Assembly (NCBI GenBank): GCA_002401855.1
Contig: NVUH01000015.1
Location: 1 to 64,000, forward strand
From: Hyphomicrobiales bacterium
GTDB lineage: Bacteria; Pseudomonadota; Alphaproteobacteria; Rhizobiales; OSC116
DNA length: 64,000 nt
Direction: 5' to 3'
Below the pieces are notes generated by a model. It saw only the letters and a list, made by a program, of their open reading frames with translations, made no database searches and was not told the origin of the DNA. Shown here in pieces: positions 1 to 64,000 of this stretch (position 1 is its first letter; every line of letters starts with the position of its first letter). The position numbers were made by a program, and so were the translations under genes.

Positions 1-407
1 GCCACCTTCAAACCTAAATTTTTGCTAGCTTTGGCAGCTTTTAACACTTGATCCACCGCCCATTCTTGGCGGGCTTGCGGGTTGCCATGCACACTTTCAG
101 GCGCAAAAGCATCAAATTGCGCGTCATAAGCCGGGTTAACCGCTACCAGCTGGCCTTGCAAATGGGTCGAAAGTTCGGTAATTTCCAAACCCGCATCAGC
201 ACATATGCCCTTCACTTCATCACAATAAGTTTGGCTTTCAGCCGCCTTATCCAAATCAAACAAGCGTGCATCGAACGTAGGAATTTGAATGCCTTTATAA
301 CCCAAATCACCTGCCCATTTGGTGATATTCTCGAGATTATTATAAGGTGCTTCATCACCCGCAAATTGTGCCAAAAATAAAGCTGGGCCTTTAATCAATC
401 CTGCCAT
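1..407 (-). CDS. Sugar phosphate isomerase/epimerase, 3' part cut by window edge
   Basis: This gene starts at an ATG whose complement lies at 405-407 and runs off the left edge, so about 135 codons are visible. The start follows GGGAG at a good distance. The product begins MAGLIKGPALFLAQFAGDEA and continues with a TIM-barrel-like pattern (GYKGIQIPTFDARLF, then EITELSTHLQGQ), which I recognise as the AP-endonuclease-2 sugar isomerase/epimerase family. It is the last visible member of the minus-strand hemicellulose operon, 26 bp below the GH43 gene. An interconversion of a monosaccharide or its derivative is inferred; the exact substrate is unknown. Confidence 0.8.
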   Translation of the reverse strand, partial: MAGLIKGPALFLAQFAGDEAPYNNLENITKWAGDLGYKGIQIPTFDARLFDLDKAAESQTYCDEVKGICADAGLEITELSTHLQGQLVAVNPAYDAQFDAFAPESVHGNPQARQEWAVDQVLKAAKASKNLGLKV

Positions 408-433
408 GTTTTTCTCCCTGTTTTTTGTGCCGT

Positions 434-2056
434 CTATTGCGGCGTATAATTAAAATATTCATAGTCGGCTGTATTGCCACGGCCAGATGTATCAAACGCC
501 ATCATACCAATAAATGCGCCAGTAAATGAACCATGCTCACCACGTCCACCTTCGTCCGAAATCACACTGGCATCAAGCACAGGGCCAATCTTCGCCCAGT
601 CACTCATCCCATCCATTTTGTAATAGAATTGCAGATCGCAATTGTCTACACAGGCACGCAATTCAACACTTTTTCCCTTAAGCGGAATAATTTCCTCAAG
701 CGGAAATTGCAATTGCGCCTCAGGATAATCCCCAGGGCAAGTCATCACAGTCAAAATCGCCCCATGTTTCGGGTCATGTGTCACCCCAACAAAATGCAAT
801 TTATGACGGTTATAATAATGTGTCAAACCAGCAGTTTGCTGATAACTATCAGTAGTAAACGTTAGTTTAGTTTCAGCCGTAAATTTAAAATGCTGCTGAC
901 GTCTCGCCACCAAAGCTTGCTCAAACCACGAGCCAATAGACTCCCGTCCAATCAACCGCAAACAATCACCCGTCAGCTCAAAAATTCGCTCGGGATGCGG
1001 CGTACGCAACCATTGAAAATCAATCGGCAAAGTCTTGCTATCAAACCGACAATGCACAGCTTTCGGCGCATCAGGCATAATGCTATTATCAGGCGAAGGC
1101 ACTTCAGTATCAGGCACCATTGTGCCATTTTCCAAATACAGCCAATCATCATCTTTCCACACACATTTCTGAATGCCAGTCTCCCGACCTAACGGGCTGC
1201 GATGATATCCAGCTTCACCTTCAACCAGCGACAATGGCCGACTCATCAAATGGCTATGATAAACATCACCCTCTGGCGTTTCAACATATTGCCCATGCCC
1301 CGCACGTTGCACAGGGTTTAACGGCGCATCTTTCGCAGTCATTAAATGCTTATTCGGGTGCAATTCATACGGCCCATCAATATTACGGCTCCGCGCCATA
1401 GTCACCACATGGTTATACGCCGTGCCACCTTCGGCCGTCGTCATATAATAATAGCCATGCTTCTTAAACACATGCGGGCCCTCAACCAATTTATGGTCAC
1501 TGCCCTCAAATACATTTTTTATCGGCCCAACCAATTTACCCAGCTCAGCATCAAATTCTTGCAGCAATATACCATCAAATGCCGTGCCCGTAGGTGATCC
1601 ACCAATCGAGTCAGTATTAAACCGCCACTGCATATTCATAAACCATTTTTTGCCATCATCATCATGAAACAAAGATGGGTCAAACCCAGATGAATTGCAG
1701 TAAACAGGATCAGACCATTCACCATCAATCGTATCGCAAGTCACAATATAATTATGCGCATCTTTAAAATTGCCGTCATACCGTTTTACATCAGTATAAA
1801 CCAACCAAAATTTTCCGTCAGCATGGGACAAACATGGCGCCCAAACACCGCAACTATCAGGGTCACCGCGCATATCAAGCTGGCTTTCACGCCGCAATGG
1901 CCGCGTGATCAAAGTCCAATTCACTAAATCCTTAGAATGATGAATTTGCACCCCCGGATACCACTCAAAAGTCGAAACCGCGATGTAATAATCATCCCCC
2001 ACCCGTATCATCGATGGGTCAGCATTAAAGCCTGGCAATACTGGATTTACAATCAT
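434..2056 (-). CDS. GH43 beta-xylosidase/arabinofuranosidase
   Basis: The 540-residue protein resembles cytoplasmic GH43 xylan 1,4-beta-xylosidases, which release xylose or arabinose from short oligosaccharides. The five-bladed propeller half begins NPVLPGFNADPSM. The three acidic catalytic residues of the family are all visible: Asp13 (FNADPS), Asp126 (SGFDPSLF) and Glu192 (LVEGPHVF). The C-terminal half fits the lectin-like domain that closes the active site in XynB-type enzymes. I chose the ATG at 2054-2056 because GAGGGGAAG precedes it; a TTG 21 bp upstream is less likely. There is no signal peptide, so it acts on imported oligomers. Xylosidase versus arabinofuranosidase activity cannot be separated from sequence alone. 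Confidence 0.9.
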   Translation of the reverse strand: MIVNPVLPGFNADPSMIRVGDDYYIAVSTFEWYPGVQIHHSKDLVNWTLITRPLRRESQLDMRGDPDSCGVWAPCLSHADGKFWLVYTDVKRYDGNFKDAHNYIVTCDTIDGEWSDPVYCNSSGFDPSLFHDDDGKKWFMNMQWRFNTDSIGGSPTGTAFDGILLQEFDAELGKLVGPIKNVFEGSDHKLVEGPHVFKKHGYYYMTTAEGGTAYNHVVTMARSRNIDGPYELHPNKHLMTAKDAPLNPVQRAGHGQYVETPEGDVYHSHLMSRPLSLVEGEAGYHRSPLGRETGIQKCVWKDDDWLYLENGTMVPDTEVPSPDNSIMPDAPKAVHCRFDSKTLPIDFQWLRTPHPERIFELTGDCLRLIGRESIGSWFEQALVARRQQHFKFTAETKLTFTTDSYQQTAGLTHYYNRHKLHFVGVTHDPKHGAILTVMTCPGDYPEAQLQFPLEEIIPLKGKSVELRACVDNCDLQFYYKMDGMSDWAKIGPVLDASVISDEGGRGEHGSFTGAFIGMMAFDTSGRGNTADYEYFNYTPQ

Positions 2057-2144
2057 TTTCTTCCCCTCACAAATCAACGCACCAACCCGCAGGTTGGCAC
2101 GTTCTATCTCTTATATCTAGTCAATTATTCAAACACTATTACGT

Positions 2145-3176
2145 TCAAGTGCTAGAGCTTTTAGCCCAAAGATTAATATCTTCTTCGTTAGCATATACGT
2201 CAATCTCCGCAAGCTCTTCTTTAGAGAATTCAAGATTATCAATAGCACCAACACAATCAGTAATTTGGCTCACTTTTGATGCACCAATCAATGCAGTTGT
2301 AATGCCACCATCACGCAATACCCAAGCCAAAGCCATTTGTGCCAATGTTTGGCCACGTTTGCCAGCAATGTCATTAAGCTTGTTAATGTTAGCAATGGCT
2401 TTGTCACTCAACATATTCGGATTAAGCGATTTGCCTTGTGTCGCACGGCTATCAGACGGCGTACCGTTCAGATATTTATTAGTCAACATACCTTGCGCCA
2501 ACGGCGTAAAGGCAATAGAGCCAATGCCTTCTTCTTTAAGCGTTTCTTTCAAGCCATCACGCTCAACCCAGCGGTTAATCATGTTATAGCTCGGTTGATG
2601 AATGATACATGGTGTACCCAAATCACGCAAAATCGCCGCAGCACGTTTGGTATCCGCACTATTATATGAAGAAATACCAACATATAAAGCTTTACCAGCC
2701 CGCACAATACTATCCAACGCACCCATAGTTTCTTCTAATGGTGTGTTCGGGTCAAACCTATGAGAATAAAAAATATCAACATAATCCAACCCCATGCGTT
2801 TCAGTGATTGATCACAAGATGAGATAAGATATTTACGGCTGCCCCATTCACCATAAGGGCCATCCCACATATGATAACCGGCTTTTGAGCTAATCACCAA
2901 TTCATCACGATAACCAGCAAAATCGGTGCGTAAAATTTCACCAAAAGCAGTTTCGGCAGAGCCAGCTGGTGGGCCATAATTATTCGCAAGGTCAAAATGC
3001 GTAATGCCGGCATCAAATGCCGCGCGGCATAATTCGCGTTTTAGCTCGTGCGGCGTATCACCACCAAAATTGTGCCAAAGCCCAAGCGAAATAAGTGGTA
3101 ATTTCAAACCAGATTTGCCGCAATAAGCGTATTTCATCTTGCTGTAGCGGTCTTCTGCGGGTGTATATGTCATCAT
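2145..3176 (-). CDS. YghZ-like aldo/keto reductase
   Basis: This 343-residue NADPH-dependent aldo/keto reductase is close throughout to E. coli YghZ (L-glyceraldehyde-3-phosphate reductase): CGKSGLKLPLISLGLWHNFG near the N terminus, FDLANNYGPPAGSAE, VDIFYSHRFDPNTP and a C-terminal ALIGASK motif. The family's catalytic Asp, Tyr, Lys and His can be placed in FDLANNYG, SSKAGY and YSHR. Two adjacent ATG codons begin the gene after TAGGGA, and either could be used. It lies between the Gfo/Idh oxidoreductase and the GH43 gene in the sugar operon, so it probably reduces a sugar aldehyde or detoxifies a by-product. The physiological substrate is inference. Confidence 0.9.
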   Translation of the reverse strand: MMTYTPAEDRYSKMKYAYCGKSGLKLPLISLGLWHNFGGDTPHELKRELCRAAFDAGITHFDLANNYGPPAGSAETAFGEILRTDFAGYRDELVISSKAGYHMWDGPYGEWGSRKYLISSCDQSLKRMGLDYVDIFYSHRFDPNTPLEETMGALDSIVRAGKALYVGISSYNSADTKRAAAILRDLGTPCIIHQPSYNMINRWVERDGLKETLKEEGIGSIAFTPLAQGMLTNKYLNGTPSDSRATQGKSLNPNMLSDKAIANINKLNDIAGKRGQTLAQMALAWVLRDGGITTALIGASKVSQITDCVGAIDNLEFSKEELAEIDVYANEEDINLWAKSSST

Positions 3177-3300
3177 GTATTCCCTATTTTAAAGTTAGAT
3201 GCACATTAAATGTGCTTATATTTGTAGCTTCGAGTATTAACGTTAGTATAAACCCGAAAATAAAATGCCTTCAAGCAATATTTAACTTGAAGGCTGCATT

Positions 3301-4431
3301 TTATTTAAGCAGCGCTTGTGCTTCTTTTATTCCAAGCGGCGCAGGTTGCGTACATGTGGTTGTCAAATCAACAAATTGGCCTGTTTCGCCAGATTTTAAG
3401 ATAGACGTCATCACATCCACCGCATGGATAGCGCGGTCAAGTGAACATCTATGCTCACGCCCTTCAACAATCGCCGCCGCCATATCGGCCAAGCCGACAG
3501 TACGGTAATTAGCCATCATGCCAGATTTATGCTCTTGGTTCGGCACACCCAATGGATGATCCCAAGCGTCAATAGTTTTAATTTCACCATCTGCCAAAGC
3601 ATATTCAACATCATTGCCAAAAAAGTTAGGATCAGGCACATAAATAGTACCTTCAGTGCCGTAAAGCTCCATATTGGCATGACGATGCGATTTAATGTCC
3701 CAACTTGCAGACATTGTAATCGTCGCGCCATTTTCAAATTCAAGCAAAGCATGAATATTAGTCGGTGTTTTCACCGGCACAGTTTCACCCTTACGATCGC
3801 CCGAACCAATGGTACGAGTATCTTTCGCCGAACTTGTCAAAGCACCAACCCGTTTCACAGGGCCAATCAAGTTAATCAGGTTAGCCACATAATAAGGGCC
3901 AACGTCCAAAATAGGGCCAGCACCAGGCAAAAAGAAGAAATCTGGGTTTGGATGCCAGCTTTCCATACCTTGACTCATCACATGACAAGAACCCGCGATA
4001 ATTTCACCAACCAAACCATCATCAATGCTTTTGCGTGCAAGCTGATGGCTACCACCCAAAATCGTATCAGGCGCAGAACCAACCCGTAGGTTTTTACTCT
4101 CAGAAAGCGCCCGTAAATCTTCACCCTGCTCAAGCGTCAACACCAAAGGTTTTTCGCTATAAGCATGTTTGCCAGCTTCCAAAATACGCTTGGTTATTGG
4201 ATAATGCGCATCAGGAATGGTCAAATTAACAATCATCTCAATGTCATCAGAGGCAAGCAACTCGTCAACCGTCCGCGCATCCACACCAAATTCTTCAGCC
4301 CGCGCTTTGGCAGCATCCATATTCAAGTCCGCAACCGCACGAATTTCCAAATTTTTAAACATCGGGGCGAGCCGCAAATATGCCGCACTAATGTTACCGC
4401 AACCGATAATACCTACACCAATATCATTCAT
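3301..4431 (-). CDS. Gfo/Idh/MocA family oxidoreductase
   Basis: A 376-residue NAD(P)-dependent sugar or polyol dehydrogenase. The N-terminal Rossmann fold shows GVGIIGCGNISAAYL (GxGxxxA/S type). The family EKP motif is present as YSEKPLVLTLEQG around residue 95, with the Lys expected to act in catalysis. The C-terminal beta-sheet domain contains GPILDVGPYYVANLI, with a plausible catalytic-region Asp. The start has AAGGGA just upstream. It sits 21 bp below the TIM-barrel isomerase gene, and the two form a typical oxidise-isomerise pair in sugar operons. The substrate, perhaps a manno- or xylo-sugar, is not determined. Confidence 0.88.
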   Translation of the reverse strand: MNDIGVGIIGCGNISAAYLRLAPMFKNLEIRAVADLNMDAAKARAEEFGVDARTVDELLASDDIEMIVNLTIPDAHYPITKRILEAGKHAYSEKPLVLTLEQGEDLRALSESKNLRVGSAPDTILGGSHQLARKSIDDGLVGEIIAGSCHVMSQGMESWHPNPDFFFLPGAGPILDVGPYYVANLINLIGPVKRVGALTSSAKDTRTIGSGDRKGETVPVKTPTNIHALLEFENGATITMSASWDIKSHRHANMELYGTEGTIYVPDPNFFGNDVEYALADGEIKTIDAWDHPLGVPNQEHKSGMMANYRTVGLADMAAAIVEGREHRCSLDRAIHAVDVMTSILKSGETGQFVDLTTTCTQPAPLGIKEAQALLK

Positions 4432-4452
4432 AATTTTTTCCCTTAAATTTAA

Positions 4453-5208
4453 TTAAAGCGCCTTTGCAGCGGCAATAGACCGTTTAGCAAAACGCGTAGC
4501 GTCGCTTGGATTGTCATGTTCCATCACAAATAATTTAGCACGGGTTTTTTTCAACGCCGCCATAATGCCCACCCAATCCATAGTGCCTTCGCCAACGTCA
4601 GCCCAACCATCTTCATCTACACATTCACCTTCAGGTGCAATGTCTTTCACATGGGCAGCCACAATGCGGTCAGCATATTTTTCAATCCAAGCAATCGGGT
4701 CTTGCTTACCTTTAACACCCCATGCCACGTCAAATTCAAGCGCCAAACGCTCATCAGCTTCCAAAATCAAGTCCAATGGCATTTCACCAGTGTCAGTCAC
4801 CGCAAATTCAAACGCATGATTATGCCAACCAAAAGTCAAACCAGCCGCCCAATATGGCGCACCAGCAGCAGCAAGTTCTTTGCCAAATGCCCGCCAACCA
4901 GCAGCATCTTTTACCCGCTCTTCGGGTGGAATAGCTGGCACAAAAATATATTCCATATCCAATTCTTTGGCAATCTCAAGCACACGAGCTGATTCATCAC
5001 GCACCATGTCAAAACCAAAATGGCCAGACACCATGTGCAAGCCATTAGCTTTAAGATCAACTTTTAGCTCAGCAAGTTTATCAAGATTGGCATACAAACC
5101 ACCAAAACCTTCAACCTGGCTATAACCAAGATCACCTAGCATTTTCAAAGTTTCACCCAGCGGTGGAAAGTTCCGTGAGCTATATAATTGGTAAGAAAAG
5201 TCAGTCAT
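4453..5208 (-). CDS. Sugar phosphate isomerase/epimerase (TIM barrel)
   Basis: This 251-residue protein belongs to the AP-endonuclease-2-like isomerase family. It begins YQLYSSRNFPPLGETLKML and carries metal-site-like motifs on successive strands: HNHAFEF, ALEFDVAWGVKGKQDP, AAHVKDIAPEGE and VMEHDNPSDA. Glu, Asp and His at these positions normally bind a divalent metal. The ATG follows TTAGGGA. It is the first gene after the beta-mannosidase, 97 bp away, and upstream of the Gfo/Idh gene, so it likely interconverts a sugar or keto-sugar released in the cytoplasm. It is a distant paralog of the gene at the left edge. Confidence 0.85.
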   Translation of the reverse strand: MTDFSYQLYSSRNFPPLGETLKMLGDLGYSQVEGFGGLYANLDKLAELKVDLKANGLHMVSGHFGFDMVRDESARVLEIAKELDMEYIFVPAIPPEERVKDAAGWRAFGKELAAAGAPYWAAGLTFGWHNHAFEFAVTDTGEMPLDLILEADERLALEFDVAWGVKGKQDPIAWIEKYADRIVAAHVKDIAPEGECVDEDGWADVGEGTMDWVGIMAALKKTRAKLFVMEHDNPSDATRFAKRSIAAAKAL

Positions 5209-5305
5209 TATTTTTTCCCTAAGTTTTAAATTTCAATTTAGTTTATATGCGGACTATCTAAGCCCAGATGGAGCATACGCTCAAATTCACCTCAAACCTG
5301 TGTTT

Positions 5306-7714
5306 CTATTTCTTATAAGTTGCACTGTACAAATCACGCACAATAAATGTCCGCATGGCTTCATTCAGCTTTCCACCGCGCGGCGCAAACTTCACTTCGC
5401 GGCTTTCGCCTGCCAACATCATAAAGCAATTGTCGCTATAGCGACCCTCAACTTCAGCCTCTAAAGTGACAAATAATGCCAAGCCTTGGCAGCTTATATT
5501 AACGATAATACTATCACCATCAATCCGCGTTGTAAATGCAATATCAGGGTCAGACAAATCTAACTGTTTATAAGGCAACGGCGTATAATGATCAGCGCCA
5601 GCCATGCCATTATCAGCTTTAAACCGATAGCTCAAAATCTGCCCGTCTTCAATGTCAGTTTGCTTTAATGTCACCAACGATTCAGCAACATTAGAATTCA
5701 CCACACGACTAGCGCTTTGCAACAATGTCGCCTTGCCATCCATATCAATCAAGCTCAACTCAACCTCAACAACCGCAGCAGCCAATGTGTCATTAACCGC
5801 CATCACTTTAAGCGTGTCACCTTCAGGAATAATCGATACAGCCACGCTCTGATAAAACCGCTTGACCATATAATGCATCAACTTCCAATCGCCGCCATAA
5901 TCAAGGCTCGCCCAGCTGGCCACAGGCCATGTATCATTAAGCTGCCAGTATAATGTGCCCATGCAATGCGGCTTCAAGCTGCGCCAAAATTCAACCGCAG
6001 TCCGTATCGCCAAACCCTGCTGAATTTGGCTGACATAAACAAAATTCTCAAACCCTTCAGGAAAACGGAAATAACGAAACATCGTCTCAGCAATCCGCGC
6101 ATTACCACCTGCATTTTTCTGATGGCTTTCCATCACCGAAGACGCAATATTCCAGTCTTTTTCATCAGCAAAACTACGCACCACATTCATCGAAGGGAAA
6201 GATTGAAAACCAAACTCACTACAAAAACGCGGCTTAATTTCATAATAATTATCAAAGCTCTTGCCCTCATGCCATACTGACCAATAATGCATATCGCCAG
6301 ATGAGTCATCATGCCAAGCATCGCCAAAATTCATCGGGCCAGATGATGGGCTAGATGGCCACCAAACCGCATTTTCATCAGCCTTATTCATCGCCTGCTC
6401 AATCACCCGGTTCAAACGATCATAGCCAACCAAATACAGGTCACGATTTTTGCGAGTTTCTTCATACCAAGTCAACGCACCAACCAGCTCATTGTCACCA
6501 CACCAAAGCGCCAAACAAGCATGATGCGACAGCCGCGCCACCTGCTCACCCACTTCAATCGCCACCTCATTTAAAAATTCAGGATCAGATGGGTAAATGT
6601 TGCAAGAATACATAAAGTCCTGCCACACAAGCAGCCCAAGCTCCGAACATTGTTCATAAAATGAGTCGGCCTCATAACGCCCACCACCCCACACGCGGAT
6701 CATATTCATATTGGCATCAACCGCACTTTGCAGCAGGTCAAGCGTCGCTTCGTCAGTAATCTTAGATGGCAAAGCATCCGCAGGTATCCAATTGGCACCC
6801 CGCATGAAGATGTTTTCACCGTTAACTTTAAACGCAAAGCTTTTACCCACCTCATCATCCAAGGTTTCAAGCTCAATGGTGCGCAAGCCAATTTTACGGC
6901 TCTCATTCCACGTACCAACGCGTAATTTCAACTCATATAAAGGCTGCTCACCACTACCAACAGGCCACCAAATTTTTGGGTTTTCAATTTTGAAATTAAG
7001 CTCTAATTTTGCGCCATCAGTCGTGCCAGTTAACGTCTGGCCATCAAATTCCACAACATAAACTTGCCCACTCACCTCACCAGATAACCTCGCTTCAACC
7101 GCCAACTCAACCACGCCATCAACATGGGTTTGAACCACCGAAACCTGCTCAACCCGCACACTCACAGCTCTTATGCAAATATCGCCATAAACCCCAAATG
7201 GTGCCAGAGCCACACCCCAATCCCAACCAAAATCACACTGCACTTTGCGTAGCATGTTACCATTGGGTATATCACAATTACCTTCTTGATAAGGCACAGG
7301 ATAAGGTTGGATGTCTTGCAAACGGTTAGCTTCAACCGTATTGGAATGAAAATAAATTTCAATCTCATTCGCGCCCGATTTTAATATATCGGTCACATCA
7401 ACACTAAAAAACCTAAACACATTTTTCGCGCTTAAAATCTTAGTGCCATTGATAGAAATATCCGCCACGCAATCCAACTCAGAAACATCAAAGTCATAAC
7501 GCTGGCCAGCCACAATTTCCATGTCAAATGTGCGTGACACAATCCAATCGCGTTCGGCAATCCACCTCACGTCATATTCATTGCGCCCATAATAAGGATC
7601 AGCAATTTCGCCAGCTGCCAACAAAGCCGAAACCGAGTCGCCCGGCAATGCCATCGGCAAACAATAAGAACCCTGCGCATCGCGCAGAGTCCAATTACCA
7701 GATAAATTTAACAT
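5306..7714 (-). CDS. GH2 beta-mannosidase
   Basis: The 802-residue enzyme matches family GH2 beta-mannosidases, which hydrolyse terminal beta-mannosyl residues. It starts with the family-typical jelly-roll (LPGDSVSALLAAGEIADPYY, then GRNEYDVRWIAERDW). The TIM barrel contains WGGGRYEADSFYEQC, the acid/base Glu409 in CGDNE and the nucleophile Glu500 in CSEFGFQSFPS. LYWQLNDTWPVASWAS follows, as in the family. No signal peptide is seen, so it is cytoplasmic and acts on imported manno-oligosaccharides. It lies 17 bp downstream of the transporter ATPase stop, indicating translation from the same message. Confidence 0.92.
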   Translation of the reverse strand: MLNLSGNWTLRDAQGSYCLPMALPGDSVSALLAAGEIADPYYGRNEYDVRWIAERDWIVSRTFDMEIVAGQRYDFDVSELDCVADISINGTKILSAKNVFRFFSVDVTDILKSGANEIEIYFHSNTVEANRLQDIQPYPVPYQEGNCDIPNGNMLRKVQCDFGWDWGVALAPFGVYGDICIRAVSVRVEQVSVVQTHVDGVVELAVEARLSGEVSGQVYVVEFDGQTLTGTTDGAKLELNFKIENPKIWWPVGSGEQPLYELKLRVGTWNESRKIGLRTIELETLDDEVGKSFAFKVNGENIFMRGANWIPADALPSKITDEATLDLLQSAVDANMNMIRVWGGGRYEADSFYEQCSELGLLVWQDFMYSCNIYPSDPEFLNEVAIEVGEQVARLSHHACLALWCGDNELVGALTWYEETRKNRDLYLVGYDRLNRVIEQAMNKADENAVWWPSSPSSGPMNFGDAWHDDSSGDMHYWSVWHEGKSFDNYYEIKPRFCSEFGFQSFPSMNVVRSFADEKDWNIASSVMESHQKNAGGNARIAETMFRYFRFPEGFENFVYVSQIQQGLAIRTAVEFWRSLKPHCMGTLYWQLNDTWPVASWASLDYGGDWKLMHYMVKRFYQSVAVSIIPEGDTLKVMAVNDTLAAAVVEVELSLIDMDGKATLLQSASRVVNSNVAESLVTLKQTDIEDGQILSYRFKADNGMAGADHYTPLPYKQLDLSDPDIAFTTRIDGDSIIVNISCQGLALFVTLEAEVEGRYSDNCFMMLAGESREVKFAPRGGKLNEAMRTFIVRDLYSATYKK

Positions 7715-7731
7715 ATTAATGACCTAATAAA

Positions 7732-8808
7732 TTAGAGACGCATTTCGGTTTCGGCATCAAATAATGACGCTTTACCAATGTTGAAATCAAGATGCACATC
7801 AGAGCCATTTTTAACAATGTCTTCAGCTTTCACTTTCACACAGAAAGGCTCACCTTCTACCGTCATCCATAACAGGCTTTCGCTACCCATTGGCTCGTTC
7901 AAGTCAACTTTAGCTTGCACACTATCAGCGCCCGTAGCCGCCAAAACTGTGGTATATTCAGGCCGCACACCCAAAGTGGCTTTACCGTCTTTTAATTTAC
8001 TTTCACCATCATAACCGTCTAATGAAACAATTGTATTGCCAAATTTAAATCTTTTGCCATTATCAAAAATTTCACCTTGCATGAAATTCATCGACGGAGA
8101 GCCAATAAAACCAGCCACAAATAAATTTGTTGGCTTGTTATAAATAATTAATGGGTCATCCAATTGTTGAATAATGCCACCGCGCATAATCGCAATGCGG
8201 TCAGCCAAAGTCAAAGCTTCAATTTGGTCATGGGTCACATAAACCATAGTGTTGCCAAGTCTGGCATGCAAACGTTTCAATTCAACCCGCAATTCAGAGC
8301 GCAATTTAGCGTCCAAGTTAGACAAAGGCTCATCAAACAAAAATACATTGGCTTCACGTACCAAAGCACGGCCAATCGCCACCCGTTGGCGCTGACCACC
8401 AGAAAGCGCTGCAGGCTTACGATCAAGCAATGGGCCAATTTGCAAAATATCAGCCGCATAGTCCAACCGTTTGGCAATCTCGTCTTTGGCCATTTTTTGG
8501 TTTTTAAGTCCAAATTCCAAATTTCCACGTACCGTCATTTGCGGGTATAGAGCGTAAGATTGAAACACCATGCCAATCCCGCGGTCTTTAGGTTCTGCCC
8601 AAGTCACATTTTTACCATTGATAAAAATTTGGCCGCCCGTAATGTCTAGCAAGCCAGCCAAACAGTTAAGCAAAGTTGATTTGCCACAACCAGAAGGGCC
8701 AAGCAAAACCAAAAATTCACCCTCAAAAATTTCGATATTCAATTTTTTCAGCACTTCAACTGAGCCAAAAGCCAAGTCTAGGTCTTTTACAACAATAGAT
8801 TTATTCAT
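7732..8808 (-). CDS. UgpC/MalK-type sugar ABC transporter ATPase
   Basis: A 358-residue ATPase of carbohydrate ABC importers. Walker A GPSGCGKST is at residues 37-45, the Q-loop is in FQSYALYPQ, the signature LSGGQRQRV is near 135-143, Walker B VFLFDEP is near 155-161 and the H-loop is YVTHD. The C-terminal extension carries the regulatory OB-fold (TOBE) typical of MalK/UgpC, including LGVRPEYTTV. It is 4 bp from the MalG-type permease gene and 17 bp from the mannosidase gene. It powers import of the operon's oligosaccharide, inferred to be a beta-manno- or xylo-oligomer. Confidence 0.95.
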   Translation of the reverse strand: MNKSIVVKDLDLAFGSVEVLKKLNIEIFEGEFLVLLGPSGCGKSTLLNCLAGLLDITGGQIFINGKNVTWAEPKDRGIGMVFQSYALYPQMTVRGNLEFGLKNQKMAKDEIAKRLDYAADILQIGPLLDRKPAALSGGQRQRVAIGRALVREANVFLFDEPLSNLDAKLRSELRVELKRLHARLGNTMVYVTHDQIEALTLADRIAIMRGGIIQQLDDPLIIYNKPTNLFVAGFIGSPSMNFMQGEIFDNGKRFKFGNTIVSLDGYDGESKLKDGKATLGVRPEYTTVLAATGADSVQAKVDLNEPMGSESLLWMTVEGEPFCVKVKAEDIVKNGSDVHLDFNIGKASLFDAETEMRL

Positions 8809-8812
8809 TAGA

Positions 8813-9721
8813 TTAGCCTTTCACGGCGCCAGCAGCGATACCACGGACAAACAATTTACCAGAGACAAAATACACAACCAGCGGCACAATCGCCGTCAGC
8901 ATAGTTGCCGCCATATTCACATTATATTCCCGAACACCCTGAATAGAGTTCACAATATTATTCAATTGCACCGTCATCGGATAATTCGCTGGTTTGGTAT
9001 AAATCACCCCAAACAAGAAATCATTCCAAATGCCTGTCACTTGTAAAATAATACCCACCACAAAAATTGGCAGTGACATTGGCACCATAACCTTTAAGAA
9101 TATACCCCAGAAACCCGCACCATCAATCCGAGCTGCTTTAAACAATTCTTCAGGCAATGAGATAAAATAATTTCGGAACAACAAGGTCAGAATAGGCATA
9201 CCAAAAATCGTATGCACCATCACCAAACCTGCTAATTTTGTATACAGGCCAAGTTGCGCTAAAATCAGCACCAAAGGATAAATCATCACTTGGTAAGGGA
9301 TAAAGGCGCCAAAGATCAAAATGGTGAAAAACACGTTAGAGCCTTTAAACTTCCAATTTGCAAGCGCGTAACCATTCACCGATGCCACCGCAATCGAAAT
9401 TAAAGTCGAAGGCACGGTAATCCATACTGAATTCCAAAAACCGCGGCTTAAACCATCACAATTCAGACCCGTGCAAGCTTCCGACCACGCTTTCACCCAT
9501 GGCTGAAACGTAACTTCTATGGGCGGCGAAAATATATTACCAATCCGCACTTCAGGCATGCCTTTTAACGAGGTCATCATCATCACATATAATGGCACAA
9601 GATAATAAAACGCCGAGAAACCGAGCACACCATAAATTATAATATTGCGGCTAGAAAAAAATTTCTTAGGCTTTGTGCCGCTCGGTTCTACAGAACCATT
9701 ATTCACATCAGTAGCACTCAT
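8813..9721 (-). CDS. Sugar ABC transporter permease, MalG type
   Basis: A 302-residue inner-membrane permease with about six transmembrane segments, starting after a short cytoplasmic tail with FSSRNIIIYGVLGFSAFYYL. The binding-protein-dependent transport (EAA) loop reads ELFKAARIDGAGFWGIFLKV, and the protein ends in VRGIAAGAVKG, as MalG-family proteins do. Its start overlaps the stop of the upstream permease by 4 bp (ATGA), so the two are translationally coupled. It pairs with the MalF-type subunit and the UgpC-type ATPase. Confidence 0.93.
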   Translation of the reverse strand: MSATDVNNGSVEPSGTKPKKFFSSRNIIIYGVLGFSAFYYLVPLYVMMMTSLKGMPEVRIGNIFSPPIEVTFQPWVKAWSEACTGLNCDGLSRGFWNSVWITVPSTLISIAVASVNGYALANWKFKGSNVFFTILIFGAFIPYQVMIYPLVLILAQLGLYTKLAGLVMVHTIFGMPILTLLFRNYFISLPEELFKAARIDGAGFWGIFLKVMVPMSLPIFVVGIILQVTGIWNDFLFGVIYTKPANYPMTVQLNNIVNSIQGVREYNVNMAATMLTAIVPLVVYFVSGKLFVRGIAAGAVKG

Positions 9722-10710
9722 TTTTCGTCCTTGCCTCCAAATTCAATAATTGTCCAAGGGATCAGAATAACCAGCACACTTAATAGCATCATGGTCGATG
9801 CCGCCAGCCCTTGGCCTAAATTCTGTGCGCCAAACAAATAAGTATAAACATACATAGCTGGCACTTGCGAGGCAAGGCCTGGCCCACCGCCAGTTTGCGC
9901 CACAACCAAATCATAAACTTTTAAAATACCAGCAGTGATCAACACTAATGTGGTCACAAATACGGGGCGCATCATCGGTATCACAATTCTAATATAAGTC
10001 TTCCACATCGGGATGCCGTCAATGCGCGAGGCTTTCCAAATGTCTTCATCAATACCGCGCAAACCCGCCAGCATCAAAGCCATAATAAAGCCCGTGCCTT
10101 GCCATGTGCCAGCAATCAAAATACCAAACATCACCAATTCAGGGTTTTGCAAAGGTGCGAATTCAAAAGATTCCCAACCCCAACCTTTCACAATACCTTC
10201 AATGCCGTATGTCGGGTTTAAAATCCACTGCCACACAAGGCCAGTGATAATCGCCGACATGGCATAAGGATACAAGAAAATGGTTCTAAATGTATTTTCA
10301 AAGCGAATTTTTTGGTCCATAAAGGCGGCCAAAATAAAACCCACAACCAATGAGAATACCAAAGCAAAACCCGCATAAAGCGCTAAATTTTCAAGCGATG
10401 TCAACCACCTTGTATTGCCCCAAAGCCGATCATACTGCTTTAAGCCAACCCAGCTTTTACTCACAATGCCAGTGATAATCTCAAAATTTAATTCACCATC
10501 TTTATCAATCCAAGTCGGCACTGGGATGGCGGCATATTCATGCCACGTAAATAATTTCTTGGGCAGTAATCTCGAGCCAGTGAACGAATATACAAATGAC
10601 CAGACCGTACAACCAACAAAAATCACCAATGCCGTCAGAACCATCGGAATGGCTGCAATTTTAGCACTCATATTTCGGAATAATTGCGTGGGACGAGAAG
10701 TTTGTTCCAT
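9718..10710 (-). CDS. Sugar ABC transporter permease, MalF type
   Basis: A 330-residue inner-membrane permease. The first membrane segment is around residues 14-38 (IPMVLTALVIFVGCTVWSF) and a periplasmic loop precedes further helices. The EAA loop reads DIWKASRIDGIPMWKTYIRI. It forms the heterodimer partner of the MalG-type subunit encoded immediately downstream with a 4-bp overlap. The gene lies 131 bp after the binding-protein gene, with a strong hairpin in that gap that should reduce its expression relative to the binding protein. Confidence 0.93.
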   Translation of the reverse strand: MEQTSRPTQLFRNMSAKIAAIPMVLTALVIFVGCTVWSFVYSFTGSRLLPKKLFTWHEYAAIPVPTWIDKDGELNFEIITGIVSKSWVGLKQYDRLWGNTRWLTSLENLALYAGFALVFSLVVGFILAAFMDQKIRFENTFRTIFLYPYAMSAIITGLVWQWILNPTYGIEGIVKGWGWESFEFAPLQNPELVMFGILIAGTWQGTGFIMALMLAGLRGIDEDIWKASRIDGIPMWKTYIRIVIPMMRPVFVTTLVLITAGILKVYDLVVAQTGGGPGLASQVPAMYVYTYLFGAQNLGQGLAASTMMLLSVLVILIPWTIIEFGGKDEK

Positions 10711-10790
10711 CTAATTTCTCTCAATCTAGATAAGGCACAAGCAAAGCTTCAGCCTTTCAACCTAGAATATATATTTTATATGAACGTTAA

Positions 10791-10821
10791 TGTCCTACCG
10801 ATGATAAGCATCGGTAGGACA
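10791..10821 (-). terminator. 13-bp perfect hairpin between binding-protein and permease genes
   Basis: TGTCCTACCGATG at 10791-10803 and its exact complement at 10809-10821 flank a five-base loop. It begins about 20 nt past the binding-protein stop on the minus strand. No T-run follows on the minus strand, so a full intrinsic terminator is unlikely. It fits an intercistronic hairpin that protects the binding-protein mRNA or partly attenuates the permease genes. Confidence 0.7.
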
Positions 10822-10841
10822 AATATTAATCAAACTAACGA

Positions 10842-12077
10842 TTAGTCTGCATCGCCAATGATTGCGGCATAACCAGCTTGAACTGTTTCAGCTGTAATGC
10901 TCATGTCATTGTAGAATTCAACCATAAGGTCATTAACTTGGTTTGCAGTATCTTCAGAGAATAACTGTGTACCTGAAGGAAGAATGTTATCTTCACCACC
11001 CGCAAGAATAGCCAAACCTTGTTTCATGCAATCATTTGCAGTTGAAAGGTCGATATCACCACGGATAGGTAAAGAACCTTTTTTCAAGTTAAATTGAACT
11101 TGAACAGGTTTTGACACCATCTGTGAAGCCAAACGTAATTGAGCAGCAGTAATCTCAGCATCATCATTCACTGGGAAGTAGAATGCATCACCACCTGTAT
11201 CAAGCACGTCACCATAACCTAGACCAACTAGACATGTATAGTCTTCGCCAGCAGTTTGGTTAGCAACTTGGAATTCGCCTTGCGCCCAGTCACCCATAAT
11301 TTGACCACCAGCTTTACCAGTAATCACAAGGTTAGTCGCTTGGTTCCAGTCAGAAACGTCTGAACCAACAGACATCTTACGAGCGTCATCAAACGCTTGG
11401 AAGATTTTTGCATATTCTGCACCACCAGCAACTTCAGCATTTTTATCGATATTCACTGCACGCCATGCTTCTTTAGAAACCATGTTTACAGCCAACACAT
11501 TAAATGCGCCTGATGTTTGCCAAGATTGTTGACCCATTGCCAAAGGCACGATGTCTTTTTCACGCAATGCAGGAGCCGCAGCTACAAATTCTTCCCAATT
11601 TGTTGGAACGTCAATGCCAGCTTCTGCATAAGCCGCATGGCTCAACCAAATCCACTGCCATGAGTGAATATTAACTGGAGCACAGTAAATTTTACCGTCT
11701 ACAGTACAAGCTTCAAGCAAAGATGAAGGGTAAATAAAGTCTGCCCAACCTTCTTTTTCAGCCAGATCAGTAAGATCCACCATCAAACCAGCTTCAATAA
11801 GCTCTTCGGCTTGGCGACCAGTGTTAAATTGTGTAGCACCCATTGGCTCACCACCAATGATACGAGACACCATGATAGGCCGCGCAACACCGCCACCACC
11901 AGCAATCGCACCATCAACCCAAGTGTCACCACCTGCGTTAAAAGCTTTCGCAAATTCAGCAACAGCAGCAGCTTCGCCGCCAGATGTCCACCAATGAGTT
12001 ACTTCAAGTTCTACCGCAGACGCTGGAAGCGCTACGGATGCTGCTAAGGCTGCAGCTAATAAAAAACGACACTTCAT
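10842..12077 (-). CDS. Sugar ABC transporter periplasmic binding protein
   Basis: A 411-residue family-1 extracellular solute-binding protein. A clear signal peptide (CRFLLAAALAASVALPASA) is followed by VELEVTHWWTSGGEAAA, the usual N terminus of binding proteins of the glucose/mannose class. GKIYCAPVNIHSWQWIW and IMGDWAQGEF carry the aromatic residues that typically stack on sugars. GGGAGGAACC precedes the ATG, a strong ribosome binding site fitting high expression. It is the promoter-proximal gene of the hemicellulose operon, divergent from the LacI regulator. The ligand is inferred from the neighbouring GH2 and GH43 enzymes. Confidence 0.92.
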   Translation of the reverse strand: MKCRFLLAAALAASVALPASAVELEVTHWWTSGGEAAAVAEFAKAFNAGGDTWVDGAIAGGGGVARPIMVSRIIGGEPMGATQFNTGRQAEELIEAGLMVDLTDLAEKEGWADFIYPSSLLEACTVDGKIYCAPVNIHSWQWIWLSHAAYAEAGIDVPTNWEEFVAAAPALREKDIVPLAMGQQSWQTSGAFNVLAVNMVSKEAWRAVNIDKNAEVAGGAEYAKIFQAFDDARKMSVGSDVSDWNQATNLVITGKAGGQIMGDWAQGEFQVANQTAGEDYTCLVGLGYGDVLDTGGDAFYFPVNDDAEITAAQLRLASQMVSKPVQVQFNLKKGSLPIRGDIDLSTANDCMKQGLAILAGGEDNILPSGTQLFSEDTANQVNDLMVEFYNDMSITAETVQAGYAAIIGDAD

Positions 12078-12517
12078 TATAGGTTCCTCCCACTATATTA
12101 TGTATCTATGTGATATCGACATTATTTACTTTGTGTAAATCTAAATCGTTACAGATATAAAGCTAACCGAGTCCAAAAACAAAATCAATAGAATTTTTCA
12201 ACACACTTATATTTTAGGGTTAATTTGAGTCAAAACAGCCTGTTTATTTTGTTAACCAATAGCATTAACCATGCGCAAATCCTTGCCTTGGCTATCTTAT
12301 AACGGGTCAATCATTTCTTTCTAAAATCCATCTCAGACATTAGTCCTATGTATAAAAAAGCTATATATCCACATTTTGGACATAAAACTGAAACGTTTCA
12401 GTTATTTCTTTTAAATTGCTTTAAAATATGTCAGTTTGTCAAATATCGAATCCTTGGGTGGGATTCTCGATATGTAAACTTCATAAGAAATTTACGCTTT
12501 CGACGGTAGTATTGGGC
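12078..12517. promoter_or_regulatory. Divergent promoter region of sugar operon and LacI regulator
   Basis: About 440 bp separate the binding-protein start from the LacI-type regulator start. The stretch is AT-rich and holds the operator described separately; one imperfect inverted repeat (TGTAAATC with TCGTTACA near 12134-12153) may be another site. No further gene or RNA is recognised. Promoter boxes cannot be assigned with confidence. Confidence 0.5.
12386..12403. promoter_or_regulatory. LacI-family operator palindrome
   Basis: AACTGAAACGTTTCAGTT is a perfect 18-bp palindrome with the central CG pair typical of LacI/GalR-family operators. It lies 115 bp before the chosen start of the LacI-type regulator and about 310 bp before the divergent sugar operon. 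Autoregulation and control of the sugar operon by the adjacent regulator are inferred. Confidence 0.75.
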
Positions 12518-13579
12518 ATGAAAACAAACGATATAAATGCGTCAAATGTAGATAATTCATCTACTGAGAACACAAAAACCAAACCGAGCGGCAAAAGCAG
12601 CCGGCCGACATTAAAAGACATCGCCTATATGACAGGCCTTGGTGTCACCACTGTATCACGCGCGCTAAGCGACGCGCCAGACATTGGCAAAGCCACCAAA
12701 GCAAGGGTGCGTTTAGTTGCCAAACAAATCGGCTATCGGCCCAATCGTGCAGGCGTGCGCCTGCGCACCGGCAAAACCAATGTCATCGCCATTATTTTAA
12801 ACACTGAAGAAGAAGCCATGGGCATGGCCGCCCCAATGGTGGCGGGTATTTCAAAAGTCATTGGCAACACCAGTTATCATCTTGTGGTCACACCTTACGA
12901 TTTGAACCAAGACCCCTTAGATCCAGTACGTTATGTAGTCGAAACCGCATCTGCCGATGGCGTTATCCTTTCGCGCACCAAGCCAAATGATGCCCGCATC
13001 CGCTATTTAACCGAACATAATTTCCCCTTTGTCACCCATGGCCGTACCGACATGGGCATTGATCACGCTTATTTTGATTATGACAATGAGGCCTATGCAC
13101 GCAATTCAGTGTCCATATTAGCCGAGAATGGCCGCAGCCAAATCTGCCTGATCGGCCCGCCCGATACTTTCACCTATCATCGGCATTTGGTCGATGGGTT
13201 TCGCAGTGAATTGGACAAAAGAGATTTGCTCGAAATTCCCATTCATGGCGTGAGTACCGATAGCCCCCTCAATGAGATTGAAGCAGAAATTTTACGGCTC
13301 ATGAAATCACGCCATCGGCCAGATGGCATTATATGCGCCAGTGCCCAAGCAGCCATTTCAGCCACCGCCGCCGTCGAATCCGCAGGCTTTAAATTAGGTC
13401 AAGATGTCGACATCATTGCCAAAGAATCATTCGAATTGCTCAAAAGGTTTCGTCCCGAGCTCATTGTATTCGAGGAAAATTTCCACACTGCTGGGCGTAT
13501 ATTGGCCGAAACCATCCTAGCCATCATCAAAGGCGAAAAACCCTCAGATCACCAAAATCTACAAAATTCAAATTACTAA
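12518..13579 (+). CDS. LacI-family transcriptional regulator
   Basis: A 353-residue regulator. The N-terminal helix-turn-helix reads TLKDIAYMTGLGVTTVSRAL, followed by the hinge region YRPNRAGVRLRTGKT, then a periplasmic-binding-protein-like effector domain (VIAIILNTEEEA, FPFVTHGRTD, ENFHTAGRILAE). I chose the ATG at 12518; an upstream ATG at 12428 would add 30 residues unlike the family and sits close to the operator. There is no strong ribosome binding site at either. It is divergent from the hemicellulose operon and probably represses it until an imported sugar binds. Confidence 0.88.
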   Translation: MKTNDINASNVDNSSTENTKTKPSGKSSRPTLKDIAYMTGLGVTTVSRALSDAPDIGKATKARVRLVAKQIGYRPNRAGVRLRTGKTNVIAIILNTEEEAMGMAAPMVAGISKVIGNTSYHLVVTPYDLNQDPLDPVRYVVETASADGVILSRTKPNDARIRYLTEHNFPFVTHGRTDMGIDHAYFDYDNEAYARNSVSILAENGRSQICLIGPPDTFTYHRHLVDGFRSELDKRDLLEIPIHGVSTDSPLNEIEAEILRLMKSRHRPDGIICASAQAAISATAAVESAGFKLGQDVDIIAKESFELLKRFRPELIVFEENFHTAGRILAETILAIIKGEKPSDHQNLQNSNY

Positions 13580-13623
13580 ATTAATTTGGACTCGAGCCAA
13601 ATGGAGACCTGTCGAATTTTAAT

Positions 13624-14529
13624 TTATCTATCTTGTTTTTCAAGCCATGCGATAATTTCACGATAAACTTCATCTTTATTAATCTCATTTAACATTTCAT
13701 GACGCCCATTTTCAAACAACTTCAAGCTCACGTTTTTTTGCCCATTGGCTTCATAAGCTTCCAATAATTTAGGCAATCCTTTGCCCATCAAGCCCACAGG
13801 GTCGCGCGTTCCGCCCAAAATAAATATCGGCACTTCGATAGAAATTTTCTTAAATCCCGATGTGCTAAATAAATCTATTAAGCTCCCCAAAAAATCCACC
13901 CATAAACCCGTGCTGCAGTCAAAACCACTCAGTGGATCAGCTATATACTTATCAACCTCACTCGCACTACGGGTTAGCCAATCACAATCAGTGCGGTTGG
14001 GTTTAAAGTTTTGATTAAAACTGCCAAACGAAAGAAATTGTAACAATTTACTACTCTTATCAAAACCCAACCGAAACCGCTCTATTCTTGCGATGGCGCG
14101 GCCAGCCCGCGATAACCAAACAGCCTGATAATTCGATCCCGACAAAACAACACCATCAATAGCCTTAGGCTGCGTAGACAAATAAGATTGCGCAATAAAC
14201 GAACCCATCGAGTGACCAAAAACAAAATAAGCCAACTCATCACCACAAACCTCATCTCGCACAATAGATATATCATTCAATAAACCCTGCCAGCCATTTT
14301 CCGCGATATATGAACCAAGTATAACACCCTCCCCAGTGCCATGCCCCCGATGGTTATGCGCCACAACCGCATAACCAGCAGCCGCCAAATTTTCCGCAAA
14401 ATCTGTATAACGTAACGCATGCTCGGCCATACCGTGAAAAATATGAACCCAAGCTTTCGCTTGTCCATGAGGCCAAACAAACACTTCAATCTGGTGCCCA
14501 TCTTCCGCAATTATGGTTTTTTTAATCAT
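13624..14529 (-). CDS. Alpha/beta hydrolase, monoacylglycerol-lipase-like
   Basis: A 301-residue serine hydrolase of the Hydrolase_4/S33 group. The oxyanion region is FHGMAEHALRY, the nucleophile elbow is GHSMG with Ser107, the acid is Asp243 in GGTRDPVG, and the His is His277 in NGRHEMLNE, giving a complete catalytic triad at the expected spacing. HNHRGHGTG is the usual motif of this branch. There is no signal peptide, so it is cytoplasmic and probably a lysophospholipase or monoacylglycerol lipase. AGGAT precedes the ATG. It is convergent with the LacI gene and not part of the sugar operon. Confidence 0.88.
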   Translation of the reverse strand: MIKKTIIAEDGHQIEVFVWPHGQAKAWVHIFHGMAEHALRYTDFAENLAAAGYAVVAHNHRGHGTGEGVILGSYIAENGWQGLLNDISIVRDEVCGDELAYFVFGHSMGSFIAQSYLSTQPKAIDGVVLSGSNYQAVWLSRAGRAIARIERFRLGFDKSSKLLQFLSFGSFNQNFKPNRTDCDWLTRSASEVDKYIADPLSGFDCSTGLWVDFLGSLIDLFSTSGFKKISIEVPIFILGGTRDPVGLMGKGLPKLLEAYEANGQKNVSLKLFENGRHEMLNEINKDEVYREIIAWLEKQDR

Positions 14530-14680
14530 CTATCAATCCTATTCAATATCCAGAAACCGAATTCAAGCAAAGAATCATTAAAAATAATTGTAACATCAAA
14601 TCTAGCCTATATAATTAAATAATAAGGGTCGTTGAAATTTACGCCTAGCAAGCTCAAATCTTTTAAAGGCAGGCGTAACA

Positions 14681-14923
14681 ATGAGTACTGGCAACAAAAA
14701 CCCTCCCAAAACACCACACTTCGACTGGCACAAGATAACATTATCAAAAGATACAGTGATCACAAATAATTATAAGAACAGTCAAAATATCAGGTGGTTT
14801 TTCACTGCCAATTTGGGTGAAAGCTTCAAATTCAATATCGAGTTCATGGCTTGGATAAAGGCCAATTCAGGCAAAACGCTTGGAGATGCATGTTTACAGT
14901 ATCAAACGATGAAAAAAGCCTAA
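14681..14923 (+). CDS. Small DUF6434 protein
   Basis: An 80-residue protein matching from memory the DUF6434 domain, which often follows a SAP domain in longer proteins. Visible family features are HFDWHKITLSKDTVITNNY, a central RWFFTANLGESFKFNIEFM segment and GKTLGDACLQYQTMKK at the end. Here the domain stands alone. AGGCAGG lies upstream of the ATG. It is flanked by more than 200 bp of non-coding DNA on the right and is a single-gene unit. The function of the domain is unknown; nucleic-acid binding is only suggested by its fusions. Confidence 0.7.
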   Translation: MSTGNKNPPKTPHFDWHKITLSKDTVITNNYKNSQNIRWFFTANLGESFKFNIEFMAWIKANSGKTLGDACLQYQTMKKA

Positions 14924-15170
14924 AACACAGTCTAACTTTCATTCTAAAATGAAATATTTCACCAACAACCGCACCGCTATCTGCCCGCACACCGCATTAA
15001 ACTAAAAAACACTCAAATAGAGCCTTTATTTATAACCAACAATAACAAAATTAAGATTTGCTTTGAATGAATGGTCTACTATACTCATTCGATAAACCGA
15101 TTACCTGCGTCTAAATTTCAACATTTGTCTTTGACGGCAGAATAACCAGATTTAGATGGATTATAATTGA

Positions 15171-16859
15171 ATGCAATTATCAGCAATAGAAACCTTAATA
15201 TATTTACCCGGCAGCGCCGCATTGCTGCTTTGGGGCGCCCGAATGGTACGAACAGGCTTTATGCGCGCCTATGGCGCTGAGCTTCGTGAAGGCTTAACAA
15301 AAAACCTATCCAATCGCTTTGTCGCCGCTTTTACGGGATTTTTTGCCGCCCTCGTCTTACAAAGCTCCACAGCCGTCGCCATGCTAACAACATCTTTTGC
15401 ATCAGCGCAATTATTACCATTAGGCACAGGTCTTGCCATCATGCTCGGCGCCGATTTCGGCGCCGCCATCATTGCTCAATTATTATCCCTAAACATCAAA
15501 GCCTTATGGCCTTTATTATTGCTGATAGGCTATATTTTACATAGCATGTACGACAAAAAATTTGGCAATGGCAAGCAAATCGGCCGCATATTCTTGGGGC
15601 TAGGCTTTATACTATTATCGCTCACCCAATTGTCGATTGTCGCCCAACAACTCGAATCCAGCAATCTATTATTAGTCATCCTGCAAACATTACAATCAGA
15701 ACCAGTTTTAGCCGTTATCATTGCCGCCATCCTCACCTATTTCACCCATTCAAGCCTTGCGGTCATTTTGTTAATTGCAGGTTTTTCAGCCGCAGGAATC
15801 ATCAATAACGACCTTATCTATCCACTTGTCTTGGGTGTAAATGTCGGCGGCGCATTGCCCGCATTGATCATGAATTTAAAAGAGGCTCCAACCTCTAAAC
15901 AAATTGTTTTGGGCAATTTTCTATTTCGAGTGACGGCGGCTATTTTGGGTTTGCTGGGTCAAAACTTTATAAACCCAGCTTTGTCGAATATTATGGCTTA
16001 TCTAAGCCTAGGCTCGTTCATCGAGTATACAGTGTTCGTGCATATCATGTTCAATTTGATATTATTTTTCGGCTTCATCGGGTTAATCAGCCCCATAGCA
16101 AAAATATTGCAATCCATAGTCTCTGCTGATAACCAAAAAAGCCAAGCTTTCAAACCAAATTATTTAAAACCATCCGCACTTGAAATGCCCGAAATTGCGC
16201 TTAACCTTTCAGCCCGCGAGACTTTGCATTTAATTGATCGAGTCGAAAATATGCTTAGCCTGTCATTTGAAGCTTTAAAACAGCTTGATGAATTTAAACG
16301 CCGCGATGCCAAGGCTATAGACAAAGAAATCATTTTATTGTCCAAAGCCATTAAGGACTATTTGGTGGCATTAACTCAACAGCAATTAGATACAAAGCAG
16401 AGCAATAGAGCCATAGAAATTATCAATTTCACCACCAATTTAGACCATATTGGCAATGAATTGAGTAAAAACATGCTCGAGACAATTGGCCAAAAAATCA
16501 AACAAAACAAACGTTTTTCGGTTGCGGGCATGCAAGACATTACCGATATGTACGAGTATATCCAGGTGACCTTACAATTGGCAGTTAAAGTGTTTATGGA
16601 TCAAGACATCGTCAGCGCCCGCGAGCTTATTAAACGTAAAGAGCTATTTCGCCAAACCGAATATGACAATCGCTTGCAACATTTAGCGCGGCTGAAAAAA
16701 GGTGATATCAAATCTCTAGAAACCAGTGCATTTCACCTCGATATTCTACGAGATCTCAAACGCATTAATAGCTTCTTATCATCATCAGCCTATCCATTAT
16801 TAGAAGAAGCTGGCGAGCTACAACCAAGCCGCCTAACCCCATCATTCCCTCCAAGCTGA
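15171..16859 (+). CDS. Na+/phosphate cotransporter family protein
   Basis: A 562-residue membrane protein of the NptA/PNaS family. Two inverted repeats carry the hallmark serine motifs: QSSTAVAML at residues 64-72 and a second, THSSLAVILL at 192-201. About eight hydrophobic helices are followed by a cytoplasmic PhoU-like helical domain from about residue 340 (SARETLHLIDRVENMLSL onward). It should import phosphate with sodium, or export phosphate in some relatives. It is tail-to-tail with the cytochrome b561 gene, with 6 bp between stops, and stands alone. Confidence 0.9.
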   Translation: MQLSAIETLIYLPGSAALLLWGARMVRTGFMRAYGAELREGLTKNLSNRFVAAFTGFFAALVLQSSTAVAMLTTSFASAQLLPLGTGLAIMLGADFGAAIIAQLLSLNIKALWPLLLLIGYILHSMYDKKFGNGKQIGRIFLGLGFILLSLTQLSIVAQQLESSNLLLVILQTLQSEPVLAVIIAAILTYFTHSSLAVILLIAGFSAAGIINNDLIYPLVLGVNVGGALPALIMNLKEAPTSKQIVLGNFLFRVTAAILGLLGQNFINPALSNIMAYLSLGSFIEYTVFVHIMFNLILFFGFIGLISPIAKILQSIVSADNQKSQAFKPNYLKPSALEMPEIALNLSARETLHLIDRVENMLSLSFEALKQLDEFKRRDAKAIDKEIILLSKAIKDYLVALTQQQLDTKQSNRAIEIINFTTNLDHIGNELSKNMLETIGQKIKQNKRFSVAGMQDITDMYEYIQVTLQLAVKVFMDQDIVSARELIKRKELFRQTEYDNRLQHLARLKKGDIKSLETSAFHLDILRDLKRINSFLSSSAYPLLEEAGELQPSRLTPSFPPS

Positions 16860-16865
16860 ATTAAA

Positions 16866-17537
16866 TCAGCCGCTAAAAAACAGAACAAATGCAACCACAC
16901 CAAAAGCCGATAAAATACATAGAAACGCCCCTATATGCTTAACTTTAAGCGTCTTTTTTTCAGCCGATTTCCTCCACCCAACAATCATCGGTGTAATTAA
17001 ATTCTGCTTGAAGAATATATAATATATCGCAATCGCCAATAAATGCACAGCGATGATCAGCATCACTAAATTCGCCCCGATCGGGTGATAATAACTTGCA
17101 TTGTCCAATAAAAAATCAGAGCCATAGCGAGCCAGCGGCCCTTCTAAAAATATCTCTTCATCATAATAAAACAAGCCACTAAAAACTTGAGCAATGAGAA
17201 TAAACAACATAGCCATGATCGAAACAGCCGCAATCGGGCTATGCCCATAACTTGCAATATGTTCTGGGGTATTTTTCAAAGATTTTAAATAATCAACAAT
17301 CGCCAACGGGCCTTTTACAAAATTTTTAAATCTTGCGGTCTCACTGCCAAACAAACCCCAAACCAGCCTAAAAACCAGCAATCCAACAATACAATATCCA
17401 GATATAAAATGCACAGTTAAGCTATCAAAATATTTAATCGATATAAACGAGGTCAATACAAAAAAGGTCAACAACCAATGGAATATCCTAATATAAATAT
17501 CCCACACCTCAGATTTATGAGATTCTCCATTTTTCAT
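16866..17537 (-). CDS. Cytochrome b561-type membrane protein
   Basis: A 223-residue di-heme b-type cytochrome of the prokaryotic cytochrome b561/Ni-Fe hydrogenase cytochrome b group. Four to five helices carry candidate heme ligands: His in IRIFHWLLTF, His in TVHFISGYC, His in SYGHSPIAAV and His in MLIIAVHLLAIAIYY. It opens with VWDIYIRIFHW, the usual family start. It is divergent from the class II cytochrome c gene 114 bp away, so the pair may pass electrons between the membrane quinone pool and the periplasm. Confidence 0.87.
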   Translation of the reverse strand: MKNGESHKSEVWDIYIRIFHWLLTFFVLTSFISIKYFDSLTVHFISGYCIVGLLVFRLVWGLFGSETARFKNFVKGPLAIVDYLKSLKNTPEHIASYGHSPIAAVSIMAMLFILIAQVFSGLFYYDEEIFLEGPLARYGSDFLLDNASYYHPIGANLVMLIIAVHLLAIAIYYIFFKQNLITPMIVGWRKSAEKKTLKVKHIGAFLCILSAFGVVAFVLFFSG

Positions 17538-17651
17538 AATTACCTCTTAACTCGTTCAAGTATAGTTTATAATTATTATAATTTTAAATTGTAATGAAAA
17601 TATATTAATGCAATATATTTATGTTCCTATGCAAATAATCAAAGAGAAACT

Positions 17652-18074
17652 ATGAAATATTTACTCACAATGACTATAGCCGCATTATTTTCACTATCTA
17701 TTGTCGCACAAGCAGATGATTTATCCGAGCGCAAAATAGTAATGAAATCACTTAATGATTATCTAAAAATACTAAATGCACAAAAAAGCGATTTTAACGC
17801 TGACATCGTCACCAAACAAGCAACCAATGTCCTAGCCGCATTCGAAAAATCTCAAAACCTATTCAAAGAAAAAGGCACCGGAGAAACCCGCGCCCTCGAT
17901 ACCATCTGGACAGATAAAGCTGGCTTCTCAAAAGCCCTTTCAAACAGCATCCAAGCCGCCCAAAACCTAAAATCAATCGGCGAAAATAACCAACAAAACA
18001 TGTATGCCGATGGCTTCGCCCAACTAGGCCAATCCTGTGGTAGTTGCCATAGAAACTACCGCGCCCGCCGCTAA
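17652..18074 (+). CDS. Class II cytochrome c (c'/c556 type)
   Basis: A 140-residue periplasmic cytochrome. A signal peptide ends near VAQADD (about residue 22). The heme attachment motif CGSCH lies at residues 129-133, near the C terminus as in class II cytochromes c. RKIVMK (27-32) places a Met at the position used as the sixth ligand in c556-like members, suggesting a low-spin electron carrier rather than a gas-binding c'. It is divergent from the cytochrome b561 gene, its likely redox partner. Confidence 0.92.
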   Translation: MKYLLTMTIAALFSLSIVAQADDLSERKIVMKSLNDYLKILNAQKSDFNADIVTKQATNVLAAFEKSQNLFKEKGTGETRALDTIWTDKAGFSKALSNSIQAAQNLKSIGENNQQNMYADGFAQLGQSCGSCHRNYRARR

Positions 18075-18275
18075 ACATCCACTCGATCAATTGTTGTAAT
18101 TAACCTCATCGGCACTCCAGTGCCGATGAGTCCTGTTTTGTGCCTGATCGGTATAGTGCAATATATCATCACTCAATTTTCAACAGCTTACGCCAAACCG
18201 CACCCCCAGAACGCCAATAATAAGTGGCACAATGCCACCTCCCGTCAACAATAATGCCAACACCCCACCTGAATG
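18075..18275 (+). terminator. Terminator-like hairpin after cytochrome c gene
   Basis: CTCATCGGCACT at 18105-18116 and its complement at 18119-18130 form a perfect 12-bp arm pair with a two-base spacer, about 30 nt after the cytochrome stop. It is followed by TCCTGTTTTG, a modest T-rich stretch, so an intrinsic terminator is likely. The rest of the stretch has no gene with support; a 31-codon open frame on the minus strand (about 18174-18275) continues the frame of the broken membrane ORF beyond its stop. Confidence 0.65.
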
Positions 18276-18703
18276 TTAGCGGATAATAATCAACGAGTAG
18301 ATTATTATGACAATCCCAAGAATAAACGCAGCGATACCCGTAATTTGAAAGTTTGGAATAATTGTCATAGCAAATTCACAAGCATGCCAGATATTTTCTG
18401 CATCAATTAGGTAGCCCCCAGCTACAATTGAAAATATAGCGCCATCAATAAAGCAAAACCAAATGGCAAGCCAGAGCGCGTTAATACAAATGCCCATGCA
18501 ATTGAAACCACTAACACGGTAATCATTGACACATCACCCCCGCGGGAGATGACAACCAATGCCAACGCCATAATGCCTAAACTAGACACACTACGAATGA
18601 GAGAAAGTAAATTATTAAATGCAAAAAAATTGAGCAAAAACAATGAAAAGCCAAACTTAAACGACATCAATTTTATTGCCTCCTCAGAAAGATGGATTTG
18701 CAT
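18276..18703 (-). pseudogene. Possible frameshifted small membrane protein
   Basis: Two overlapping minus-strand frames, 18422-18703 (93 residues) and 18276-18497 (73 residues), both encode hydrophobic helices and overlap by 76 bp. The first has MALALVVISRGG and MITVLVVSIAWAFVL. The second ends with NFQITGIAAFILGIVIIIY. Read together they would give one protein of about 140 residues with four helices, broken by a frameshift. After the TAA at 18276 the same frame stays open for about 30 further hydrophobic codons. I recognise no family, and two genuine small genes or chance AT-rich frames remain possible. Confidence 0.3.
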
Positions 18704-18969
18704 ACTCAGAAATACCCTCTACTATCGTGACAATGTGCGCAAAGCCGAGGGCGAAGGCGTAAAACGCGACAAACACGGTTATTATTGAATCACAGGCCGT
18801 GTAGATGACCAATTAAACGCATCACCGCCTTTAAACAAGTTGCGTTAAAATGCGCCATGGTTATAGATACATTCAGCCTGTATTATTCAATAACTTAAAA
18901 TCACTTAGCCCTTAGTATTAAATGTTTTTTAGGTTATTCTGGCTAATCTAGCGAAATTGAAAAGGGCTT
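18704..18969. other. Non-coding stretch upstream of GntR regulator
   Basis: I see no supported gene or RNA in this stretch. It holds the upstream region of the GntR/FCD regulator, with AAGGGC as the ribosome binding site just before 18970. No TGTATACA-type palindrome like those near 27 kb is present here. Confidence 0.5.
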
Positions 18970-19698
18970 ATGATGAAAAAAAATTTAGGGGCTACCCATG
19001 CATTGAGAGCGGTTTTCGCCATTAGAGATAAAATCTTAAGCGGTCAATATTCTCCTGGCGATAGGTTGGGCGAGGTGGCGATTGCCGAAGAACTTAATAT
19101 TTCGCGCACTCCGGTGCGTGATGCCCTCTCGCACCTTGCGGGCGAAGGCATGCTAGAGCGCGCATCAACTGGCGGGTTTGTCATTCGTGATTTTGGTTTT
19201 GATGACATCGCCGACTCGATAGAATTACGCGGTATACTAGAAGGTACAGTAGCCAGACTGGCCGCCGAACGCGGTGCGTCCAAAGTAAGAATGAACAAGT
19301 TAGATAAAATCATATTGTCTATAGATGAGTGTTTCGACACCGAAAAATTCAAAGTAAACCGTACTTTATATGCCGAAAGAAATGCCGAATTTCATGAGGA
19401 GTTTGGCAAGCTATCAGGTAGCGAAGTGATGGAGCGCGAACTATCCAGAGTGATGAAAATGCCCTTTGCTTCACCTTCGGCTTTCCTGTCGAACAAGAAA
19501 GAATCACGCGCATATTATTTAGAACTTTGCACAGCCCAGCAACAGCACCGTGATATATTGTTGGCAATTGCCAAAGGCCAAGGCACCCGTGCAGAAGCCA
19601 TCGCCCGCGCCCATGCCAATTTGGCCATGGTCAGTTTAGGCGAAACATTGGCAATTAACCCATTAAAATTCACCAGCCAAAACTCAAAATCCAAATGA
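18970..19698 (+). CDS. GntR-family regulator with FCD ligand domain
   Basis: A 242-residue regulator. The winged helix-turn-helix occupies residues about 10-75 with GDRLGEVAIAEELNISRTPV and RDALSHLAGEGMLER. The FCD domain follows (ELRGILEGTVARLAAERG), with metal/ligand residues in NAEFHEEFGK and a C-terminal GTRAEAIARAHANLA. FCD proteins usually sense organic acids. It ends 20 bp from the 3' end of the convergent ferredoxin reductase gene, at the end of the catabolic cluster it probably controls. Four TGTATACA palindromes near 27 kb are candidate targets. Confidence 0.9.
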   Translation: MMKKNLGATHALRAVFAIRDKILSGQYSPGDRLGEVAIAEELNISRTPVRDALSHLAGEGMLERASTGGFVIRDFGFDDIADSIELRGILEGTVARLAAERGASKVRMNKLDKIILSIDECFDTEKFKVNRTLYAERNAEFHEEFGKLSGSEVMERELSRVMKMPFASPSAFLSNKKESRAYYLELCTAQQQHRDILLAIAKGQGTRAEAIARAHANLAMVSLGETLAINPLKFTSQNSKSK

Positions 19699-19717
19699 AC
19701 GGGCTTGCAGGTTTCAA

Positions 19718-20947
19718 TTAGCCCGCCATCAACGTTTTCACCTTTTCTCGAATGTCAAAATCGGCCAGCATCACCATTTCCTGTTCAATAACAACATTAG
19801 CCTCAAGCGCTTTACGCACCATGGCATAGGTTGCAGGGTCGTTTAAACTATCAACTGCAATAAGCTTTTGTTGGGCAAAGTAATAATGCGAAACCGCGCC
19901 TTCGCGTTTGCCATGTTTAACAATAACCGCGTCATACCCTCGGTTCAAACCAGCAATTTGCAATTTTATCTCAAATTGGTCAGACCAAAACCACGGTTTG
20001 GGGTTATATACAATCTCATTGCCCAAAATATTGGCGGCGGCTATCGCACCTTGGTCATGGGCATTTTGCACCGATTCTAAACGTGTCGGCTGTTGATCGA
20101 ACGGCAACGACACACAATCACCCGCCGCATAAATATCGGCATGGCTGGTGCGGCAATATTCATCAACTATAATGCCGTTTAAAGTTTTTATACCGGCATT
20201 TTGCGCCAACTCGACATTAGCGGTAACTCCAATACCAACCACAATAAAGTCCAGCGCAATAACCTCACCACTCGACAACCGAACATCACAGGCAATGCCG
20301 TTTTCTTCAATAATCTTGAGCAATTGAGTGTTTTCTAAAATACGCACATTTTTTTGTTGATGTAAGCGGCGAAACTCATCTGATGTTTCGGCACAAGCCA
20401 CACGCTTTAAAATACGATCAGCGGCCTCAATAATGGTCACGTTAAGGCCTTTTTTGGCAGCTTCAGCAGCAGCCTCAAGGCCAATATACCCACCACCAAT
20501 GACAATCAGGTTTTTATCTGCTTGCATATTATCAATCAACCAATTGGCATCAGATAAATTTCGCATGGTTCTGACATTGGGCAAGTGCCCCCCAATATCG
20601 GCAGGTAAGCAGCGGGCAGTGGCACCAGTAGCCAGCAGCAATTTATCATAACTTTGCCAGCCGCCGCTCGCCAGTTGGAGCTGTTTTTTATCTGGGTCTA
20701 TGCTCGTCACTTGGGCGTTGAGTTGCAAGCCAATACGCTGTTTTTCAAACCATTGTGCAGGCTTTAAACATAGCCGTTCTATCGGCATCACGCCCGCCAT
20801 ATAAGCTTTAGACAATGGTGGCCGTTGATAGGGTAGAAACCCTTCTTCAGAAATGATGACAATTTCCATGTCTGCATTCAACTGCCGCAATTTTGCAGCT
20901 GCGGCAATGGCTGCATGACTGCCGCCAATAATTACAGTTTTAGTCAT
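19718..20947 (-). CDS. FAD-dependent ferredoxin reductase
   Basis: A 409-residue NAD(P)H-dependent reductase of the putidaredoxin/rhodocoxin reductase type. The FAD Rossmann motif is VIIGGSHAAIAAAAKL at the N terminus, PYQRPPLSKAY is the family signature, the NAD(P)H Rossmann motif is VIGGGYIGLEAAAEAAKK near residue 150, and the second FAD contact is DIYAAGDCVSLP. It should pass electrons from NAD(P)H to a ferredoxin. The Rieske protein gene lies 25 bp upstream, and an adrenodoxin-type ferredoxin at 27.3 kb is an alternative partner. Confidence 0.92.
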   Translation of the reverse strand: MTKTVIIGGSHAAIAAAAKLRQLNADMEIVIISEEGFLPYQRPPLSKAYMAGVMPIERLCLKPAQWFEKQRIGLQLNAQVTSIDPDKKQLQLASGGWQSYDKLLLATGATARCLPADIGGHLPNVRTMRNLSDANWLIDNMQADKNLIVIGGGYIGLEAAAEAAKKGLNVTIIEAADRILKRVACAETSDEFRRLHQQKNVRILENTQLLKIIEENGIACDVRLSSGEVIALDFIVVGIGVTANVELAQNAGIKTLNGIIVDEYCRTSHADIYAAGDCVSLPFDQQPTRLESVQNAHDQGAIAAANILGNEIVYNPKPWFWSDQFEIKLQIAGLNRGYDAVIVKHGKREGAVSHYYFAQQKLIAVDSLNDPATYAMVRKALEANVVIEQEMVMLADFDIREKVKTLMAG

Positions 20948-20972
20948 TTTACTTTCCGTATTCTGAATATGT

Positions 20973-21446
20973 TTATATTTTTAGAACCACATATTGATTT
21001 TCGGTTGAAACTTCAAAAACCTCTATTTTATACGGCCCTTCGTCACGCGCCCCTTCGGCAGGCACATTAACACCACTCTCAACATCAGCTCTAGCAATGG
21101 CCTCAGCTTCACTACCGTCAGAAACACTCACCTCAAAGCTTTTAACCCGAATGCGTTTCGGATCAATATATGATTGCCCCGTCTTTAGATCAAATTCCCA
21201 TCCATGCCACGGGCAACGCACCATAGGCCGATCACTTTGGGTGAAATATTCACCCGGCCCATGGGCATCTATAAAAGCTGCGATGCGACCATTGCACAAA
21301 TTCGCGCCTTCATGCGGGCATTTACTAGTGATGGCCGCAAACCGGTCACCCAAATTAAACACCGCAATATCTCGCCCCTCCACACTAATATGTTTGGCTT
21401 TACCTTTTGGTATTTCATGTATTTCACAAACAACATGTTGCCCCAT
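20973..21446 (-). CDS. Rieske [2Fe-2S] ferredoxin-like protein
   Basis: A 157-residue Rieske protein. Cluster ligands are visible as Cys43/His45 in KCPHEGANL and Cys78/His81 in CPWHGWEFDLKTG. The spacing between the two ligand pairs is 32 residues, longer than in a compact Rieske ferredoxin, because of an inserted loop (around AHGPGEYFTQSDRP). A C-terminal tail of about 60 residues follows. There is no catalytic oxygenase domain, so it is an electron carrier or small regulatory subunit. It sits between an amidohydrolase gene (12 bp) and the reductase gene (25 bp). Confidence 0.88.
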   Translation of the reverse strand: MGQHVVCEIHEIPKGKAKHISVEGRDIAVFNLGDRFAAITSKCPHEGANLCNGRIAAFIDAHGPGEYFTQSDRPMVRCPWHGWEFDLKTGQSYIDPKRIRVKSFEVSVSDGSEAEAIARADVESGVNVPAEGARDEGPYKIEVFEVSTENQYVVLKI

Positions 21447-21457
21447 ATCTCTCTCCT

Positions 21458-22582
21458 TTATGTAAGCCCGTAAACCGAAATGGCATTATTACGCAAAATG
21501 CCTTGTTTTAGCTCAGGCGCAATTGGCACCCGAAAGGCGCGGTCAGGGTGATCAAAATCCCAATGCGGGTAATCGGTTGAGAATAATAATTTATCATGCC
21601 CAATCCATTCAAGCAGTGGCGTCATGTGGCGCACGTTAGGCGGCTCTTCTACAGGTTGAGTGGTCAACCAAATATTGTTTTTCACATATTCAGAGGGCTT
21701 TTTCTTCACATGCGGCACTTCGTCTTTCATCCGCTCCCACTCTCTGTCCATTCTCCACATAAGCGGCGCAAGCCACCCAAACCCACCTTCAACCACAATC
21801 AGTTTAAGCTTTGGAAAGCGCTCAAACACCCCTTCAAAAATCATCGAAACAATCACCGTTTGGGCGGGGTTTGCAAAACCGCAATGTTCTTCCATATAAA
21901 ATGAGCCCCAACCGCCAGAACCATTGGCATGAGTGCCATAACCTGCGGTATGCACCCCAATCGGCAGGCCTAAAGCTTCCGCCGCTTCATAAATTGGCCA
22001 ATAGCGCATGCGGCCCATAGATTCTATCGAGCGCGGCACCATCGCAATTTGTACAAAACGCTCATCATTGGCCATACGTTCAATTTCAGCAACAGAGCTT
22101 ATGGCGTCATCTTGCGCCACGGCAATGCCACCTTTTAACCGTGTATCTTTGGACAACCATTTATCGATTTGCCAGTCATTCACCGCCGTACAAACTGCCG
22201 CACCAAGTTCTAGGTTAACCGCAGCTGGCCCAGCATTAAGCGCATGCAATAAACCAAATTCAATATTAAGCGGGTCAAGCAATTGCTCCTGCATAAATGA
22301 CAAACTAGATGCTGGCGCACCGCCTTCTGGTGGGTAGCTATCTTGTCGCATACCATGGCCCATGCGCGGATAGGGCAATGCACCAACAAACGGGTTAGAG
22401 GTGCGAATGCCGTAATCTTTAACATGCTCACGCCATCTTAACGGCATAAATTTACCCAATTCATCCTTAGTGGTGAAACCAGGGTGAATGTCACAACATA
22501 CAATGCCTAATTTGCCTTCGGTCGGTGTGTATGTGGCTGGCTTAAAACCAGTTTTAGGTTTTTCTAAGGTTGTTTCACTCAT
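21458..22582 (-). CDS. Amidohydrolase-2 family enzyme A
   Basis: A 374-residue TIM-barrel metalloenzyme of the ACMSD/LigW-like amidohydrolase-2 group, many of which decarboxylate or hydrolyse aromatic or dicarboxylic intermediates. Candidate metal ligands are Asp31/His33 in CCDIHPGF, His in PIGVHTAGYG, and Asp in LLFSTDYPHWDFDHP. The start pair is DxH rather than HxH, as in several relatives. It is a distant paralog of the next gene, one base away, and the two may form a heteromer or act in sequence. The substrate is unknown. Confidence 0.85.
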   Translation of the reverse strand: MSETTLEKPKTGFKPATYTPTEGKLGIVCCDIHPGFTTKDELGKFMPLRWREHVKDYGIRTSNPFVGALPYPRMGHGMRQDSYPPEGGAPASSLSFMQEQLLDPLNIEFGLLHALNAGPAAVNLELGAAVCTAVNDWQIDKWLSKDTRLKGGIAVAQDDAISSVAEIERMANDERFVQIAMVPRSIESMGRMRYWPIYEAAEALGLPIGVHTAGYGTHANGSGGWGSFYMEEHCGFANPAQTVIVSMIFEGVFERFPKLKLIVVEGGFGWLAPLMWRMDREWERMKDEVPHVKKKPSEYVKNNIWLTTQPVEEPPNVRHMTPLLEWIGHDKLLFSTDYPHWDFDHPDRAFRVPIAPELKQGILRNNAISVYGLT

Positions 22583-22583
22583 A

Positions 22584-23672
22584 TCACACCTTCAATCTGG
22601 GGTAAGTTGCCAATATATTATCAATGCAGATTTTTTGCACATGTTGGGTCGGTATAGCCGCTGGCCATGCCCCCAAAACATCTTTATAATCATGCGGGTA
22701 GTCGCTAGAATAAAGCAACATATCTGCCGACCCAATACAGTCGATAACCATTTGGCCATCGTCAGGGTTTGGCGGTGCATCAAATGGGGCGATGGTCATC
22801 CGAATGCTGCGTTCAAGAATTTTTTCAGGGCTCTCATTAATCCACGGCATTTCAACCCGCACACCGCGCCAATCTTTGGCAATCCGCCAACTCAAACCAA
22901 AATACCAAGCGACACCCGTTTCGGCCATCACAATTTTCATGTCAGAAAACTCGGTCATCACGCCTTCGGTCAGCAAACTAGTCATTTGGCTGCCAAAACT
23001 CTGCACCCAACTAACCTGTTGTTCAACTAGATATGATGGGTAACCCGAAGCTGTCGGTGAATGACGATAAGCACTAGCCGGGTGGATTGATAAGGCCATG
23101 CCAGCATCAGATGCGGCTTTATATATCGGCCAATACATACGTTTTCCCAACGGGTTTTCACCACCTGTAATGGCTAATATTTGCACAAAACGCGAGTCAT
23201 TGGCATATTTCTGAATCTCCTCTACCGCTTTTTCTGGATATTGAAACGGCACCACCAATGAAGCGCGCAACCGCGGCTCTTTGTCCAACCATTCAGCCAC
23301 AATCCATTTATTAATAGCTTGGCACATTGCGGTTGCCAAATAGGGGTCATAAATAGCCTGCGCGGCGTTAACAACGCTAACAATCGCTGCGCTCAATTGT
23401 AGCGGGTCAAGTAGGTTTTCTGCCAATTCCTTAGGGCTCTGTGCCCCGCCACCAACCGCGCCCGCACGGTTAAAATGTCGGCTCATATGCGGTGCAGATG
23501 TAAGTTCCATTTCATCAATGCCCCTATAAGGGAACATATCTTGCCAATAATCATCCAGAAAAGGCATTAAATCAGCTTGATTGGGGCTGCGAATATGCAC
23601 ATCGCAATCAATAGCGCCAATGCCAACAATCGGGTTTTGATTGTCCATTATACTGTCTAATGTAGTTGTCAT
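22584..23672 (-). CDS. Amidohydrolase-2 family enzyme B
   Basis: A 362-residue paralog of the downstream amidohydrolase. It shows AIDCDVHIRSPNQADLM at the N terminus (DVH pair), then ALSIHPASAYRHSPTASGYP and LLYSSDYPHDY in the places of the paralog's metal ligands. The central segment PLQLSAAIVSVVNAAQAIYD corresponds to DPLNIEFGLLHALNAGPAAV in the paralog. Its stop is one base before the start of enzyme A, so the genes are co-translated. The lone-pair DxH arrangement and the shared neighbourhood suggest a decarboxylase or ring-cleavage-product hydrolase. Confidence 0.85.
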   Translation of the reverse strand: MTTTLDSIMDNQNPIVGIGAIDCDVHIRSPNQADLMPFLDDYWQDMFPYRGIDEMELTSAPHMSRHFNRAGAVGGGAQSPKELAENLLDPLQLSAAIVSVVNAAQAIYDPYLATAMCQAINKWIVAEWLDKEPRLRASLVVPFQYPEKAVEEIQKYANDSRFVQILAITGGENPLGKRMYWPIYKAASDAGMALSIHPASAYRHSPTASGYPSYLVEQQVSWVQSFGSQMTSLLTEGVMTEFSDMKIVMAETGVAWYFGLSWRIAKDWRGVRVEMPWINESPEKILERSIRMTIAPFDAPPNPDDGQMVIDCIGSADMLLYSSDYPHDYKDVLGAWPAAIPTQHVQKICIDNILATYPRLKV

Positions 23673-23700
23673 ATTATTTTCTCCACTGAGTAAAGTATGA

Positions 23701-25692
23701 TCATGAATTCATAAAAAATGCTGGCACGAACGGTGTGTGCAAAATCTGGTCGTATAGGCCGAACAAAACCAAAGAAATGCCAGCGCAATAGATCAAAATA
23801 ATCTTCCAATTAAATTTACCCCAAAAAACCATATACACTGCTGCAAAGCCAACAATTGCGGCAAAAGTACCGATCCACGGGGTGAGCACCGCCATGACAA
23901 ACATGGCAATAAATGTATTCACTTGCAGTTGGTTGGCTTTTACAAACTCAGCAAACGTACCACCAGCCGTCACGTCACCAGCTTTACGGGCAATGGCGAA
24001 TTCACGCAATCGGCCCCAATCATCCACCACCACCAACGCCACCATTATGATGCCAAAAATAGCCACGGTAATCGGGAACACTTTGGTCAACATGCTCCAG
24101 TCGACCGCCATCCAAATCGCCACTGCAAACACCACAAAAATGCCAATTGCCATGCCTGATGAAAGATACAAACTGTCTCTTGAAACTTCAGTATCCTCCA
24201 CATCAAAGTCCGAATTTTTTTTGCGTGCCGCACGAATGGCAAAAAATAAGACACCCAATACAATCAAACCAAGCACAATAACCGTCGGGCGAGAAATCAC
24301 CTCAGTGAATGTATAAGCCTGATAAGTGATAGACAAAGCGTCTTCCATAATCGGGCCCAAAACAAAACCTAAAATTAATGGTGGCCTTGGCCAACCGCCA
24401 ACCTTCATCATGTAGCCCAAAAGCCCAACGCCCAACAAAACACCCCACGTAAACATGTCAGGCGACCATAACCAAGAGCCCATAAAAATAAACATAATCA
24501 CCGCAGGTACAATATAATTACCGTTAATAAACGCCACTTTCGCCACCTGTTTGCCCCACAACATCAGCACCGCTGCGCCAATAATATTGGCAATAATAAT
24601 GGTCCACACCATGCTAAACGTCACATCTAGATTTTCGCCTAGCATGTTGCGGCCAGGAGTAAAACCATGAATGGTCAAGGCACCTAACAGAACTGCCATA
24701 GCGCCACTACCTGGAATGCCAAACGCCACAGTTGGTATGAGCGAGCCGCCCAAAACAGCATTATTGGCCGATTCTGGCGCAATCACACCACGCACATCAC
24801 CTTTGCCAAATTCAGATTTGTCATCGGCACTTTGCACCGCATGGCCATAAGCCAACCAGTCAACAACCGCAGAGCCAATGCCGGGCAACATGCCAATATA
24901 TACACCTAATAATGAGCAGCGAATAACCAGCCATTTATGCTTTATAGCCAAACGAATGCCGTGCATAATACTGTCATTTTCAGCGCGCTTGTCGTCAATA
25001 TGGGCGATAGCTGAACGCCGTGCGGCCAAATCCATCATTTCAGGTATGCCAAACAGGCCAAGCACAATCGGCACCAACGGCAAACCATCAAGTAACGAAA
25101 TATTACCAAACCAATAACGCGGCGAATCGCCAGCAATGGGGTAGCCAATTTGTGACAATAAAAGGCCAAGTGAAGCCGCTGCAATGCCTTTAGACACTGC
25201 ATTGCCGCTCACCGCACCAACCATAATAAGCCCCAATAAAGCCAACAGAAAAAACTCAGGCGAACCAAACGCCAAAATAATAAAAATCGCAATGGGCAAA
25301 GATATGGCCATTGCCAAACCACCCAACACACCACCAAACGCCGAGCAAGCAAACGCCGCACCAAATGCAGTTTGTGACAAGCCGCGCTTGGCCATGGCGT
25401 GGCCATCTATAACCGTAGCCTGCGAGGCTATTGTGCCAGGAATGCCCAACATAACAGATGTGATAGTGTCACTGGTGGCAACCACCGCAAACATGCCAAG
25501 TAACATGGCCAAAGCCGCCGCTGGGTCCATCCCAAAGGTAAACGGCAACAGCACCACCATGCCGGTCACGCCGCCTAAACCAGGCACAACACCTAGCCAT
25601 AACCCAAGGGCGATTCCGCCCAATAGGTAATAAATATTAGGAACAGAAATAATGAGTTGTAACCCATCGAAAAAAGTTTCGAGCATTTGCAA
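23701..25692 (-). CDS. TctA-TctB fused tripartite transporter membrane protein
   Basis: A 663-residue protein. Residues 1 to about 490 match the large TctA permease of tripartite tricarboxylate transporters (GLWLGVVPGLGGVTGMVVL, LGIPGTIASQATVIDGHAMA, and a second repeat GMLPGIGSAVVDWLAYGHAV). The remaining 160 residues (from about SSGMAIGIFVVFAVAIWMAV) contain four helices and fit the small TctB subunit, so the two subunits are fused. It works with the TctC binding protein upstream to import an organic acid. A terminator hairpin lies in the 83-bp gap to tctC. Confidence 0.88.
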   Translation of the reverse strand: MQMLETFFDGLQLIISVPNIYYLLGGIALGLWLGVVPGLGGVTGMVVLLPFTFGMDPAAALAMLLGMFAVVATSDTITSVMLGIPGTIASQATVIDGHAMAKRGLSQTAFGAAFACSAFGGVLGGLAMAISLPIAIFIILAFGSPEFFLLALLGLIMVGAVSGNAVSKGIAAASLGLLLSQIGYPIAGDSPRYWFGNISLLDGLPLVPIVLGLFGIPEMMDLAARRSAIAHIDDKRAENDSIMHGIRLAIKHKWLVIRCSLLGVYIGMLPGIGSAVVDWLAYGHAVQSADDKSEFGKGDVRGVIAPESANNAVLGGSLIPTVAFGIPGSGAMAVLLGALTIHGFTPGRNMLGENLDVTFSMVWTIIIANIIGAAVLMLWGKQVAKVAFINGNYIVPAVIMFIFMGSWLWSPDMFTWGVLLGVGLLGYMMKVGGWPRPPLILGFVLGPIMEDALSITYQAYTFTEVISRPTVIVLGLIVLGVLFFAIRAARKKNSDFDVEDTEVSRDSLYLSSGMAIGIFVVFAVAIWMAVDWSMLTKVFPITVAIFGIIMVALVVVDDWGRLREFAIARKAGDVTAGGTFAEFVKANQLQVNTFIAMFVMAVLTPWIGTFAAIVGFAAVYMVFWGKFNWKIILIYCAGISLVLFGLYDQILHTPFVPAFFMNS

Positions 25693-25716
25693 TTAGCCTA
25701 AATATACTGATAAGTT

Positions 25717-25759
25717 AAAAAAACCGCCGATACCCCGATATAGAAATTGGGCATCGGCG
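25717..25759 (-). terminator. Intrinsic terminator between tctC-like and tctA-like genes
   Basis: Arms 25725-25735 and 25749-25759 pair in 10 of 11 positions around a 13-nt loop. On the minus strand the hairpin is followed directly by a run of seven T, a textbook rho-independent layout. It lies 17 nt beyond the binding-protein stop and before the permease start, so it should act as a partial terminator that raises binding-protein levels over the permease. Confidence 0.85.
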
Positions 25760-25775
25760 CTAAGTCGTACTAGGA

Positions 25776-26879
25776 CTAACCTTTTAGACGGCCGATATAA
25801 CCACGAAGGATATCTTTCATTTCCTCAGAAGTGTTCTGTACGTCATTGACTTTATCAATAATGCCTTGGCCTCTAGTTATCAGTGGAGCCGTACCAAATA
25901 ATTTAGTGGCTTCCGCAATATAACCAGGGTCAGTAACCGCAGCTTCAAAACCATCACGTAATGTTTTAAGCGTATCAGCAGGCGTACCTTCTGGCGCAAA
26001 AATCAACCAAACAACAGGCTCATGATTTGTGCCGTTAAATTTAATCAAATCCCAAGCAGGGCCAGATGGCTCTTTGCCAGTTGCATTGCGATAAAATTCA
26101 TCAAATGATACAGCAACATCGCCATAAGCATCGGTTTTAATAATGCCAGTACCCGCTTCATTTGGATGTCCCAAATAGAATAATGGCAACACTTCGCCAT
26201 CTTTCACCACGCCGTCTTTGAGCTGGGTGCGGAAATAGCTGGCAGTTGACATACCGGCATCAATTTCACCACGCAATAGCGCGGCATTAATTTTGGTATC
26301 ACCAAAAAAACCAGATACAAATGACCATTCCATGCCCAACATATCAAACGCCGCAGCAAATGACATAGATGGCATAGATTTCACGGTGTAACCACCAAAT
26401 TTAATTTTGCCTAATTTCACAAAATCTTCAGCATTTTTAACACCAGAACCAGTGTCTGTACGCACGCTAATCATTTGGCTTGTGCCACCAACCCCGCCAA
26501 TAAGGCCGAGTTTTTGAAACTCAATTTGCAAAGCAGGCTCATCTAGAATACGGGTAGAGCCACTCCATGCCACATAACCCAAGGTTGTGCCGTCAGCTTT
26601 TGAATTCATAGCGGCGTGTATGCCTTTAGTCAAAGCCCCACCAGGTACAGATTGCACAACCATAGTCGGCGAACCCTCAATGGCTTTTGACCAATAATTG
26701 GCTAATATTTGCGACCCCAGGCCAGTCGAACCACCTGGTGACGCATTATGGATAATGGTAATGGTTTTACCTGCCATAGATTCAGCCGAAGCTGATAATG
26801 GTTGCAATGCCATTAAAGCGGCAAAGCCCACCCCTGCAAAAACCCGCGCTGTTTTGGCGAATAAATTCATATGTTTCAT
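25776..26879 (-). CDS. TctC-type (Bug family) periplasmic binding protein
   Basis: A 367-residue binding protein. A signal peptide ends at PLSASAES (about residue 33). Then KTITIIHNASPGGSTGLGSQ gives the phosphate-loop-like Bug motif that grips a ligand carboxylate, and the segment GTSQMISVRTDTG follows. Bug proteins bind small carboxylates and hand them to TctA/TctB. AGGGAGG precedes the start. A TTGTATACAA palindrome lies 20 bp before the ATG and is a candidate GntR site. The carried acid could be the substrate of the amidohydrolases. Confidence 0.9.
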   Translation of the reverse strand: MKHMNLFAKTARVFAGVGFAALMALQPLSASAESMAGKTITIIHNASPGGSTGLGSQILANYWSKAIEGSPTMVVQSVPGGALTKGIHAAMNSKADGTTLGYVAWSGSTRILDEPALQIEFQKLGLIGGVGGTSQMISVRTDTGSGVKNAEDFVKLGKIKFGGYTVKSMPSMSFAAAFDMLGMEWSFVSGFFGDTKINAALLRGEIDAGMSTASYFRTQLKDGVVKDGEVLPLFYLGHPNEAGTGIIKTDAYGDVAVSFDEFYRNATGKEPSGPAWDLIKFNGTNHEPVVWLIFAPEGTPADTLKTLRDGFEAAVTDPGYIAEATKLFGTAPLITRGQGIIDKVNDVQNTSEEMKDILRGYIGRLKG

Positions 26880-26898
26880 ATAATTCCTCCCTTTAGAA

Positions 26899-26908
26899 TT
26901 GTATACAA
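26899..26908. promoter_or_regulatory. TTGTATACAA palindrome before tctC-like gene
   Basis: TTGTATACAA is a perfect 10-bp palindrome fitting the N(y)GT-ACN type targets of FCD-class GntR regulators. It lies 20 bp upstream of the binding-protein start, in the leader, where bound repressor would block transcription. It shares the core TGTATACA with three further sites up to 27753. Confidence 0.6.
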
Positions 26909-27086
26909 AGTTATTTTATTCATTTACGCGATATGGTAGTTTTTCATTGATGCAAATCAAAACGTAAGAAAATATCCCAATTTCCCTTGTGAAAATGCCA
27001 AATTTCGATAATTATACAGGCATATCCCCCTTTTTTTGAAATTACTTAGCTTCATAGATTGGCTAAACATTATCATATCACGCATA

Positions 27087-27096
27087 ATGTATACAA
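27087..27096. promoter_or_regulatory. TGTATACA palindrome, distal tctC promoter
   Basis: ATGTATACAA contains the same TGTATACA core as the site at 26899. It lies about 210 bp upstream of the binding-protein gene and could be a second operator that allows looping or marks the true promoter. Function is inferred from repetition only. Confidence 0.5.
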
Positions 27097-27316
27097 TATG
27101 TTGTCATATATGGCAAGTGATAACTAGACCAATTATAATTTACATATATAGCATTGATATATAAGGTAAAAAAAATTAATGTGTTTACAGATATATAACA
27201 ATATGGGCAGCATATTGACCCAATACACCTATCAAAATTGCGTATATAATGAATATTTTTAAAGAAAATAATATTTTTCGCCAAAATATATAATTTATGC
27301 TTCAATTAGCAATTGC

Positions 27317-27625
27317 TTAAGGTAGGTTTACCACCAACCCATCCAATTCATCAGATGCTATTATTTGGCAGGAAAGCCGACTAGATTCAAGCCTTTCATC
27401 CTCAGCAATGTCAAGCATATCGTCTTCAAATGGGCTGGGTTCGCCCACCGCTTCGCGCCATTCTTCAGTTATATATATATGGCATGTGGCACAAGACAAA
27501 TTACCGCCGCACTCACCTACAATGTTTGGCACTTGGTTTAAAATGGCGGCCTCCATTAAATTTGTACCATTTTCCACATCAGCAGCAATTTCATCACTTT
27601 CGGATATTTTCCAAGTTATTTTCAT
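27317..27625 (-). CDS. Adrenodoxin-type [2Fe-2S] ferredoxin
   Basis: A 102-residue ferredoxin. The four cluster cysteines are Cys39, Cys45 and Cys48 in GECGGNLSCATCHIY and Cys86 in SSRLSCQII, the spacing of adrenodoxin/putidaredoxin-type proteins. I chose the ATG at 27623-27625 because GGAGGTGG precedes it; a longer frame starting at 27700 lacks such a site. It probably receives electrons from the FAD reductase at 19.7 kb and donates them to an oxygenase encoded elsewhere. Two TGTATACA palindromes lie 49 and 121 bp upstream, linking it to the cluster's regulator. Confidence 0.9.
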   Translation of the reverse strand: MKITWKISESDEIAADVENGTNLMEAAILNQVPNIVGECGGNLSCATCHIYITEEWREAVGEPSPFEDDMLDIAEDERLESSRLSCQIIASDELDGLVVNLP

Positions 27626-27673
27626 AATTCCACCTCCAAATTCAAGCCTATCCCCATTTAACACGATATTAAG

Positions 27674-27681
27674 TGTATACA
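27674..27681. promoter_or_regulatory. TGTATACA palindrome, proximal ferredoxin site
   Basis: TGTATACA with flanks GTGTATACAA, 49 bp upstream of the ferredoxin ATG. It is the third copy of the motif and is well placed to overlap the promoter. Confidence 0.55.
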
Positions 27682-27744
27682 ATAATATTGATATTCGCAT
27701 ATTTAATGGGTGTCAAGTAGGATATTTGCGTATAAATACCTTAT

Positions 27745-27754
27745 ATGTATACAT
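27745..27754. promoter_or_regulatory. ATGTATACAT palindrome, distal ferredoxin site
   Basis: ATGTATACAT is a perfect 10-bp palindrome 120 bp upstream of the ferredoxin start, the fourth copy of the TGTATACA core in 860 bp. Confidence 0.55.
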
Positions 27755-28041
27755 AGAACATCATGATAAAAATGGCTAAGCCCTATCTGGTTATTCCGAA
27801 AAACGCCTTTCTTCAGAGGCATTGCATGACAAAGTTGAAAAATCATAAATGTCTGATTTGTTCCATAGCCAGATGCATGCGACATAACGCCTCTACGACA
27901 AATTTTACCTGTATTCCATGTGCCTTTTGTTCTAAAATTATTGTGTAAATTTAAAGGGTGAAAATGATGGAAATATTTCGATAGTAGCCATATCTATAAT
28001 AGCTTATCAAATGCAGCAGAGACCATTATTATCAGTGAAGC

Positions 28042-28273
28042 ATGACTACGCATTCCCCCCAACAAGTTGGAGCTCAAAAGGTAGAATTACATAACCATAA
28101 TTATGGATGAAGGCATTATGTGTATACGCAAAGTTAAAACCATTGACGTCCCTACAAACGCCATGCAAAGCTTTCACCCACATGGTTATCATTTAGTGAT
28201 GTTTAAACTCGACCCAGTATTATTTGCTATTGATAAAATACTTGAAGTTGAACTTCTTTTTGACAATGCCTAA
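28042..28273 (+). pseudogene. Frameshifted PCu(A)C copper chaperone fragment
   Basis: Two frames together give the C-terminal part of a PCu(A)C (DUF461) periplasmic copper chaperone. The frame from 28042 reads SPQQVGAQKVELHNHN and hits a stop at 28108. The +1 frame from 28103 reads MDEGIMCIRKVKTIDVP and then HPHGYHLVMFKLD to a TAA at 28271. The family has VELHxHxMxDGVMKMR..IDIP and PGGYHxMxxxL in the same order, so the frameshift lies near 28103. The N-terminal half, with the signal peptide, is missing. It is directly upstream of the DUF2946-like gene, a common neighbour in copper loci. Confidence 0.75.
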
Positions 28274-28324
28274 AACAAAATAATTTGGCTCGCAAACACT
28301 TAACCTCACATTGGGAATAAAATA

Positions 28325-28753
28325 TTGAATTTCAATAGAAATTTAAAATTTAAAATATTTAACACACGGTTTCACCGTGCATCCTATGTTGTGGTTATAT
28401 TTATACTATTGCAAACATTTCTACCGTTTTGGGTTTCAGCGAATACCAGCAGTGAATCCCATATTGTAAATTCAGAAAACATTATAATCATTTGCTCTGG
28501 TAATGAACTAGTATATTTAGCGCTAAATAAAAATGGTGACTTTTCAAAAATTGAAGCACCTGGGGAAGCTCCCACCCAATTACAAATCATTCATTGCGAT
28601 TCCTGTGTTTTCTCCGATGCCACATTTATACCAATTGACAAACCGTTCAATTATTTACCACCCTTAGATGCACATAGGCACCCTATTCTGTCAGGAAAAT
28701 CGCCTTTAAACTTACACAAATACCGCCCACCACTTCGCGCGCCTCCTGCCTAA
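28325..28753 (+). CDS. DUF2946-like small exported or membrane protein
   Basis: A 142-residue protein starting at TTG with GGGA upstream; there is no in-frame ATG early on. A hydrophobic segment (YVVVIFILLQTFLPFWVSA, residues about 20-39) serves as signal anchor. The rest contains IIICSGNELVY, then IIHCDSCVFSDATF, a Cys/His-containing motif as in DUF2946 proteins, and a C-terminal RPPLRAPPA tail typical of that group. DUF2946 genes usually sit with copper chaperones, as here with the PCu(A)C remnant. A role in copper handling is inferred, and the family call is moderate. Confidence 0.6.
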   Translation: MNFNRNLKFKIFNTRFHRASYVVVIFILLQTFLPFWVSANTSSESHIVNSENIIIICSGNELVYLALNKNGDFSKIEAPGEAPTQLQIIHCDSCVFSDATFIPIDKPFNYLPPLDAHRHPILSGKSPLNLHKYRPPLRAPPA

Positions 28754-28910
28754 TTTAAAACACCCCAAATCATTTATCTCTATCAAAAGCCATTAAAAGG
28801 TCTCCGATACAAGATGTTGTCGAACAGTTATTCGCATCTTATTTTTGATAAATTTCATCATAAAATTTCTAACTAACAAAGGTTGCGTGTTCTCGCGCAA
28901 GACCAAAATT

Positions 28911-29678
28911 ATGAAAATACTAATATCTTTATTACTGCTTCTTATATCACAGACAGTACAAGCCGAAACCAAACAGCCAATGCATAATATGAATAGCCAT
29001 GATATGAAAATGGATCACATCGCCAAGTCGGCCACAAACACCAAGCAAATAAATATTGCTGTTTTAATCTATGATGGCGTCGTTCTTCAAGATTTTACGG
29101 GCCCCATTGAGGTTTTTTCAAAAGCCAAGAGATTGACCAAAGGTAAGTACAACCTTTTCACAATCGCTCAAGATGATGAAGCAATCTCAACCGAAAATGG
29201 CTTTCTAAAAGTTACACCAGACTATTCATTTTCAAACATGCCTGAAGCGGATTATTTAATCATTCCAGGTGGAAGTATGCCTGTTGTTAATGAAATGATG
29301 AAAAAGCAAAACATCATCGACTTTATAAAAGCATATGACAAAAAACATACCAAAATCGTGTCTATTTGTACAGGCTCATACCTTTTGGCCAATACTGGTT
29401 TATTACAGGGTAAAAAAGCAACAACCCATTATTTTGTTGCAGATGATTTTTCAAAATTATTTGATGACATTGAAATTATCAAGGACGTTCGATTTGTCGA
29501 CGAAGGGCAATATATCACTTCTTCTGGTGTTACATCAGGGATCGATACTGCACTGTATATAGTGGGTCAAAATAGTGGGGTGAACATACAAAATATGATT
29601 TCACGCGCATTACAATATACTTTTCATGAAAAAGAAACCTGGCCTGTTGCACCAAATGGAATGAAATACAGACGGTAG
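28911..29678 (+). CDS. Exported DJ-1/PfpI-family protein with Met/His-rich leader
   Basis: A 255-residue protein. The ATG at 28911 begins a good signal peptide (MKILISLLLLLISQTVQA); an upstream frame start at 28845 would hide it. After cleavage comes PMHNMNSHDMKMDH, rich in Met and His. The DJ-1/PfpI domain runs from about residue 45, with conserved Glu67 in GPIEVF and nucleophilic Cys153 in VSICTGSYLLA. This branch (GATase1-like, AraC-fused elsewhere) is usually cytoplasmic, so export is unusual. The Met/His patch next to copper-related genes suggests metal binding. The enzyme activity is unknown. Confidence 0.8.
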   Translation: MKILISLLLLLISQTVQAETKQPMHNMNSHDMKMDHIAKSATNTKQINIAVLIYDGVVLQDFTGPIEVFSKAKRLTKGKYNLFTIAQDDEAISTENGFLKVTPDYSFSNMPEADYLIIPGGSMPVVNEMMKKQNIIDFIKAYDKKHTKIVSICTGSYLLANTGLLQGKKATTHYFVADDFSKLFDDIEIIKDVRFVDEGQYITSSGVTSGIDTALYIVGQNSGVNIQNMISRALQYTFHEKETWPVAPNGMKYRR

Positions 29679-30142
29679 TGTTGCAATTAAACCTAAAAAA
29701 TAAATAAGACAAGCGCATGACTAGTGGGCAACGCTCGCTAGTCAAACAAGGACAAAATATTGCTTATAAAAAACTTAATTCAAATTAACTTCTAATCTTG
29801 CCTAGCTGAAGTCCCCCATTCAAGCATGAAGTCTTATAAGTAGAACTTATTATGACACCCCCCTCCCAAACAGAAAAAAAGTCCCACAATGTGAGGCTGC
29901 GTTTATTGTAATGATTGTAGTTTATTGTTATCTGTTTGGGAGGGGGCTCACAACCTTCATAACTTACACATCCCTTCCACCAAGGTTAGTTTTTCAAAAC
30001 CACCCTTGTCAGCCGCTTTTGCAAACTGGCATTCTACAAATGCATAATACGCATCTTTAAATTAAAATTCTAATGTCAAATAATTCCATACCTAGTGCAC
30101 TTAAATGGGTGGGTTGGCATAACCGTAGACGAATATTAAAGC
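29679..30142. other. Non-coding stretch with nested inverted repeats
   Basis: No gene is supported here. It contains the 16-bp inverted repeat pair at 29859/29931 and a terminator-like element inside it, both listed separately. A small GACTAG/CTAGTC hairpin follows the DJ-1-like gene around 29718-29744 and might end its transcript. Confidence 0.5.
29859..29946. repeat. 16-bp perfect inverted repeat enclosing a terminator-like element
   Basis: CCCCCTCCCAAACAGA at 29859-29874 is exactly complementary to TCTGTTTGGGAGGGGG at 29931-29946. Between them, on the minus strand, GCCTCACATTGTGGGAC is followed by seven T, a terminator-like hairpin (29875-29898) closely similar to one at 59251-59276. The arrangement could be a small mobile repeat, a transposon end pair or a structured RNA. 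Confidence 0.6.
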
Positions 30143-30468
30143 CTAAGGCCTGCCAGCATCAGAACAAAAAGCAATAAACTCCGCGATTAAGCTTGCATCT
30201 ATTGGATCAATGTACCAGTTGCCTTAGCAAAAGCACGAACCTGTACAGATGGGACTTGCTTCACGTCATGTACCACTGTATCCAAAACTCCCCATACAGC
30301 CCATTCATAACCACTAGTTGGTTCCAGAGCGACAATTTGATTTGTTGATGAACCAATTTTCTTTAATAAAGTTTGATGTTCAGATGGCGTATTGGGGATA
30401 TAGAATGCCACAAAATCTATGCTGCAAAATACAAATATCTCATACTTACCTGTATCAAGTCGACATAA
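30143..30468 (-). pseudogene. IS110-family transposase remnant
   Basis: The open frame from about 30468 reads CRLDTGKYEIFVFCSID, matching the RuvC-like (DEDD) start of IS110 transposases. It continues with YIPNTPSEHQTLL, IVALEPTSGYE (usually ALEATGGYE) and VQVRAFAKATGTLI, then meets a TAG at 30199. In the +1 frame the family continues as IDPIDASLIAEFIAFCSDA up to a stop at 30143. The C-terminal Tnp20 serine domain is absent. It is a frameshifted, truncated insertion element. Confidence 0.85.
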
Positions 30469-30813
30469 TTTAAATCTCTTTCTTATGCTCCAGGGGCTTT
30501 GCCCTAATCAACTGTTCGAGTTTGAAGCAAGAGAAGGGTCGCCTGCCTAGATTACTCGGTGATACCACAAGGGGCGAACACCTTCCCAATCTAGCAGGTT
30601 GCAACACGCCAGATTGAGTCAAGATTAGCATTTATCGAATACAAAGCGGCTATTCATATATTATCATGTGAATTTTTACATTTTAAATTCTCAGCAACAC
30701 AAGATAAAATCATATACTCAAAAAAGAATAATACGACTTGACATATTTAATAATAATTATTAATTGTATTCCACCCCGCATAAGTTTATTTCAAATTTAC
30801 TGGCGGAATCCGT
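30469..30813. other. IS110 5' flank and promoter of siderophore ABC operon
   Basis: The left part, upstream of the IS110 remnant on the minus strand, is structured. CTGCCTAGATT near 30549 pairs with AATCTAGCAG near 30592 apart from one bulged base, and GGGCAAAGCCC is a short palindrome near 30494. This may be the remnant of the element's non-coding leader. The right part holds the promoter and AT palindrome of the downstream iron operon. Confidence 0.5.
30738..30762 (+). promoter_or_regulatory. Promoter and AT-rich palindrome before siderophore operon
   Basis: TTGACA at 30738-30743 is a consensus -35 box about 70 bp upstream of the first ATG. TAATAATTATTA at 30751-30762 is a perfect 12-bp palindrome lying where the spacer and -10 region should be. 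A ferric-uptake-type repressor binding here is plausible given the iron genes, but the sequence does not prove which regulator. Confidence 0.5.
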
Positions 30814-31665
30814 ATGGATTACAATGACAATCTTTTCTCTGAGAAAACGCGTTTAGTCGCCAACGAAATAGATGTTAAATATGGCGATAATAAAATTATC
30901 GACTGTCTAAATATTGAAATTCCAACGGCCAAAATAACAATATTAATTGGCGCCAACGGCTGCGGCAAATCTACCCTTCTTAAATCTATGGCGCGGGTGC
31001 TCACACCAAGTTCAGGCTCTGTCTGGTTAGATGGTAAAGATATACATAAATCCAATACCAAACAGGTTGCAAAGAAACTTGGTTTACTGCCGCAAGGCCC
31101 TGTCGCGCCAGAAGGCCTAACTGTTAAAGAACTCGTTAGCCAAGGCCGCTTTCCTCATCAAAGTTTACTGCGCCAGTGGAGCTCAAAAGATGAAACAGCT
31201 GTGAACAATGCAATGGCCCTTGCAAAAGTTGATATTTTTGCAGATTTACAAGTTGATGATCTATCTGGTGGCCAGCGCCAACGCTGTTGGGTCGCTATGG
31301 CAATGGCACAAGAAACAGATATCATTTTATTGGATGAGCCAACAACCTTTTTGGATTTGAAGATACAAGTCGAGTTAATGGATCTCTTATCAACTTTAGC
31401 GCATGAAAACGGGCGGACATTGGTGGTGGTTTTACACGAGTTAAATCTTGCCGCAGCATATGCAGATAATTTAATCATGATAAAAGATGGTAAAATTGTT
31501 TTTAAAGGCGAACCAAACAAAATATTTACAAGCGATAATCTGAAATTTGTATTTGATTTAAATGCAGATATTCTTATAGACCCATCAACAAATCGGCATA
31601 TTTGCATTCCAAAATACAAAAATGCAACAAGTTTCTCGCAAAGCACAGAAGGTGCTTCAACATGA
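30814..31665 (+). CDS. FecE-type siderophore ABC transporter ATPase
   Basis: A 283-residue ATPase of iron-chelate importers. Walker A GANGCGKSTLL is at residues 46-56, QGRFPHQS is the family's Q-loop-following region, the signature is LSGGQRQRCWVAMAMA, Walker B is DIILLDEPTTFLDL, and the switch His is in VVVLHELNLAAAYAD. The gene starts at ATG 30814 after a weak ribosome site. Its stop overlaps the first permease start by 4 bp (ATGA). It opens the operon that carries four binding proteins. Confidence 0.95.
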   Translation: MDYNDNLFSEKTRLVANEIDVKYGDNKIIDCLNIEIPTAKITILIGANGCGKSTLLKSMARVLTPSSGSVWLDGKDIHKSNTKQVAKKLGLLPQGPVAPEGLTVKELVSQGRFPHQSLLRQWSSKDETAVNNAMALAKVDIFADLQVDDLSGGQRQRCWVAMAMAQETDIILLDEPTTFLDLKIQVELMDLLSTLAHENGRTLVVVLHELNLAAAYADNLIMIKDGKIVFKGEPNKIFTSDNLKFVFDLNADILIDPSTNRHICIPKYKNATSFSQSTEGAST

Positions 31666-32693
31666 GTAAAGTTACCTTAGTTTCGCCTAAAGAAAAAAAT
31701 AATTTTCGCAGTACTTTAAGCCTTGGCATTTTATTTGCTTTTGGGCTTTGCATAATTATGTTTGTTCTACATATTTCCATCGGAGCAAAACCATTAAGTT
31801 ATTTAACAGTCATTAATTCTATTATTCATTTTGATATCCGTAATTTTGATCACGTCATTATACTAAAAGTAAGGCTACCAAGAGCAATCATTGCATTAAC
31901 TGTAGGCGCAAGTTTAAGTGTTGCAGGTGCCATCATGCAAGGCGTCACTCGTAACCCACTTGCCTCTCCAAGCATTCTGGGTTTGCTAACAGGTGCATCA
32001 TTTGCAATCGTAATTTCCTATGGCATGTTTGGGGTTTTCACCCCCTATTACACACCATGGATTGCAGCTTTAGGCGCGCTTCTCACTGCAATATTGGTAC
32101 TCACTGTCGCTTCATTGGCTCCAGGTGGGGCAAGCCCGCTAAATCTAACACTGTCGGGGGCCGCCATTAGCGCTTTTTTAGGTGCAATCATTACAATTTT
32201 CAATCTATTGGATAGTGATAATTTCGATGATTTGCGAGAATGGCTCACAGGTTCACTTGCTGGCAATAGTCTAGAAGTATTTTATATTATAGTTCCTTGG
32301 ATCATCATCGCTATGGTAGCCGCCATTATTTTGTCTCGAAAAATTACAATTTTAGGCATGGGTGATGACGTTGCCAAAGGGTTGGGCGTAAAAACAACAG
32401 GCCTAAAAATACAATTATTAATCATTGTTGTCATGCTTACCGCAAGCTCAGTAGCCCTCGCAGGTCCCATGGGTTTTATCGGCTTAGTCATACCTCATAT
32501 TGCACGCATCGTCGTTGGTTCTGACTACCGCTGGATAATCCCATATTCAGCCCTATTCGGCGCAGCATACCTTGTTGGGGTCGATATTTTAGCTCGGGTT
32601 ATCATCGCCCCTCAAGAAATTTCAACCGGCATAATCACCGCTTTATTTGGCGGTCCTCTATTTATTTATTTAATTAAAACGAGGGCTAGATGA
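31662..32693 (+). CDS. FecCD-type permease 1
   Basis: A 343-residue permease of the BtuC/FecCD family with about ten transmembrane helices. Family motifs are LPRAIIALTVGASLSVAGAI, MQGVTRNPLASPSILG and GFIGLVIPHIARIVVGSDYR, followed by GGPLFIYLIKTRAR at the end. The start at 31662 overlaps the ATPase stop (ATGA). Its stop in turn overlaps the second permease by 4 bp, so all three are translationally coupled. It forms the heterodimeric channel for an iron chelate. Confidence 0.95.
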   Translation: MSKVTLVSPKEKNNFRSTLSLGILFAFGLCIIMFVLHISIGAKPLSYLTVINSIIHFDIRNFDHVIILKVRLPRAIIALTVGASLSVAGAIMQGVTRNPLASPSILGLLTGASFAIVISYGMFGVFTPYYTPWIAALGALLTAILVLTVASLAPGGASPLNLTLSGAAISAFLGAIITIFNLLDSDNFDDLREWLTGSLAGNSLEVFYIIVPWIIIAMVAAIILSRKITILGMGDDVAKGLGVKTTGLKIQLLIIVVMLTASSVALAGPMGFIGLVIPHIARIVVGSDYRWIIPYSALFGAAYLVGVDILARVIIAPQEISTGIITALFGGPLFIYLIKTRAR

Positions 32694-33748
32694 TGTCAAA
32701 CACGCATTTCACTCTACGATTATTGAATGAAAGCATAGCCCTTAAGCTACCCAAATTCGCCCTAATAATTATCCTAATCATATGTATCATGATTGTTTTT
32801 ATGATCGTTTGGAGTTTAAATATTGGCAGTTTCAACCTGTCTTTCCAAAGTGTTTACGACACTTTGAAAGGCACAGAAACAGATAAAGCTGCAAATAATG
32901 TCGTGTGGCTATTTAGGTTCCCCCGTACATTAGCCGCCATATTGGTTGGAATAATGATGGCACTATCTGGCGCTGCTCTGCAAAACGTCACTCGTAACGG
33001 CTTGGCAGACCCTTCATTAATTGGCATTAGCCAAGGTGCGGCACTCGCAGTTGTCGCAAGCATAATTGTATTTCCTGAAATAGATATCAATTTAAGGCCA
33101 TGGCTGGCTTTGGCAGGCTCTCTTATTGTTGCTGCTACAATCCAATGGTTGAGTTTTGATGATAAAGCCAGCAACTCGCTGAAACTTATTTTATTCGGCA
33201 TAGGCGTATCGGCGTTTTTAAGTTCAATCACCACCGCTATGCTAACTTATGGTGATATTTACAACGCATCATCTGCATTGGCTTGGTTGGCTGGCAGCAT
33301 AAACGCAACCAACTGGTTCGACGTTAAGCTACTCTCAATTGCCGTGCTTATATTGGTGCCACTCTTACTTATTTTAAGTCGGTTGATGGCAACCTTGCGC
33401 TTAGGCGAGATATCTGCCATCTCACTTGGTGTTCCCATAAAATTTGTTAAATATGCACTCATAAGCTTAGCTGTTGCCTTAGCTGCAATCGCCACGTCTG
33501 TTGTCGGGCCTCTTGGCTTTGTGGGCTTAGTTGCGCCTCACCTTGCCAGACTTTTAACACGTAGCAATGTTGCAATTCATTTAATTTTAACCGCATTAAT
33601 AGGCGGCCTGTTGGTCTTAGTTGCAGACTTTGCAGGCAGAGCTTTGTTTGCTCCACTACAAATACCAGCAGGTATTGTCACTGAAATTATTGGCGTGCCT
33701 TTTCTTATATTTTTGCTTTTAAGCCAAAGGCGTAAATTAAATAAATGA
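32690..33748 (+). CDS. FecCD-type permease 2
   Basis: A 352-residue partner permease. It shows FRFPRTLAAILVGIMMALSG, NVTRNGLADPSLIGISQGAA and VGPLGFVGLVAPHLARLLT, followed by IGVPFLIFLLLSQRR. Two consecutive ATG codons occur at 32690 and 32693; the first overlaps the stop of permease 1. After its stop, 36 bp lead to the first binding-protein gene, so transporter and receptors are one transcript. Confidence 0.95.
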   Translation: MMSNTHFTLRLLNESIALKLPKFALIIILIICIMIVFMIVWSLNIGSFNLSFQSVYDTLKGTETDKAANNVVWLFRFPRTLAAILVGIMMALSGAALQNVTRNGLADPSLIGISQGAALAVVASIIVFPEIDINLRPWLALAGSLIVAATIQWLSFDDKASNSLKLILFGIGVSAFLSSITTAMLTYGDIYNASSALAWLAGSINATNWFDVKLLSIAVLILVPLLLILSRLMATLRLGEISAISLGVPIKFVKYALISLAVALAAIATSVVGPLGFVGLVAPHLARLLTRSNVAIHLILTALIGGLLVLVADFAGRALFAPLQIPAGIVTEIIGVPFLIFLLLSQRRKLNK

Positions 33749-33784
33749 CAAAATACTTTACAACTCAAACAAAATGGAAATGAG

Positions 33785-34756
33785 ATGAAAACTTCATTAA
33801 TAAAAACAGCAATTGCGGTCGCGCTCACAATTATAGTTTCTTCAGCACACGCTGTCGAAACACGTATATATTCAGATGATTTAGACAGAAAAGTCGAAAT
33901 CCCCGTTCAAGCACAACGGATTGTTGCACTACACGATGTTTTGCTAACCGTTCCTTTGATAGAGCTAGGTGTAATGCCAGTGGGTTCTATCGGGCGTTTG
34001 TCAAAAGATGGCAAACCATTCATAAGAAGTGGCATGGTGTTAACTGGCTATGATTTTGAAAATAGCGGTATTGACTTCATTGGTACTTTTGATTTGGATA
34101 TTGAAAAAGTAGCTGCTCTTAAACCAGACTTAATCATTGCAACACCTAGATACGAAAAAACTTTAGCACAATTTGAAGCGCTCGCCCCTACAGTTGTTGT
34201 CAACTATAACACCCGCACGCCATTAGAAATATTTGAAGCGGTTGCCGACATCACAAACACTCAAGATAAATTGGCTGTATTAGAAAGACGCTACCAAAGC
34301 CAATTAGATGGCATTAGACGCATTATTGATACAAAAAGCATAGTCGTCAATGCGATGATGCCTAAAAAGGGTAACATAAACATTCGCTATTCAGACTTCA
34401 CACTAGGTAAAGTATTACGTGATGCGGGCTTTAGGTTTCCAAAAGCTGTAGATGATCTAAAACCAGGTGGACGTGCAGACTTTAGCGTTGAAAGACTGGC
34501 TGAATTAGATGCTGATTATGTATTTGCAACCTATAGAACAGATAAAAAACACACTCCACAAATGATAGTTGAAGAGTTTGAAGCCGTTCTTCCTAATTTC
34601 TGCGATCACCTAACAGCCTGCAAAAACAACAATCTAATCGTCATTCCTCGTGAATTGAGCTTAAGCGTTTCATACACAGCATTGGGCATCACAGCCTACA
34701 CCGTGTTGACTCATATAAGTGGCAACCCATTTGCAGCTAAGCTTGAGAAGAAATAA
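33785..34756 (+). CDS. Iron-chelate binding protein paralog 1
   Basis: A 323-residue periplasmic binding protein of the FepB/FhuD class III type. The signal peptide ends near SSAHAVE (residue 23). The mature part starts YSDDLDRKVEIPVQAQRIVA, with LPxG-free ligand-cleft motifs IELGVMPVGSIGR, LKPDLIIATPRYEK and ATYRTDKKHTPQ. A cysteine pair in NFCDHLTACKNN may form a disulfide. It is the first of four tandem paralogs. It differs most in the C-terminal region, where PRELSLSVSYTALG replaces the PREEASSNSF of others. Confidence 0.9.
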   Translation: MKTSLIKTAIAVALTIIVSSAHAVETRIYSDDLDRKVEIPVQAQRIVALHDVLLTVPLIELGVMPVGSIGRLSKDGKPFIRSGMVLTGYDFENSGIDFIGTFDLDIEKVAALKPDLIIATPRYEKTLAQFEALAPTVVVNYNTRTPLEIFEAVADITNTQDKLAVLERRYQSQLDGIRRIIDTKSIVVNAMMPKKGNINIRYSDFTLGKVLRDAGFRFPKAVDDLKPGGRADFSVERLAELDADYVFATYRTDKKHTPQMIVEEFEAVLPNFCDHLTACKNNNLIVIPRELSLSVSYTALGITAYTVLTHISGNPFAAKLEKK

Positions 34757-34763
34757 AACTTAA

Positions 34764-35669
34764 ATGTCCAATCTCCCCACACCATTTAGAAGTTTTACAG
34801 ATGATTTAGGTCGCGTTGTGCAAATTCCAACCACACCAAGACGCATCGCGTCACTGCACGATACTGTACTTACATTATCTCTCATCGAGTTAGGCGTATT
34901 TCCCGTTGGCAGTCACGGCAGGATATCAAAGGAAGGGGTACCGTTCATCAGAGCAAGTAAGGTATTAAACGGTTATGATTTTGACAATTGCGACATAAAA
35001 TTTTTAGGCCGTAGCCCAATCGACATTGATAAACTTATCTCTGTAAAGCCTGACCTTATTATTTCAACACTTTGGCAAAAACTACCCATTGAGCAGCTAG
35101 AAGCCATTGCTCCCACATTAATTTTAGATTTTGAAAAACACACGAGAGGAAAATTAGCAGAGATTATAGCTGATGCAACAAATACACAAAGCAGCCTAAC
35201 CATTTTGAAACGTAGGTTTGAAGCACAAATAGAACGTATTAAAGAAATTATAGATACGCAACAAATTAGTGTGAACATCATTCAACCACATAACGGAAAA
35301 ATATTAGTTTTTAATTCATATTTTTCCATGGGTGAGGTTTTGCGTGATGCTGGTTTTAAATTTCCTGATGCAGTGAATGATATTCCATTGGGTGATTGCA
35401 AACTATTTGAGCCAGATGAACTTGATCAAATAGAAGCTGATTTTGTATTTGCAACTTATAGAACTGATAAAAAACACACACCGCAATATTTGATGGATGA
35501 GTTTATTGCGATCAAAAGTGATTTTGTCGAAAGTTTTGCACCCTGTCGACAAGGCCGGCTATTATTCATCCCTAGAGAAGAAGCCAGCGGCAACTCATTT
35601 GCTGCTTTGGGAATTTGCGCCGCAACAATCTTAAACCACGTAGCGGGGCACCCTTACCCGATTATATGA
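34764..35669 (+). CDS. Iron-chelate binding protein paralog 2, no signal peptide
   Basis: A 301-residue paralog of the flanking binding proteins. It begins MSNLPTPFRSFTDDLGRVVQ, so the mature domain starts almost at residue 8 and there is no signal peptide, lipobox or upstream frame that could supply one; only 7 bp separate it from paralog 1. The conserved first cysteine of the CxxxxxxC pair is lost (DFVESFAPCRQG). Other motifs are kept: IELGVFPVGSHGR, VKPDLIISTLWQK, ATYRTDKKHTPQ and PREEASGNSFAALG. It probably stays in the cytoplasm. It could be a sensor, a chelate store or a delivery protein for the reductase, or a decaying copy. Confidence 0.88.
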   Translation: MSNLPTPFRSFTDDLGRVVQIPTTPRRIASLHDTVLTLSLIELGVFPVGSHGRISKEGVPFIRASKVLNGYDFDNCDIKFLGRSPIDIDKLISVKPDLIISTLWQKLPIEQLEAIAPTLILDFEKHTRGKLAEIIADATNTQSSLTILKRRFEAQIERIKEIIDTQQISVNIIQPHNGKILVFNSYFSMGEVLRDAGFKFPDAVNDIPLGDCKLFEPDELDQIEADFVFATYRTDKKHTPQYLMDEFIAIKSDFVESFAPCRQGRLLFIPREEASGNSFAALGICAATILNHVAGHPYPII

Positions 35670-35727
35670 AATTCCGAAAATCCCCCACATAACCAAAGGC
35701 CCCACATAACCAAGAAAGAGAAGAGAA
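35670..35727 (+). repeat. 14-bp tandem direct repeat between paralogs 2 and 3
   Basis: CCCCACATAACCAA occurs at 35683-35696 and again at 35700-35713, just before the GAGAAGAG ribosome site of paralog 3. It may be a relic of the duplication or of replication slippage. No function is assigned. Confidence 0.5.
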
Positions 35728-36690
35728 ATGAACATCTCAATACTAAAAGCTACCTTTGCCGCATGCGCAATCGTAGCAACTATGTTTGCACCCGCACAGG
35801 CTGCAGATACAATATCATTTACCGATGACCTAGGCAGAAAGGTAGAAATACCAACAAAGCCAACTGCCATTGTTTCAATGCACGATTCTGTGTTGACCAT
35901 TCCTTTAATAGAACTGGGTGTAATACCTGCTGGCAGCCATGGCCGCGAAACAAAACAAGGCGTGCCCTTCATTAGAAGTGGCAAAGGCTTAACTGGTTAT
36001 GACTTTGACAATAGCAGCATTAAATTTGTTGGTAATTACCCTGCTGATGTTGAAAAAGTCGCAGCTGTAAAACCCGATTTAATCATCACAACACCTTGGC
36101 AAAAAGCGCCTATTGACCAATTACAGGCCATAGCACCTACCATTGTGATTGATTATAATAAACATTCTGATCAAGAAATTTTTGAATTGCTTGCAAAAAT
36201 TACTGGCACAACAGAACGATTTAATGTTTTGCTTGGTAGATATGAGCAACAGATAAAACGCATCAAACGCATTATTGACACTGAAAACATTACGGTGAAT
36301 GTAATACAACCCAATAAAGGTCAAATCTTAGTTTGGAACACATATGGTAATATTGGCAAAGTATTACGCGACGCGGGCTTTACGTTTCCACAAATCACAA
36401 ATGACATCCCAATGGATGATATTGGCCGATTCAGTGCCGAAAAACTACAGGACTTAGATGCTGATTATGTTTTTGCAACCTATAGAACCGATCAACTACA
36501 ATCACCAAAAGACACCGTAGAAGGCTTTGAGCAGGTTGTACCTGGCTTCTGCGAGTATCTAACTGCTTGTAAAGAAGGCCGTATGCTCGTCATCCCACGT
36601 GAAGAAGCTTCTAGCAACTCATTCTTAGCATTGAGTATTTCTGCATACACTGTGCTCACTCACATTAGTGGTCACCCATACAATAAATAA
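35728..36690 (+). CDS. Iron-chelate binding protein paralog 3
   Basis: A 320-residue periplasmic binding protein. The signal peptide is ILKATFAACAIVATMFAPAQ ending at AQAAD. It keeps ELGVIPAGSHGRETKQGVPF, GKGLTGYDFDNSSIKFVG, VKPDLIITTPWQKAPIDQ and ATYRTDQLQSPKD, plus the cysteine pair GFCEYLTACKEG. A good GAGAAGAG ribosome site precedes it. It is closest in pattern to paralogs 2 and 4. It likely docks on the FecCD permease pair encoded upstream; its ligand specificity relative to the others cannot be told from sequence. Confidence 0.9.
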   Translation: MNISILKATFAACAIVATMFAPAQAADTISFTDDLGRKVEIPTKPTAIVSMHDSVLTIPLIELGVIPAGSHGRETKQGVPFIRSGKGLTGYDFDNSSIKFVGNYPADVEKVAAVKPDLIITTPWQKAPIDQLQAIAPTIVIDYNKHSDQEIFELLAKITGTTERFNVLLGRYEQQIKRIKRIIDTENITVNVIQPNKGQILVWNTYGNIGKVLRDAGFTFPQITNDIPMDDIGRFSAEKLQDLDADYVFATYRTDQLQSPKDTVEGFEQVVPGFCEYLTACKEGRMLVIPREEASSNSFLALSISAYTVLTHISGHPYNK

Positions 36691-36746
36691 TATTAAAACC
36701 CCCACATTATTTACCCTCACAAAACCTAAATAAAAAGAGAAAAGTA

Positions 36747-37712
36747 ATGAATAAAATAATATTAAAAACAATTGCTGCAATTGGTTTTGCAGCAATAACA
36801 TCATTTAGCTTTGCGCAAGCAAGCGACATGCGTCAAATTAAGGACGACGTAGGCAGAGATCTTCAAGTTCCAGTTTCACCGACTGCCATAGTTGCGTTAC
36901 ATGATTCAATGTTAACCCTTCCACTAATAGAGTTAGGTGTTTTGCCTGTGGGCTCTGATGGCCGAACAGACAAAGCAACAGGAAGAAACTTCATACGCGC
37001 TGGGAAAAGCTTAACAGGTATTGATTTTGACAATAGCAGCATTAAATATGTATCGTCAGATTTAGAAAAAATCGCTGCGGTAAAGCCAGATCTCATTATC
37101 ATTTCTACAGGCGATCAAGACATTCTGGACAAACTTCAAGCAATTGCTCCTACATTTGTAATTGACTATGACAAACGCACTCGTATTCAAATATTTGAAA
37201 TATTAGCAGAATTATCTAACACTGTAGCAAAGCTAGACACACTAAAAACTCGTTACAATCAGCAAATCCAAGACATTAAAAATGTTATTGACACCCAAAA
37301 CATCACTGTCAATGTTATGCAGCCATCAAAAGGTAAAATACTCGTTTGGAACTCATATTTTAGCCTAGGTAAAGTGTTGCGTGATGCAGGCTTTAAGTTT
37401 CCTAAAATTGTAAATGAAATCAAACCTGGTGAACGCGCTCAATTTAGCGCCGAAAAACTGCAAGAACTTGACGCCGATTACATTTTTGTAACTTATCGTA
37501 CCGATCGCAACCACACACCACAGAATACTGTTGCCGATTTTGAAGATGTTATTCCAAATTTCTGTAACTACCTCAAGGCTTGTCGTGAAAACCAAATGCT
37601 AGTTATGCCGCGTGAAGCCGCATCTAGCAACTCGTTTACCGCGCTTGGTCTATCAGCATTTACGGTGCTCACACATATCAGTGGTAACCCATACAAAAAG
37701 CTTGGTAAATAA
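36747..37712 (+). CDS. Iron-chelate binding protein paralog 4
   Basis: A 321-residue periplasmic binding protein with a signal peptide ending SFAQASD (about residue 25). It contains ELGVLPVGSDGRTDKATGR, GKSLTGIDFDNSSIKYVS, AVKPDLIIISTGDQD and VTYRTDRNHTPQN, and the cysteine pair NFCNYLKACREN. Compared with paralog 3 it has a two-residue insertion after GRTDKATG and lacks a few residues before the DLEKIAAVKPD segment, changing loops near the cleft. It is the last binding protein and runs straight into the reductase gene. Confidence 0.9.
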   Translation: MNKIILKTIAAIGFAAITSFSFAQASDMRQIKDDVGRDLQVPVSPTAIVALHDSMLTLPLIELGVLPVGSDGRTDKATGRNFIRAGKSLTGIDFDNSSIKYVSSDLEKIAAVKPDLIIISTGDQDILDKLQAIAPTFVIDYDKRTRIQIFEILAELSNTVAKLDTLKTRYNQQIQDIKNVIDTQNITVNVMQPSKGKILVWNSYFSLGKVLRDAGFKFPKIVNEIKPGERAQFSAEKLQELDADYIFVTYRTDRNHTPQNTVADFEDVIPNFCNYLKACRENQMLVMPREAASSNSFTALGLSAFTVLTHISGNPYKKLGK

Positions 37713-38582
37713 TTGAATAAATTAACAAACATAATTGCTGGCGTTCGAAAATATATTTTCGAACGCCATTCAATAAAATCTAGTGCTGGGCAACCTGTAC
37801 GGATGAGGTTTTTTGAAGTTGAGGTCGTTAACAAACAAATACTATCGCCTTCATTTATACGAATTACATTTAAAGGCGATGCCGTTAAAAATATGGTGGT
37901 ACATGCACCAGATCAATGGTTGAAATTATTCATTCCTAATGAAGATGGCAGTGTAGAAAAAGTCATTGGTCATAACCAATATCTTAAATTTCCAGATAAT
38001 ATCAGACCACCAATGCGAACCTATACAATAAGAGAATTACGTAGCGAAATCTTGGAATTTGACATTGATTTTGTTGTGCATGGCGACGAAGGCCCTGCAT
38101 CTAGGTGGGCAATTAGTGCAAAAATTCATGATAAAATGCAAATTCGTGCACACAGCAAATCAGCAGACAAAACACCTTCGGGGTGTAAATGGTTGCCACC
38201 TTCCGATGCAGAAAACCTATATATTTTTGCAGATGAAACAGCAATGCCTGCGACACTTGCTATTATAGAGTCTTTAGCTAAGCTCAAACCACCTCCCAAA
38301 CTAACTGTTTTTATCGAAGTGCCCACCGAAGAGGATATATTGACGACAGAAAAATGGGGTCAACTGAAACTAACATGGTTAGTGAGAAACTCTAACGATA
38401 AGTATGGTGAGAAATTATATGAATCATCAAAATCTATTGAACTAAGAAATTCAAAAGAAAACACCTATTTTTGGATCGCGGCCGAAAAAAATGCTGTTCG
38501 AAAAATAAAAATGCATTTCTCACAAATAAGTAATATTAACAAGAAATCTATAATGCATATAGCCTACTGGATAAATTCTTAA
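37713..38582 (+). CDS. Siderophore-interacting protein (ferric-siderophore reductase)
   Basis: A 289-residue FAD protein of the SIP/ViuB family, which reduces ferric siderophores in the cytoplasm to free iron. FAD-binding motif RTYTIREL is near residue 94, followed by DFVVHGDEGPASRWA, then IFADETAMPATLAIIESL and a C-terminal AYWINS (family YWRxG). The frame starts with TTG immediately after the paralog 4 stop. An ATG at 37803 (MRFFEVEVV) is an alternative that would leave a 30-bp palindrome outside the gene. It should complete the operon: import by ABC, then reduction. Confidence 0.88.
   Translation: MNKLTNIIAGVRKYIFERHSIKSSAGQPVRMRFFEVEVVNKQILSPSFIRITFKGDAVKNMVVHAPDQWLKLFIPNEDGSVEKVIGHNQYLKFPDNIRPPMRTYTIRELRSEILEFDIDFVVHGDEGPASRWAISAKIHDKMQIRAHSKSADKTPSGCKWLPPSDAENLYIFADETAMPATLAIIESLAKLKPPPKLTVFIEVPTEEDILTTEKWGQLKLTWLVRNSNDKYGEKLYESSKSIELRNSKENTYFWIAAEKNAVRKIKMHFSQISNINKKSIMHIAYWINS
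37739..37768. repeat. 30-bp perfect palindrome at the 5' end of the SIP gene
   Basis: The arms TGGCGTTCGAAAA and TTTTCGAACGCCA flank a central TATA at 37739-37768. The transcript would form a 13-bp stem. Its place between the last binding protein and the core of the SIP reading frame suggests an intercistronic hairpin or operator; it argues mildly for the later SIP start. Confidence 0.65.
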
Positions 38583-39137
38583 CATATCACTTTATTTGAA
38601 CTGGCGATTTACAATAAAGGCATTCTTCATTTGGTGCCTTAGGCTTAAATCTAGACTTATTAACCACCCATATTGTTGGACGAGATTTCATCCCTCTGAA
38701 ATAAGAATATTTATTCGACGAGAGAAATGTTTAAAAATTTTAGGGGGGAGATTTACGATCTTGCCCCTTTAACCCCTGGTATTGCAGGGGCTGTCCTAGA
38801 TAACAAATAAATAGTGAAGTGATCCTGCAAATTCAAACAATGTGGTTAAGGTATATTCAATAAATGAGATTGGATATAAAAATGATGAAACGACGTAATT
38901 TTTCAAATTATGGAAGTTACCTAATGTTTTTACCCAAGGCTTTCATTTCTTCATAAATAAATTACGATAATTATTGTATCTGCTAATAAATAAGAAATTT
39001 GAACAAGAACACGTTATGACAACTACAAAAACAAAACTGTATTATCGGTAAAAAATACTATTGGCGTTACTTCAATTTTTTTGGGGGAGAGCTTGTAAAT
39101 CGACAGCCTCTATGGAACAGACTGATATAGTTGGACC
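38583..39137. other. Mostly non-coding stretch after the siderophore operon
   Basis: Contains a small 34-codon frame listed separately, a CCCCTG/CAGGGG hairpin at 38773-38790 that might end the operon although no T-run follows, and AT-rich DNA with no other supported gene. It may once have carried the N-terminal domain of the broken AraC regulator, but I could not recognise it. Confidence 0.4.
38587..38691 (-). CDS. Possible 34-residue CxxC miniprotein
   Basis: A minus-strand frame begins with ATG directly after AGAGGG and encodes MKSRPTIWVVNKSRFKPKAP then NEECLYCKSPVQIK. It has one CxxC motif and is rich in Lys and Arg. It could be a tiny zinc-ribbon-like protein or the tail of a lost gene; the same frame is open for 13 codons upstream of the ATG. 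No family is recognised. Confidence 0.25.
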   Translation of the reverse strand: MKSRPTIWVVNKSRFKPKAPNEECLYCKSPVQIK

Positions 39138-39430
39138 CTTGATAAAATCTCAAGAGAAATCGGTTTGAATAAAAAAAGCTAAAGGACTTTTTCAAAGCCA
39201 TATATGCCGTTCCAGTTTATAAATTTCTACAAAATGAACGGCTAGTTTATGCACATAAGTTGCTGAAAGATGACAATCTCAGCATAATGGAAATTTCATT
39301 GGTTGTGGAATATACTAACCCTGGTCGCTTTGCACAACTCTTTAAGCAAAAATATGAGTATTTACCATCAAAATTTATAAACTTTTGGTTTAGTTATTAC
39401 ACGAGAATCCTGATGACTAATTTGGACTAA
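39138..39430 (+). pseudogene. AraC-family regulator remnant with frameshift
   Basis: Only the DNA-binding part of an AraC/XylS (PchR-like) regulator is visible. The frame at 39138 reads LDKISREIGLNKK and stops; after a run of seven A the other frame continues KLKDFFKAIYAVPVYKFLQ, then AHKLLKDDNLSIMEISLVV and NPGRFAQLFKQKYEYLPSKF. These are the two helix-turn-helix motifs of the family. A one-base indel in the A-run explains the break. The 3' end overlaps the convergent ABC ATPase gene. It may be the former regulator of the siderophore operon. Confidence 0.8.
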
Positions 39431-39937
39431 TGTGCATTTATTTTCTACCAAATATTTTTCGATTAAGTTTTGAATAATATTCCAATTATATTGATCCAGG
39501 CTTGCTCCAATTTCATCTAACAATAACAGATCAGGTTCTACTAACAATGCGCGTAAGATATTCACTCGTTGCTTTTCACCACCAGAGAGACTGAATATGG
39601 GGCGCAACATCTGTTCAGCCAATCCAACAGTTTCCAAATAATTATCTACCATTTGACCAAATTCAATTTTATTAATGTGTGGCAATAGCATCAAATTTTC
39701 TTGTGCTGATAAATGTGGAATTAGGCGCGCTTCTTGAAATGCCAAAGCAATCTTTTTTGCATTTACTTCCACGTCGCCCGAAATGGGCTGATGCAACCCC
39801 GCGATAACACGCAAAAGCGAGGTTTTACCACAACCGCTTGCCCCCACAAATTGCCAATTTTCTTGCAGTCCGACATTTAAATTAATGGGTTTACTTTCAA
39901 CAAAAATTTGTAAATCTGTCAGTTTAATTTCAATCAA
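39368..39937 (-). CDS. SsuB/TauB-type ABC transporter ATPase
   Basis: A short (189-residue) ATPase. Walker A is GASGCGKTSLL near residues 32-42, the Q-loop is in ALAFQEARLIPHL, the signature is LSGGEKQRVNILRALL, Walker B is LLLLDEIGASLD and the H-loop is QISHQD. The Walker B glutamate is kept, but the usual DEP becomes DEI. It is about 50 residues shorter than typical family members because the C-terminal part is trimmed. It overlaps the permease gene by 4 bp and the AraC remnant at its 3' end. Confidence 0.88.
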   Translation of the reverse strand: MIEIKLTDLQIFVESKPINLNVGLQENWQFVGASGCGKTSLLRVIAGLHQPISGDVEVNAKKIALAFQEARLIPHLSAQENLMLLPHINKIEFGQMVDNYLETVGLAEQMLRPIFSLSGGEKQRVNILRALLVEPDLLLLDEIGASLDQYNWNIIQNLIEKYLVENKCTLVQISHQDSRVITKPKVYKF

Positions 39938-40764
39938 AATGACTGCCTCTTATGTTTCGAGCTTACATCATACCTAGCCAACAATATGCTCGCAAATTTA
40001 TCAAAAAGCACAACAATTAGCACCATCACAATCAATAATGCAAATAATTTATCGGTTTGCAAATAGGTGCGGGCTGTATCAACTCGCTCACCTAAACCAC
40101 TTGTTGCGGCAAATATTTCGGCCAAAATTGTTAACCGAGCGCTATTGGCAATCGCTAATCGTATGGCAGGAGATAACGCCCCCCAAAGGGACGGTAAGAT
40201 AAAATGTTTGAGCCGATTGACTAAAGACACGTTATAAAATTGAAGCATTTCATTCAAGTCATAATCAATCGTGTCAAAGCCATCGCATAAAGCCATGTAA
40301 AATATGGGTGCAATAAACACTGCCACCATAACAATAACCATTGTTGAGCCCAACCCCAACCAAGTTATAAATAATACCACACCCACAGCTGCTGGCATGC
40401 TCGTCGTTAAAACTCTTAAGGGCGAGAACATGTGCCGCACTATTGGAATGTTTCCAGCCAGCACCCCAAAAGAAACCCCAATAAACGCAGCGCTAAAAAA
40501 ACCAAGAATGATATGAAAAAGGCTAGGCATCAGGCTATCTAACCAAAAATTTAAGTCAAAAACATAATCTAACAACGCCCAAAACACTAAATTGGGCGAA
40601 GGAATAAGAGTGGGGTGATTGTATAATGATAATATCCACCAAATGGAGAGTAAAACAACGCAGCCAGATAGCTTTGCTAAAAGGTTTTTATAAATAAACT
40701 GGTTGTCGTCCCGCGCCAATTCCGTGCTCCCCCAAAGTGTCTTATTCACCAAAAAATTCTTCAT
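39934..40764 (-). CDS. SsuC/TauC-type ABC transporter permease
   Basis: A 276-residue inner-membrane permease of the nitrate/sulfonate/taurine class with about six helices (LSGCVVLLSIWWILSLY near residue 32, and MVIVMVAVFIAPIFYMALCD). The EAA loop region reads RLKHFILPSLWGALSPAIRL and is followed by ANSARLTILAEIFAATSGLG. Its start lies inside the 3' end of the binding-protein gene (23-bp overlap), so the genes are tightly coupled. Confidence 0.88.
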   Translation of the reverse strand: MKNFLVNKTLWGSTELARDDNQFIYKNLLAKLSGCVVLLSIWWILSLYNHPTLIPSPNLVFWALLDYVFDLNFWLDSLMPSLFHIILGFFSAAFIGVSFGVLAGNIPIVRHMFSPLRVLTTSMPAAVGVVLFITWLGLGSTMVIVMVAVFIAPIFYMALCDGFDTIDYDLNEMLQFYNVSLVNRLKHFILPSLWGALSPAIRLAIANSARLTILAEIFAATSGLGERVDTARTYLQTDKLFALLIVMVLIVVLFDKFASILLARYDVSSKHKRQSF

Positions 40765-41701
40765 TTGGCAATTTCCCGCCTATAGACGCTGCCTCTATTG
40801 CCTCAATAACCTTAAAAAAGCCAACTAAATCTTGCTTAGATTGGGACATTGTCGCCAATTTTCCTGATATGCCCGAAAAACTTTTGGTCAAAAGCATCTT
40901 ATTGAGATTTGGAAACGCTTCAACCAATAATGAAGCGGCTAGCTCGGGGTTGTTTTCCACACGGTTAAAAGCACTTATGTAATTTTGCTCAAAATCCGCT
41001 AAAATTTCTGCACTTAGGCCAGACATCGTCAATTGAGATGTGAATGCAACCAAGCCAACGGGGGGGCATTGCTTCAGGTCAGTAGAAACTTTCCATGCCG
41101 CGCATATGTTTAACTTCGCGCTCAACCCCTCGCCTTTCATTGCAGCAATGGTTGCCAAAGGCTCGGCTAAAAATGCGTCATCTACTTTTCCAGCCAAAAG
41201 CAATTGCATAGCTTCAATTGGGCTCTTCACATAAACCGTGTTTTCTGCAGTCAAACCAAGCTGTTTGGTTATTAGATCGGGCAAATCACCTTTAAACGGT
41301 ACAGCCACTTTTGTTCCTTCTAATGCGGCCAGGTTTTCAATTTCTCCGCCACGCCCCAATAAAACCAAATTACCATCTAAATGATGGGCAAAAATTGTTT
41401 TTAAGTGAATGTCTTTATTGGCAAAAAGTGCTGCAGTTATGCTCGGGACAATGGCAATATCAATTTCTTGATTGATAATCAGCGCTCTTAATTGCACGGG
41501 GGATTTCCATGGTGTGAATTTTAGGTCGATTCCCTTGTCTTTAAGTGGTTGCAATTTAACCAATTCCAACAATATGGTAGAATCCCAAATTGGCGGACCA
41601 GATAAGTTAAGTGTTTGGGCTGAGACTGATGCGGTTAAGCTCAGCGCAGTGATTAATACCAATGATTTGCAAGCATGTTTTGCATTTTTTAAAAAACTCA
41701 T
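40742..41701 (-). CDS. NMT1/TauA-type periplasmic binding protein
   Basis: A 319-residue binding protein. The signal peptide ends at ASVSAQ (about residue 29). The mature part begins TLNLSGPPIWDSTILLELV, followed by TPWKSPVQLRALIINQEIDI and AIVPSITAALFANKDI, the pattern of NMT1/SsuA-like proteins. LEGTKVAVPFKGDLPDLI and VDDAFLAEPLATIAAMKGEG are also family segments. Two cysteines in ICAAWKVSTDLKQCP may form a disulfide. It lies 20 bp after the methyltransferase gene. Ligands of the family range from thiamine precursors to sulfonates; the one here is unknown. Confidence 0.85.
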   Translation of the reverse strand: MSFLKNAKHACKSLVLITALSLTASVSAQTLNLSGPPIWDSTILLELVKLQPLKDKGIDLKFTPWKSPVQLRALIINQEIDIAIVPSITAALFANKDIHLKTIFAHHLDGNLVLLGRGGEIENLAALEGTKVAVPFKGDLPDLITKQLGLTAENTVYVKSPIEAMQLLLAGKVDDAFLAEPLATIAAMKGEGLSAKLNICAAWKVSTDLKQCPPVGLVAFTSQLTMSGLSAEILADFEQNYISAFNRVENNPELAASLLVEAFPNLNKMLLTKSFSGISGKLATMSQSKQDLVGFFKVIEAIEAASIGGKLPNEEFFGE

Positions 41702-41721
41702 AATATTCTCCTAATTTCTAT

Positions 41722-42756
41722 TTATTTGTTGAGTGGGTTGGCCATTAAAATATCTAATTCAAACGGCCCAAATGCGGTTGGAATTGAACGACTAGAATGA
41801 TGAATAAAGCCAGCTTTTAGAGCCGCTTGTTGAATATATCCCAGTTCAAAGCTGTAATTTCTATCTTTTAATGTCGGAATAAGTCGGCCGATAATATGTT
41901 GTTCGGGCGCCGTTTTCTGGTCAGTTAAGGCCTCGTGAAAACTAACAAAACAGCCGTTTTCATTTAACATATTTTTAAGTTTTTTTAAAAAACCTACCAA
42001 ATCACCTTTTACAAAATATAATGACATTGAAGCCCAGATAAGATCAAAACTTTGATCGGGCAAACTCACATTATAATCCCCTGCCAACATGCTTATATTA
42101 TCGATATCAGCAACATATGGCTGAATTTGCGCTGCAGCCTGAGACACATCAAATAAGCTAACATGCTTATCTGGGAACTCAGTGATAATGGCCTGTGCTA
42201 AAATGTCTGATCCCGCACCTAAATCCAATATAGTTTTCGCTTCACTCCAATTGGGCGCGGTTTTCAAAGTCGAGAATTGCACTTCAACGGCACAAGCTTT
42301 ATGAAATGCCCGCAAAGATTTGGTCGACTTACCCCAATGTTCGGCATCAAATAAAGGCGGCTCAGCTTGCGGCGCCACACCACGCGCAAATTCGGATAAC
42401 TTATCAAGTCCCGCATGACGTAATTTTGCCAATGATTTTAACGTCGGCAATAGGCAAAATTCGCTTTGTTGCGTTAGATAGGCAATGAAATTTAGCGCTG
42501 AATGATAGCATTCATTTTTGAGTTCCAACAAACCCATCGAAACCAATGCATTCAACAACCCAGCCAATTTTTCGGGCTTAAAATTAGTTTTCTCAGCAAT
42601 GGTTTTACAACTCATCCCAGCTTTGCAATGTTCAAAAATCTGTTCGTCAATAGCCCACTCCAGCAGCGCATAGCGTATCGGGGCATGTAACCAATCAAAT
42701 AATTGGGCTACCGCATCGACATTCTCAGTTTTGGATTTTGAAAAAGTGTGGTTCAT
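41722..42756 (-). CDS. O-methyltransferase-like SAM-dependent enzyme
   Basis: A 344-residue protein. The N-terminal winged-helix dimerisation domain (VAQLFDWLHAPIRYALLEWA, then CKTIAEKTNFKPEKLAGLLN) is typical of small-molecule O-methyltransferases. The SAM-binding core has motif I TILDLGAGSDILAQAI, acidic HVSLFDVS, and FDLIWASMSLYFVKGD. It is the first gene of an operon with the NMT1-type ABC transporter (20 bp before the binding protein). A link between methylation of a small molecule and its uptake or export is inferred; no substrate is known. Confidence 0.82.
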   Translation of the reverse strand: MNHTFSKSKTENVDAVAQLFDWLHAPIRYALLEWAIDEQIFEHCKAGMSCKTIAEKTNFKPEKLAGLLNALVSMGLLELKNECYHSALNFIAYLTQQSEFCLLPTLKSLAKLRHAGLDKLSEFARGVAPQAEPPLFDAEHWGKSTKSLRAFHKACAVEVQFSTLKTAPNWSEAKTILDLGAGSDILAQAIITEFPDKHVSLFDVSQAAAQIQPYVADIDNISMLAGDYNVSLPDQSFDLIWASMSLYFVKGDLVGFLKKLKNMLNENGCFVSFHEALTDQKTAPEQHIIGRLIPTLKDRNYSFELGYIQQAALKAGFIHHSSRSIPTAFGPFELDILMANPLNK

Positions 42757-42858
42757 TTGTTTTCTCTCTCGTTTTGCAAGAGATTAAACAAATAGCTTTA
42801 TGATTGCTGTCAAATGAAGAAAGAAAAACAGCAATTGCCGAATAGAGATATTCTAATG

Positions 42859-43788
42859 TTACAGTAGAAATCTATATTGTTTGGGACTCAAATTATACAT
42901 TTTGGCAAAAGCATTGGAAAAATGGCTAGAGCTGTTAAAACCATGTTCAAAAGCGATGCTGGTAATGGAATGATCGGTGGCCCTTAAAGCCTCTGCCGCA
43001 CGTTGCATCCGAACATGGCGGTAATATTGAAAAATTGTCATCCCCGTTTGATGGCTGAACATCTTATTCAGCTTAACATGGTTGATACCAACCTCCTGCG
43101 CCAACTTATTCAAACTAGGCGGATTCATCAAATCATCAAGTAGTCTTACTTGAACCTGTTTAAAAATTTTATCCTCCCGATTAACATTGCCATTTTCTGA
43201 ACCAATCAATTGATCCAAAACTTGGCCAAATATTTCGAGCACCCGCCCCTCATTCTTCAACCTCTGGCCCATATTTTGACTGGGTTCTAACATGGCCGTT
43301 TGCAAAGCAAGGCTTGGAGAAAACTCTTTATCAATTTTATTAAAATAATTGCCATTGGCGCGTAATTTTAAACCGGCAGAAAGTTCTTGCGCCAATTCAG
43401 CATAAAATTTCACCTTAAGATCCAGTTGCAACGCCATGACAAACATTGATGAGCTTTTACCCGCAGCCTGATGTCTTACTAAATTTTGTCCTTGCGGCGT
43501 AAAAAGCCAAACATCGCCTTGTTCAACATATATCTGGTCATGCTTGTTTTCAATACTAAAGCCAGTGCGGCCTTTAAGACCGACAACCAATAAAACAGTA
43601 TTCTCAGCATGCTTAATTTTGTAGGTTTTATCAAAAGAACTGACACAATGGCTTTTTGTTGCGGTCAATTGATGGCTTTGGCGATGTGATTGAAAATGGC
43701 TGTAATCATATATTTCAGGCAAATTAAACGCGTTGACTTCACCATTTTCTGTTGGTTGAAATTCTACAGGTCTAATTATATTTGGCAT
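42859..43788 (-). CDS. AraC-family transcriptional regulator
   Basis: A 309-residue regulator. The C-terminal pair of helix-turn-helix motifs reads PPSLNKLAQEVGINHVKLNK and ITSIAFEHGFNSSSHFSNAF, ending LSPKQYRFLL. The N-terminal domain is cupin-like (YVEQGDVWLFTPQG). The pattern and neighbourhood fit PchR-type regulators that respond to iron chelates. It lies upstream of the methyltransferase/ABC operon on the same strand, 102 bp away, and might control both that operon and the iron genes. Confidence 0.88.
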   Translation of the reverse strand: MPNIIRPVEFQPTENGEVNAFNLPEIYDYSHFQSHRQSHQLTATKSHCVSSFDKTYKIKHAENTVLLVVGLKGRTGFSIENKHDQIYVEQGDVWLFTPQGQNLVRHQAAGKSSSMFVMALQLDLKVKFYAELAQELSAGLKLRANGNYFNKIDKEFSPSLALQTAMLEPSQNMGQRLKNEGRVLEIFGQVLDQLIGSENGNVNREDKIFKQVQVRLLDDLMNPPSLNKLAQEVGINHVKLNKMFSHQTGMTIFQYYRHVRMQRAAEALRATDHSITSIAFEHGFNSSSHFSNAFAKMYNLSPKQYRFLL

Positions 43789-43899
43789 GATTGTCTTTCA
43801 AAATAAGTGAATTAAATCTTTTCCTATATATCATAATGTCTTTAGTTGACCACCAATAGAAATTCCCGAAATTAGGATTTAATTGAGTGAGCAAATTCA

Positions 43900-44718
43900 T
43901 TAATTCTTAAACCCGCCAATCATCGCTGATTTTAATTCCTTCCAAAAACAATCTACATCCTCAAAGCCAGCTTCGCGCAACCATTTCAAGTCTAAATTCA
44001 AGTCACCTGCTTGCCATTTCTGTTGATGATTGTCTTGTGCTACCTCGCTGCCTACGTCCTTTTTCTTGACAGAGGGCGTATCAATATCCATTTCAGCTTG
44101 TTCATAGGTCAAAGTCTCATCAGTCACAGATTTCACATGCTCAATATGTCGGGCGATGTTTACCTGCCTATAATATTTTTGCAATTTTTCGGTAGAGGCT
44201 AAAGTTAAATCTATATTTATGAAACACCCCCCAATTTTGACAATATCATATATCTGTTTGAACAATTCGGCGCGTTGGTCGCGCAATCCATGCATGGCAA
44301 GCGAACTAATTACTGCATCAAATTTCTGCACATTATCTGTGTTTAAACCACTTAGCTTCTCATGCCATTCTGGGTCTTTAAAATTTGCAAATACGCGCTG
44401 AATCCGATTTCCAAAGTTCACTTGGCGTTGTTTCAACAAATCAAGCATGGCCGCAGAGCCATCCAAACAAACCAGTTGAGCATTCGGATATCGCTCCAAA
44501 ATCACCTCACTTAAGGCACCAAACCCTGCGCCCATATCGAGTATTCTAACAGGTGCATCAGCGTCAAATGGCAATAAATCTGCCAATAATTCAAATCTAT
44601 ATCGCCTTGCGCCTAACTCTCGGTCAGCACGCTGTTGCCAACGTTTTACATATTCCGGCGATGCCCAGTTGTGCGGGCTTCGGTGAATGTGCGGGTTATT
44701 GGTGGGGTCTTTAGTCAT
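43900..44718 (-). CDS. Class I SAM-dependent methyltransferase in heme operon
   Basis: A 272-residue methyltransferase. Motif I is VRILDMGAGFGALSEVILER, the acidic residue is in QLVCLDGSAAMLDLL, followed by FDAVISSLAMHGLRDQRAEL and GGCFINIDL. It follows hmuV by 12 bp and so is co-transcribed with the heme importer. It is not similar in its N terminus to the O-methyltransferase-like protein at 41.7 kb. A SAM-dependent modification of heme or another chelate is conceivable, but no known heme-degradation protein looks like this. Confidence 0.8.
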   Translation of the reverse strand: MTKDPTNNPHIHRSPHNWASPEYVKRWQQRADRELGARRYRFELLADLLPFDADAPVRILDMGAGFGALSEVILERYPNAQLVCLDGSAAMLDLLKQRQVNFGNRIQRVFANFKDPEWHEKLSGLNTDNVQKFDAVISSLAMHGLRDQRAELFKQIYDIVKIGGCFINIDLTLASTEKLQKYYRQVNIARHIEHVKSVTDETLTYEQAEMDIDTPSVKKKDVGSEVAQDNHQQKWQAGDLNLDLKWLREAGFEDVDCFWKELKSAMIGGFKN

Positions 44719-44730
44719 ATCATGCCTCGT

Positions 44731-45540
44731 TCAACCGCTATAACCAGTCATATAACTGGGTTCAGCGTGTGTGTGTTTCGGTAAAATCATTAAAAATGGA
44801 TGGTTAAGTTCAGGATAATCATGCCGTTTAAAACCAATCTGAAAAACCTCTTCTAACAGGCTTTCACTTAGCACTTCATCAGGCGTGCCGATGGCACGTA
44901 ATTTGGCTTGGTGCATAATGGCAATTTTATCCGCATAGGCAGCCGCAAGGTTTAAATCGTGCAACACCACAATAACGCTTGCACCGCCATTAGCCAGAGC
45001 CTTAGCCAAACGCAAAATACCGTGTTGGTGGCGCGGGTCAACATGTGAGATTGGTTCGTCTAAAAAAACCAATGGCGCCCGCTGGGCAAGAACTCGGGCT
45101 AAATTCACTCTGGCTTTCTCACCCCCAGAAAGTGTTAAATAATTTCTTTGGCTAAAACCCAGCATTTCAGTATCCGCCAAAGCAGATTTAACAATTTCTA
45201 GATCCGCAAGGCTTTCACCTTTTTTATCTAAATGTGGATTGCGACCAAATAGCACCACTTGTGATGCGTTAAACGGGAAATTCAGGTCTGAAGATTGCGG
45301 CATTACCGAGCGGGTTTGAGCTAACTGTTTGATAGAATAATCTGTTAACGCCTTACCAAATAATTTGACCCGCCCCTCGCTTGCTTCTAAATCACCACTT
45401 AATAATTTAATCAAGCAAGTCTTACCAGCGCCATTGGGGCCAATGATAGCCAACAATTCACCATGAGCAACCTTTAGGCTAACATTGTCGATTAATTTTT
45501 TATTATTTAAAATCAAACTTATATTTTGAGCTTCAAGCAT
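44731..45540 (-). CDS. hmuV: HmuV-like heme ABC transporter ATPase
   Basis: A 269-residue ATPase. Walker A is IGPNGAGKTCLIKLLSG, the characteristic HmuV region is RSVMPQSSDLNFPFNASQVV with LFGRNPH, the signature is LSGGEKARVNLARVL, Walker B is LVFLDEPISHVDPRHQH and the H-loop is VVLHDLNLAAAYAD. The overall pattern matches hemin importers of alphaproteobacteria. It overlaps the permease stop by one base. It energises transfer of heme from HmuT through HmuU. Confidence 0.9.
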   Translation of the reverse strand: MLEAQNISLILNNKKLIDNVSLKVAHGELLAIIGPNGAGKTCLIKLLSGDLEASEGRVKLFGKALTDYSIKQLAQTRSVMPQSSDLNFPFNASQVVLFGRNPHLDKKGESLADLEIVKSALADTEMLGFSQRNYLTLSGGEKARVNLARVLAQRAPLVFLDEPISHVDPRHQHGILRLAKALANGGASVIVVLHDLNLAAAYADKIAIMHQAKLRAIGTPDEVLSESLLEEVFQIGFKRHDYPELNHPFLMILPKHTHAEPSYMTGYSG

Positions 45541-46589
45541 TAAGCAACTCCACCATGATCACGCCGTGTGCGCTCAATTAAATATAAAAAGAATGGCGCC
45601 CCAACCAGTGCTGTAACCAACCCCAGAGGCAATTGCGCAGGCGACACAACCGTGCGGGCAAATAAATCTGCCAACACCAATAAAATCGCTCCGCCCATTG
45701 CCGATGCAGGTAACAACAATCTATGATCAGGCCCCAAAATAAGCCGGAACAAATGCGGTGCGACCAAACCAACAAATCCAATAACACCCGCCACAGAAAC
45801 AGCCGCCCCCGTTGCGATCGAAGCCAAAGCCAAACATTGCAGCCGCGCTCTTTCCGTATCAACCCCCAGATGCCGCGCTTCAGCATCACCAAGCGCCAAC
45901 AAATTAAGCGTTCGCGCATATCGCAACATAAAAATAAAACTCAAAATTATAAACGGCGCGATCACCCAGATAAACTTCCAAATAGAAGCGCTTAACGAAC
46001 CCATCATCCAAAATACAATAGACCGAAGCTCCGCATCATCCGAAACAAATGATAAAAAGCTCACCACCGCCCCCATCAGCGCATTCACCGCGATACCAAC
46101 CAATAATAATGTGGTAACTTCAGCTTGGCCGCCTCGCCGCGCAAAGCGATATACAAGCATTGCAGTGCCCAAACCACCAACAAATGCCATAGCAGGAAGC
46201 GTCCAGATACCCAGTGCAGTAAAGCCCAATACAATGGCAATGGTTGCCCCCGCCGCTGCCCCACCAGAAACACCAATAAGCCCAGGACTGGCTAACGGGT
46301 TACGAAAAACTCCTTGAATGACTGTGCCAGAAACACCTAGTGCGCCACCAATTAAAACGCCCATCACCACACGTGGTAAACGAATGGCTATCAAAACAGC
46401 ATGTTCTCTCGAAGTGAATTCAATGGGTAAAGCTATACCCAGCTTACTCAACAATATAGCTATGGTTTTATCAAGTGGAATAAAAAATGCACCAATTCCC
46501 ACACTGATTAAGCATATCAAAACCAACATAACGGCAATAACGCTTAATGCAATATTGCCACTAATGTTCTTAGATTTATTTGGGTTCAT
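45540..46589 (-). CDS. hmuU: HmuU-like heme permease (FecCD family)
   Basis: A FecCD permease of 349 residues if started at the ATG at 46587-46589. Motifs are IRLPRVVMGVLIGGALGVSG, VIQGVFRNPLASPGLIGVSG and VIGFVGLVAPHLFRLILGPD, and it ends IERTRRDHGG. Longer starts exist: an ATG overlapping the hmuT stop would add about 20 residues. The chosen start lies inside a strong hairpin (46585-46619), so its access may be regulated. Co-operon with hmuT and hmuV. Confidence 0.88.
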   Translation of the reverse strand: MNPNKSKNISGNIALSVIAVMLVLICLISVGIGAFFIPLDKTIAILLSKLGIALPIEFTSREHAVLIAIRLPRVVMGVLIGGALGVSGTVIQGVFRNPLASPGLIGVSGGAAAGATIAIVLGFTALGIWTLPAMAFVGGLGTAMLVYRFARRGGQAEVTTLLLVGIAVNALMGAVVSFLSFVSDDAELRSIVFWMMGSLSASIWKFIWVIAPFIILSFIFMLRYARTLNLLALGDAEARHLGVDTERARLQCLALASIATGAAVSVAGVIGFVGLVAPHLFRLILGPDHRLLLPASAMGGAILLVLADLFARTVVSPAQLPLGLVTALVGAPFFLYLIERTRRDHGGVA

Positions 46590-46619
46590 TCTATCGCCCA
46601 AAAACGGCGATAGAATGAA
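46585..46619 (-). promoter_or_regulatory. 14-bp hairpin covering the hmuU start codon
   Basis: Arms 46585-46598 and 46606-46619 are exactly complementary around a seven-base loop. On the minus strand the 3' arm includes the ATG of hmuU. It lies 23 nt past the hmuT stop, so it can act as an intercistronic hairpin that lowers hmuU translation or protects hmuT mRNA. Confidence 0.6.
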
Positions 46620-46641
46620 GCTTTTTGAGCGTATGATAAAA

Positions 46642-47670
46642 TCACTTATCATCTGCATAAAGTTTTTCAGCAAATGCTTTGGCGGCTGAAGGCAATCTCC
46701 AACTTGCACGATGAGTTTCTAAAGATGCCCATGTTAGAAATTTCTTATTTTCACCTGCAGGAGTTTCACTAACACCAGGAATTGCAAGTATATATTGAAC
46801 AGGGTCTTCATTACGATCCCAGAGTTTTTGCGGAATGACAATATAATCAGGCTTCATTGGAATGATCGCTTCAGGATCGATTTCTTTTTCACCGCTAATT
46901 TTTGCTTCTGCCCCCACATTAATGGCACCAGCCAACCGAATGACCAAATCTTCGGTTTTCATTAAACCAGTGGTACGCGTACTGCCCTCGCTATAGGGCA
47001 ACATACTCATCACGCGGTAATGTTTACCACTATCGGCAGCCAGTTTTGCAGCTGCGGCTGCATCTAAACGCATGCCTTCAATTAGCTCATGGCCTTTTTC
47101 AGGCACTTCAAGCGCTGCGGCAATTAATTCAACAAATTCTTCTAATACCCGCATGGTATATTTACCCTGCTCTTTAGCACGAGCCAATTCTGGTACAATA
47201 AGCACATCTACATCAGCGGCTTTAAGTTGTTCAAAAATACCCAAATTGCCTTCTTTTTTGGCTGCCCAATCAGGCATAATAACCAAATCTGGATTCAAGC
47301 TCAACACACCCTCAACATTGAGTGAGCTATAAGAACCAACATCAGGTAATTTTTCAATTACTCCTTCAGGCCAGATTGCATTTTTTGTACGACCAACAAC
47401 AAGATCACCCAAACCAAGGCCAAAAATAGCGTCAGAAACAGAAGGCACCAATGCAACAATACGCTTGGCGCTATTAATTGTAGTTTCATTGCCAAAACTA
47501 TCCGTAACATTAAGCGGGTAGCCGCCTGCTGCTTGAACACTTGAAATGATAAAAACACTTGTAGCCAAACCAAGTGCCGCACTGCGCATCAAATTACAAC
47601 TAAGCTTTTTCACATTAAAAAGAGCGTTCAATAATATACTTTTCTTTAATTCCATCTGTTTTTGTTCCAT
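46642..47670 (-). CDS. hmuT: HmuT-like heme-binding periplasmic protein
   Basis: A 342-residue class III binding protein. The early N terminus is long; the likely signal peptide core is RSAALGLATSVFIISSVQAA (residues about 29-48). The mature part contains AKRIVALVPSVSDAIFGLG, VGSYSSLNVEGVLSLNPDLV and MPYS-type segments (MLPYSEGSTRTTGLM), consistent with hemin-binding HmuT. It delivers heme to HmuUV. An ATG is reachable at 47670 or later (residue 6 or 28); the exact start is open. The upstream region is AT-rich. Confidence 0.85.
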   Translation of the reverse strand: MEQKQMELKKSILLNALFNVKKLSCNLMRSAALGLATSVFIISSVQAAGGYPLNVTDSFGNETTINSAKRIVALVPSVSDAIFGLGLGDLVVGRTKNAIWPEGVIEKLPDVGSYSSLNVEGVLSLNPDLVIMPDWAAKKEGNLGIFEQLKAADVDVLIVPELARAKEQGKYTMRVLEEFVELIAAALEVPEKGHELIEGMRLDAAAAAKLAADSGKHYRVMSMLPYSEGSTRTTGLMKTEDLVIRLAGAINVGAEAKISGEKEIDPEAIIPMKPDYIVIPQKLWDRNEDPVQYILAIPGVSETPAGENKKFLTWASLETHRASWRLPSAAKAFAEKLYADDK

Positions 47671-47983
47671 TTTATTTCGTTCCTAGTAAATTCAAATCAA
47701 TAAAGTGGTGGTGTTTTCAAAAAACTTGCCAAACGAAACATCATGTTGGATGACATTATAATATTTGTTAAATTGGTTGAATTTGCCCCACACAATTAAA
47801 TGCTAAAACTGCTCAAAGCGGAGTTCATGCAATTAATAATCACTATTAATATTTATTGATAAAAATTATGTATGTCAAGTAAGTATATGAATTTTATAGT
47901 TATTTTAATTATAATAATTAAAATAACTGATTCAAGCAGGCAGTAGATGTCAATTAATTTGCCATGTTTATCAAGTCGAAGTG
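47671..47983. promoter_or_regulatory. hmuT upstream region with 31-nt AT palindrome
   Basis: No gene is seen. The stretch contains the long AT palindrome listed separately and further AT-rich repeats (TTAATAATCACTATTAATA near 47829), likely promoter and iron-responsive operator DNA for hmuTUV. No specific regulator box can be assigned. Confidence 0.5.
47898..47928. promoter_or_regulatory. 15-bp-armed AT-rich palindrome upstream of hmuT
   Basis: AGTTATTTTAATTAT at 47898-47912 is exactly complementary to 47914-47928 around one central base. It lies 228 bp upstream of the hmuT start and 56 bp past the stop of the ABC/DUF302 pseudogene. It could be an operator or the weak terminator of that pseudogene. 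Confidence 0.55.
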
Positions 47984-48766
47984 TCATAAAGATAGCTGCC
48001 CTATGAAAACAAACCTTAGCCACCACATATCTGATGCCAATAGAACTTGTTTCGATAAGCCCATCAACTTTGTATATTTTTTCACCGTCATTGATGCTAC
48101 CGAGCCAAGAACAAACAAAAATGCAAAGTCACCCAGAGCAGGGTTTTCAATGGCCTGCAGTGAAGCCAATGGATCAACCGCAGAAATTTCAACTTTATCA
48201 TCACCATAATCTTGAATAATAACGTTACATGGCAGTATGGTTCCAATATGCGGTTCAGCGCAAAGAGCTTTATAAGCATAGTCTGGTTTACATGCACCCA
48301 AGATGGTATAAGGTCTAAAATCAACATCCAATTTATTCCTAAACGTCACCTTAATGTCTATTGTGGTGAGAACACCAAATCCATTTTCTGCAAGAACATG
48401 CTTTACACGCTCAATAGTTTGATCAAATACTTTTTCGGCGCCAAGGCTTTTGGTAAAATCAACAATACGAATCCCTTCTAAACTAGGGGGGCGTTGGAAC
48501 GCCATACCAACGCCTAATCTCGCCCTTTCATCAATTGCCATTTGCTCAATTGGTTGACCATTAATGCTTATCTCACCTTTAATAATCTTGAAGGGAGGAG
48601 TGCCCATAATTGATGACTATAGGCTAGATTTTCCAGAACCGTTTGGGCCAAACAAAATATGTAATTCACCATCATTAATGGTTAAGTCGATATTATGAAG
48701 CACTGGAGTTTCAGCCACACATATATCAACATTCTTAAATTTAAATGAATTTTCACCTTTCAACAT
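47984..48766 (-). pseudogene. Broken ABC ATPase fused to a DUF302 domain
   Basis: From an ATG at 48766 the frame encodes an ABC ATPase start with FKNVDICVAETPVLH and Walker A FGPNGSGKSSL, then an in-frame TAG at 48617-48619. The same frame continues SSIMGTPPFKIIKGEI and RLGVGMAFQRPPSLEGIRI (Q-loop), as in SufC-like ATPases. It then shifts directly into a DUF302 domain (FDQTIERVKHVLAENGFGVL, VDFRPYTILGACKPDYA, GTILPCNVIIQDYGD, ending ENPAL). The ATPase signature and Walker B are gone. The C-terminal 40 residues match neither family. An open frame from 48607 could still make a DUF302 protein. Confidence 0.75.
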
Positions 48767-49076
48767 GTGCATAAATTTTAGCTGCGGCAATAAGTCCTAA
48801 ACCAATAAATATTCAATATTTTTCTAAAATCTTATCTGAAATATTTTCTAAACATCACAACCACTTAATGAATATTTTAAAATTAGTCTAAAAATGGAAA
48901 TTTCTAAAATTATATAACTTATTGTAATTATTCTAATTTATAGCATTTGCAATAATATTCTTGAAGAATACTCTACATTTGAAACAGGCAGAATTATAGC
49001 CCGCTTTCGTAGAAGTAAAAAATTGCTAACTAGCTCAATATCGAGCCAAATGGCATCGGATAAAAAGGATATTTAT
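48767..49076 (+). promoter_or_regulatory. Promoter region of third FecBCD-type operon
   Basis: No gene is supported. The stretch is AT-rich with several TTCTAAA motifs (near 48825, 48846, 48902) and TGTAATTATTCTAAT near 48923, which loosely resembles the Irr box TTTAGAA-N3-TTCTAAA of alphaproteobacteria. A palindrome TATTCTTGAAGAATA is at 48956-48970. Iron-dependent control is inferred only. Confidence 0.4.
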
Positions 49077-50159
49077 ATGTCTAGAATAAGGTTTGGCAAA
49101 TCGTTAAAAACCATATTATTGACCAGTTGCATGCTTGCAATTCCCATGATCAATACAAGTTATGCCGAAACAATCACCTATACCGACCAAGCAGATCGTG
49201 TGGTAACGCTTGAAAAAATTCCTGAACGCATTGCAACCATTGCAACGCCAGCAGGTTCTATGGTGGTGGCAATCTCAGGTAATGCTGATCGATTGGTCGG
49301 TACATCGCAAAATTCTAAAAATGCACTTGTAGAAGGCGTATTAAATGAATTTTTCCCTAAATTAAATGATATTTCTTCTAATATTATTGGTAAAAATGGT
49401 GATGCCAACATTGAAGAATTACTTAATTTAGAAACTGACCTAGTTTTACAGTGGGCACGCAATACCAAAAGCATCGAAGCTATGGAAGCCGCAGGCCTAA
49501 ATGTTGCCGGCATGCTATATAAAAAAATAGAAATTGCTAAAACTTGGCTCACCGACATTGGTATAATTTTAAGAAACAGCCCCAAAGCTGAAGAAATATT
49601 GGCTTGGCATGATGCAGCATATAAACGCATCACTGATAAAACCAAAAATATTGCCGATGCGGATAAACCTAGCGTACTCTACCTGCTTAGTGAAAAACGT
49701 GCCGCTGGCCCAGCAAGCCATTTTCAATTTTTCATGGACACAGCGGGTGCTAAAAACGCCATGCCGACAAAAGCAAAATTCATAGATGTCGATGCTGAAA
49801 TGGTGCTTAAGGCCGACCCAGACATCATCTGGTTATTTGGCTTTAATATGAAAATGACACCAGATAAAATTTATGCCAATCCAATTTTTGCTGACTTAAA
49901 AGCCGTGCAAAACCACCGCGTTTACAAAGTTCCTGTTGGTGGTGATAGATGGGATCCACCAAACCAAGAATTTGCATTAGGTTGGGAATGGTTCACACGA
50001 ACAGTTCACCCAGATCTACTTGATGGATCAATTCGGCAGAGCATTAAAACCGCATTTCCAATGCTGTATGGCAAAACACCAACGGATGCACAAATTGATT
50101 CAATGCTAAGAGCCGAGATGAATAGAGATGGCTTAGATTACGCAAAAATAATCCGCTAA
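49077..50159 (+). CDS. Metal-chelate periplasmic binding protein of third operon
   Basis: A 360-residue class III binding protein. The ATG at 49077 follows AAGGA at a good distance; an upstream TTG-started frame is less likely. The signal peptide core is ILLTSCMLAIPMINTSYAE. The mature part has ERIATIATPAGSMVVAISGN, VGTSQNSK and DADKPSVLYLLSEKRAAGP, followed by ADPDIIWLFGFNMK and VGGDRWDPPNQEFALGWEWF. It is longer and clearly different from the four paralogs at 34-37 kb and from HmuT. It begins the operon with permease, ATPase, cupins and the DUF364 protein. The ligand is unknown, likely a metal chelate. Confidence 0.85.
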   Translation: MSRIRFGKSLKTILLTSCMLAIPMINTSYAETITYTDQADRVVTLEKIPERIATIATPAGSMVVAISGNADRLVGTSQNSKNALVEGVLNEFFPKLNDISSNIIGKNGDANIEELLNLETDLVLQWARNTKSIEAMEAAGLNVAGMLYKKIEIAKTWLTDIGIILRNSPKAEEILAWHDAAYKRITDKTKNIADADKPSVLYLLSEKRAAGPASHFQFFMDTAGAKNAMPTKAKFIDVDAEMVLKADPDIIWLFGFNMKMTPDKIYANPIFADLKAVQNHRVYKVPVGGDRWDPPNQEFALGWEWFTRTVHPDLLDGSIRQSIKTAFPMLYGKTPTDAQIDSMLRAEMNRDGLDYAKIIR

Positions 50160-50171
50160 TTAACACTAATC

Positions 50172-50202
50172 TCGAGAGGTTTTTAAGTTTAAAACCTCTC
50201 GA
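50172..50202 (+). terminator. 12-bp hairpin between binding-protein and permease genes
   Basis: TCGAGAGGTTTT at 50172-50183 and its exact complement at 50191-50202 enclose a seven-base loop, starting 13 nt after the binding-protein stop. The 3' side is A-rich rather than T-rich on this strand, so it is a protecting or partly attenuating hairpin rather than a full terminator. Confidence 0.7.
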
Positions 50203-50222
50203 AAAAAATAGAGATTAAATTT

Positions 50223-51320
50223 ATGTCTAGTCGCGACATCCCCTCCCCGCCGTCATTAACACAACGCCTAAACAATTTGTTAGGCTATTTTGGCCTTTCA
50301 AAAACCAATAATTTCACTTTGCAAATTATCATTATGCTCAGTATTTTGACCATAACTATAATATTTGCATTATCTACAGGGCGTTATCCAATTTCCTTCG
50401 ATCATGTCGTGCGCATTTTACTGTCAAATATATTTGACATTACCCCAGACTGGAAGATAGTCGAACAAAAGGTTGTGGAATTGGTGCGTTTACCGCGCAT
50501 TTTAGTGGCTGGGTTATGCGGTGCAGCACTTTCTATAAGCGGCGCAGCCTTACAAGGCATGTTCCGCAATCCGCTGGTTGGGCCGCAAATCATTGGCGTA
50601 TCATCTGGCTCAGCATTCGGAGGAGTGCTAGCCATTTTATTTTTATTACCTAGTTATTTTATATCCATTTTTGCATTTATTTTTGGTGTTATTGCCCTGC
50701 TGTTCACCATGGGCATTGCCCGCGCTGGCGGTGGCAAAAATATACTTTCCTTGGTATTGGGCGGCATTGTAACCTCGGCTTTTTTCGCATCATTAGTATC
50801 TCTAGCCAAATATGCCGCCGATCCAGACGATGCCTTGCCTACCATTGTTTATTGGCTGATGGGTTCATTCAATGAATCTAGTTATTCTGATGTTGTATAT
50901 ATTTTAGTGCCCATCTTAACCGCAGGTGTGTTGGTTTATAAAATGCGTCATCTGGTTAATATATTATCATTAGGTGAAGAAGAAGCGCGCTCTTTGGGGG
51001 TCAATGTCGACCGCAGCCGATGGACAATTTTGTTATCAGTGGCAGTTATGATTTCCGCCACAGTTTCAGTCAGTGGGGTCATTGGTTGGGTCGGGCTTAT
51101 CATTCCGCATTTCGCACGCATGATTACGGGGCCAAACCATTCAAGGCTTATCCCTGTATCCATGTTAGCTGGCGCAACTTATATGATTTTGGTCGATACG
51201 GTTGCGCGCACAGCAAGCTATGGCGAAATTCCAATCGGCGTATTAACCGCATTACTTGGCGCTCCCATATTTGCTTGGTTACTTTATCGCACTCAACTAA
51301 AAGGCTGGAGCAATGATTAA
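50223..51320 (+). CDS. FecCD-type permease of third operon
   Basis: A 365-residue BtuC/FecCD permease. Motifs are RLPRILVAGLCGAALSISGA, MFRNPLVGPQIIGVSSGSAF and VIGWVGLIIPHFARMITGPN, followed by GAPIFAWLLYR. The ninth-helix loop LSLGEEEARSLGVNVDRSR is the family's coupling segment. Only one permease gene is present, so it should form a homodimer. Its stop overlaps the ATPase start by 8 bp. Confidence 0.93.
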   Translation: MSSRDIPSPPSLTQRLNNLLGYFGLSKTNNFTLQIIIMLSILTITIIFALSTGRYPISFDHVVRILLSNIFDITPDWKIVEQKVVELVRLPRILVAGLCGAALSISGAALQGMFRNPLVGPQIIGVSSGSAFGGVLAILFLLPSYFISIFAFIFGVIALLFTMGIARAGGGKNILSLVLGGIVTSAFFASLVSLAKYAADPDDALPTIVYWLMGSFNESSYSDVVYILVPILTAGVLVYKMRHLVNILSLGEEEARSLGVNVDRSRWTILLSVAVMISATVSVSGVIGWVGLIIPHFARMITGPNHSRLIPVSMLAGATYMILVDTVARTASYGEIPIGVLTALLGAPIFAWLLYRTQLKGWSND

Positions 51321-52044
51321 AGTCAAAAACATTGGCTATAAATATCCTAAAGCTAAAACATCCATTTTTGAGGGCCATAACTTTGAGTTAGAAGCTGGTG
51401 AAATCCTTGCCATTTTAGGCCCAAATGGTTCGGGAAAAACCACACTGATTAAGTCTCTACTTGGTTTATTGCCAATTTTCGAAGGTGAAATTAAGATCAA
51501 TGGCGTGCGTTCTTATGTGCCACAACATACGCTAAGCCCATTCGATTATAGCGTTACAGAAATGGTAGTAATGGGTGCTAGCGGTCAGAATGGCTTATTC
51601 GCCGAACCAACCAAGGCTGACTTCAAAAAAACTGATGAAGCCCTAGAGCAAGTGGGCATGCTAGATTGGCGGGATGAGAGTTTTTCACACTTAAGCGGTG
51701 GCCAACGACAGATGATTTTAATCGCCAGAGCTTTGGTTTCTAGTCCAGATATCATGATATTAGATGAACCGACATCAGCACTTGATTATCGCAATCAAGA
51801 CAAAGTGTTACAAACTATGAAATATGTCGCCGATCAAGGCAAGGCCGTTATATTCTCTACCCATTGCCCCTTACAAGCCTTACATGTTTCACAAAAAACC
51901 TTGTTGGTCAAAAACAACACACCAAGCATTTTCGGCCTATCCAAAGATGTTTTGAGCCAAGAGAATCTAAGCAAACTTTACCAATTACCCATAGCCAGAG
52001 GCAGGCTTGAACAATCAGAAATTATTGTGCCTCTATATAGTTAA
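51313..52044 (+). CDS. FecE-type ATPase of third operon
   Basis: A 243-residue ATPase. Walker A is ILGPNGSGKTTLIKSLLG, the signature is LSGGQRQMILIARALV, Walker B is DIMILDEPTSALDY and the switch region is STHCPLQALHVS. The H-loop His is followed by Cys-Pro rather than the usual Asp-x. It overlaps the permease gene, and 43 bp lead to the first cupin. It completes the third ABC transporter. Confidence 0.93.
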   Translation: MIKVKNIGYKYPKAKTSIFEGHNFELEAGEILAILGPNGSGKTTLIKSLLGLLPIFEGEIKINGVRSYVPQHTLSPFDYSVTEMVVMGASGQNGLFAEPTKADFKKTDEALEQVGMLDWRDESFSHLSGGQRQMILIARALVSSPDIMILDEPTSALDYRNQDKVLQTMKYVADQGKAVIFSTHCPLQALHVSQKTLLVKNNTPSIFGLSKDVLSQENLSKLYQLPIARGRLEQSEIIVPLYS

Positions 52045-52087
52045 TTTCTGAACAATCATAAACTTAGCCAATAAATAGGAGATTAAA

Positions 52088-52540
52088 ATGAGTATTCTAA
52101 ATAAATTAGCATTAGCGGGAATGGCCATATTTTTAACCACAAGCACGGCATTTGCAGAGCCAAGGCCAACAAGCTTGTTAGATCTTTCTACTTTAGCCAG
52201 CAGTCCAGTGTTTAACGACCAAGGCACAGCAACGCCATTGGCCTTCACCGATGACAAAAAATCTGCTGTTGTGGTCATTCAATTGCCACCACATAGCAAA
52301 GCGGCGGGCGCACATGCCACTAGCGATGGCCGAGTTAGATATGCCTTTGTACTTGCAGGCACATTATATTTTGCCGACGGCGATGAAGTTGATGAGTCTA
52401 AAGAGAAAGCTTACCCAACAGGATCAATTCTGGTCATCACCTCTGGAACAAAACACTGGGTCGCGACCCGTGAAGAAGGGCTGACATTAATGCTAACCGC
52501 TCATGCACCAGAAAACCTTGCCGCCAACGCATTGAAATAA
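52088..52540 (+). CDS. Exported cupin-domain protein
   Basis: A 150-residue single-domain cupin. The signal peptide is MSILNKLALAGMAIFLTTST ending AFAEP. The cupin motifs are HSKAAGAHATSDGRVRYAFV (His-rich motif 1) and a second, PTGSILVITSGTKHWVATRE, with His and Glu that can hold a metal. It should be periplasmic. It is a close paralog of the next gene. A ribosome site ATAGGAG precedes it. It may bind a metal chelate or act as an isomerase/oxygenase scaffold; no enzyme class is clear. Confidence 0.8.
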   Translation: MSILNKLALAGMAIFLTTSTAFAEPRPTSLLDLSTLASSPVFNDQGTATPLAFTDDKKSAVVVIQLPPHSKAAGAHATSDGRVRYAFVLAGTLYFADGDEVDESKEKAYPTGSILVITSGTKHWVATREEGLTLMLTAHAPENLAANALK

Positions 52541-52566
52541 CCATGCCAATATTTAAGGATATAATC

Positions 52567-52998
52567 ATGACCACCGCTAAAAACCAAACTTACCAACCAA
52601 CGACAACCCTTGATATATCTGCAATGCCAAATAATTTGATATTCGAAGATCAAGGCATCGCAACCCCATTGGCAATCAATGAAAACAACCAACCCATCAT
52701 TGTGATGTTAACATTAAAAGCCGGTTCCAAAGCCAATAATGCGCATGCAACAAGCGATGGCAGAGTGCGGTTTTTAACGGTAGTAAAAGGTACATTATAT
52801 TATGCCGATGGCAATGAAGTTGATCCCGCCAAAGAAATTGCTTATCCTGCAGGCTCAACTTTACTAATTGCCTCTGGCACAAATCACTGGGTTGCTTCGC
52901 ATGATGGCGACGTAACTTTCATTCTCACCGCAGTTGAAAATGAAAATTTAGCTCCCTATGTAACTGCACAACAAAATGCGGCACAAAATAATTCATAG
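52567..52998 (+). CDS. Cytoplasmic cupin-domain paralog
   Basis: A 143-residue paralog of the preceding cupin without a signal peptide. I start it at ATG 52567, after AAGGAT; an earlier ATG at 52543 is possible. Its motif region ANNAHATSDGRVRFLTVVKG and PAGSTLLIASGTNHWVASHD align exactly with the exported copy (same His, Gly, Pro and Trp). Together they form an exported/cytoplasmic pair, mirroring binding-protein paralog 2 at 34.8 kb. Possible role: chaperoning the same small ligand on both sides of the membrane. Confidence 0.8.
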   Translation: MTTAKNQTYQPTTTLDISAMPNNLIFEDQGIATPLAINENNQPIIVMLTLKAGSKANNAHATSDGRVRFLTVVKGTLYYADGNEVDPAKEIAYPAGSTLLIASGTNHWVASHDGDVTFILTAVENENLAPYVTAQQNAAQNNS

Positions 52999-53007
52999 GT
53001 GAATGTT

Positions 53008-54015
53008 ATGAAAAACAACAAATTAAACGGCTATATATATGTGTCTGCATATAACACCGAATTAGCCCATAAATTCAACACTGAAATCGATCATCTGCGG
53101 CAATTTGGCTGGAATATTAGTGAGTTCGATACGCAAAAACCATCAGATGATGTGATTATATTATCCCATACCCAATTTAATGCCCAAAATTCAAACTCTC
53201 CTGCATTTATCATCATTTGCGAAGATGAAAATCTGGCCAAGCAATATAATGCCATTTCACCAGATGGCTTTGCCATTTTATCAGCGCTTGATGGCGGTAA
53301 GATTGAACAAGCCTTGGTCAATTCAATAGATATAGAGGTCGAAATTGATAAAATAATGGTTGGTTTTAATTGGACTATGGTCACCGCAGGCGATTATTGC
53401 GGCATTGCCCGCAGCCCCTCACGCGGTACAGAAGGTGCAAGAACGGTGCGGCCAGAGGGTGGTTTTGCAGGCAGAAGCCTGAAGTCTATCGCGCAAATGT
53501 TATATTCCACAGATGCCCTATCACGTTCTGTAGGATTGGCAGCAATAAATGCGTTTTGCAACCAGCCAGATAGTGACAAACAAGCCAAATCTAGCATGGC
53601 AAGTGGATTTAGCAGCATAGAAGCACCTGGCGAAGGAGTGGTGATTATTGGCGGTTTTAGAGGCGTTACCAAACGCCTAACCGCCGCGAAAATAGTAGAG
53701 CGGGAGCCAAGAGCAGAAGATGTACCCATAGAACAAGCCGCAGAAACCATTGCCACTGCCAAAACCCTAGCAATCACAGCACAAACTCTAATGAATGGCA
53801 GCCTAGAGCCACTATTATTGGCATCACAAAATGTTAAACGCCGCATGTTAATTGGCCCATCTACGCCCTTGTCACCTATATTATTTGACTATGGCCTTAC
53901 CGATTTAAATGGCATGGCAGTATATGACCGCGAGGCCATAGAGCGCTTTATCTGCGAAACTGGTACAATGATCATGTTAGATGGCATTATGCAAAGCAAA
54001 GGCTTAACAAAATGA
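53008..54015 (+). CDS. DUF4213/DUF364 heavy-metal-chelation-domain protein
   Basis: A 335-residue protein starting at ATG 53008 after AGGTGA. The first 110 residues are a domain I do not recognise (YIYVSAYNTELAHKF). Then a DUF4213-like domain contains VGFNWTMVTAGDYCGIARSP and GFAGRSLKSIAQML. DUF364 follows: VVIIGGFRGVTKRL, then VEREPRAEDVPIEQAAETI and LIGPSTPLSPILFDYGLTDL. The Pfam note for DUF364 is putative heavy-metal chelation, with a nicotianamine-synthase-like fold. It is encoded in the third FecBCD-type operon, suggesting it handles the imported metal or chelate. The chemistry is unproven. Confidence 0.8.
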   Translation: MKNNKLNGYIYVSAYNTELAHKFNTEIDHLRQFGWNISEFDTQKPSDDVIILSHTQFNAQNSNSPAFIIICEDENLAKQYNAISPDGFAILSALDGGKIEQALVNSIDIEVEIDKIMVGFNWTMVTAGDYCGIARSPSRGTEGARTVRPEGGFAGRSLKSIAQMLYSTDALSRSVGLAAINAFCNQPDSDKQAKSSMASGFSSIEAPGEGVVIIGGFRGVTKRLTAAKIVEREPRAEDVPIEQAAETIATAKTLAITAQTLMNGSLEPLLLASQNVKRRMLIGPSTPLSPILFDYGLTDLNGMAVYDREAIERFICETGTMIMLDGIMQSKGLTK

Positions 54016-54308
54016 CCAAACTCCCCCCCAAAGCAGTTTGTTACAAAACCACTAAATTATTTACACCCGAAAATTTACCTGATGTTTTTAAAAACAATCA
54101 TCACACCAAGGCAGGTGTTTGGGGTAAAATCACCCTAAAATCTGGTCGTTTAAGGTTGCAGCGTTTTGATGTAAATGACATCAGCAATTGCATTGCCGAA
54201 GAAATATTGAACGTCGGTGAAACCGCTGTTTTTGGACCTCAAGAGCCACATGCCGTACAATTTATAAAATCCGGCGGTTTTACCATTGGCTTTCATCATA
54301 TTGAGTAA
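54012..54308 (+). CDS. DUF1971 (TehB-like) small protein
   Basis: A 98-residue protein with the DUF1971 pattern LPPKAVCYKTTKLFTPENLP, HHTKAGVWGKITLKSGRL, and GPQEPHAVQFIKSG. The HTKAGVWG core and PQEPH (a His that could hold a metal) are family hallmarks. In other bacteria the domain is found beside or fused to tellurite-resistance TehB and in metal stress genes. It overlaps the DUF364 gene by 4 bp (ATGA), so it is co-translated. Confidence 0.78.
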   Translation: MTKLPPKAVCYKTTKLFTPENLPDVFKNNHHTKAGVWGKITLKSGRLRLQRFDVNDISNCIAEEILNVGETAVFGPQEPHAVQFIKSGGFTIGFHHIE

Positions 54309-54313
54309 AATAA

Positions 54314-55153
54314 ATGAACCAAGACATCACAATACGAAAATTCACCAATAGTGACACAGAGAGCTGTGCAATCATCTCAAATAAACTTGGCTGGCCAATG
54401 ACCGTCAATGATTGGAATTTCGCCTCGGTTCTTGGGCTAGGCACAGTGGTTGAAAAGTCTGCTGAGCTTGTTGGCGTAGGTTTCATTTGGCCGTTTAAAC
54501 CTGACCATTACACGCTTGGCTTGATGATTGTTAGTTCTGACCATCAACGGCAAGGCATTGGCAAGCTCATTATGCAGCATCTACTTGATGCGGCAGGTGA
54601 GAGCCAAATACGCCTTAACGCCACTATCAAAGGTTTACCGCTCTATCGTAAATTGGGGTTCAACGATTGTGGTTTCATCCACCAACATCAAGGATATCCG
54701 ACAAAAATTCAAATGCCTCCAAACGCTAACATCCGAACAATGACTGCAATTGACTTTGACAATATATTGATTATAGACAAAGCTGCATCTGGCTTAGATA
54801 GAAGCACAATGTTACAGCTATTAGCAAAATTCTCTTCAGGCATAGTAATTGAAAACCAACAAGGGATTTCTGGTTTTGCTTTCTGCCGAAAATCAGGATT
54901 GGGCGAAACAATTGGTCCCGTCATTGCAACTTCGCCTGAAGATGCACAAGACCTCATGCATTATTTTATCAATCAAGCAGAAGGCTTTTTACGGATTGAT
55001 TTAGAAATCGGAGCCGATTCTTATGGTGATTTTTTAACCAAGGCGGGGCTTCCCATGGTCAACGAAATTGTTGCCATGAAAAAACTTAAAATGGATAATC
55101 CAACCACGCCAAATTCCAATATCATCGCATTAGTCAGCCAAGCACTTGGCTGA
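54314..55153 (+). CDS. GNAT-family N-acetyltransferase (two-domain)
   Basis: A 279-residue acetyltransferase. The acetyl-CoA loop is SSDHQRQGIGKLIMQHLL (Q/RxxGxG/A motif) around residues 75-92, followed by LYRKLGFNDCGFIHQHQGYP. The C-terminal half is a second GNAT-like (Acetyltransf_18) domain with DLEIGADSYGDFLTKAGL. It begins 6 bp after DUF1971, and is the last gene of the third operon. It could acetylate an amine on a metallophore or a small metabolite; no substrate is known. Confidence 0.82.
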   Translation: MNQDITIRKFTNSDTESCAIISNKLGWPMTVNDWNFASVLGLGTVVEKSAELVGVGFIWPFKPDHYTLGLMIVSSDHQRQGIGKLIMQHLLDAAGESQIRLNATIKGLPLYRKLGFNDCGFIHQHQGYPTKIQMPPNANIRTMTAIDFDNILIIDKAASGLDRSTMLQLLAKFSSGIVIENQQGISGFAFCRKSGLGETIGPVIATSPEDAQDLMHYFINQAEGFLRIDLEIGADSYGDFLTKAGLPMVNEIVAMKKLKMDNPTTPNSNIIALVSQALG

Positions 55154-55389
55154 AAAACTCCCGCTAAAATTCCTCTACTACATCTTCTTTAGAGAGCATG
55201 AAATTAAAAGCTATTTCATATATTTGTTATTAGAATAAATATAAACTATTGTTTTTATTGGTAATATTATATATTTTCATTGATTTTATTCCCTTCTTCT
55301 CTAGATTAAACAAGTAATTCGTATTGAGTTTCAAATTATTTAAAACAAAGCCTGAATATTGTTCTAGCTAAAAACAGGAGGTCTAAAAT
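55154..55389. other. AT-rich intergenic stretch before DoxX-like gene
   Basis: No gene or RNA is seen. The stretch is strongly AT-rich and ends with AACAGGAGGTC, the ribosome site of the next gene. It should contain the promoter of the DoxX-like gene. Confidence 0.4.
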
Positions 55390-56394
55390 ATGAATCTACA
55401 TAACATCGTTCGGTTAAAATTAACCCATATTGTGCTTATATTTACAACTTTATTAACGGTCACTTTCTCTTTCACTACAGCCTTTGCCCATGTGAGATGG
55501 TTTGTAAAAGCCGATGATCCAAATTTAGTCAACTACCCCATTTACTCATTCACTGACCCTGAGGTGTTAATCTGGATCGCCATTGGTATATTGCTCATTG
55601 GCGCCTCTATTTTTCTGGATGGAAAACTACCAAAAATCCCCATCATTAAAAGCAAAAGCCGACATGATATATTGGAGAGTTTACGTATATTCACCGGAAT
55701 GTCATTTTTACTAACCGCTTATGGTGGCGCATTAATTGCACCACATATGCAAGCCTATGGCGGGTTTGGTATCGCTCTGGTTTTTCTTCAAGCCCTCATT
55801 GGTATTTTACTGATTAGCAACCATTTCATCCACCATGCTGCACTCATGATGTTGGTTTTATTCATTGGGGTTATGGTTCAATTCGGGTTTATCTTTGCGT
55901 TAGAATATTCCAATGTTATTGGCATCGCATTATTCTTTCTGTTCAACCATTTGCCTAATAAACAGCTACAAGAACGCTATAAGCCCTACTCGGTTGACGT
56001 ATTGAGAATATTTACCGGCATAGCACTGGTTACCCTTGGCGTTACCGAAAAACTATATGGCTCAGCGCTCGGCCAAGCCTTCATCACCAAATATCCTTGG
56101 AATTTTATGGATATGCTCGGCTTAGAATTTTTTACCGATCAAGTTTTCGTATTATCTGCAGGTATGATGGAAGTCATCATGGGTACAATTCTAATCCTCG
56201 GAACCACCACACGCCTCAACACTCTGGTCATATCAATCTTCATGTTAGCATCTAACACAGTGTTTTTACTGGTTAATCAAAGCGACAATGCACTCATGGA
56301 ATTGGTCGGACATATGCCGATTATCGCCTCGGCTGTTATATTGCTTTTCCTTGGTTATGGTCAGCGCCTAAAAATAACCAACCTCTTTAAATAG
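55390..56394 (+). CDS. DoxX-like multi-helix membrane protein
   Basis: A 334-residue inner-membrane protein with AGGAGG before the ATG. A signal-like first helix ends FTTAFAHVRWFVKADDPNLV; an exposed AHVxWFV motif follows cleavage in related proteins. About eight more helices follow, with FTGMSFLLTAYGGALIAPHM and LRIFTGIALVTLGVTEKLYG as repeated DoxX-type segments, and a cluster of His in NHFIHHAALMM. The family is not biochemically defined. The next gene encodes a related copper-type protein, so a role in periplasmic metal or redox chemistry is inferred. Confidence 0.75.
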   Translation: MNLHNIVRLKLTHIVLIFTTLLTVTFSFTTAFAHVRWFVKADDPNLVNYPIYSFTDPEVLIWIAIGILLIGASIFLDGKLPKIPIIKSKSRHDILESLRIFTGMSFLLTAYGGALIAPHMQAYGGFGIALVFLQALIGILLISNHFIHHAALMMLVLFIGVMVQFGFIFALEYSNVIGIALFFLFNHLPNKQLQERYKPYSVDVLRIFTGIALVTLGVTEKLYGSALGQAFITKYPWNFMDMLGLEFFTDQVFVLSAGMMEVIMGTILILGTTTRLNTLVISIFMLASNTVFLLVNQSDNALMELVGHMPIIASAVILLFLGYGQRLKITNLFK

Positions 56395-56425
56395 TCGGTT
56401 TATACATTTATGTTGGAGGATAATA

Positions 56426-56767
56426 ATGCCCAAAGTCACTCTGCCCTACTTTATCTATTGGTCAGTCGCCTGTATCTTTATAGGCATTTTGCTTGCGGCA
56501 CAAATAATTTCACCAATGCCTGTAGAGGAGAATCACTCGACATATTTTATTCATGATCATGTTTTGAAACATGATCAGATTGAAGTCGATTTAAACAACG
56601 TCCCATCAATACAAATTGAGGTGTTGGAAGATAATATGGCGGGCTAAAATTTAATTGTAACCACTAAAAACTTCACTTTCACTCCACAGAATGTAAACCG
56701 TAAAAACATATCGAATGAAGGCCACGCACATATTTATATTGATGGAATAAAACTAACAAGGCTCTAT
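56426..56767 (+). pseudogene. Membrane-anchored EGHAH protein, nonsense and truncated
   Basis: A frame starting at 56426 (GGAGGA upstream) encodes a membrane helix FIYWSVACIFIGILLAAQII and IQIEVLEDNMAG, then TAA at 56645. In the same frame the text continues NLIVTTKNFTFTPQN and ISNEGHAHIYIDGIKLTRLY up to about 56767. Related proteins read MAGWNLHI at this point, so the TAA replaces a Trp codon. The C-terminal third is replaced by recombinase DNA. The EGHAHxY motif is known from proteins found with DoxX-like and copper genes. Confidence 0.65.
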
Positions 56768-56980
56768 GCTCACACGAACGTGGTACAGGCATTCTAAATA
56801 ATGAACTCTATATTGGTAAATTGGTTTGGAACAGACTTCGTTATCTCAAAAACCCAATACAGGATTACGTAATTCAAGATTGAACCCAAAAGAAGAATGC
56901 ATTACAAAAGATGTCACTCATTTAGGCGTTGTTTCAGGTGAATTGAGGGACGCAGCTAAAGACTGCCAGAACTCAATCCA
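56767..56980 (+). pseudogene. Serine site-specific recombinase remnant
   Basis: Two frames carry the recombinase-domain part of a serine recombinase. ERGTGILNNELYIGKLVWNR then LRYLKNP lies in one frame from 56776. After a shift the other frame gives NTGLRNSRLNPKEECIT and ELRDAAKDCQNS. In resolvases the order is TGILNNELYIGRLVWNRLR, then DPDTGKRVSRLNP, so this is one region with a frameshift near 56852. Neither the catalytic domain nor the C-terminal zinc region is present. It abuts the truncated EGHAH gene. Confidence 0.75.
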
Positions 56981-57037
56981 TTCTATCGCGTCTATGACAG
57001 CAATGTCGCTATGGTGCGCAACAGGCGCCTCATATAT

Positions 57038-58717
57038 CTATTCAGTGGCCTCACCAAATGCACGTGTGACAATCGTCAGAACATTAGATCCACCACCAGA
57101 TATCAACGGTGCAAGTGTGCCCCCACCGTCAATTTGGCCAGCATCAGCGCAATCCCAAAAAGCAGATTCATTGTTATATCTTGGAGAATTTGGGTTTAGG
57201 TCATCGCGTTCACATATGCCCCAATAAGCATTTGCCACCATATCATAACGACGATTCGCGCGGGGATCTTGAGGATTATGAATCCATCGTACAGCGCTAG
57301 AGCCTCCATTAGGGTTTGTAATTTTTTTCAGACCCACAGCTTTTCTCAATGATACATTTGGCGCCACATCAATAGGTGCAATATTAGTAAACAACAATAT
57401 ACCACCATTATCATCTTCATTACCTGATGAATTGGTCAATAGTTGCCCATTAGAGCCATAAAACATACGCGAAGCTACAACTAAGATATCTTCAAAGAAA
57501 AGCGCATCAGATGGTTCATATTTACCGTTTTTGGCATTCGGTAGTTTCACAGTGACGGTTCGAGCAATATTTAAGCTATCTTTTTCAAGAATCCAAATCT
57601 CGCCACTTTTACCAATCGCATACACATAGTGCTCACCAATTGCAATCTGCACAATCATCTCAGGCAGTATAATTTCATTTTCAACAATGAAGGTGAATGG
57701 GTTTATTTTAACAACAAGACCTTCGTCACTTCCTCTGTTGCGTCGACCAGCACCAAAAATATAATTCGAATTTGCAACGAGCTTCCATAGTTCAGAACCA
57801 GGAACTAACATCACCTTTGCTCTCAAAGTGTTTTTATTAACAATCGTTATTTCAGCACGTCTTGCATTCGAAACCCAAACATCCGTATCAAACTCGACCA
57901 AACTAGTAGACCACTCGCCGAGGTCAACAGATTGGGTTTGTGCACCAGAGCGTGCGTTAACTTTAATCAGACTACTATTGCTAGACCCACAACTCTTTGA
58001 CGCGAGAATCCATAAGCTGTCGTTTGCATTATCTCCAACCATACCGTCAACGCATTCAGTAAATGTTGTCAGCGTCGCCATATTCCCATATCTATTATGT
58101 CGAATAATTTTTTTATCCGTTGCAATAAGTGAGAATACTTCGCCGTTACGGCCAACCACAAGCTCTATTGGCAGTCGCCCGACTTTATAGGTCCTTGCTA
58201 CTTCGTGCGTATTAAAATTTATCTCAGCAACAGTTCTCTGGCCACTATCAGCCGTCCAAATATTCTTTCCGTCATAGGCAATACCTTCAAGCCATCGGCC
58301 AGTTTTAATGAGTACGGGTTCAGCATTAATAAATGTGGGTTCAGTACTAGTTGAACTTACGGTAACTGTATTGGAAGCACCACAACCAGCATCAGGAGAG
58401 GCATCACTAGGCCTAAATCCACACTCTAAAACACTAGTTTTTATATCAAAGAAATTTGGTTCATTTGAATTTTTAGGCAATTTTGCTTCATCACTTTTAC
58501 ATGCCACAACTGCATTATTAAGCGCATCCATAATGCTAAGGCTACGTGGTTGTTTGTCGGTATTTTCTTGAAGGCAAACAACATAAAATAGCACATCGAT
58601 ATCCGTGGAATGTGTGACATACTGCGCATCACGTACATCATATGCCTTTGCAGATGTAAAAAGTAAAGCCTACGAAAAAAATAAAACCAATATTTTGGCC
58701 AGTCCAATAACACGCAT
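57038..58717 (-). pseudogene. Beta-propeller secreted protein with amber codon in signal peptide
   Basis: The ATG at 58715-58717 has AAGGGA upstream and starts MRVIGLAKILVLFFS, then TAG at 58670-58672, then ALLFTSAKAYDVRDAQ in the same frame, a normal signal peptide with a stop in the middle. The rest of the frame is open for 518 codons from a GTG at 58594. It reads as a repeat-rich beta-propeller/NHL-like protein: RWLEGIAYDGKNIWTADSGQ, LPIELVVGRNGEVFSLIATD and EHYVYAIGKSGEIWILEKDS. Several cysteines suggest disulfides. It may be inactivated; the start at 58594 would give a cytoplasmic form. Confidence 0.7.
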
Positions 58718-59046
58718 TTTGATATTTCCCTTGGAATTTTACCAACACATTCCCCTGTATCAGCTTTGAATGTTGGGCTAGATAAACATATCAACTTGAA
58801 AGTAACAAGTTAATTCTTAGTAAAACACAAAACAATAACCCTCTATAATATATCAACAATTACGATTGATTTTACGTTAAATATCGCAACCGAAACCACA
58901 TTTCAAGTATGACAAAATCCCACTTTCGAAATAACTAGCATTCTGTCTCCAAATCCAAACTACAATAAAGACGATACCCAAAGCCACCCAATGTCTATCA
59001 CTTTAGTTGGAGACTTAACAGGTATCTTGAGCATAGCCACAAACGC
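58718..59046. other. AT-rich non-coding stretch
   Basis: I see no gene, RNA or repeat in this stretch. It contains the upstream region of the beta-propeller gene on the minus strand. Confidence 0.4.
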
Positions 59047-59073
59047 AAAAAAGCCACTCAATCAGAGCGGCTT
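59047..59073 (-). terminator. Minus-strand intrinsic terminator A
   Basis: AAGCCACTC and GAGCGGCTT pair with one mismatch around AATCA. On the minus strand the hairpin is followed by six T. It would end a transcript coming from the structured segment at 59074-59250. Confidence 0.75.
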
Positions 59074-59250
59074 GTTAATGAAGGATGTGGCGCAAGTAGC
59101 GCAGTCTAACTTTAATAGGGAATAACCTGCGTATTCGCAAGTCAAGTTGGTTACGTGGCTAGGGTTTACCCTTTTCCTGCGCTGCTATTCGTCACCCTTC
59201 GGGCTCAGTCAGCTTACTTAGGTTAAACTCCTCACTCCATTGCCAGACAC
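59074..59250 (-). ncRNA. Candidate small RNA between two terminators
   Basis: About 175 nt with several small hairpins (GCGC-AAGTA-GCGC, TGCG-TATT-CGCA, GGGTTTACCC, GCCC-GAA-GGGT on one or the other strand), no reading frame with a ribosome site, and a terminator at each end in minus-strand orientation. Base composition is higher in G and C than the flanks. It does not match the small RNAs I know (4.5S, 6S, RNase P, tmRNA). An unannotated sRNA or a degenerate phage/tRNA leader is possible. Confidence 0.35.
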
Positions 59251-59276
59251 AAAAAAAGCCCCACTATGTGAGGCTT
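59251..59276 (-). terminator. Minus-strand intrinsic terminator B
   Basis: On the minus strand AAGCCTCAC-ATA-GTGGGGCTT has eight of nine pairs and is followed by seven T. It closely resembles the element at 29875-29898. It follows the tRNA-like 3' end by about 10 nt, as terminators follow tRNA genes. Confidence 0.8.
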
Positions 59277-59285
59277 ATATAATTT

Positions 59286-59299
59286 TGGTTGCGGGGGCA
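59286..59299 (-). other. Isolated tRNA 3'-end-like 14-mer (possible attachment site)
   Basis: On the minus strand TGCCCCCGCAACCA matches the acceptor 3' end with CCA of initiator-type tRNA genes. The rest of a tRNA cannot be folded upstream: the sequence beyond it (TGATAGTTGCG) gives no T-arm. An orphan tRNA 3' end followed by a terminator is the usual trace of integration at a tRNA gene. Chance similarity cannot be excluded. Confidence 0.4.
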
Positions 59300-59501
59300 C
59301 GCAACTATCATAGCTTGCTTCATTCAATTCAAAACATTTTAATTGGATACCTTCAGCAAAGGAAAAATATTGTTAGCTGGCATTCCACCAGAGCGTAATT
59401 TCAAAAACAAGCAATACACTCTCATAATTCAAACAACAATTTATCTCAAAGCATTTAGCTACAGATAATCACAAAAGATTGTATCTTAAATTCTAATTTA
59501 A

Positions 59502-61130
59502 TCATGAGTTTTCACTGAGAATCATGTTAGCAGCTTTTTCTGCAATCATTGTGATTGGTGCATGTGTGTTGCCAGAAACGATGGTTGGCATAATAGAGCC
59601 ATCGACAACCCTTAAGCCTGATATACCGTGTACTTTTAAACGATCATTTACAACAGCCATATCATCACTGCCCATTTTTACAGTGCCGACAGGGTGAAAT
59701 ATGGTTGTAGCGATATCACCTGCAGCTTTTGCTAAGTCGAGATCACTGAGAATTTCTTTTCCTGGTTTAATTTCTCGAGGAGAAAATTGTTGCATTTTTT
59801 GAGTTGCCATTAGTTTTCTCGCATGGCGAATGCTATCAGCAGCTACTTGTTTATCATTTTCTGTCGACAAATAATTGGGACTAATTGCAGGAGAGGTGCG
59901 GTAATCATTCTCTGTAATGTGGCAACTACCACGGCTTTCGGGTCGTAAGTTGCAAACAGAAACCGTTATGGCGGGGAATGAGTGTAGTGGCTCGCCAAAT
60001 TTTTCTAATGAAAGTGGCTGTGCGTGATACTCAATATTAGCTGTTTCAAATTCAGGCGATGATTTTGTAAAAATTCCTAGCTGGCTGGGTGCCATAGCCA
60101 TCGGGCCTGAGCGGCTAAATAAATATTTGGCCGCAATAGACATTTTACCAAACCAACTGGCTTGCATATCATTTAAAGTTTGAGCACCAGTTATTTTGAA
60201 AATAGTTCGAATTTGCAAATGATCTTGTAGATTTTCTCCAACACCTTTTAGCTCATGGACTACATCAATACCGCAGCTTTTTAATAAAGTTGCAGAACCA
60301 ATACCTGAAAGTTGTAAAATTTGTGGTGAGCCGATAGCACCTGCGGATAAAACAACCTCTTTATTTGCCTTAGCAAATGCAGCTTTACCTTTTACCACCA
60401 ATTCAACACCAACAACTCTTAAGCCTTTGAAGATTAAACATTTCACTTGAGCATGTGTGAGTACACGCAAATTAGGCCTATTTTTAGCGGGTTTGATAAA
60501 TGCTTTTCTTGAATTCCAGCGGATACCGTTATTCTGGTTCACGGAGAAATATCCAGAACCCTCGTTATCACCACAGTTAAAATCATCTATTTTCGCAATA
60601 TCAATTTCTTCTGCGGCATCACGAATGGCATCCAATATAGGCCAAGAAAGCCTTTGCTTTTGAACAAATAACTCGCCTTTGTCACTATGAAACTCGTCAT
60701 TTTTTTCATAATGGCGCTCTGATTTTTTAAAATATGGCAGAACATCATTCCATGCCCATCCTTGGTTGCCAAAATCAGCCCATTTATCATAATCCTGAGA
60801 CTGGCCGCGCATATATATCATGCCATTTATAGACGATGAACCGCCCAAGACCCGCCCACGAGGATAATTGAGGGAACGACCATTTAAACCTTCTTCATTT
60901 TGGGTTTGATAGCACCAGTCAGTTTTTGGATTGCCCATGCAATATAGATAACCTACAGGAATATGAATCCAAAGCTTGTTATCGCTACCGCCAGCTTCCA
61001 ACAAAAGTACCTTATTTTTTGGGTTTTCACTCAGCCTGTTGGCAAGTACGCAACCTGCAGAACCAGCCCCCACAATTATATAATCATAATTGCCGAAATC
61101 TTGTTTAATTCCATCAGTCATTTTGTTCAA
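59502..61130 (-). CDS. GMC-family FAD oxidoreductase (choline/alcohol dehydrogenase-like)
   Basis: A 542-residue flavoenzyme. The FAD dinucleotide motif is [19 protein letters not shown], the GMC signature is [20 protein letters not shown], and the active-site region contains [14 protein letters not shown] and [20 protein letters not shown], with the His that abstracts the substrate proton. The family oxidises alcohols or choline in the cytoplasm or at the membrane. It starts at ATG 61130 or the Met at codon 4. It lies 37 bp after the TRAP permease gene, so it probably acts on the imported compound. Confidence 0.92.
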
Positions 61131-61167
61131 TTTTCTTTCTTGGAATAAATATCAATTTTATATGTTG

Positions 61168-62532
61168 TTAGCCATAAGCAATTGAAGGTAGCCACGTAAC
61201 GATTTTGGGGAAATAATAAATCAAAGCTAAACCAACTAATTGCAGCATAATAAAAGGCAAAACACCTCTGTATATATGCGATACTTTTATCTCTGGCGGA
61301 CAAACTCCTTTTATATAAAATAGTGCAAACCCAACAGGCGGCGTTAAAAAAGAAGTTTGCAAGCAAACCGCAAATAAGATTGTAAACCACACCACATCAA
61401 ACCCTAAGCTTTGAACAACGGGTGCTACAAGTGGTAAAATAATCAAAGTGATTTCTACCCAGTCTAAGAAGAACCCAAGCAAAAAAACCACGAATAAAAT
61501 GGTCAGTAAAATACCATCAGGCCCAAATGGCAGCCCAATTAGTGCGTTTTTAATAACTTCATCGCCGCCAAGCCCGCGTAACACGACAGAAAATGCCGTT
61601 GCTCCCACAAAAATTGCAAAAATAAACGACGCTGTTTTGGTGGTCGCTATCACTGTATCTTGCATGACTTTGAAGCTTAAGCGCCCGTTTATAGCGGCCA
61701 GTATAATCGCACCAGCGGCACCAACGCCAGAAGCTTCGGTTGGGGTGGCTATACCTGCAAAAATGGAGCCGAGCACCATTAGAATTAACCCTAAAGTCGG
61801 GATAACAGCCTTGAATATTTCCCAAAACAATGCGGCATCTACTTTAACATGATCTTTTGATGCTGGTGCCACACTTGGTTTTATCGCGGCTAATACAAGA
61901 ACATAAGTGACATACATTGCGCCAAGCATTAACCCCGGAAACAAAGCACCCATAAATAAATCGCCAACAGATGCATCTGGTGTTGCCAATCTATCTGCCA
62001 TTAAGACCAACATGATTGAAGGCGGTATTAATATCCCCAATGTACCCGTCGCGCAGGCGGTTCCAACGGCCAATTCTTTAGAATAATTATTTTTCATCAT
62101 TACCGGGATAGACAATACGCCAAGTAGTACGACTGATGCGCCAATAATACCTGTTGTAGCTGCCAACAGCATCCCAATTACAATAACTGTAACAGCATGC
62201 CCGCCTCTTATACCGCCAAACAATTTAACAATATTGGACATTAGTTTTTCGGCGATGCCAGATTGATCTAACATTATGCCCATAAAGATAAACATAGGCA
62301 AAGCGACTAGGGTGTCGCTACCGACTAAGTCCCATATTCGTTCAGGAATAAGCCCAAGTGAGCTTCCCCAATCGAACCATAAGTCCACACCAAAATAATC
62401 AACAGAGATAATGCCAATCACAGTCCAAATAACGGATGTACCAGCCAGCACCCAAGCAACAGGGAAACCAGTAAAAAGCAGCATTCCAAATGTTAGGAAA
62501 ATGCCAATTACAAAAATTACGGAAATATCCAT
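61168..62532 (-). CDS. TRAP transporter large permease (DctM type)
   Basis: A 454-residue membrane protein with about twelve helices. Family segments are MLLFTGFPVAWVLAGTSVIW, PMFIFMGIMLDQSGIAEKLM, GIIGASVVLLGVLSIPVMMK and GTLGILIPPSIMLVLMADRL, and near the end PPVGFALFYIKGVCPPEIK. It is the sodium-coupled channel of a TRAP transporter. It is 2 bp from the DctQ-type subunit gene. The substrate, probably a carboxylate or alcohol-derived compound, is not known. Confidence 0.93.
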   Translation of the reverse strand: MDISVIFVIGIFLTFGMLLFTGFPVAWVLAGTSVIWTVIGIISVDYFGVDLWFDWGSSLGLIPERIWDLVGSDTLVALPMFIFMGIMLDQSGIAEKLMSNIVKLFGGIRGGHAVTVIVIGMLLAATTGIIGASVVLLGVLSIPVMMKNNYSKELAVGTACATGTLGILIPPSIMLVLMADRLATPDASVGDLFMGALFPGLMLGAMYVTYVLVLAAIKPSVAPASKDHVKVDAALFWEIFKAVIPTLGLILMVLGSIFAGIATPTEASGVGAAGAIILAAINGRLSFKVMQDTVIATTKTASFIFAIFVGATAFSVVLRGLGGDEVIKNALIGLPFGPDGILLTILFVVFLLGFFLDWVEITLIILPLVAPVVQSLGFDVVWFTILFAVCLQTSFLTPPVGFALFYIKGVCPPEIKVSHIYRGVLPFIMLQLVGLALIYYFPKIVTWLPSIAYG

Positions 62533-62534
62533 TT

Positions 62535-63149
62535 TTATATACTCTTATTTACATTATTATTTTTATTTGGTTTTTTTGAGAACAACAAAACAGACACTCT
62601 AATCAGTCTTGCGCTAGCGGCCATAATTAATAACACCATAGAGAATGGCAAAACAGATTTTAAAATCCACCTAAATGGCAAGCCGTTAGGTGATTGTGAG
62701 GTTTCGTTTTGTGAGAGTGAGGACATTGCATATGGCACCATTTCCCATAATGAAATCAGTAGAAACGGTAACAATAAAAGCAGAATTCCAAATAATTCCA
62801 CTTTAGCTTGCGATCTAATGGATAGATTTTCATGAATAATATCAACTCTGACATGATCATCATGAACAATCGTATATGACAAACCAACGAGCCAAGCCGC
62901 GCCAACTAAATGCCACTGTATTTCTTCTAGCATGACCGTTCCCAGCCCAAAGACATATCTAGCAGCAACAGTGCATATTATGACTCCGACGGCAACTAGC
63001 CAAAGCCATGAACAAACATAACCAATTTTATCAATTATGTTTTCTAAAAAATCTGAAATCGCCGTACGAGGTAACTCAGTATGATGATTTAGATCGTGAT
63101 CTAATTCTGTCAATCCTAGTTGTGCAGGATCAAGAACTGTTTTGGGCAT
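62535..63149 (-). CDS. TRAP transporter small permease (DctQ type)
   Basis: A 204-residue four-helix subunit. AGGAGGGG precedes the ATG. It contains WLWLVAVGVIICTVAARYVF, GTVMLEEIQWHLVGAAWLVG, VHDDHVRVDIIHENLS and MVLLIMAASARLIRVSVLLF, the DctQ pattern. It pairs with the DctM subunit and is followed by it with a 2-bp gap. Confidence 0.9.
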   Translation of the reverse strand: MPKTVLDPAQLGLTELDHDLNHHTELPRTAISDFLENIIDKIGYVCSWLWLVAVGVIICTVAARYVFGLGTVMLEEIQWHLVGAAWLVGLSYTIVHDDHVRVDIIHENLSIRSQAKVELFGILLLLLPFLLISLWEMVPYAMSSLSQNETSQSPNGLPFRWILKSVLPFSMVLLIMAASARLIRVSVLLFSKKPNKNNNVNKSI

Positions 63150-63200
63150 AAACCCCTCCTGAAGATTATCTCATACGGTGATTAAGTGAGTTAATTTTAA

Positions 63201-64000
63201 TTATTTCATTAACTTGGTCGGTAGATATGCCCGCTCATCCCATAAAACATAAGATTTTAGGAATGCTTTTTGTGAGTCATGAACACGTTTGAAATCAGCA
63301 TCAGAAGCAGATTCTTCGGCCAATACTTCTTCGGTGATGGTTTTAAGCTTGAAAAGAATGTCTTCCGGAATTTGGGCAACATTAATGCCTTCTTCAATTA
63401 ACTCAGCCAAAACAGCACCATTTTTATATTCGCCTTCAGCCAAGCCCATTAACACACCAGCCGTACAACTTGATACCACAAGAGCTTTTTGTTGTTCTGT
63501 TGCGGCTTTCCACTGATCGCCATTAATCAGCATATATTGTGCCGTAAATGGTTGATGCCACCCAGGGAATAGATTGTTTTTGACAATTTGATTAAAGCCT
63601 AGAATTTTATCAATAGCTGGCATGGAAAATTCGGTCGCATCAATTGTACCTTTTTCTAATGCTTGGAACAAATCACCACCAGGCATCATGGTAACAGAAG
63701 CGCCTAGCTTTTGAAGAACTTTACCGCCAAGGCCCGCGAAGCGAATTTTTAAGCCTTTATAGTCTTCTAGTGTTTTAATTGGTTTTTTATACCAACCAGC
63801 GGTTTCTGGGCCAATAAGACCACATAGTTGCGCATGAATGTTAAAGCCTTTATTCTTATAGACTTCTTGCAACATTTCATCGCCACCACCATAGTAATAC
63901 CAACCTGCAAATGCGGCGGGTTTTAGCCCAAAAGGTACGGCTGCAAATAATGGAACGGCAGGAACTTTACCTTGGTCATAACCAATCCAAGTGTAGCCAG
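63201..64000 (-). CDS. TRAP transporter binding protein (DctP type), 5' end cut by window edge
   Basis: About 266 residues of a TRAP binding protein, with the N terminus and signal peptide beyond the right edge. Visible segments are IGYDQGKVPAVPLFAAVPFG, AGWYYYGGGDEMLQEVYKN, PIKTLEDYKGLKIRFAGLGG (the conserved arginine that holds the ligand carboxylate) and LEKGTIDATEFSMPAIDKIL. It gives substrate to the DctQM pair, whose genes follow 51 bp downstream. An internal start at 63875 is not the true start. Confidence 0.92.
   Translation of the reverse strand, partial: GYTWIGYDQGKVPAVPLFAAVPFGLKPAAFAGWYYYGGGDEMLQEVYKNKGFNIHAQLCGLIGPETAGWYKKPIKTLEDYKGLKIRFAGLGGKVLQKLGASVTMMPGGDLFQALEKGTIDATEFSMPAIDKILGFNQIVKNNLFPGWHQPFTAQYMLINGDQWKAATEQQKALVVSSCTAGVLMGLAEGEYKNGAVLAELIEEGINVAQIPEDILFKLKTITEEVLAEESASDADFKRVHDSQKAFLKSYVLWDERAYLPTKLMK

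Follow-up and report, generated by a model that had tools for sequence, protein, structure and literature searches.

The second of four tandem FitE-type siderophore-binding proteins encoded by an importer operon of a Hyphomicrobiales bacterium, termed P2, is most probably a retargeted protein that resides in the cytoplasm and has lost permease docking, a reading to which a probability of roughly 0.9 is given from sequence comparison. The window, the whole stretch of 64,000 nucleotides that was analysed, is part of contig C49 of a 3.08 Mb assembly of 50 contigs (genome G000). On its + strand it carries an operon-like run comprising an ABC ATPase, two FecCD-type permeases, the tandem binding proteins P1 to P4, which are FitE-type substrate-binding proteins (SBPs), and a SIP reductase. 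The genes, together with the stop codon that precedes P2, are as follows; L020 and L027 are related loci described below.

30814..31665, + strand: ABC ATPase (FecE type), gene 1 of the operon; Pfam ABC_tran 3.1e-30; gene order matches L020 and L027.
31602..32693, + strand: FecCD-type permease 1, given as an ORF within which the true start probably lies; position and sequence match the L020 permease.
32690..33748, + strand: FecCD-type permease 2 (ORF), with a match in L020.
33785..34756, + strand: P1, exported FitE-type SBP; PF01497 1e-19; N-terminal hydropathy 2.7; signal peptide, Cys pair and docking pair E/E.
34761..34763, + strand: in-frame TAA just 5' of the P2 ATG, read from the sequence.
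34764..35669, + strand: P2, leaderless and probably cytoplasmic FitE-type binding protein; PF01497 3.7e-12; 301 aa.
35728..36690, + strand: P3, exported FitE-type SBP; PF01497 2.8e-18; docking pair E/E.
36747..37712, + strand: P4, exported FitE-type SBP; PF01497 1.1e-20; docking pair E/E.
37713..38582, + strand: SIP-type flavin ferric-chelate reductase; PF08021 1.5e-30 and PF04954 2.2e-24; likely alternative start ATG at 37803.

Other genes of the window lie on both sides of this run. About 1 kb upstream, at 28845-29678, is a gene of the DJ-1/PfpI family whose product apparently has a signal peptide. On the - strand, 39368-43788 is taken up by an ABC transporter cluster. It includes genes for a periplasmic protein (40742-41701), an O-methyltransferase-like protein (41722-42756) and an AraC regulator (42859-43788), and the last of these seems to belong with this cluster, not with the FitE-type operon. 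Two more FecCD-type ABC clusters occupy 44731-52044 and have their own Peripla_BP_2 proteins (46642-47670 and 49023-50159). The genome as a whole presents 14 PF01497 matches.

P1, P3 and P4 display ordinary hydrophobic leaders, while P2 begins at the mature domain, 7 bp after the P1 stop. An upstream leader on P2 is impossible because the in-frame TAA abuts the ATG and the frame spans exactly 301 aa from one stop to the next, and the absence of a signal peptide and of any alternative start, as given in the preliminary description, thus stands. Kyte-Doolittle profiles (11 residues) gave the same answer in a signal-peptide check: the N-terminal hydropathy of P2 peaks at 1.18, inside the mature domain, against 2.1-2.7 in P1, P3 and P4. 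A comparison of Shine-Dalgarno regions between leaderless and leadered copies revealed no clear difference.

A scan of genome contigs with the single sequence gave no relatives; they were identified by a profile scan, and the neighbouring species returned a counterpart of P2 that is likewise leaderless, lacks the Cys pair and fills the same operon slot. In the congener G005, a metagenome-assembled genome, locus L020 comprises the ATPase, two permeases, P1, a leaderless ORF, a leadered P3 and SIP. The leaderless ORF (9644-10564, 306 aa) starts 11 bp after P1 and shares 55% identity with P2, the other full-length leaderless ORF. Both have a 10-residue N-terminal tail before the motif FTDD, equal in length and different in sequence, starting MNSFFTSSYNFTDDMG in the L020 copy and MSNLPTPFRSFTDDLG in P2. 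A second operon of the G005 bin (L021), located on contig C120, which may come from another strain as the bin is listed at 5% contamination, displays a leaderless start, MNSCPTSFYKFTDDMG, in the corresponding place. There the frame at 5208-5753 (- strand) is a 181-aa in-frame chimera in which the N-terminus of a leaderless P2 is joined, across an internal deletion, to the C-terminus of P3, a sign of recombination among tandem paralogs; the SIP gene beside it is intact.

The operon is carried by two of the six species of the genus, which by itself makes up the family, and no further leaderless FitE-type copy was found among the loci read from 385 genomes of the class and 397 of the order. In Rs2, a gammaproteobacterial Osedax symbiont, a single-SBP operon ending in SIP (L027, 2826-7862) has no leaderless copy, and its SBP is the nearest leadered relative of the leaderless clade; the likeness of the operons suggests transfer between bacteria of different classes. 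Among the FitE-type loci examined for this trait, SIP adjacency was seen only in the window, where SIP lies directly downstream of the array, in both G005 operons, which share this arrangement, and in L027; a leaderless copy is present, or once was, in three of these four.

By its profile match (3.7e-12), P2 is a FitE-like class III SBP of PF01497, and its structural model (pLDDT 89, pTM 0.82) displays a fold like that of FitE, the class III periplasmic siderophore-binding protein of E. coli (PDB codes 3be5 and 3be6), with 3be5 as the nearest structure (TM 0.93, E 3.8e-40, with 47% identity over the structural alignment). FitE-type proteins are exported and carry the Cys pair, which is seen in the 3be5 sequence, as well as both docking glutamates, whereas in P2 none of these three features is intact. 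A Pfam scan of P2 identified PF01497 alone, with no AraC-type DNA-binding domain on the chain. Arg-53, Arg-63, Arg-194 and Arg-271, invariant in a ten-sequence alignment, are kept in P2, and alignment column 228, most often Arg in the family, is Cys-212 in both leaderless copies. P2 is predicted to retain chelate binding, and its ligand preference may have changed, given this replacement of the usual Arg of column 228.

In class III SBPs two glutamates, one in each lobe, pair with permease arginines for docking, and according to the activity tests cited for FecB, FhuD2 and FeuA these salt bridges are indispensable (PMC3741162). To map the docking columns, BtuF and FecB of E. coli K-12, docking-competent class III SBPs of the same fold class as P2, were aligned with the family. 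BtuF E72/E202 and FecB E93/E222, the docking residues of the two proteins, land one-to-one on two family columns, of which the N-lobe column is Glu in 145 of 145 and the C-lobe column in 147 of 147 ungapped leadered frames. P1, P3 and P4 are E/E, while the pair is D/D in P2 and D/A in the leaderless copy of G005. The residues of P2 at these positions and at the cysteine positions considered below are:

35028..35030, + strand: D89, at the N-lobe docking Glu position (BtuF E72, FecB E93); D in both leaderless copies.
35397..35399, + strand: C212, new Cys, usually Arg elsewhere; only in the two leaderless copies.
35415..35417, + strand: D218, at the C-lobe docking Glu position (BtuF E202, FecB E222); D in P2, A in the G005 copy.
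35526..35528, + strand: V255, replacing the first Cys of the pair; C in 118 of 118 nearest leadered members.
35544..35546, + strand: C261, the second Cys of the pair, which P2 retains; the G005 copy has Ala.
35616..35618, + strand: C285, new Cys, usually Met or Leu elsewhere; only in the two leaderless copies.

Of 52 near-invariant columns, P2 retains 43 and its G005 counterpart 42, compared with 51-52 in the leadered paralogs; the losses are concentrated around docking (89, 216, 218 and 224, P2 numbering) and in the Cys patch (252, 255, 260 and 261). The same pattern extends to the wider Peripla_BP_2 proteins of the order and class genomes: all 47 leadered proteins are E/E and all eight leaderless ones have lost one or both glutamates, counts that ignore kinship and rest on leaders called by hydropathy and start positions, with no trained predictor. 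The set leaves aside L146, L147, L142 and L174 (fragment, frame not found, overlong or wrong frame). The eight belong to several subfamilies and display the pairs D/D (L135, 1378-2319, - strand), R/T (L136, 1447-2265, + strand), P/D (L154), P/T (L155), E/P (L163), A/E (L168), L/E (L175) and E/S (L178); L136 adjoins an ArgK/MeaB-like GTPase gene. By these counts the docking pair marks periplasmic service, and P2 lacks this mark like its other leaderless cousins. Loss of the docking glutamates, which the preliminary description did not contain, is the strongest evidence for the proposed retargeting of P2 and may be a recurrent signature of retargeting across leaderless Peripla_BP_2 proteins.

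The loss of the first Cys exactly in P2 among the four paralogs, where FCDHLTAC, FCEYLTAC and FCNYLKAC correspond to FVESFAPC, was confirmed as previously described. The pair, presumed to form a disulfide, is complete in 118 of 118 nearest leadered relatives. In the 152 aligned frames of the protein family of P2 the first Cys is found in 144 and the second in 145. Eight frames do not have the full pair: both leaderless copies, three proteins of a subgroup that is leadered but divergent, a single distant protein, and two frames with gaps or truncations. The leaderless copy of G005 has lost both cysteines (FATHFAPA), and the new Cys-212 and Cys-285 are common to both leaderless copies and occur in no other of the 152 frames. 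In G010, a member of another family of the same order, a tandem array of leadered FitE-type SBPs (L022, 5210-14400, - strand) includes one without the Cys pair (WREILHAG); therefore, Cys loss alone is no marker of cytoplasmic copies.

P2 and its G005 counterpart are sisters in a 62-protein tree (support 99/98) and in a 19-protein tree (98/96, or 95/91 with eight trait-linked columns masked), and P2 falls inside the FitE-type array family, in a 100/100 clade with P1, P3, P4 and the G005 copies. The terminal branches of the two leaderless copies are long (0.44 and 0.38). A single loss of the leader before the split of the two species is most likely because of this sister support and the identical operon slot. 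Two separate losses in the same slot would fit the fall of clade support to 15/0 once masking is extended to 16 columns, among them almost every shared derived residue, and keep some probability as an alternative.

Pairwise counting of dN/dS is uninformative between species, where synonymous sites are saturated, and a branch codon model of ten sequences and 290 codons was therefore used. It assigned a dN/dS of 0.087 to the three P2 branches and 0.063 elsewhere (p = 0.31 for the difference), and neutrality was rejected when the P2 value was fixed at 1 (2dlnL = 163.6); with saturated synonymous sites the exact ratios are soft and the rejection of neutrality is firm. Purifying selection thus acts on P2 as it does on the exported paralogs, and the relaxed selection named in the preliminary description as evidence against a cytoplasmic role is not seen, the P2 branches lying at ~0.09 and not near 1. 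Over the 52 N-terminal codons common to the C14 and C120 copies, dN was 0.052 and dS 0.31, a ratio of ~0.17. In simulations without constraint, almost every copy had acquired stops once 0.2 changes per site were reached.

These data leave little room for two readings in which P2 is not a functional cytoplasmic protein. That it is a relic, a duplicate decaying after leader loss, is very improbable and already largely refuted: the third copy, on C120, is indeed a deleted chimera, but the two full-length ORFs remain 55% identical with a dN/dS of ~0.09 that rejects neutrality, and simulated neutral ORFs gain stops long before the P2/G005 divergence is reached. Scarcely credible is that P2 is still exported by an unusual route, or that an assembly or frameshift error hides its leader. 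Tandem paralogs are prone to misassembly and G005 is metagenome-assembled, but the same design recurs with different sequence in two genomes, P1 ends at a normal C-terminus, and the offset frame from P1 stop to P2 start differs between the species, so that no common frameshift fusion can account for both; moreover, the lost docking glutamates make sense if P2 no longer meets the permease. A hidden upstream signal peptide, the sequencing error about which the preliminary description had cautioned, is equally at odds with the leaderless design repeated in G005. Its proposal of a functional retargeted receptor gains support from the syntenic leaderless counterpart, purifying selection and the loss of both docking glutamates.

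P2 would have arisen in the tandem FitE-type receptor array through loss of the signal peptide, its product staying in the cytoplasm. Once off its old job, it would have shed residues of use only in the periplasm, the Cys pair with its presumed disulfide and the two permease-docking glutamates, while purifying selection would have maintained the fold and the conserved arginine-rich core. In the cytoplasm P2 would most likely act as an acceptor or buffer in solution, binding ferric chelate after its import, or else the released chelator, and may present the chelate to the SIP flavin reductase, encoded by the last gene of the operon; within the operon the chelate just imported would be the obvious ligand and SIP the obvious customer. 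SIP proteins such as YqjH are known to reduce ferric chelates in the cytoplasm (PMC11357680). That P2 acts as a cytoplasmic ferric-chelate carrier has about even odds, hand-off to SIP being the least certain step. The full relay, in which a receptor of the importer has given rise to a dedicated cytoplasmic carrier of ferric siderophore that takes the imported chelate and delivers it to SIP, is possible, if doubtful. The hand-off to SIP, put forward in the preliminary description, is no more than a possibility: SIP adjoins the array in four loci, three of which have or once had a leaderless copy, but Rs2 has SIP and no such copy, which speaks against strict coupling, and SIP has no strict need for P2 because the damaged C120 copy stands beside an intact SIP. 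P2 might nonetheless pass chelate to SIP.

Two other cytoplasmic roles have to be weighed against the carrier. A siderophore-SBP fold is at work in the cytoplasm in Btr/YbbB of Bacillus. In that protein an AraC regulator is fused to a FeuA-like SBP domain, whereas P2 is a lone SBP. YbbB/Btr is listed in the AraC family with a putative FeuA-like substrate-binding domain (PMC3896406), and it provides a precedent for P2 as a sensor that would bind imported chelate and control transcription through a partner regulator. That docking and Cys residues have gone is compatible with any role in the cytoplasm, including this one, but P2 has no DNA-binding domain, and the AraC-linked sensor of the preliminary description is not supported: the AraC gene of the window lies ~7 kb off in another cluster, the G005 loci show none close to the operon, and no regulator is conserved next to it. 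A sensor is distinctly unlikely. Also unlikely, though less so, is a cytoplasmic binder that has been neofunctionalised for a different ligand, for instance free chelator, citrate or some other metal complex, and works outside the ferric-chelate route. The change of Arg to Cys-212, the new Cys-285 in both leaderless copies and the long terminal branches would suit such a role; against it, the near-invariant core is mostly kept and in both species the gene stays between P1 and P3 in a transport operon.

Leaderless Peripla_BP_2 proteins are already known in other subfamilies, for example NF038402, the "helical backbone metal receptor" to which L136 belongs. Proteins of this type and of the L135 type are, like P2, leaderless PF01497 proteins that have lost one or both docking glutamates, but they represent other subfamilies, while P2 sits in a FitE-type importer operon and gave no match to the NF038402 profile at E 0.01. 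What is new is a leaderless copy born in a siderophore importer array and kept in two species, in which the leader has been lost in concert with docking and Cys residues. A literature search, outside which most subscription journals lay, found no account of leaderless siderophore SBPs.

Ferric siderophores are usually assumed to diffuse freely from the inner-membrane importer to the reductase in the cytoplasm. A cytoplasmic receptor copy maintained by selection, and encoded in one operon with both of these, would open the idea of a soluble carrier to direct test, and the docking-Glu rule offers a simple way to spot retargeted proteins among annotated ABC substrate-binding proteins.

Follow-up and report, generated by a model that had tools for sequence, protein, structure and literature searches.

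The most probable function of an eight-gene operon in a Hyphomicrobiales bacterium (GCA_002401855.1) is, on a tentative reading, the import of molybdenum, tungsten, or a molybdenum chelate by a MolBC-like transporter with a molybdenum-associated DUF364 protein. The original prediction for this DNA singled out no metal; the present evidence leans toward molybdenum or tungsten over iron, zinc, nickel, and cobalt. From the sequence, we infer the metal, the role of the DUF364 protein, the co-transcription of the genes, and every step given to the accessory genes. The combination of genes appears to be new, as had been suspected: we found neither a description of it in the literature nor a repeat of it in the genomes and plasmids searched.

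The DUF364 family has had a structure since 2010 and has no assigned reaction. With this operon, a role of DUF364 in molybdenum supply could be tested by simple genetics, and so could the capacity of FecBCD-type importers to serve as the sole molybdenum route. Knowledge of the substrate would help to assign a group of alphaproteobacterial FecBCD systems that are now annotated only as iron transporters.

Layout of the operon

The window, i.e., the whole stretch of 64,000 nucleotides that was analysed, covers bases 1-64000 of a contig 76,135 bases long, from a genome of 3.08 Mb (94.7% complete). The eight genes named in the original prediction lie head-to-tail on the plus strand at 49077-55153, and each was confirmed by an open reading frame and a Pfam or NCBIfam match. 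The intergenic spacings, in gene order, are 63, -8, 43, 29 (or 2), 9, -4, and 5 bp. The predicted "4-8 bp overlaps or short gaps" thus hold as overlaps only at the permease/ATPase and DUF364/DUF1971 junctions, and the remaining junctions are short gaps. The next gene downstream starts at 55390, 236 bp past the operon. The operon is indeed the third of FecBCD type in the window, the other two being at 30814-37712 and 44731-47670.

The region just upstream (48728-49076, plus strand) is part of a blastn alignment with the orthologous operon of a congener (locus L120), which extends from the binding protein gene to 48728 at 73% identity, and this conserved segment is probably the promoter/operator region. 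Rfam found no riboswitch within the window. A palindrome in this region, ATTCTTGAAGAAT (48957-48969), was considered as an operator and dropped, because two other copies in the genome precede an unrelated gene or sit inside a gene and because the congener sequence differs at that site.

The gap between the binding protein and permease genes (50160-50222, plus strand) contains a predicted RNA stem-loop (stem at 50170-50204) with a folding z of -4.05; the corresponding gap of the congener (L120:2326-2403) gave -4.29. The stem sequences of the two species are unrelated, so that the structure was kept and the sequence replaced. Stem-loops are known to control subunit ratios in other binding-protein operons, and this one probably sets an excess of the binding protein over the membrane subunits. 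We rejected it as a terminator on the coding strand, because a U-run is absent from that strand; therefore, a single transcript covering all eight genes is plausible.

Transporter genes

The first three genes encode a Peripla_BP_2 periplasmic substrate-binding protein with a signal peptide (49077-50159; Pfam/NCBIfam match), a FecCD-type permease (50223-51320), and an ABC ATPase (51313-52044; Pfam match to ABC_tran). The permease was assigned to the MolB group from its Pfam match, structure matches, and a tree. Its best solved match was HI1471 (MolB; 8e-82, about 46% identity by blastp), followed by FhuB (1.9e-52), and the match to MolB stood well above those to FhuB, HmuU, and BtuC among the solved structures, MolB being one of the very few characterised permeases on hand for comparison. 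The nearest solved relative of the ATPase was HI1470 (MolC; 6.5e-51, with the next match at 2e-39). In a tree of 27 FecCD permeases, the operon permease and MolB fell into one cluster, together with permeases from Providencia, Rhizobium, Agrobacterium, Methylocystis, and Labrenzia, at a fork that was moderately, not strongly, supported (86/86). It stood apart from the other FecCD permeases of the window.

In the same tree, the permease at 45540-46709 clustered with HmuU and BhuU, both heme permeases (96/88); thus, the FecBCD operon at 44731-47670 (minus strand) probably encodes a heme importer. Beyond that operon, the genes down to 39368 encode a pair of SAM methyltransferases, an AraC regulator, and an ABC set of the NitT/TauT type. 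At 33785-37712, one FecCD permease pair and an ATPase precede a tandem array of four binding proteins that are paralogs of one another, and the array is followed by a siderophore-interacting FAD reductase. The frame at 47984-48760 (minus strand), in which part of an ABC ATPase runs into a complete DUF302 domain, has further ATPase-like sequence upstream and resembles a fused remnant left by decay.

The best solved relatives of the binding protein were 4ovk (9e-39) and 4hn9, then the Helicobacter NiuB/CeuE structures 4ls3 and 4ino, and no MolA chain appeared among its matches to solved structures up to E 10. Judged by these matches, the binding protein is not MolA-like. The similarity to nickel-binding NiuB/CeuE raises the alternative of a NiuBDE-like importer of nickel or cobalt. 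A relative of the transporter in Providencia, which adjoins an Opp/Nik-like ABC set, a TonB receptor, a cupin, and a methyltransferase, also favours this alternative. However, the match to NiuB is weak (about 1e-10 to 3e-10) and spans the general fold, and the operon contains no nickel or cobalt gene; we consider nickel or cobalt import quite improbable.

DUF364 protein

The sixth gene (53008-54015) encodes a protein with DUF4213 (57.4 bits) and DUF364 (81.8 bits) domains, both over the Pfam cut-off, and with a match to the structure 3l5o (5.6e-18). The protein has about 100 extra N-terminal residues, and a GTG start at 52999 is possible. In an alignment with Dhaf4260, the pocket positions Arg42, Asn83, Gly129, Glu148, and Thr174 were kept, and two were changed (Asp180 to Asn and Thr182 to Ser). 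The structure paper of 2010 described a context of tungstate, vanadium, molybdate, and iron transport for DUF364 and proposed a catalytic pocket (PMC2954201). The gene families and the gene order support the proposal that an ABC importer for a metal or metal chelate is joined here to a "heavy-metal" type of DUF364 protein.

DUF364 was rare, being found in 9 of 289 genomes of Alphaproteobacteria and in 11 of 398 genomes of the phylum. Among 15 sampled DUF364 loci outside the window, six had molybdenum genes within about 10 kb (Pseudomonadota), namely modB/modC with nifE, modABC, nifE (two loci), moaA-mobA, and xanthine dehydrogenase, and none had a FecCD permease beside DUF364. Scans of genome contigs with back-translated sequences found no relatives of the DUF364 protein or of the exported cupin described below. 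In Azospirillum (L003/L020 set), DUF364 lies inside a longer protein annotated as DUF2478, and another alphaproteobacterium has a DUF364 protein of similar length.

Molybdenum supply in the genome

MoaA scored 329.5 bits, which is over its cut-off, and its gene stands next to moaC, moeA, and moaE, so the genome makes molybdenum cofactor. Neither ModB (best 118.7 bits, cut-off 182.6) nor ModA (best 43.7 bits, cut-off 62.5) had a match above the cut-off in the genome. ModA was present in four of five congeners (204-207 bits), and the fifth is only 75% complete. As the present genome seems to lack ModABC, the operon may replace the usual molybdate importer; a takeover of molybdate import by the MolBC-like operon is a suggestive reading, and at 94.7% completeness modABC could instead be missing from the assembly. 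PF20256 (molybdenum hydroxylases), the sole enzyme family that was searched for, was absent from the genome, which weakens the case for molybdenum and does not remove it.

The operon may thus transport molybdate or tungstate, to judge from the comparisons above. The importer would be of type II (FecBCD/MolBC-like), would accept molybdate, tungstate, or a small chelate of either, and would probably stand in for ModABC, which seems to be absent. In the periplasm, the binding protein would capture the substrate, and the MolB-like permease and MolC-like ATPase would carry it inward. In the cytoplasm, the DUF364 protein would handle the metal, by binding it, by freeing it from a ligand, or by passing it on for cofactor synthesis. 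A lineage-specific tail would be formed by the cupins, DUF1971, and GNAT proteins, whose likeliest role would be ligand handling, for example, acetylation of the freed ligand.

A more elaborate version, to which we give only a slight chance, is that a FecBCD-type system with DUF364, paired cupins, and GNAT took the place of ModABC and supplies this lineage with molybdenum or tungsten by way of a metal chelate. DUF364 would then be a cytoplasmic enzyme of metal release or transfer, the periplasmic and cytoplasmic cupins would handle the ligand, and GNAT would inactivate or recycle it.

Relatives of the operon

One congener (95% complete) has an orthologous binding protein (77.5% identical) and permease (80% identical), together with the ATPase. 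The homology covers 48728 to 52044 of the window, except for the gap between the binding protein and permease genes, and ends exactly at the stop codon of the ATPase. In the congener, the ATPase is followed by the start of an MFS gene, close to the contig end, and by none of the five accessory genes, and no relative of the DUF364 protein was found in this congener. The same genome also has ModABC, including ModA, which indicates that the two systems can coexist.

The five accessory genes were likewise absent beside 12 more distant FecBCD relatives in plasmids and genomes. The possibility that relatives share the five-gene tail was examined at their loci and rejected, and neither the cupin pair nor the complete set of eight genes was seen elsewhere in the genomes and plasmids searched. 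A general co-occurrence of the downstream families with the transporter was therefore not borne out by the congener, the 12 FecBCD relatives, or the 15 DUF364 loci. The original prediction held that rare linkage of the downstream genes to this transporter elsewhere would speak for an accidental operon, and the linkage largely proved to be rare.

An accidental operon would consist of a self-contained transporter and unrelated appended genes that form no pathway. This is consistent with the end of the congener operon, and of the homology, at the ATPase, as well as with the five downstream families being unlinked to the transporter elsewhere. However, the genes are tightly packed on one strand, with a 4-bp overlap and a similar base composition, and DUF364 is a recognised associate of metal transport. 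We regard an accidental assembly as unlikely.

The surroundings of the transporter relatives bear on the nature of the substrate. TonB-dependent receptors adjoin the relatives in three loci, and an IucA/IucC siderophore cluster adjoins the relative in Methylocystis (one case). Some relatives carry two uncharacterised proteins, the smaller of which is FmdE-like (PF02663 at 8e-4 and 6e-3, below the cut-off). Given the TonB receptors, the siderophore cluster, and the FmdE-like genes, a chelated substrate is possible. The receptors and the siderophore cluster favour chelates over a free oxyanion, which counts against import of plain molybdate or tungstate. An alphaproteobacterial cassette (L013, L014, L016, L017, L069, L070) recurs in which MolB-group FecBCD genes come with one uncharacterised protein or with two, including an FmdE-like one. 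Some copies adjoin TonB receptors, and the cassette is apparently undescribed. In Providencia stuartii, an island on an IncC plasmid (L015:1-11988) carries a Nik/Opp-like ABC set, three unassigned proteins, a TonB receptor, a Crp/Fnr regulator, FecBCD, a cupin, and a SAM methyltransferase. Plasmids of Klebsiella, Proteus, and Morganella also carry binding proteins like that of the island.

The operon could instead import a siderophore of iron or another cation, with downstream genes that release or modify the ligand and with no involvement of molybdenum. We consider this possible, though not probable. The family of the binding protein and its paralogs are of the siderophore/heme type, and the TonB receptors and the siderophore cluster beside the relatives point the same way, as does the iron case in the published context of DUF364 (PMC2954201). 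Furthermore, Peripla_BP_2 was matched 14 times in the genome, and the window contains the siderophore-interacting reductase, which together mark a heavy user of chelates. On the other hand, the permease and ATPase are closest to MolBC and not to FhuB or FecD, DUF364 is linked to molybdenum genes in the phylum, and a TonB receptor was not identified at the window locus.

Accessory genes

Two small Cupin_2 proteins follow the ATPase. The first (52088-52540) has a signal peptide, read from the sequence as MSILNKLALAGMAIFLTTSTAFA|E, and is thus predicted to be exported; the second (52570-52998) has none and is predicted to be cytoplasmic. For the second, the start at 52570 is favoured by AAGGATATAATC ahead of the ATG, and a start at 52543 is possible. 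The two cupins are paralogs with 50% identity, and both score below the Pfam cut-off for Cupin_2 of 27.2 bits (22.2 and 19.2 bits, respectively). Their family was found in none of the 397 other genomes of the phylum and in none of the plasmids searched. An AlphaFold model of the pair was unusable (pLDDT 42.7). Only two histidines are common to both cupins, and the canonical cupin metal site has more ligands than these; metal binding by the cupins is therefore uncertain. The suggestion that cupins bind the chelate in the periplasm and again in the cytoplasm found no support here and is speculation.

The DUF1971 protein (54012-54308; TehB N-terminal/YeaR-like, with a cupin-like fold) scored 59.2 bits, over the Pfam cut-off, and matched the structures 3m70 (8e-12) and 3dl3 (1e-6). 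No TehB methyltransferase domain follows DUF1971. On sphingomonad plasmids, DUF1971 adjoins a truncated haemoglobin. The last gene (54314-55153) encodes a two-domain GNAT protein (Pfam matches to Acetyltransf_7 and Acetyltransf_18), which has many relatives at 35-39% identity in rhizobia and rhizobial plasmids. The base composition of the tail is like that of the transporter, so that no recent foreign import is visible; by this measure, the idea that the tail was acquired recently from elsewhere is unsupported.

Comparison with known systems

We know of no accessory tail in mol operons and, for NiuBDE, of no accessory genes of the kind seen in the window. NiuBDE of Helicobacter pylori is a FecBCD-type metal importer whose binding protein is weakly similar to that of the window operon. 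It was shown experimentally to import nickel and cobalt, and niuB is often unlinked (PMC5140060).

On the Providencia pPS1 island, FecBCD genes of the same permease group are followed by a small cupin, as in the window operon. However, that cupin has no detectable homology to the window cupins, and a methyltransferase stands there, not DUF364, DUF1971, and GNAT. The cassettes of rhizobia and Methylocystis, with FecBCD, an FmdE-like protein, and a 436-residue protein, share the permease group with the window operon; they have FmdE-like proteins and TonB receptors, whereas the window operon has cupins, DUF364, DUF1971, and GNAT.

Dhaf4260 (PDB 3l5o) has both domains in common with the window protein, and most of the named pocket residues are kept in the alignment, whereas the N-terminal extension of about 100 residues sets the window protein apart from the Dhaf4260 family. 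The setting also differs: the window protein adjoins a FecBCD importer, and some of the sampled relatives lie near modABC, nif, or moa genes.

MolBC-A of Haemophilus influenzae (HI1470-HI1472) is a FecBCD-type system; among solved structures, none is closer to the operon's permease and ATPase than its MolB and MolC, whereas the window binding protein is not like MolA. MolBC-A was shown experimentally to import molybdate, MolA also binds tungstate, and the system acts as a low-affinity second route beside ModABC (PMC4031551). In the genome studied here, by contrast, the MolBC-like operon stands without a ModABC above the cut-off.
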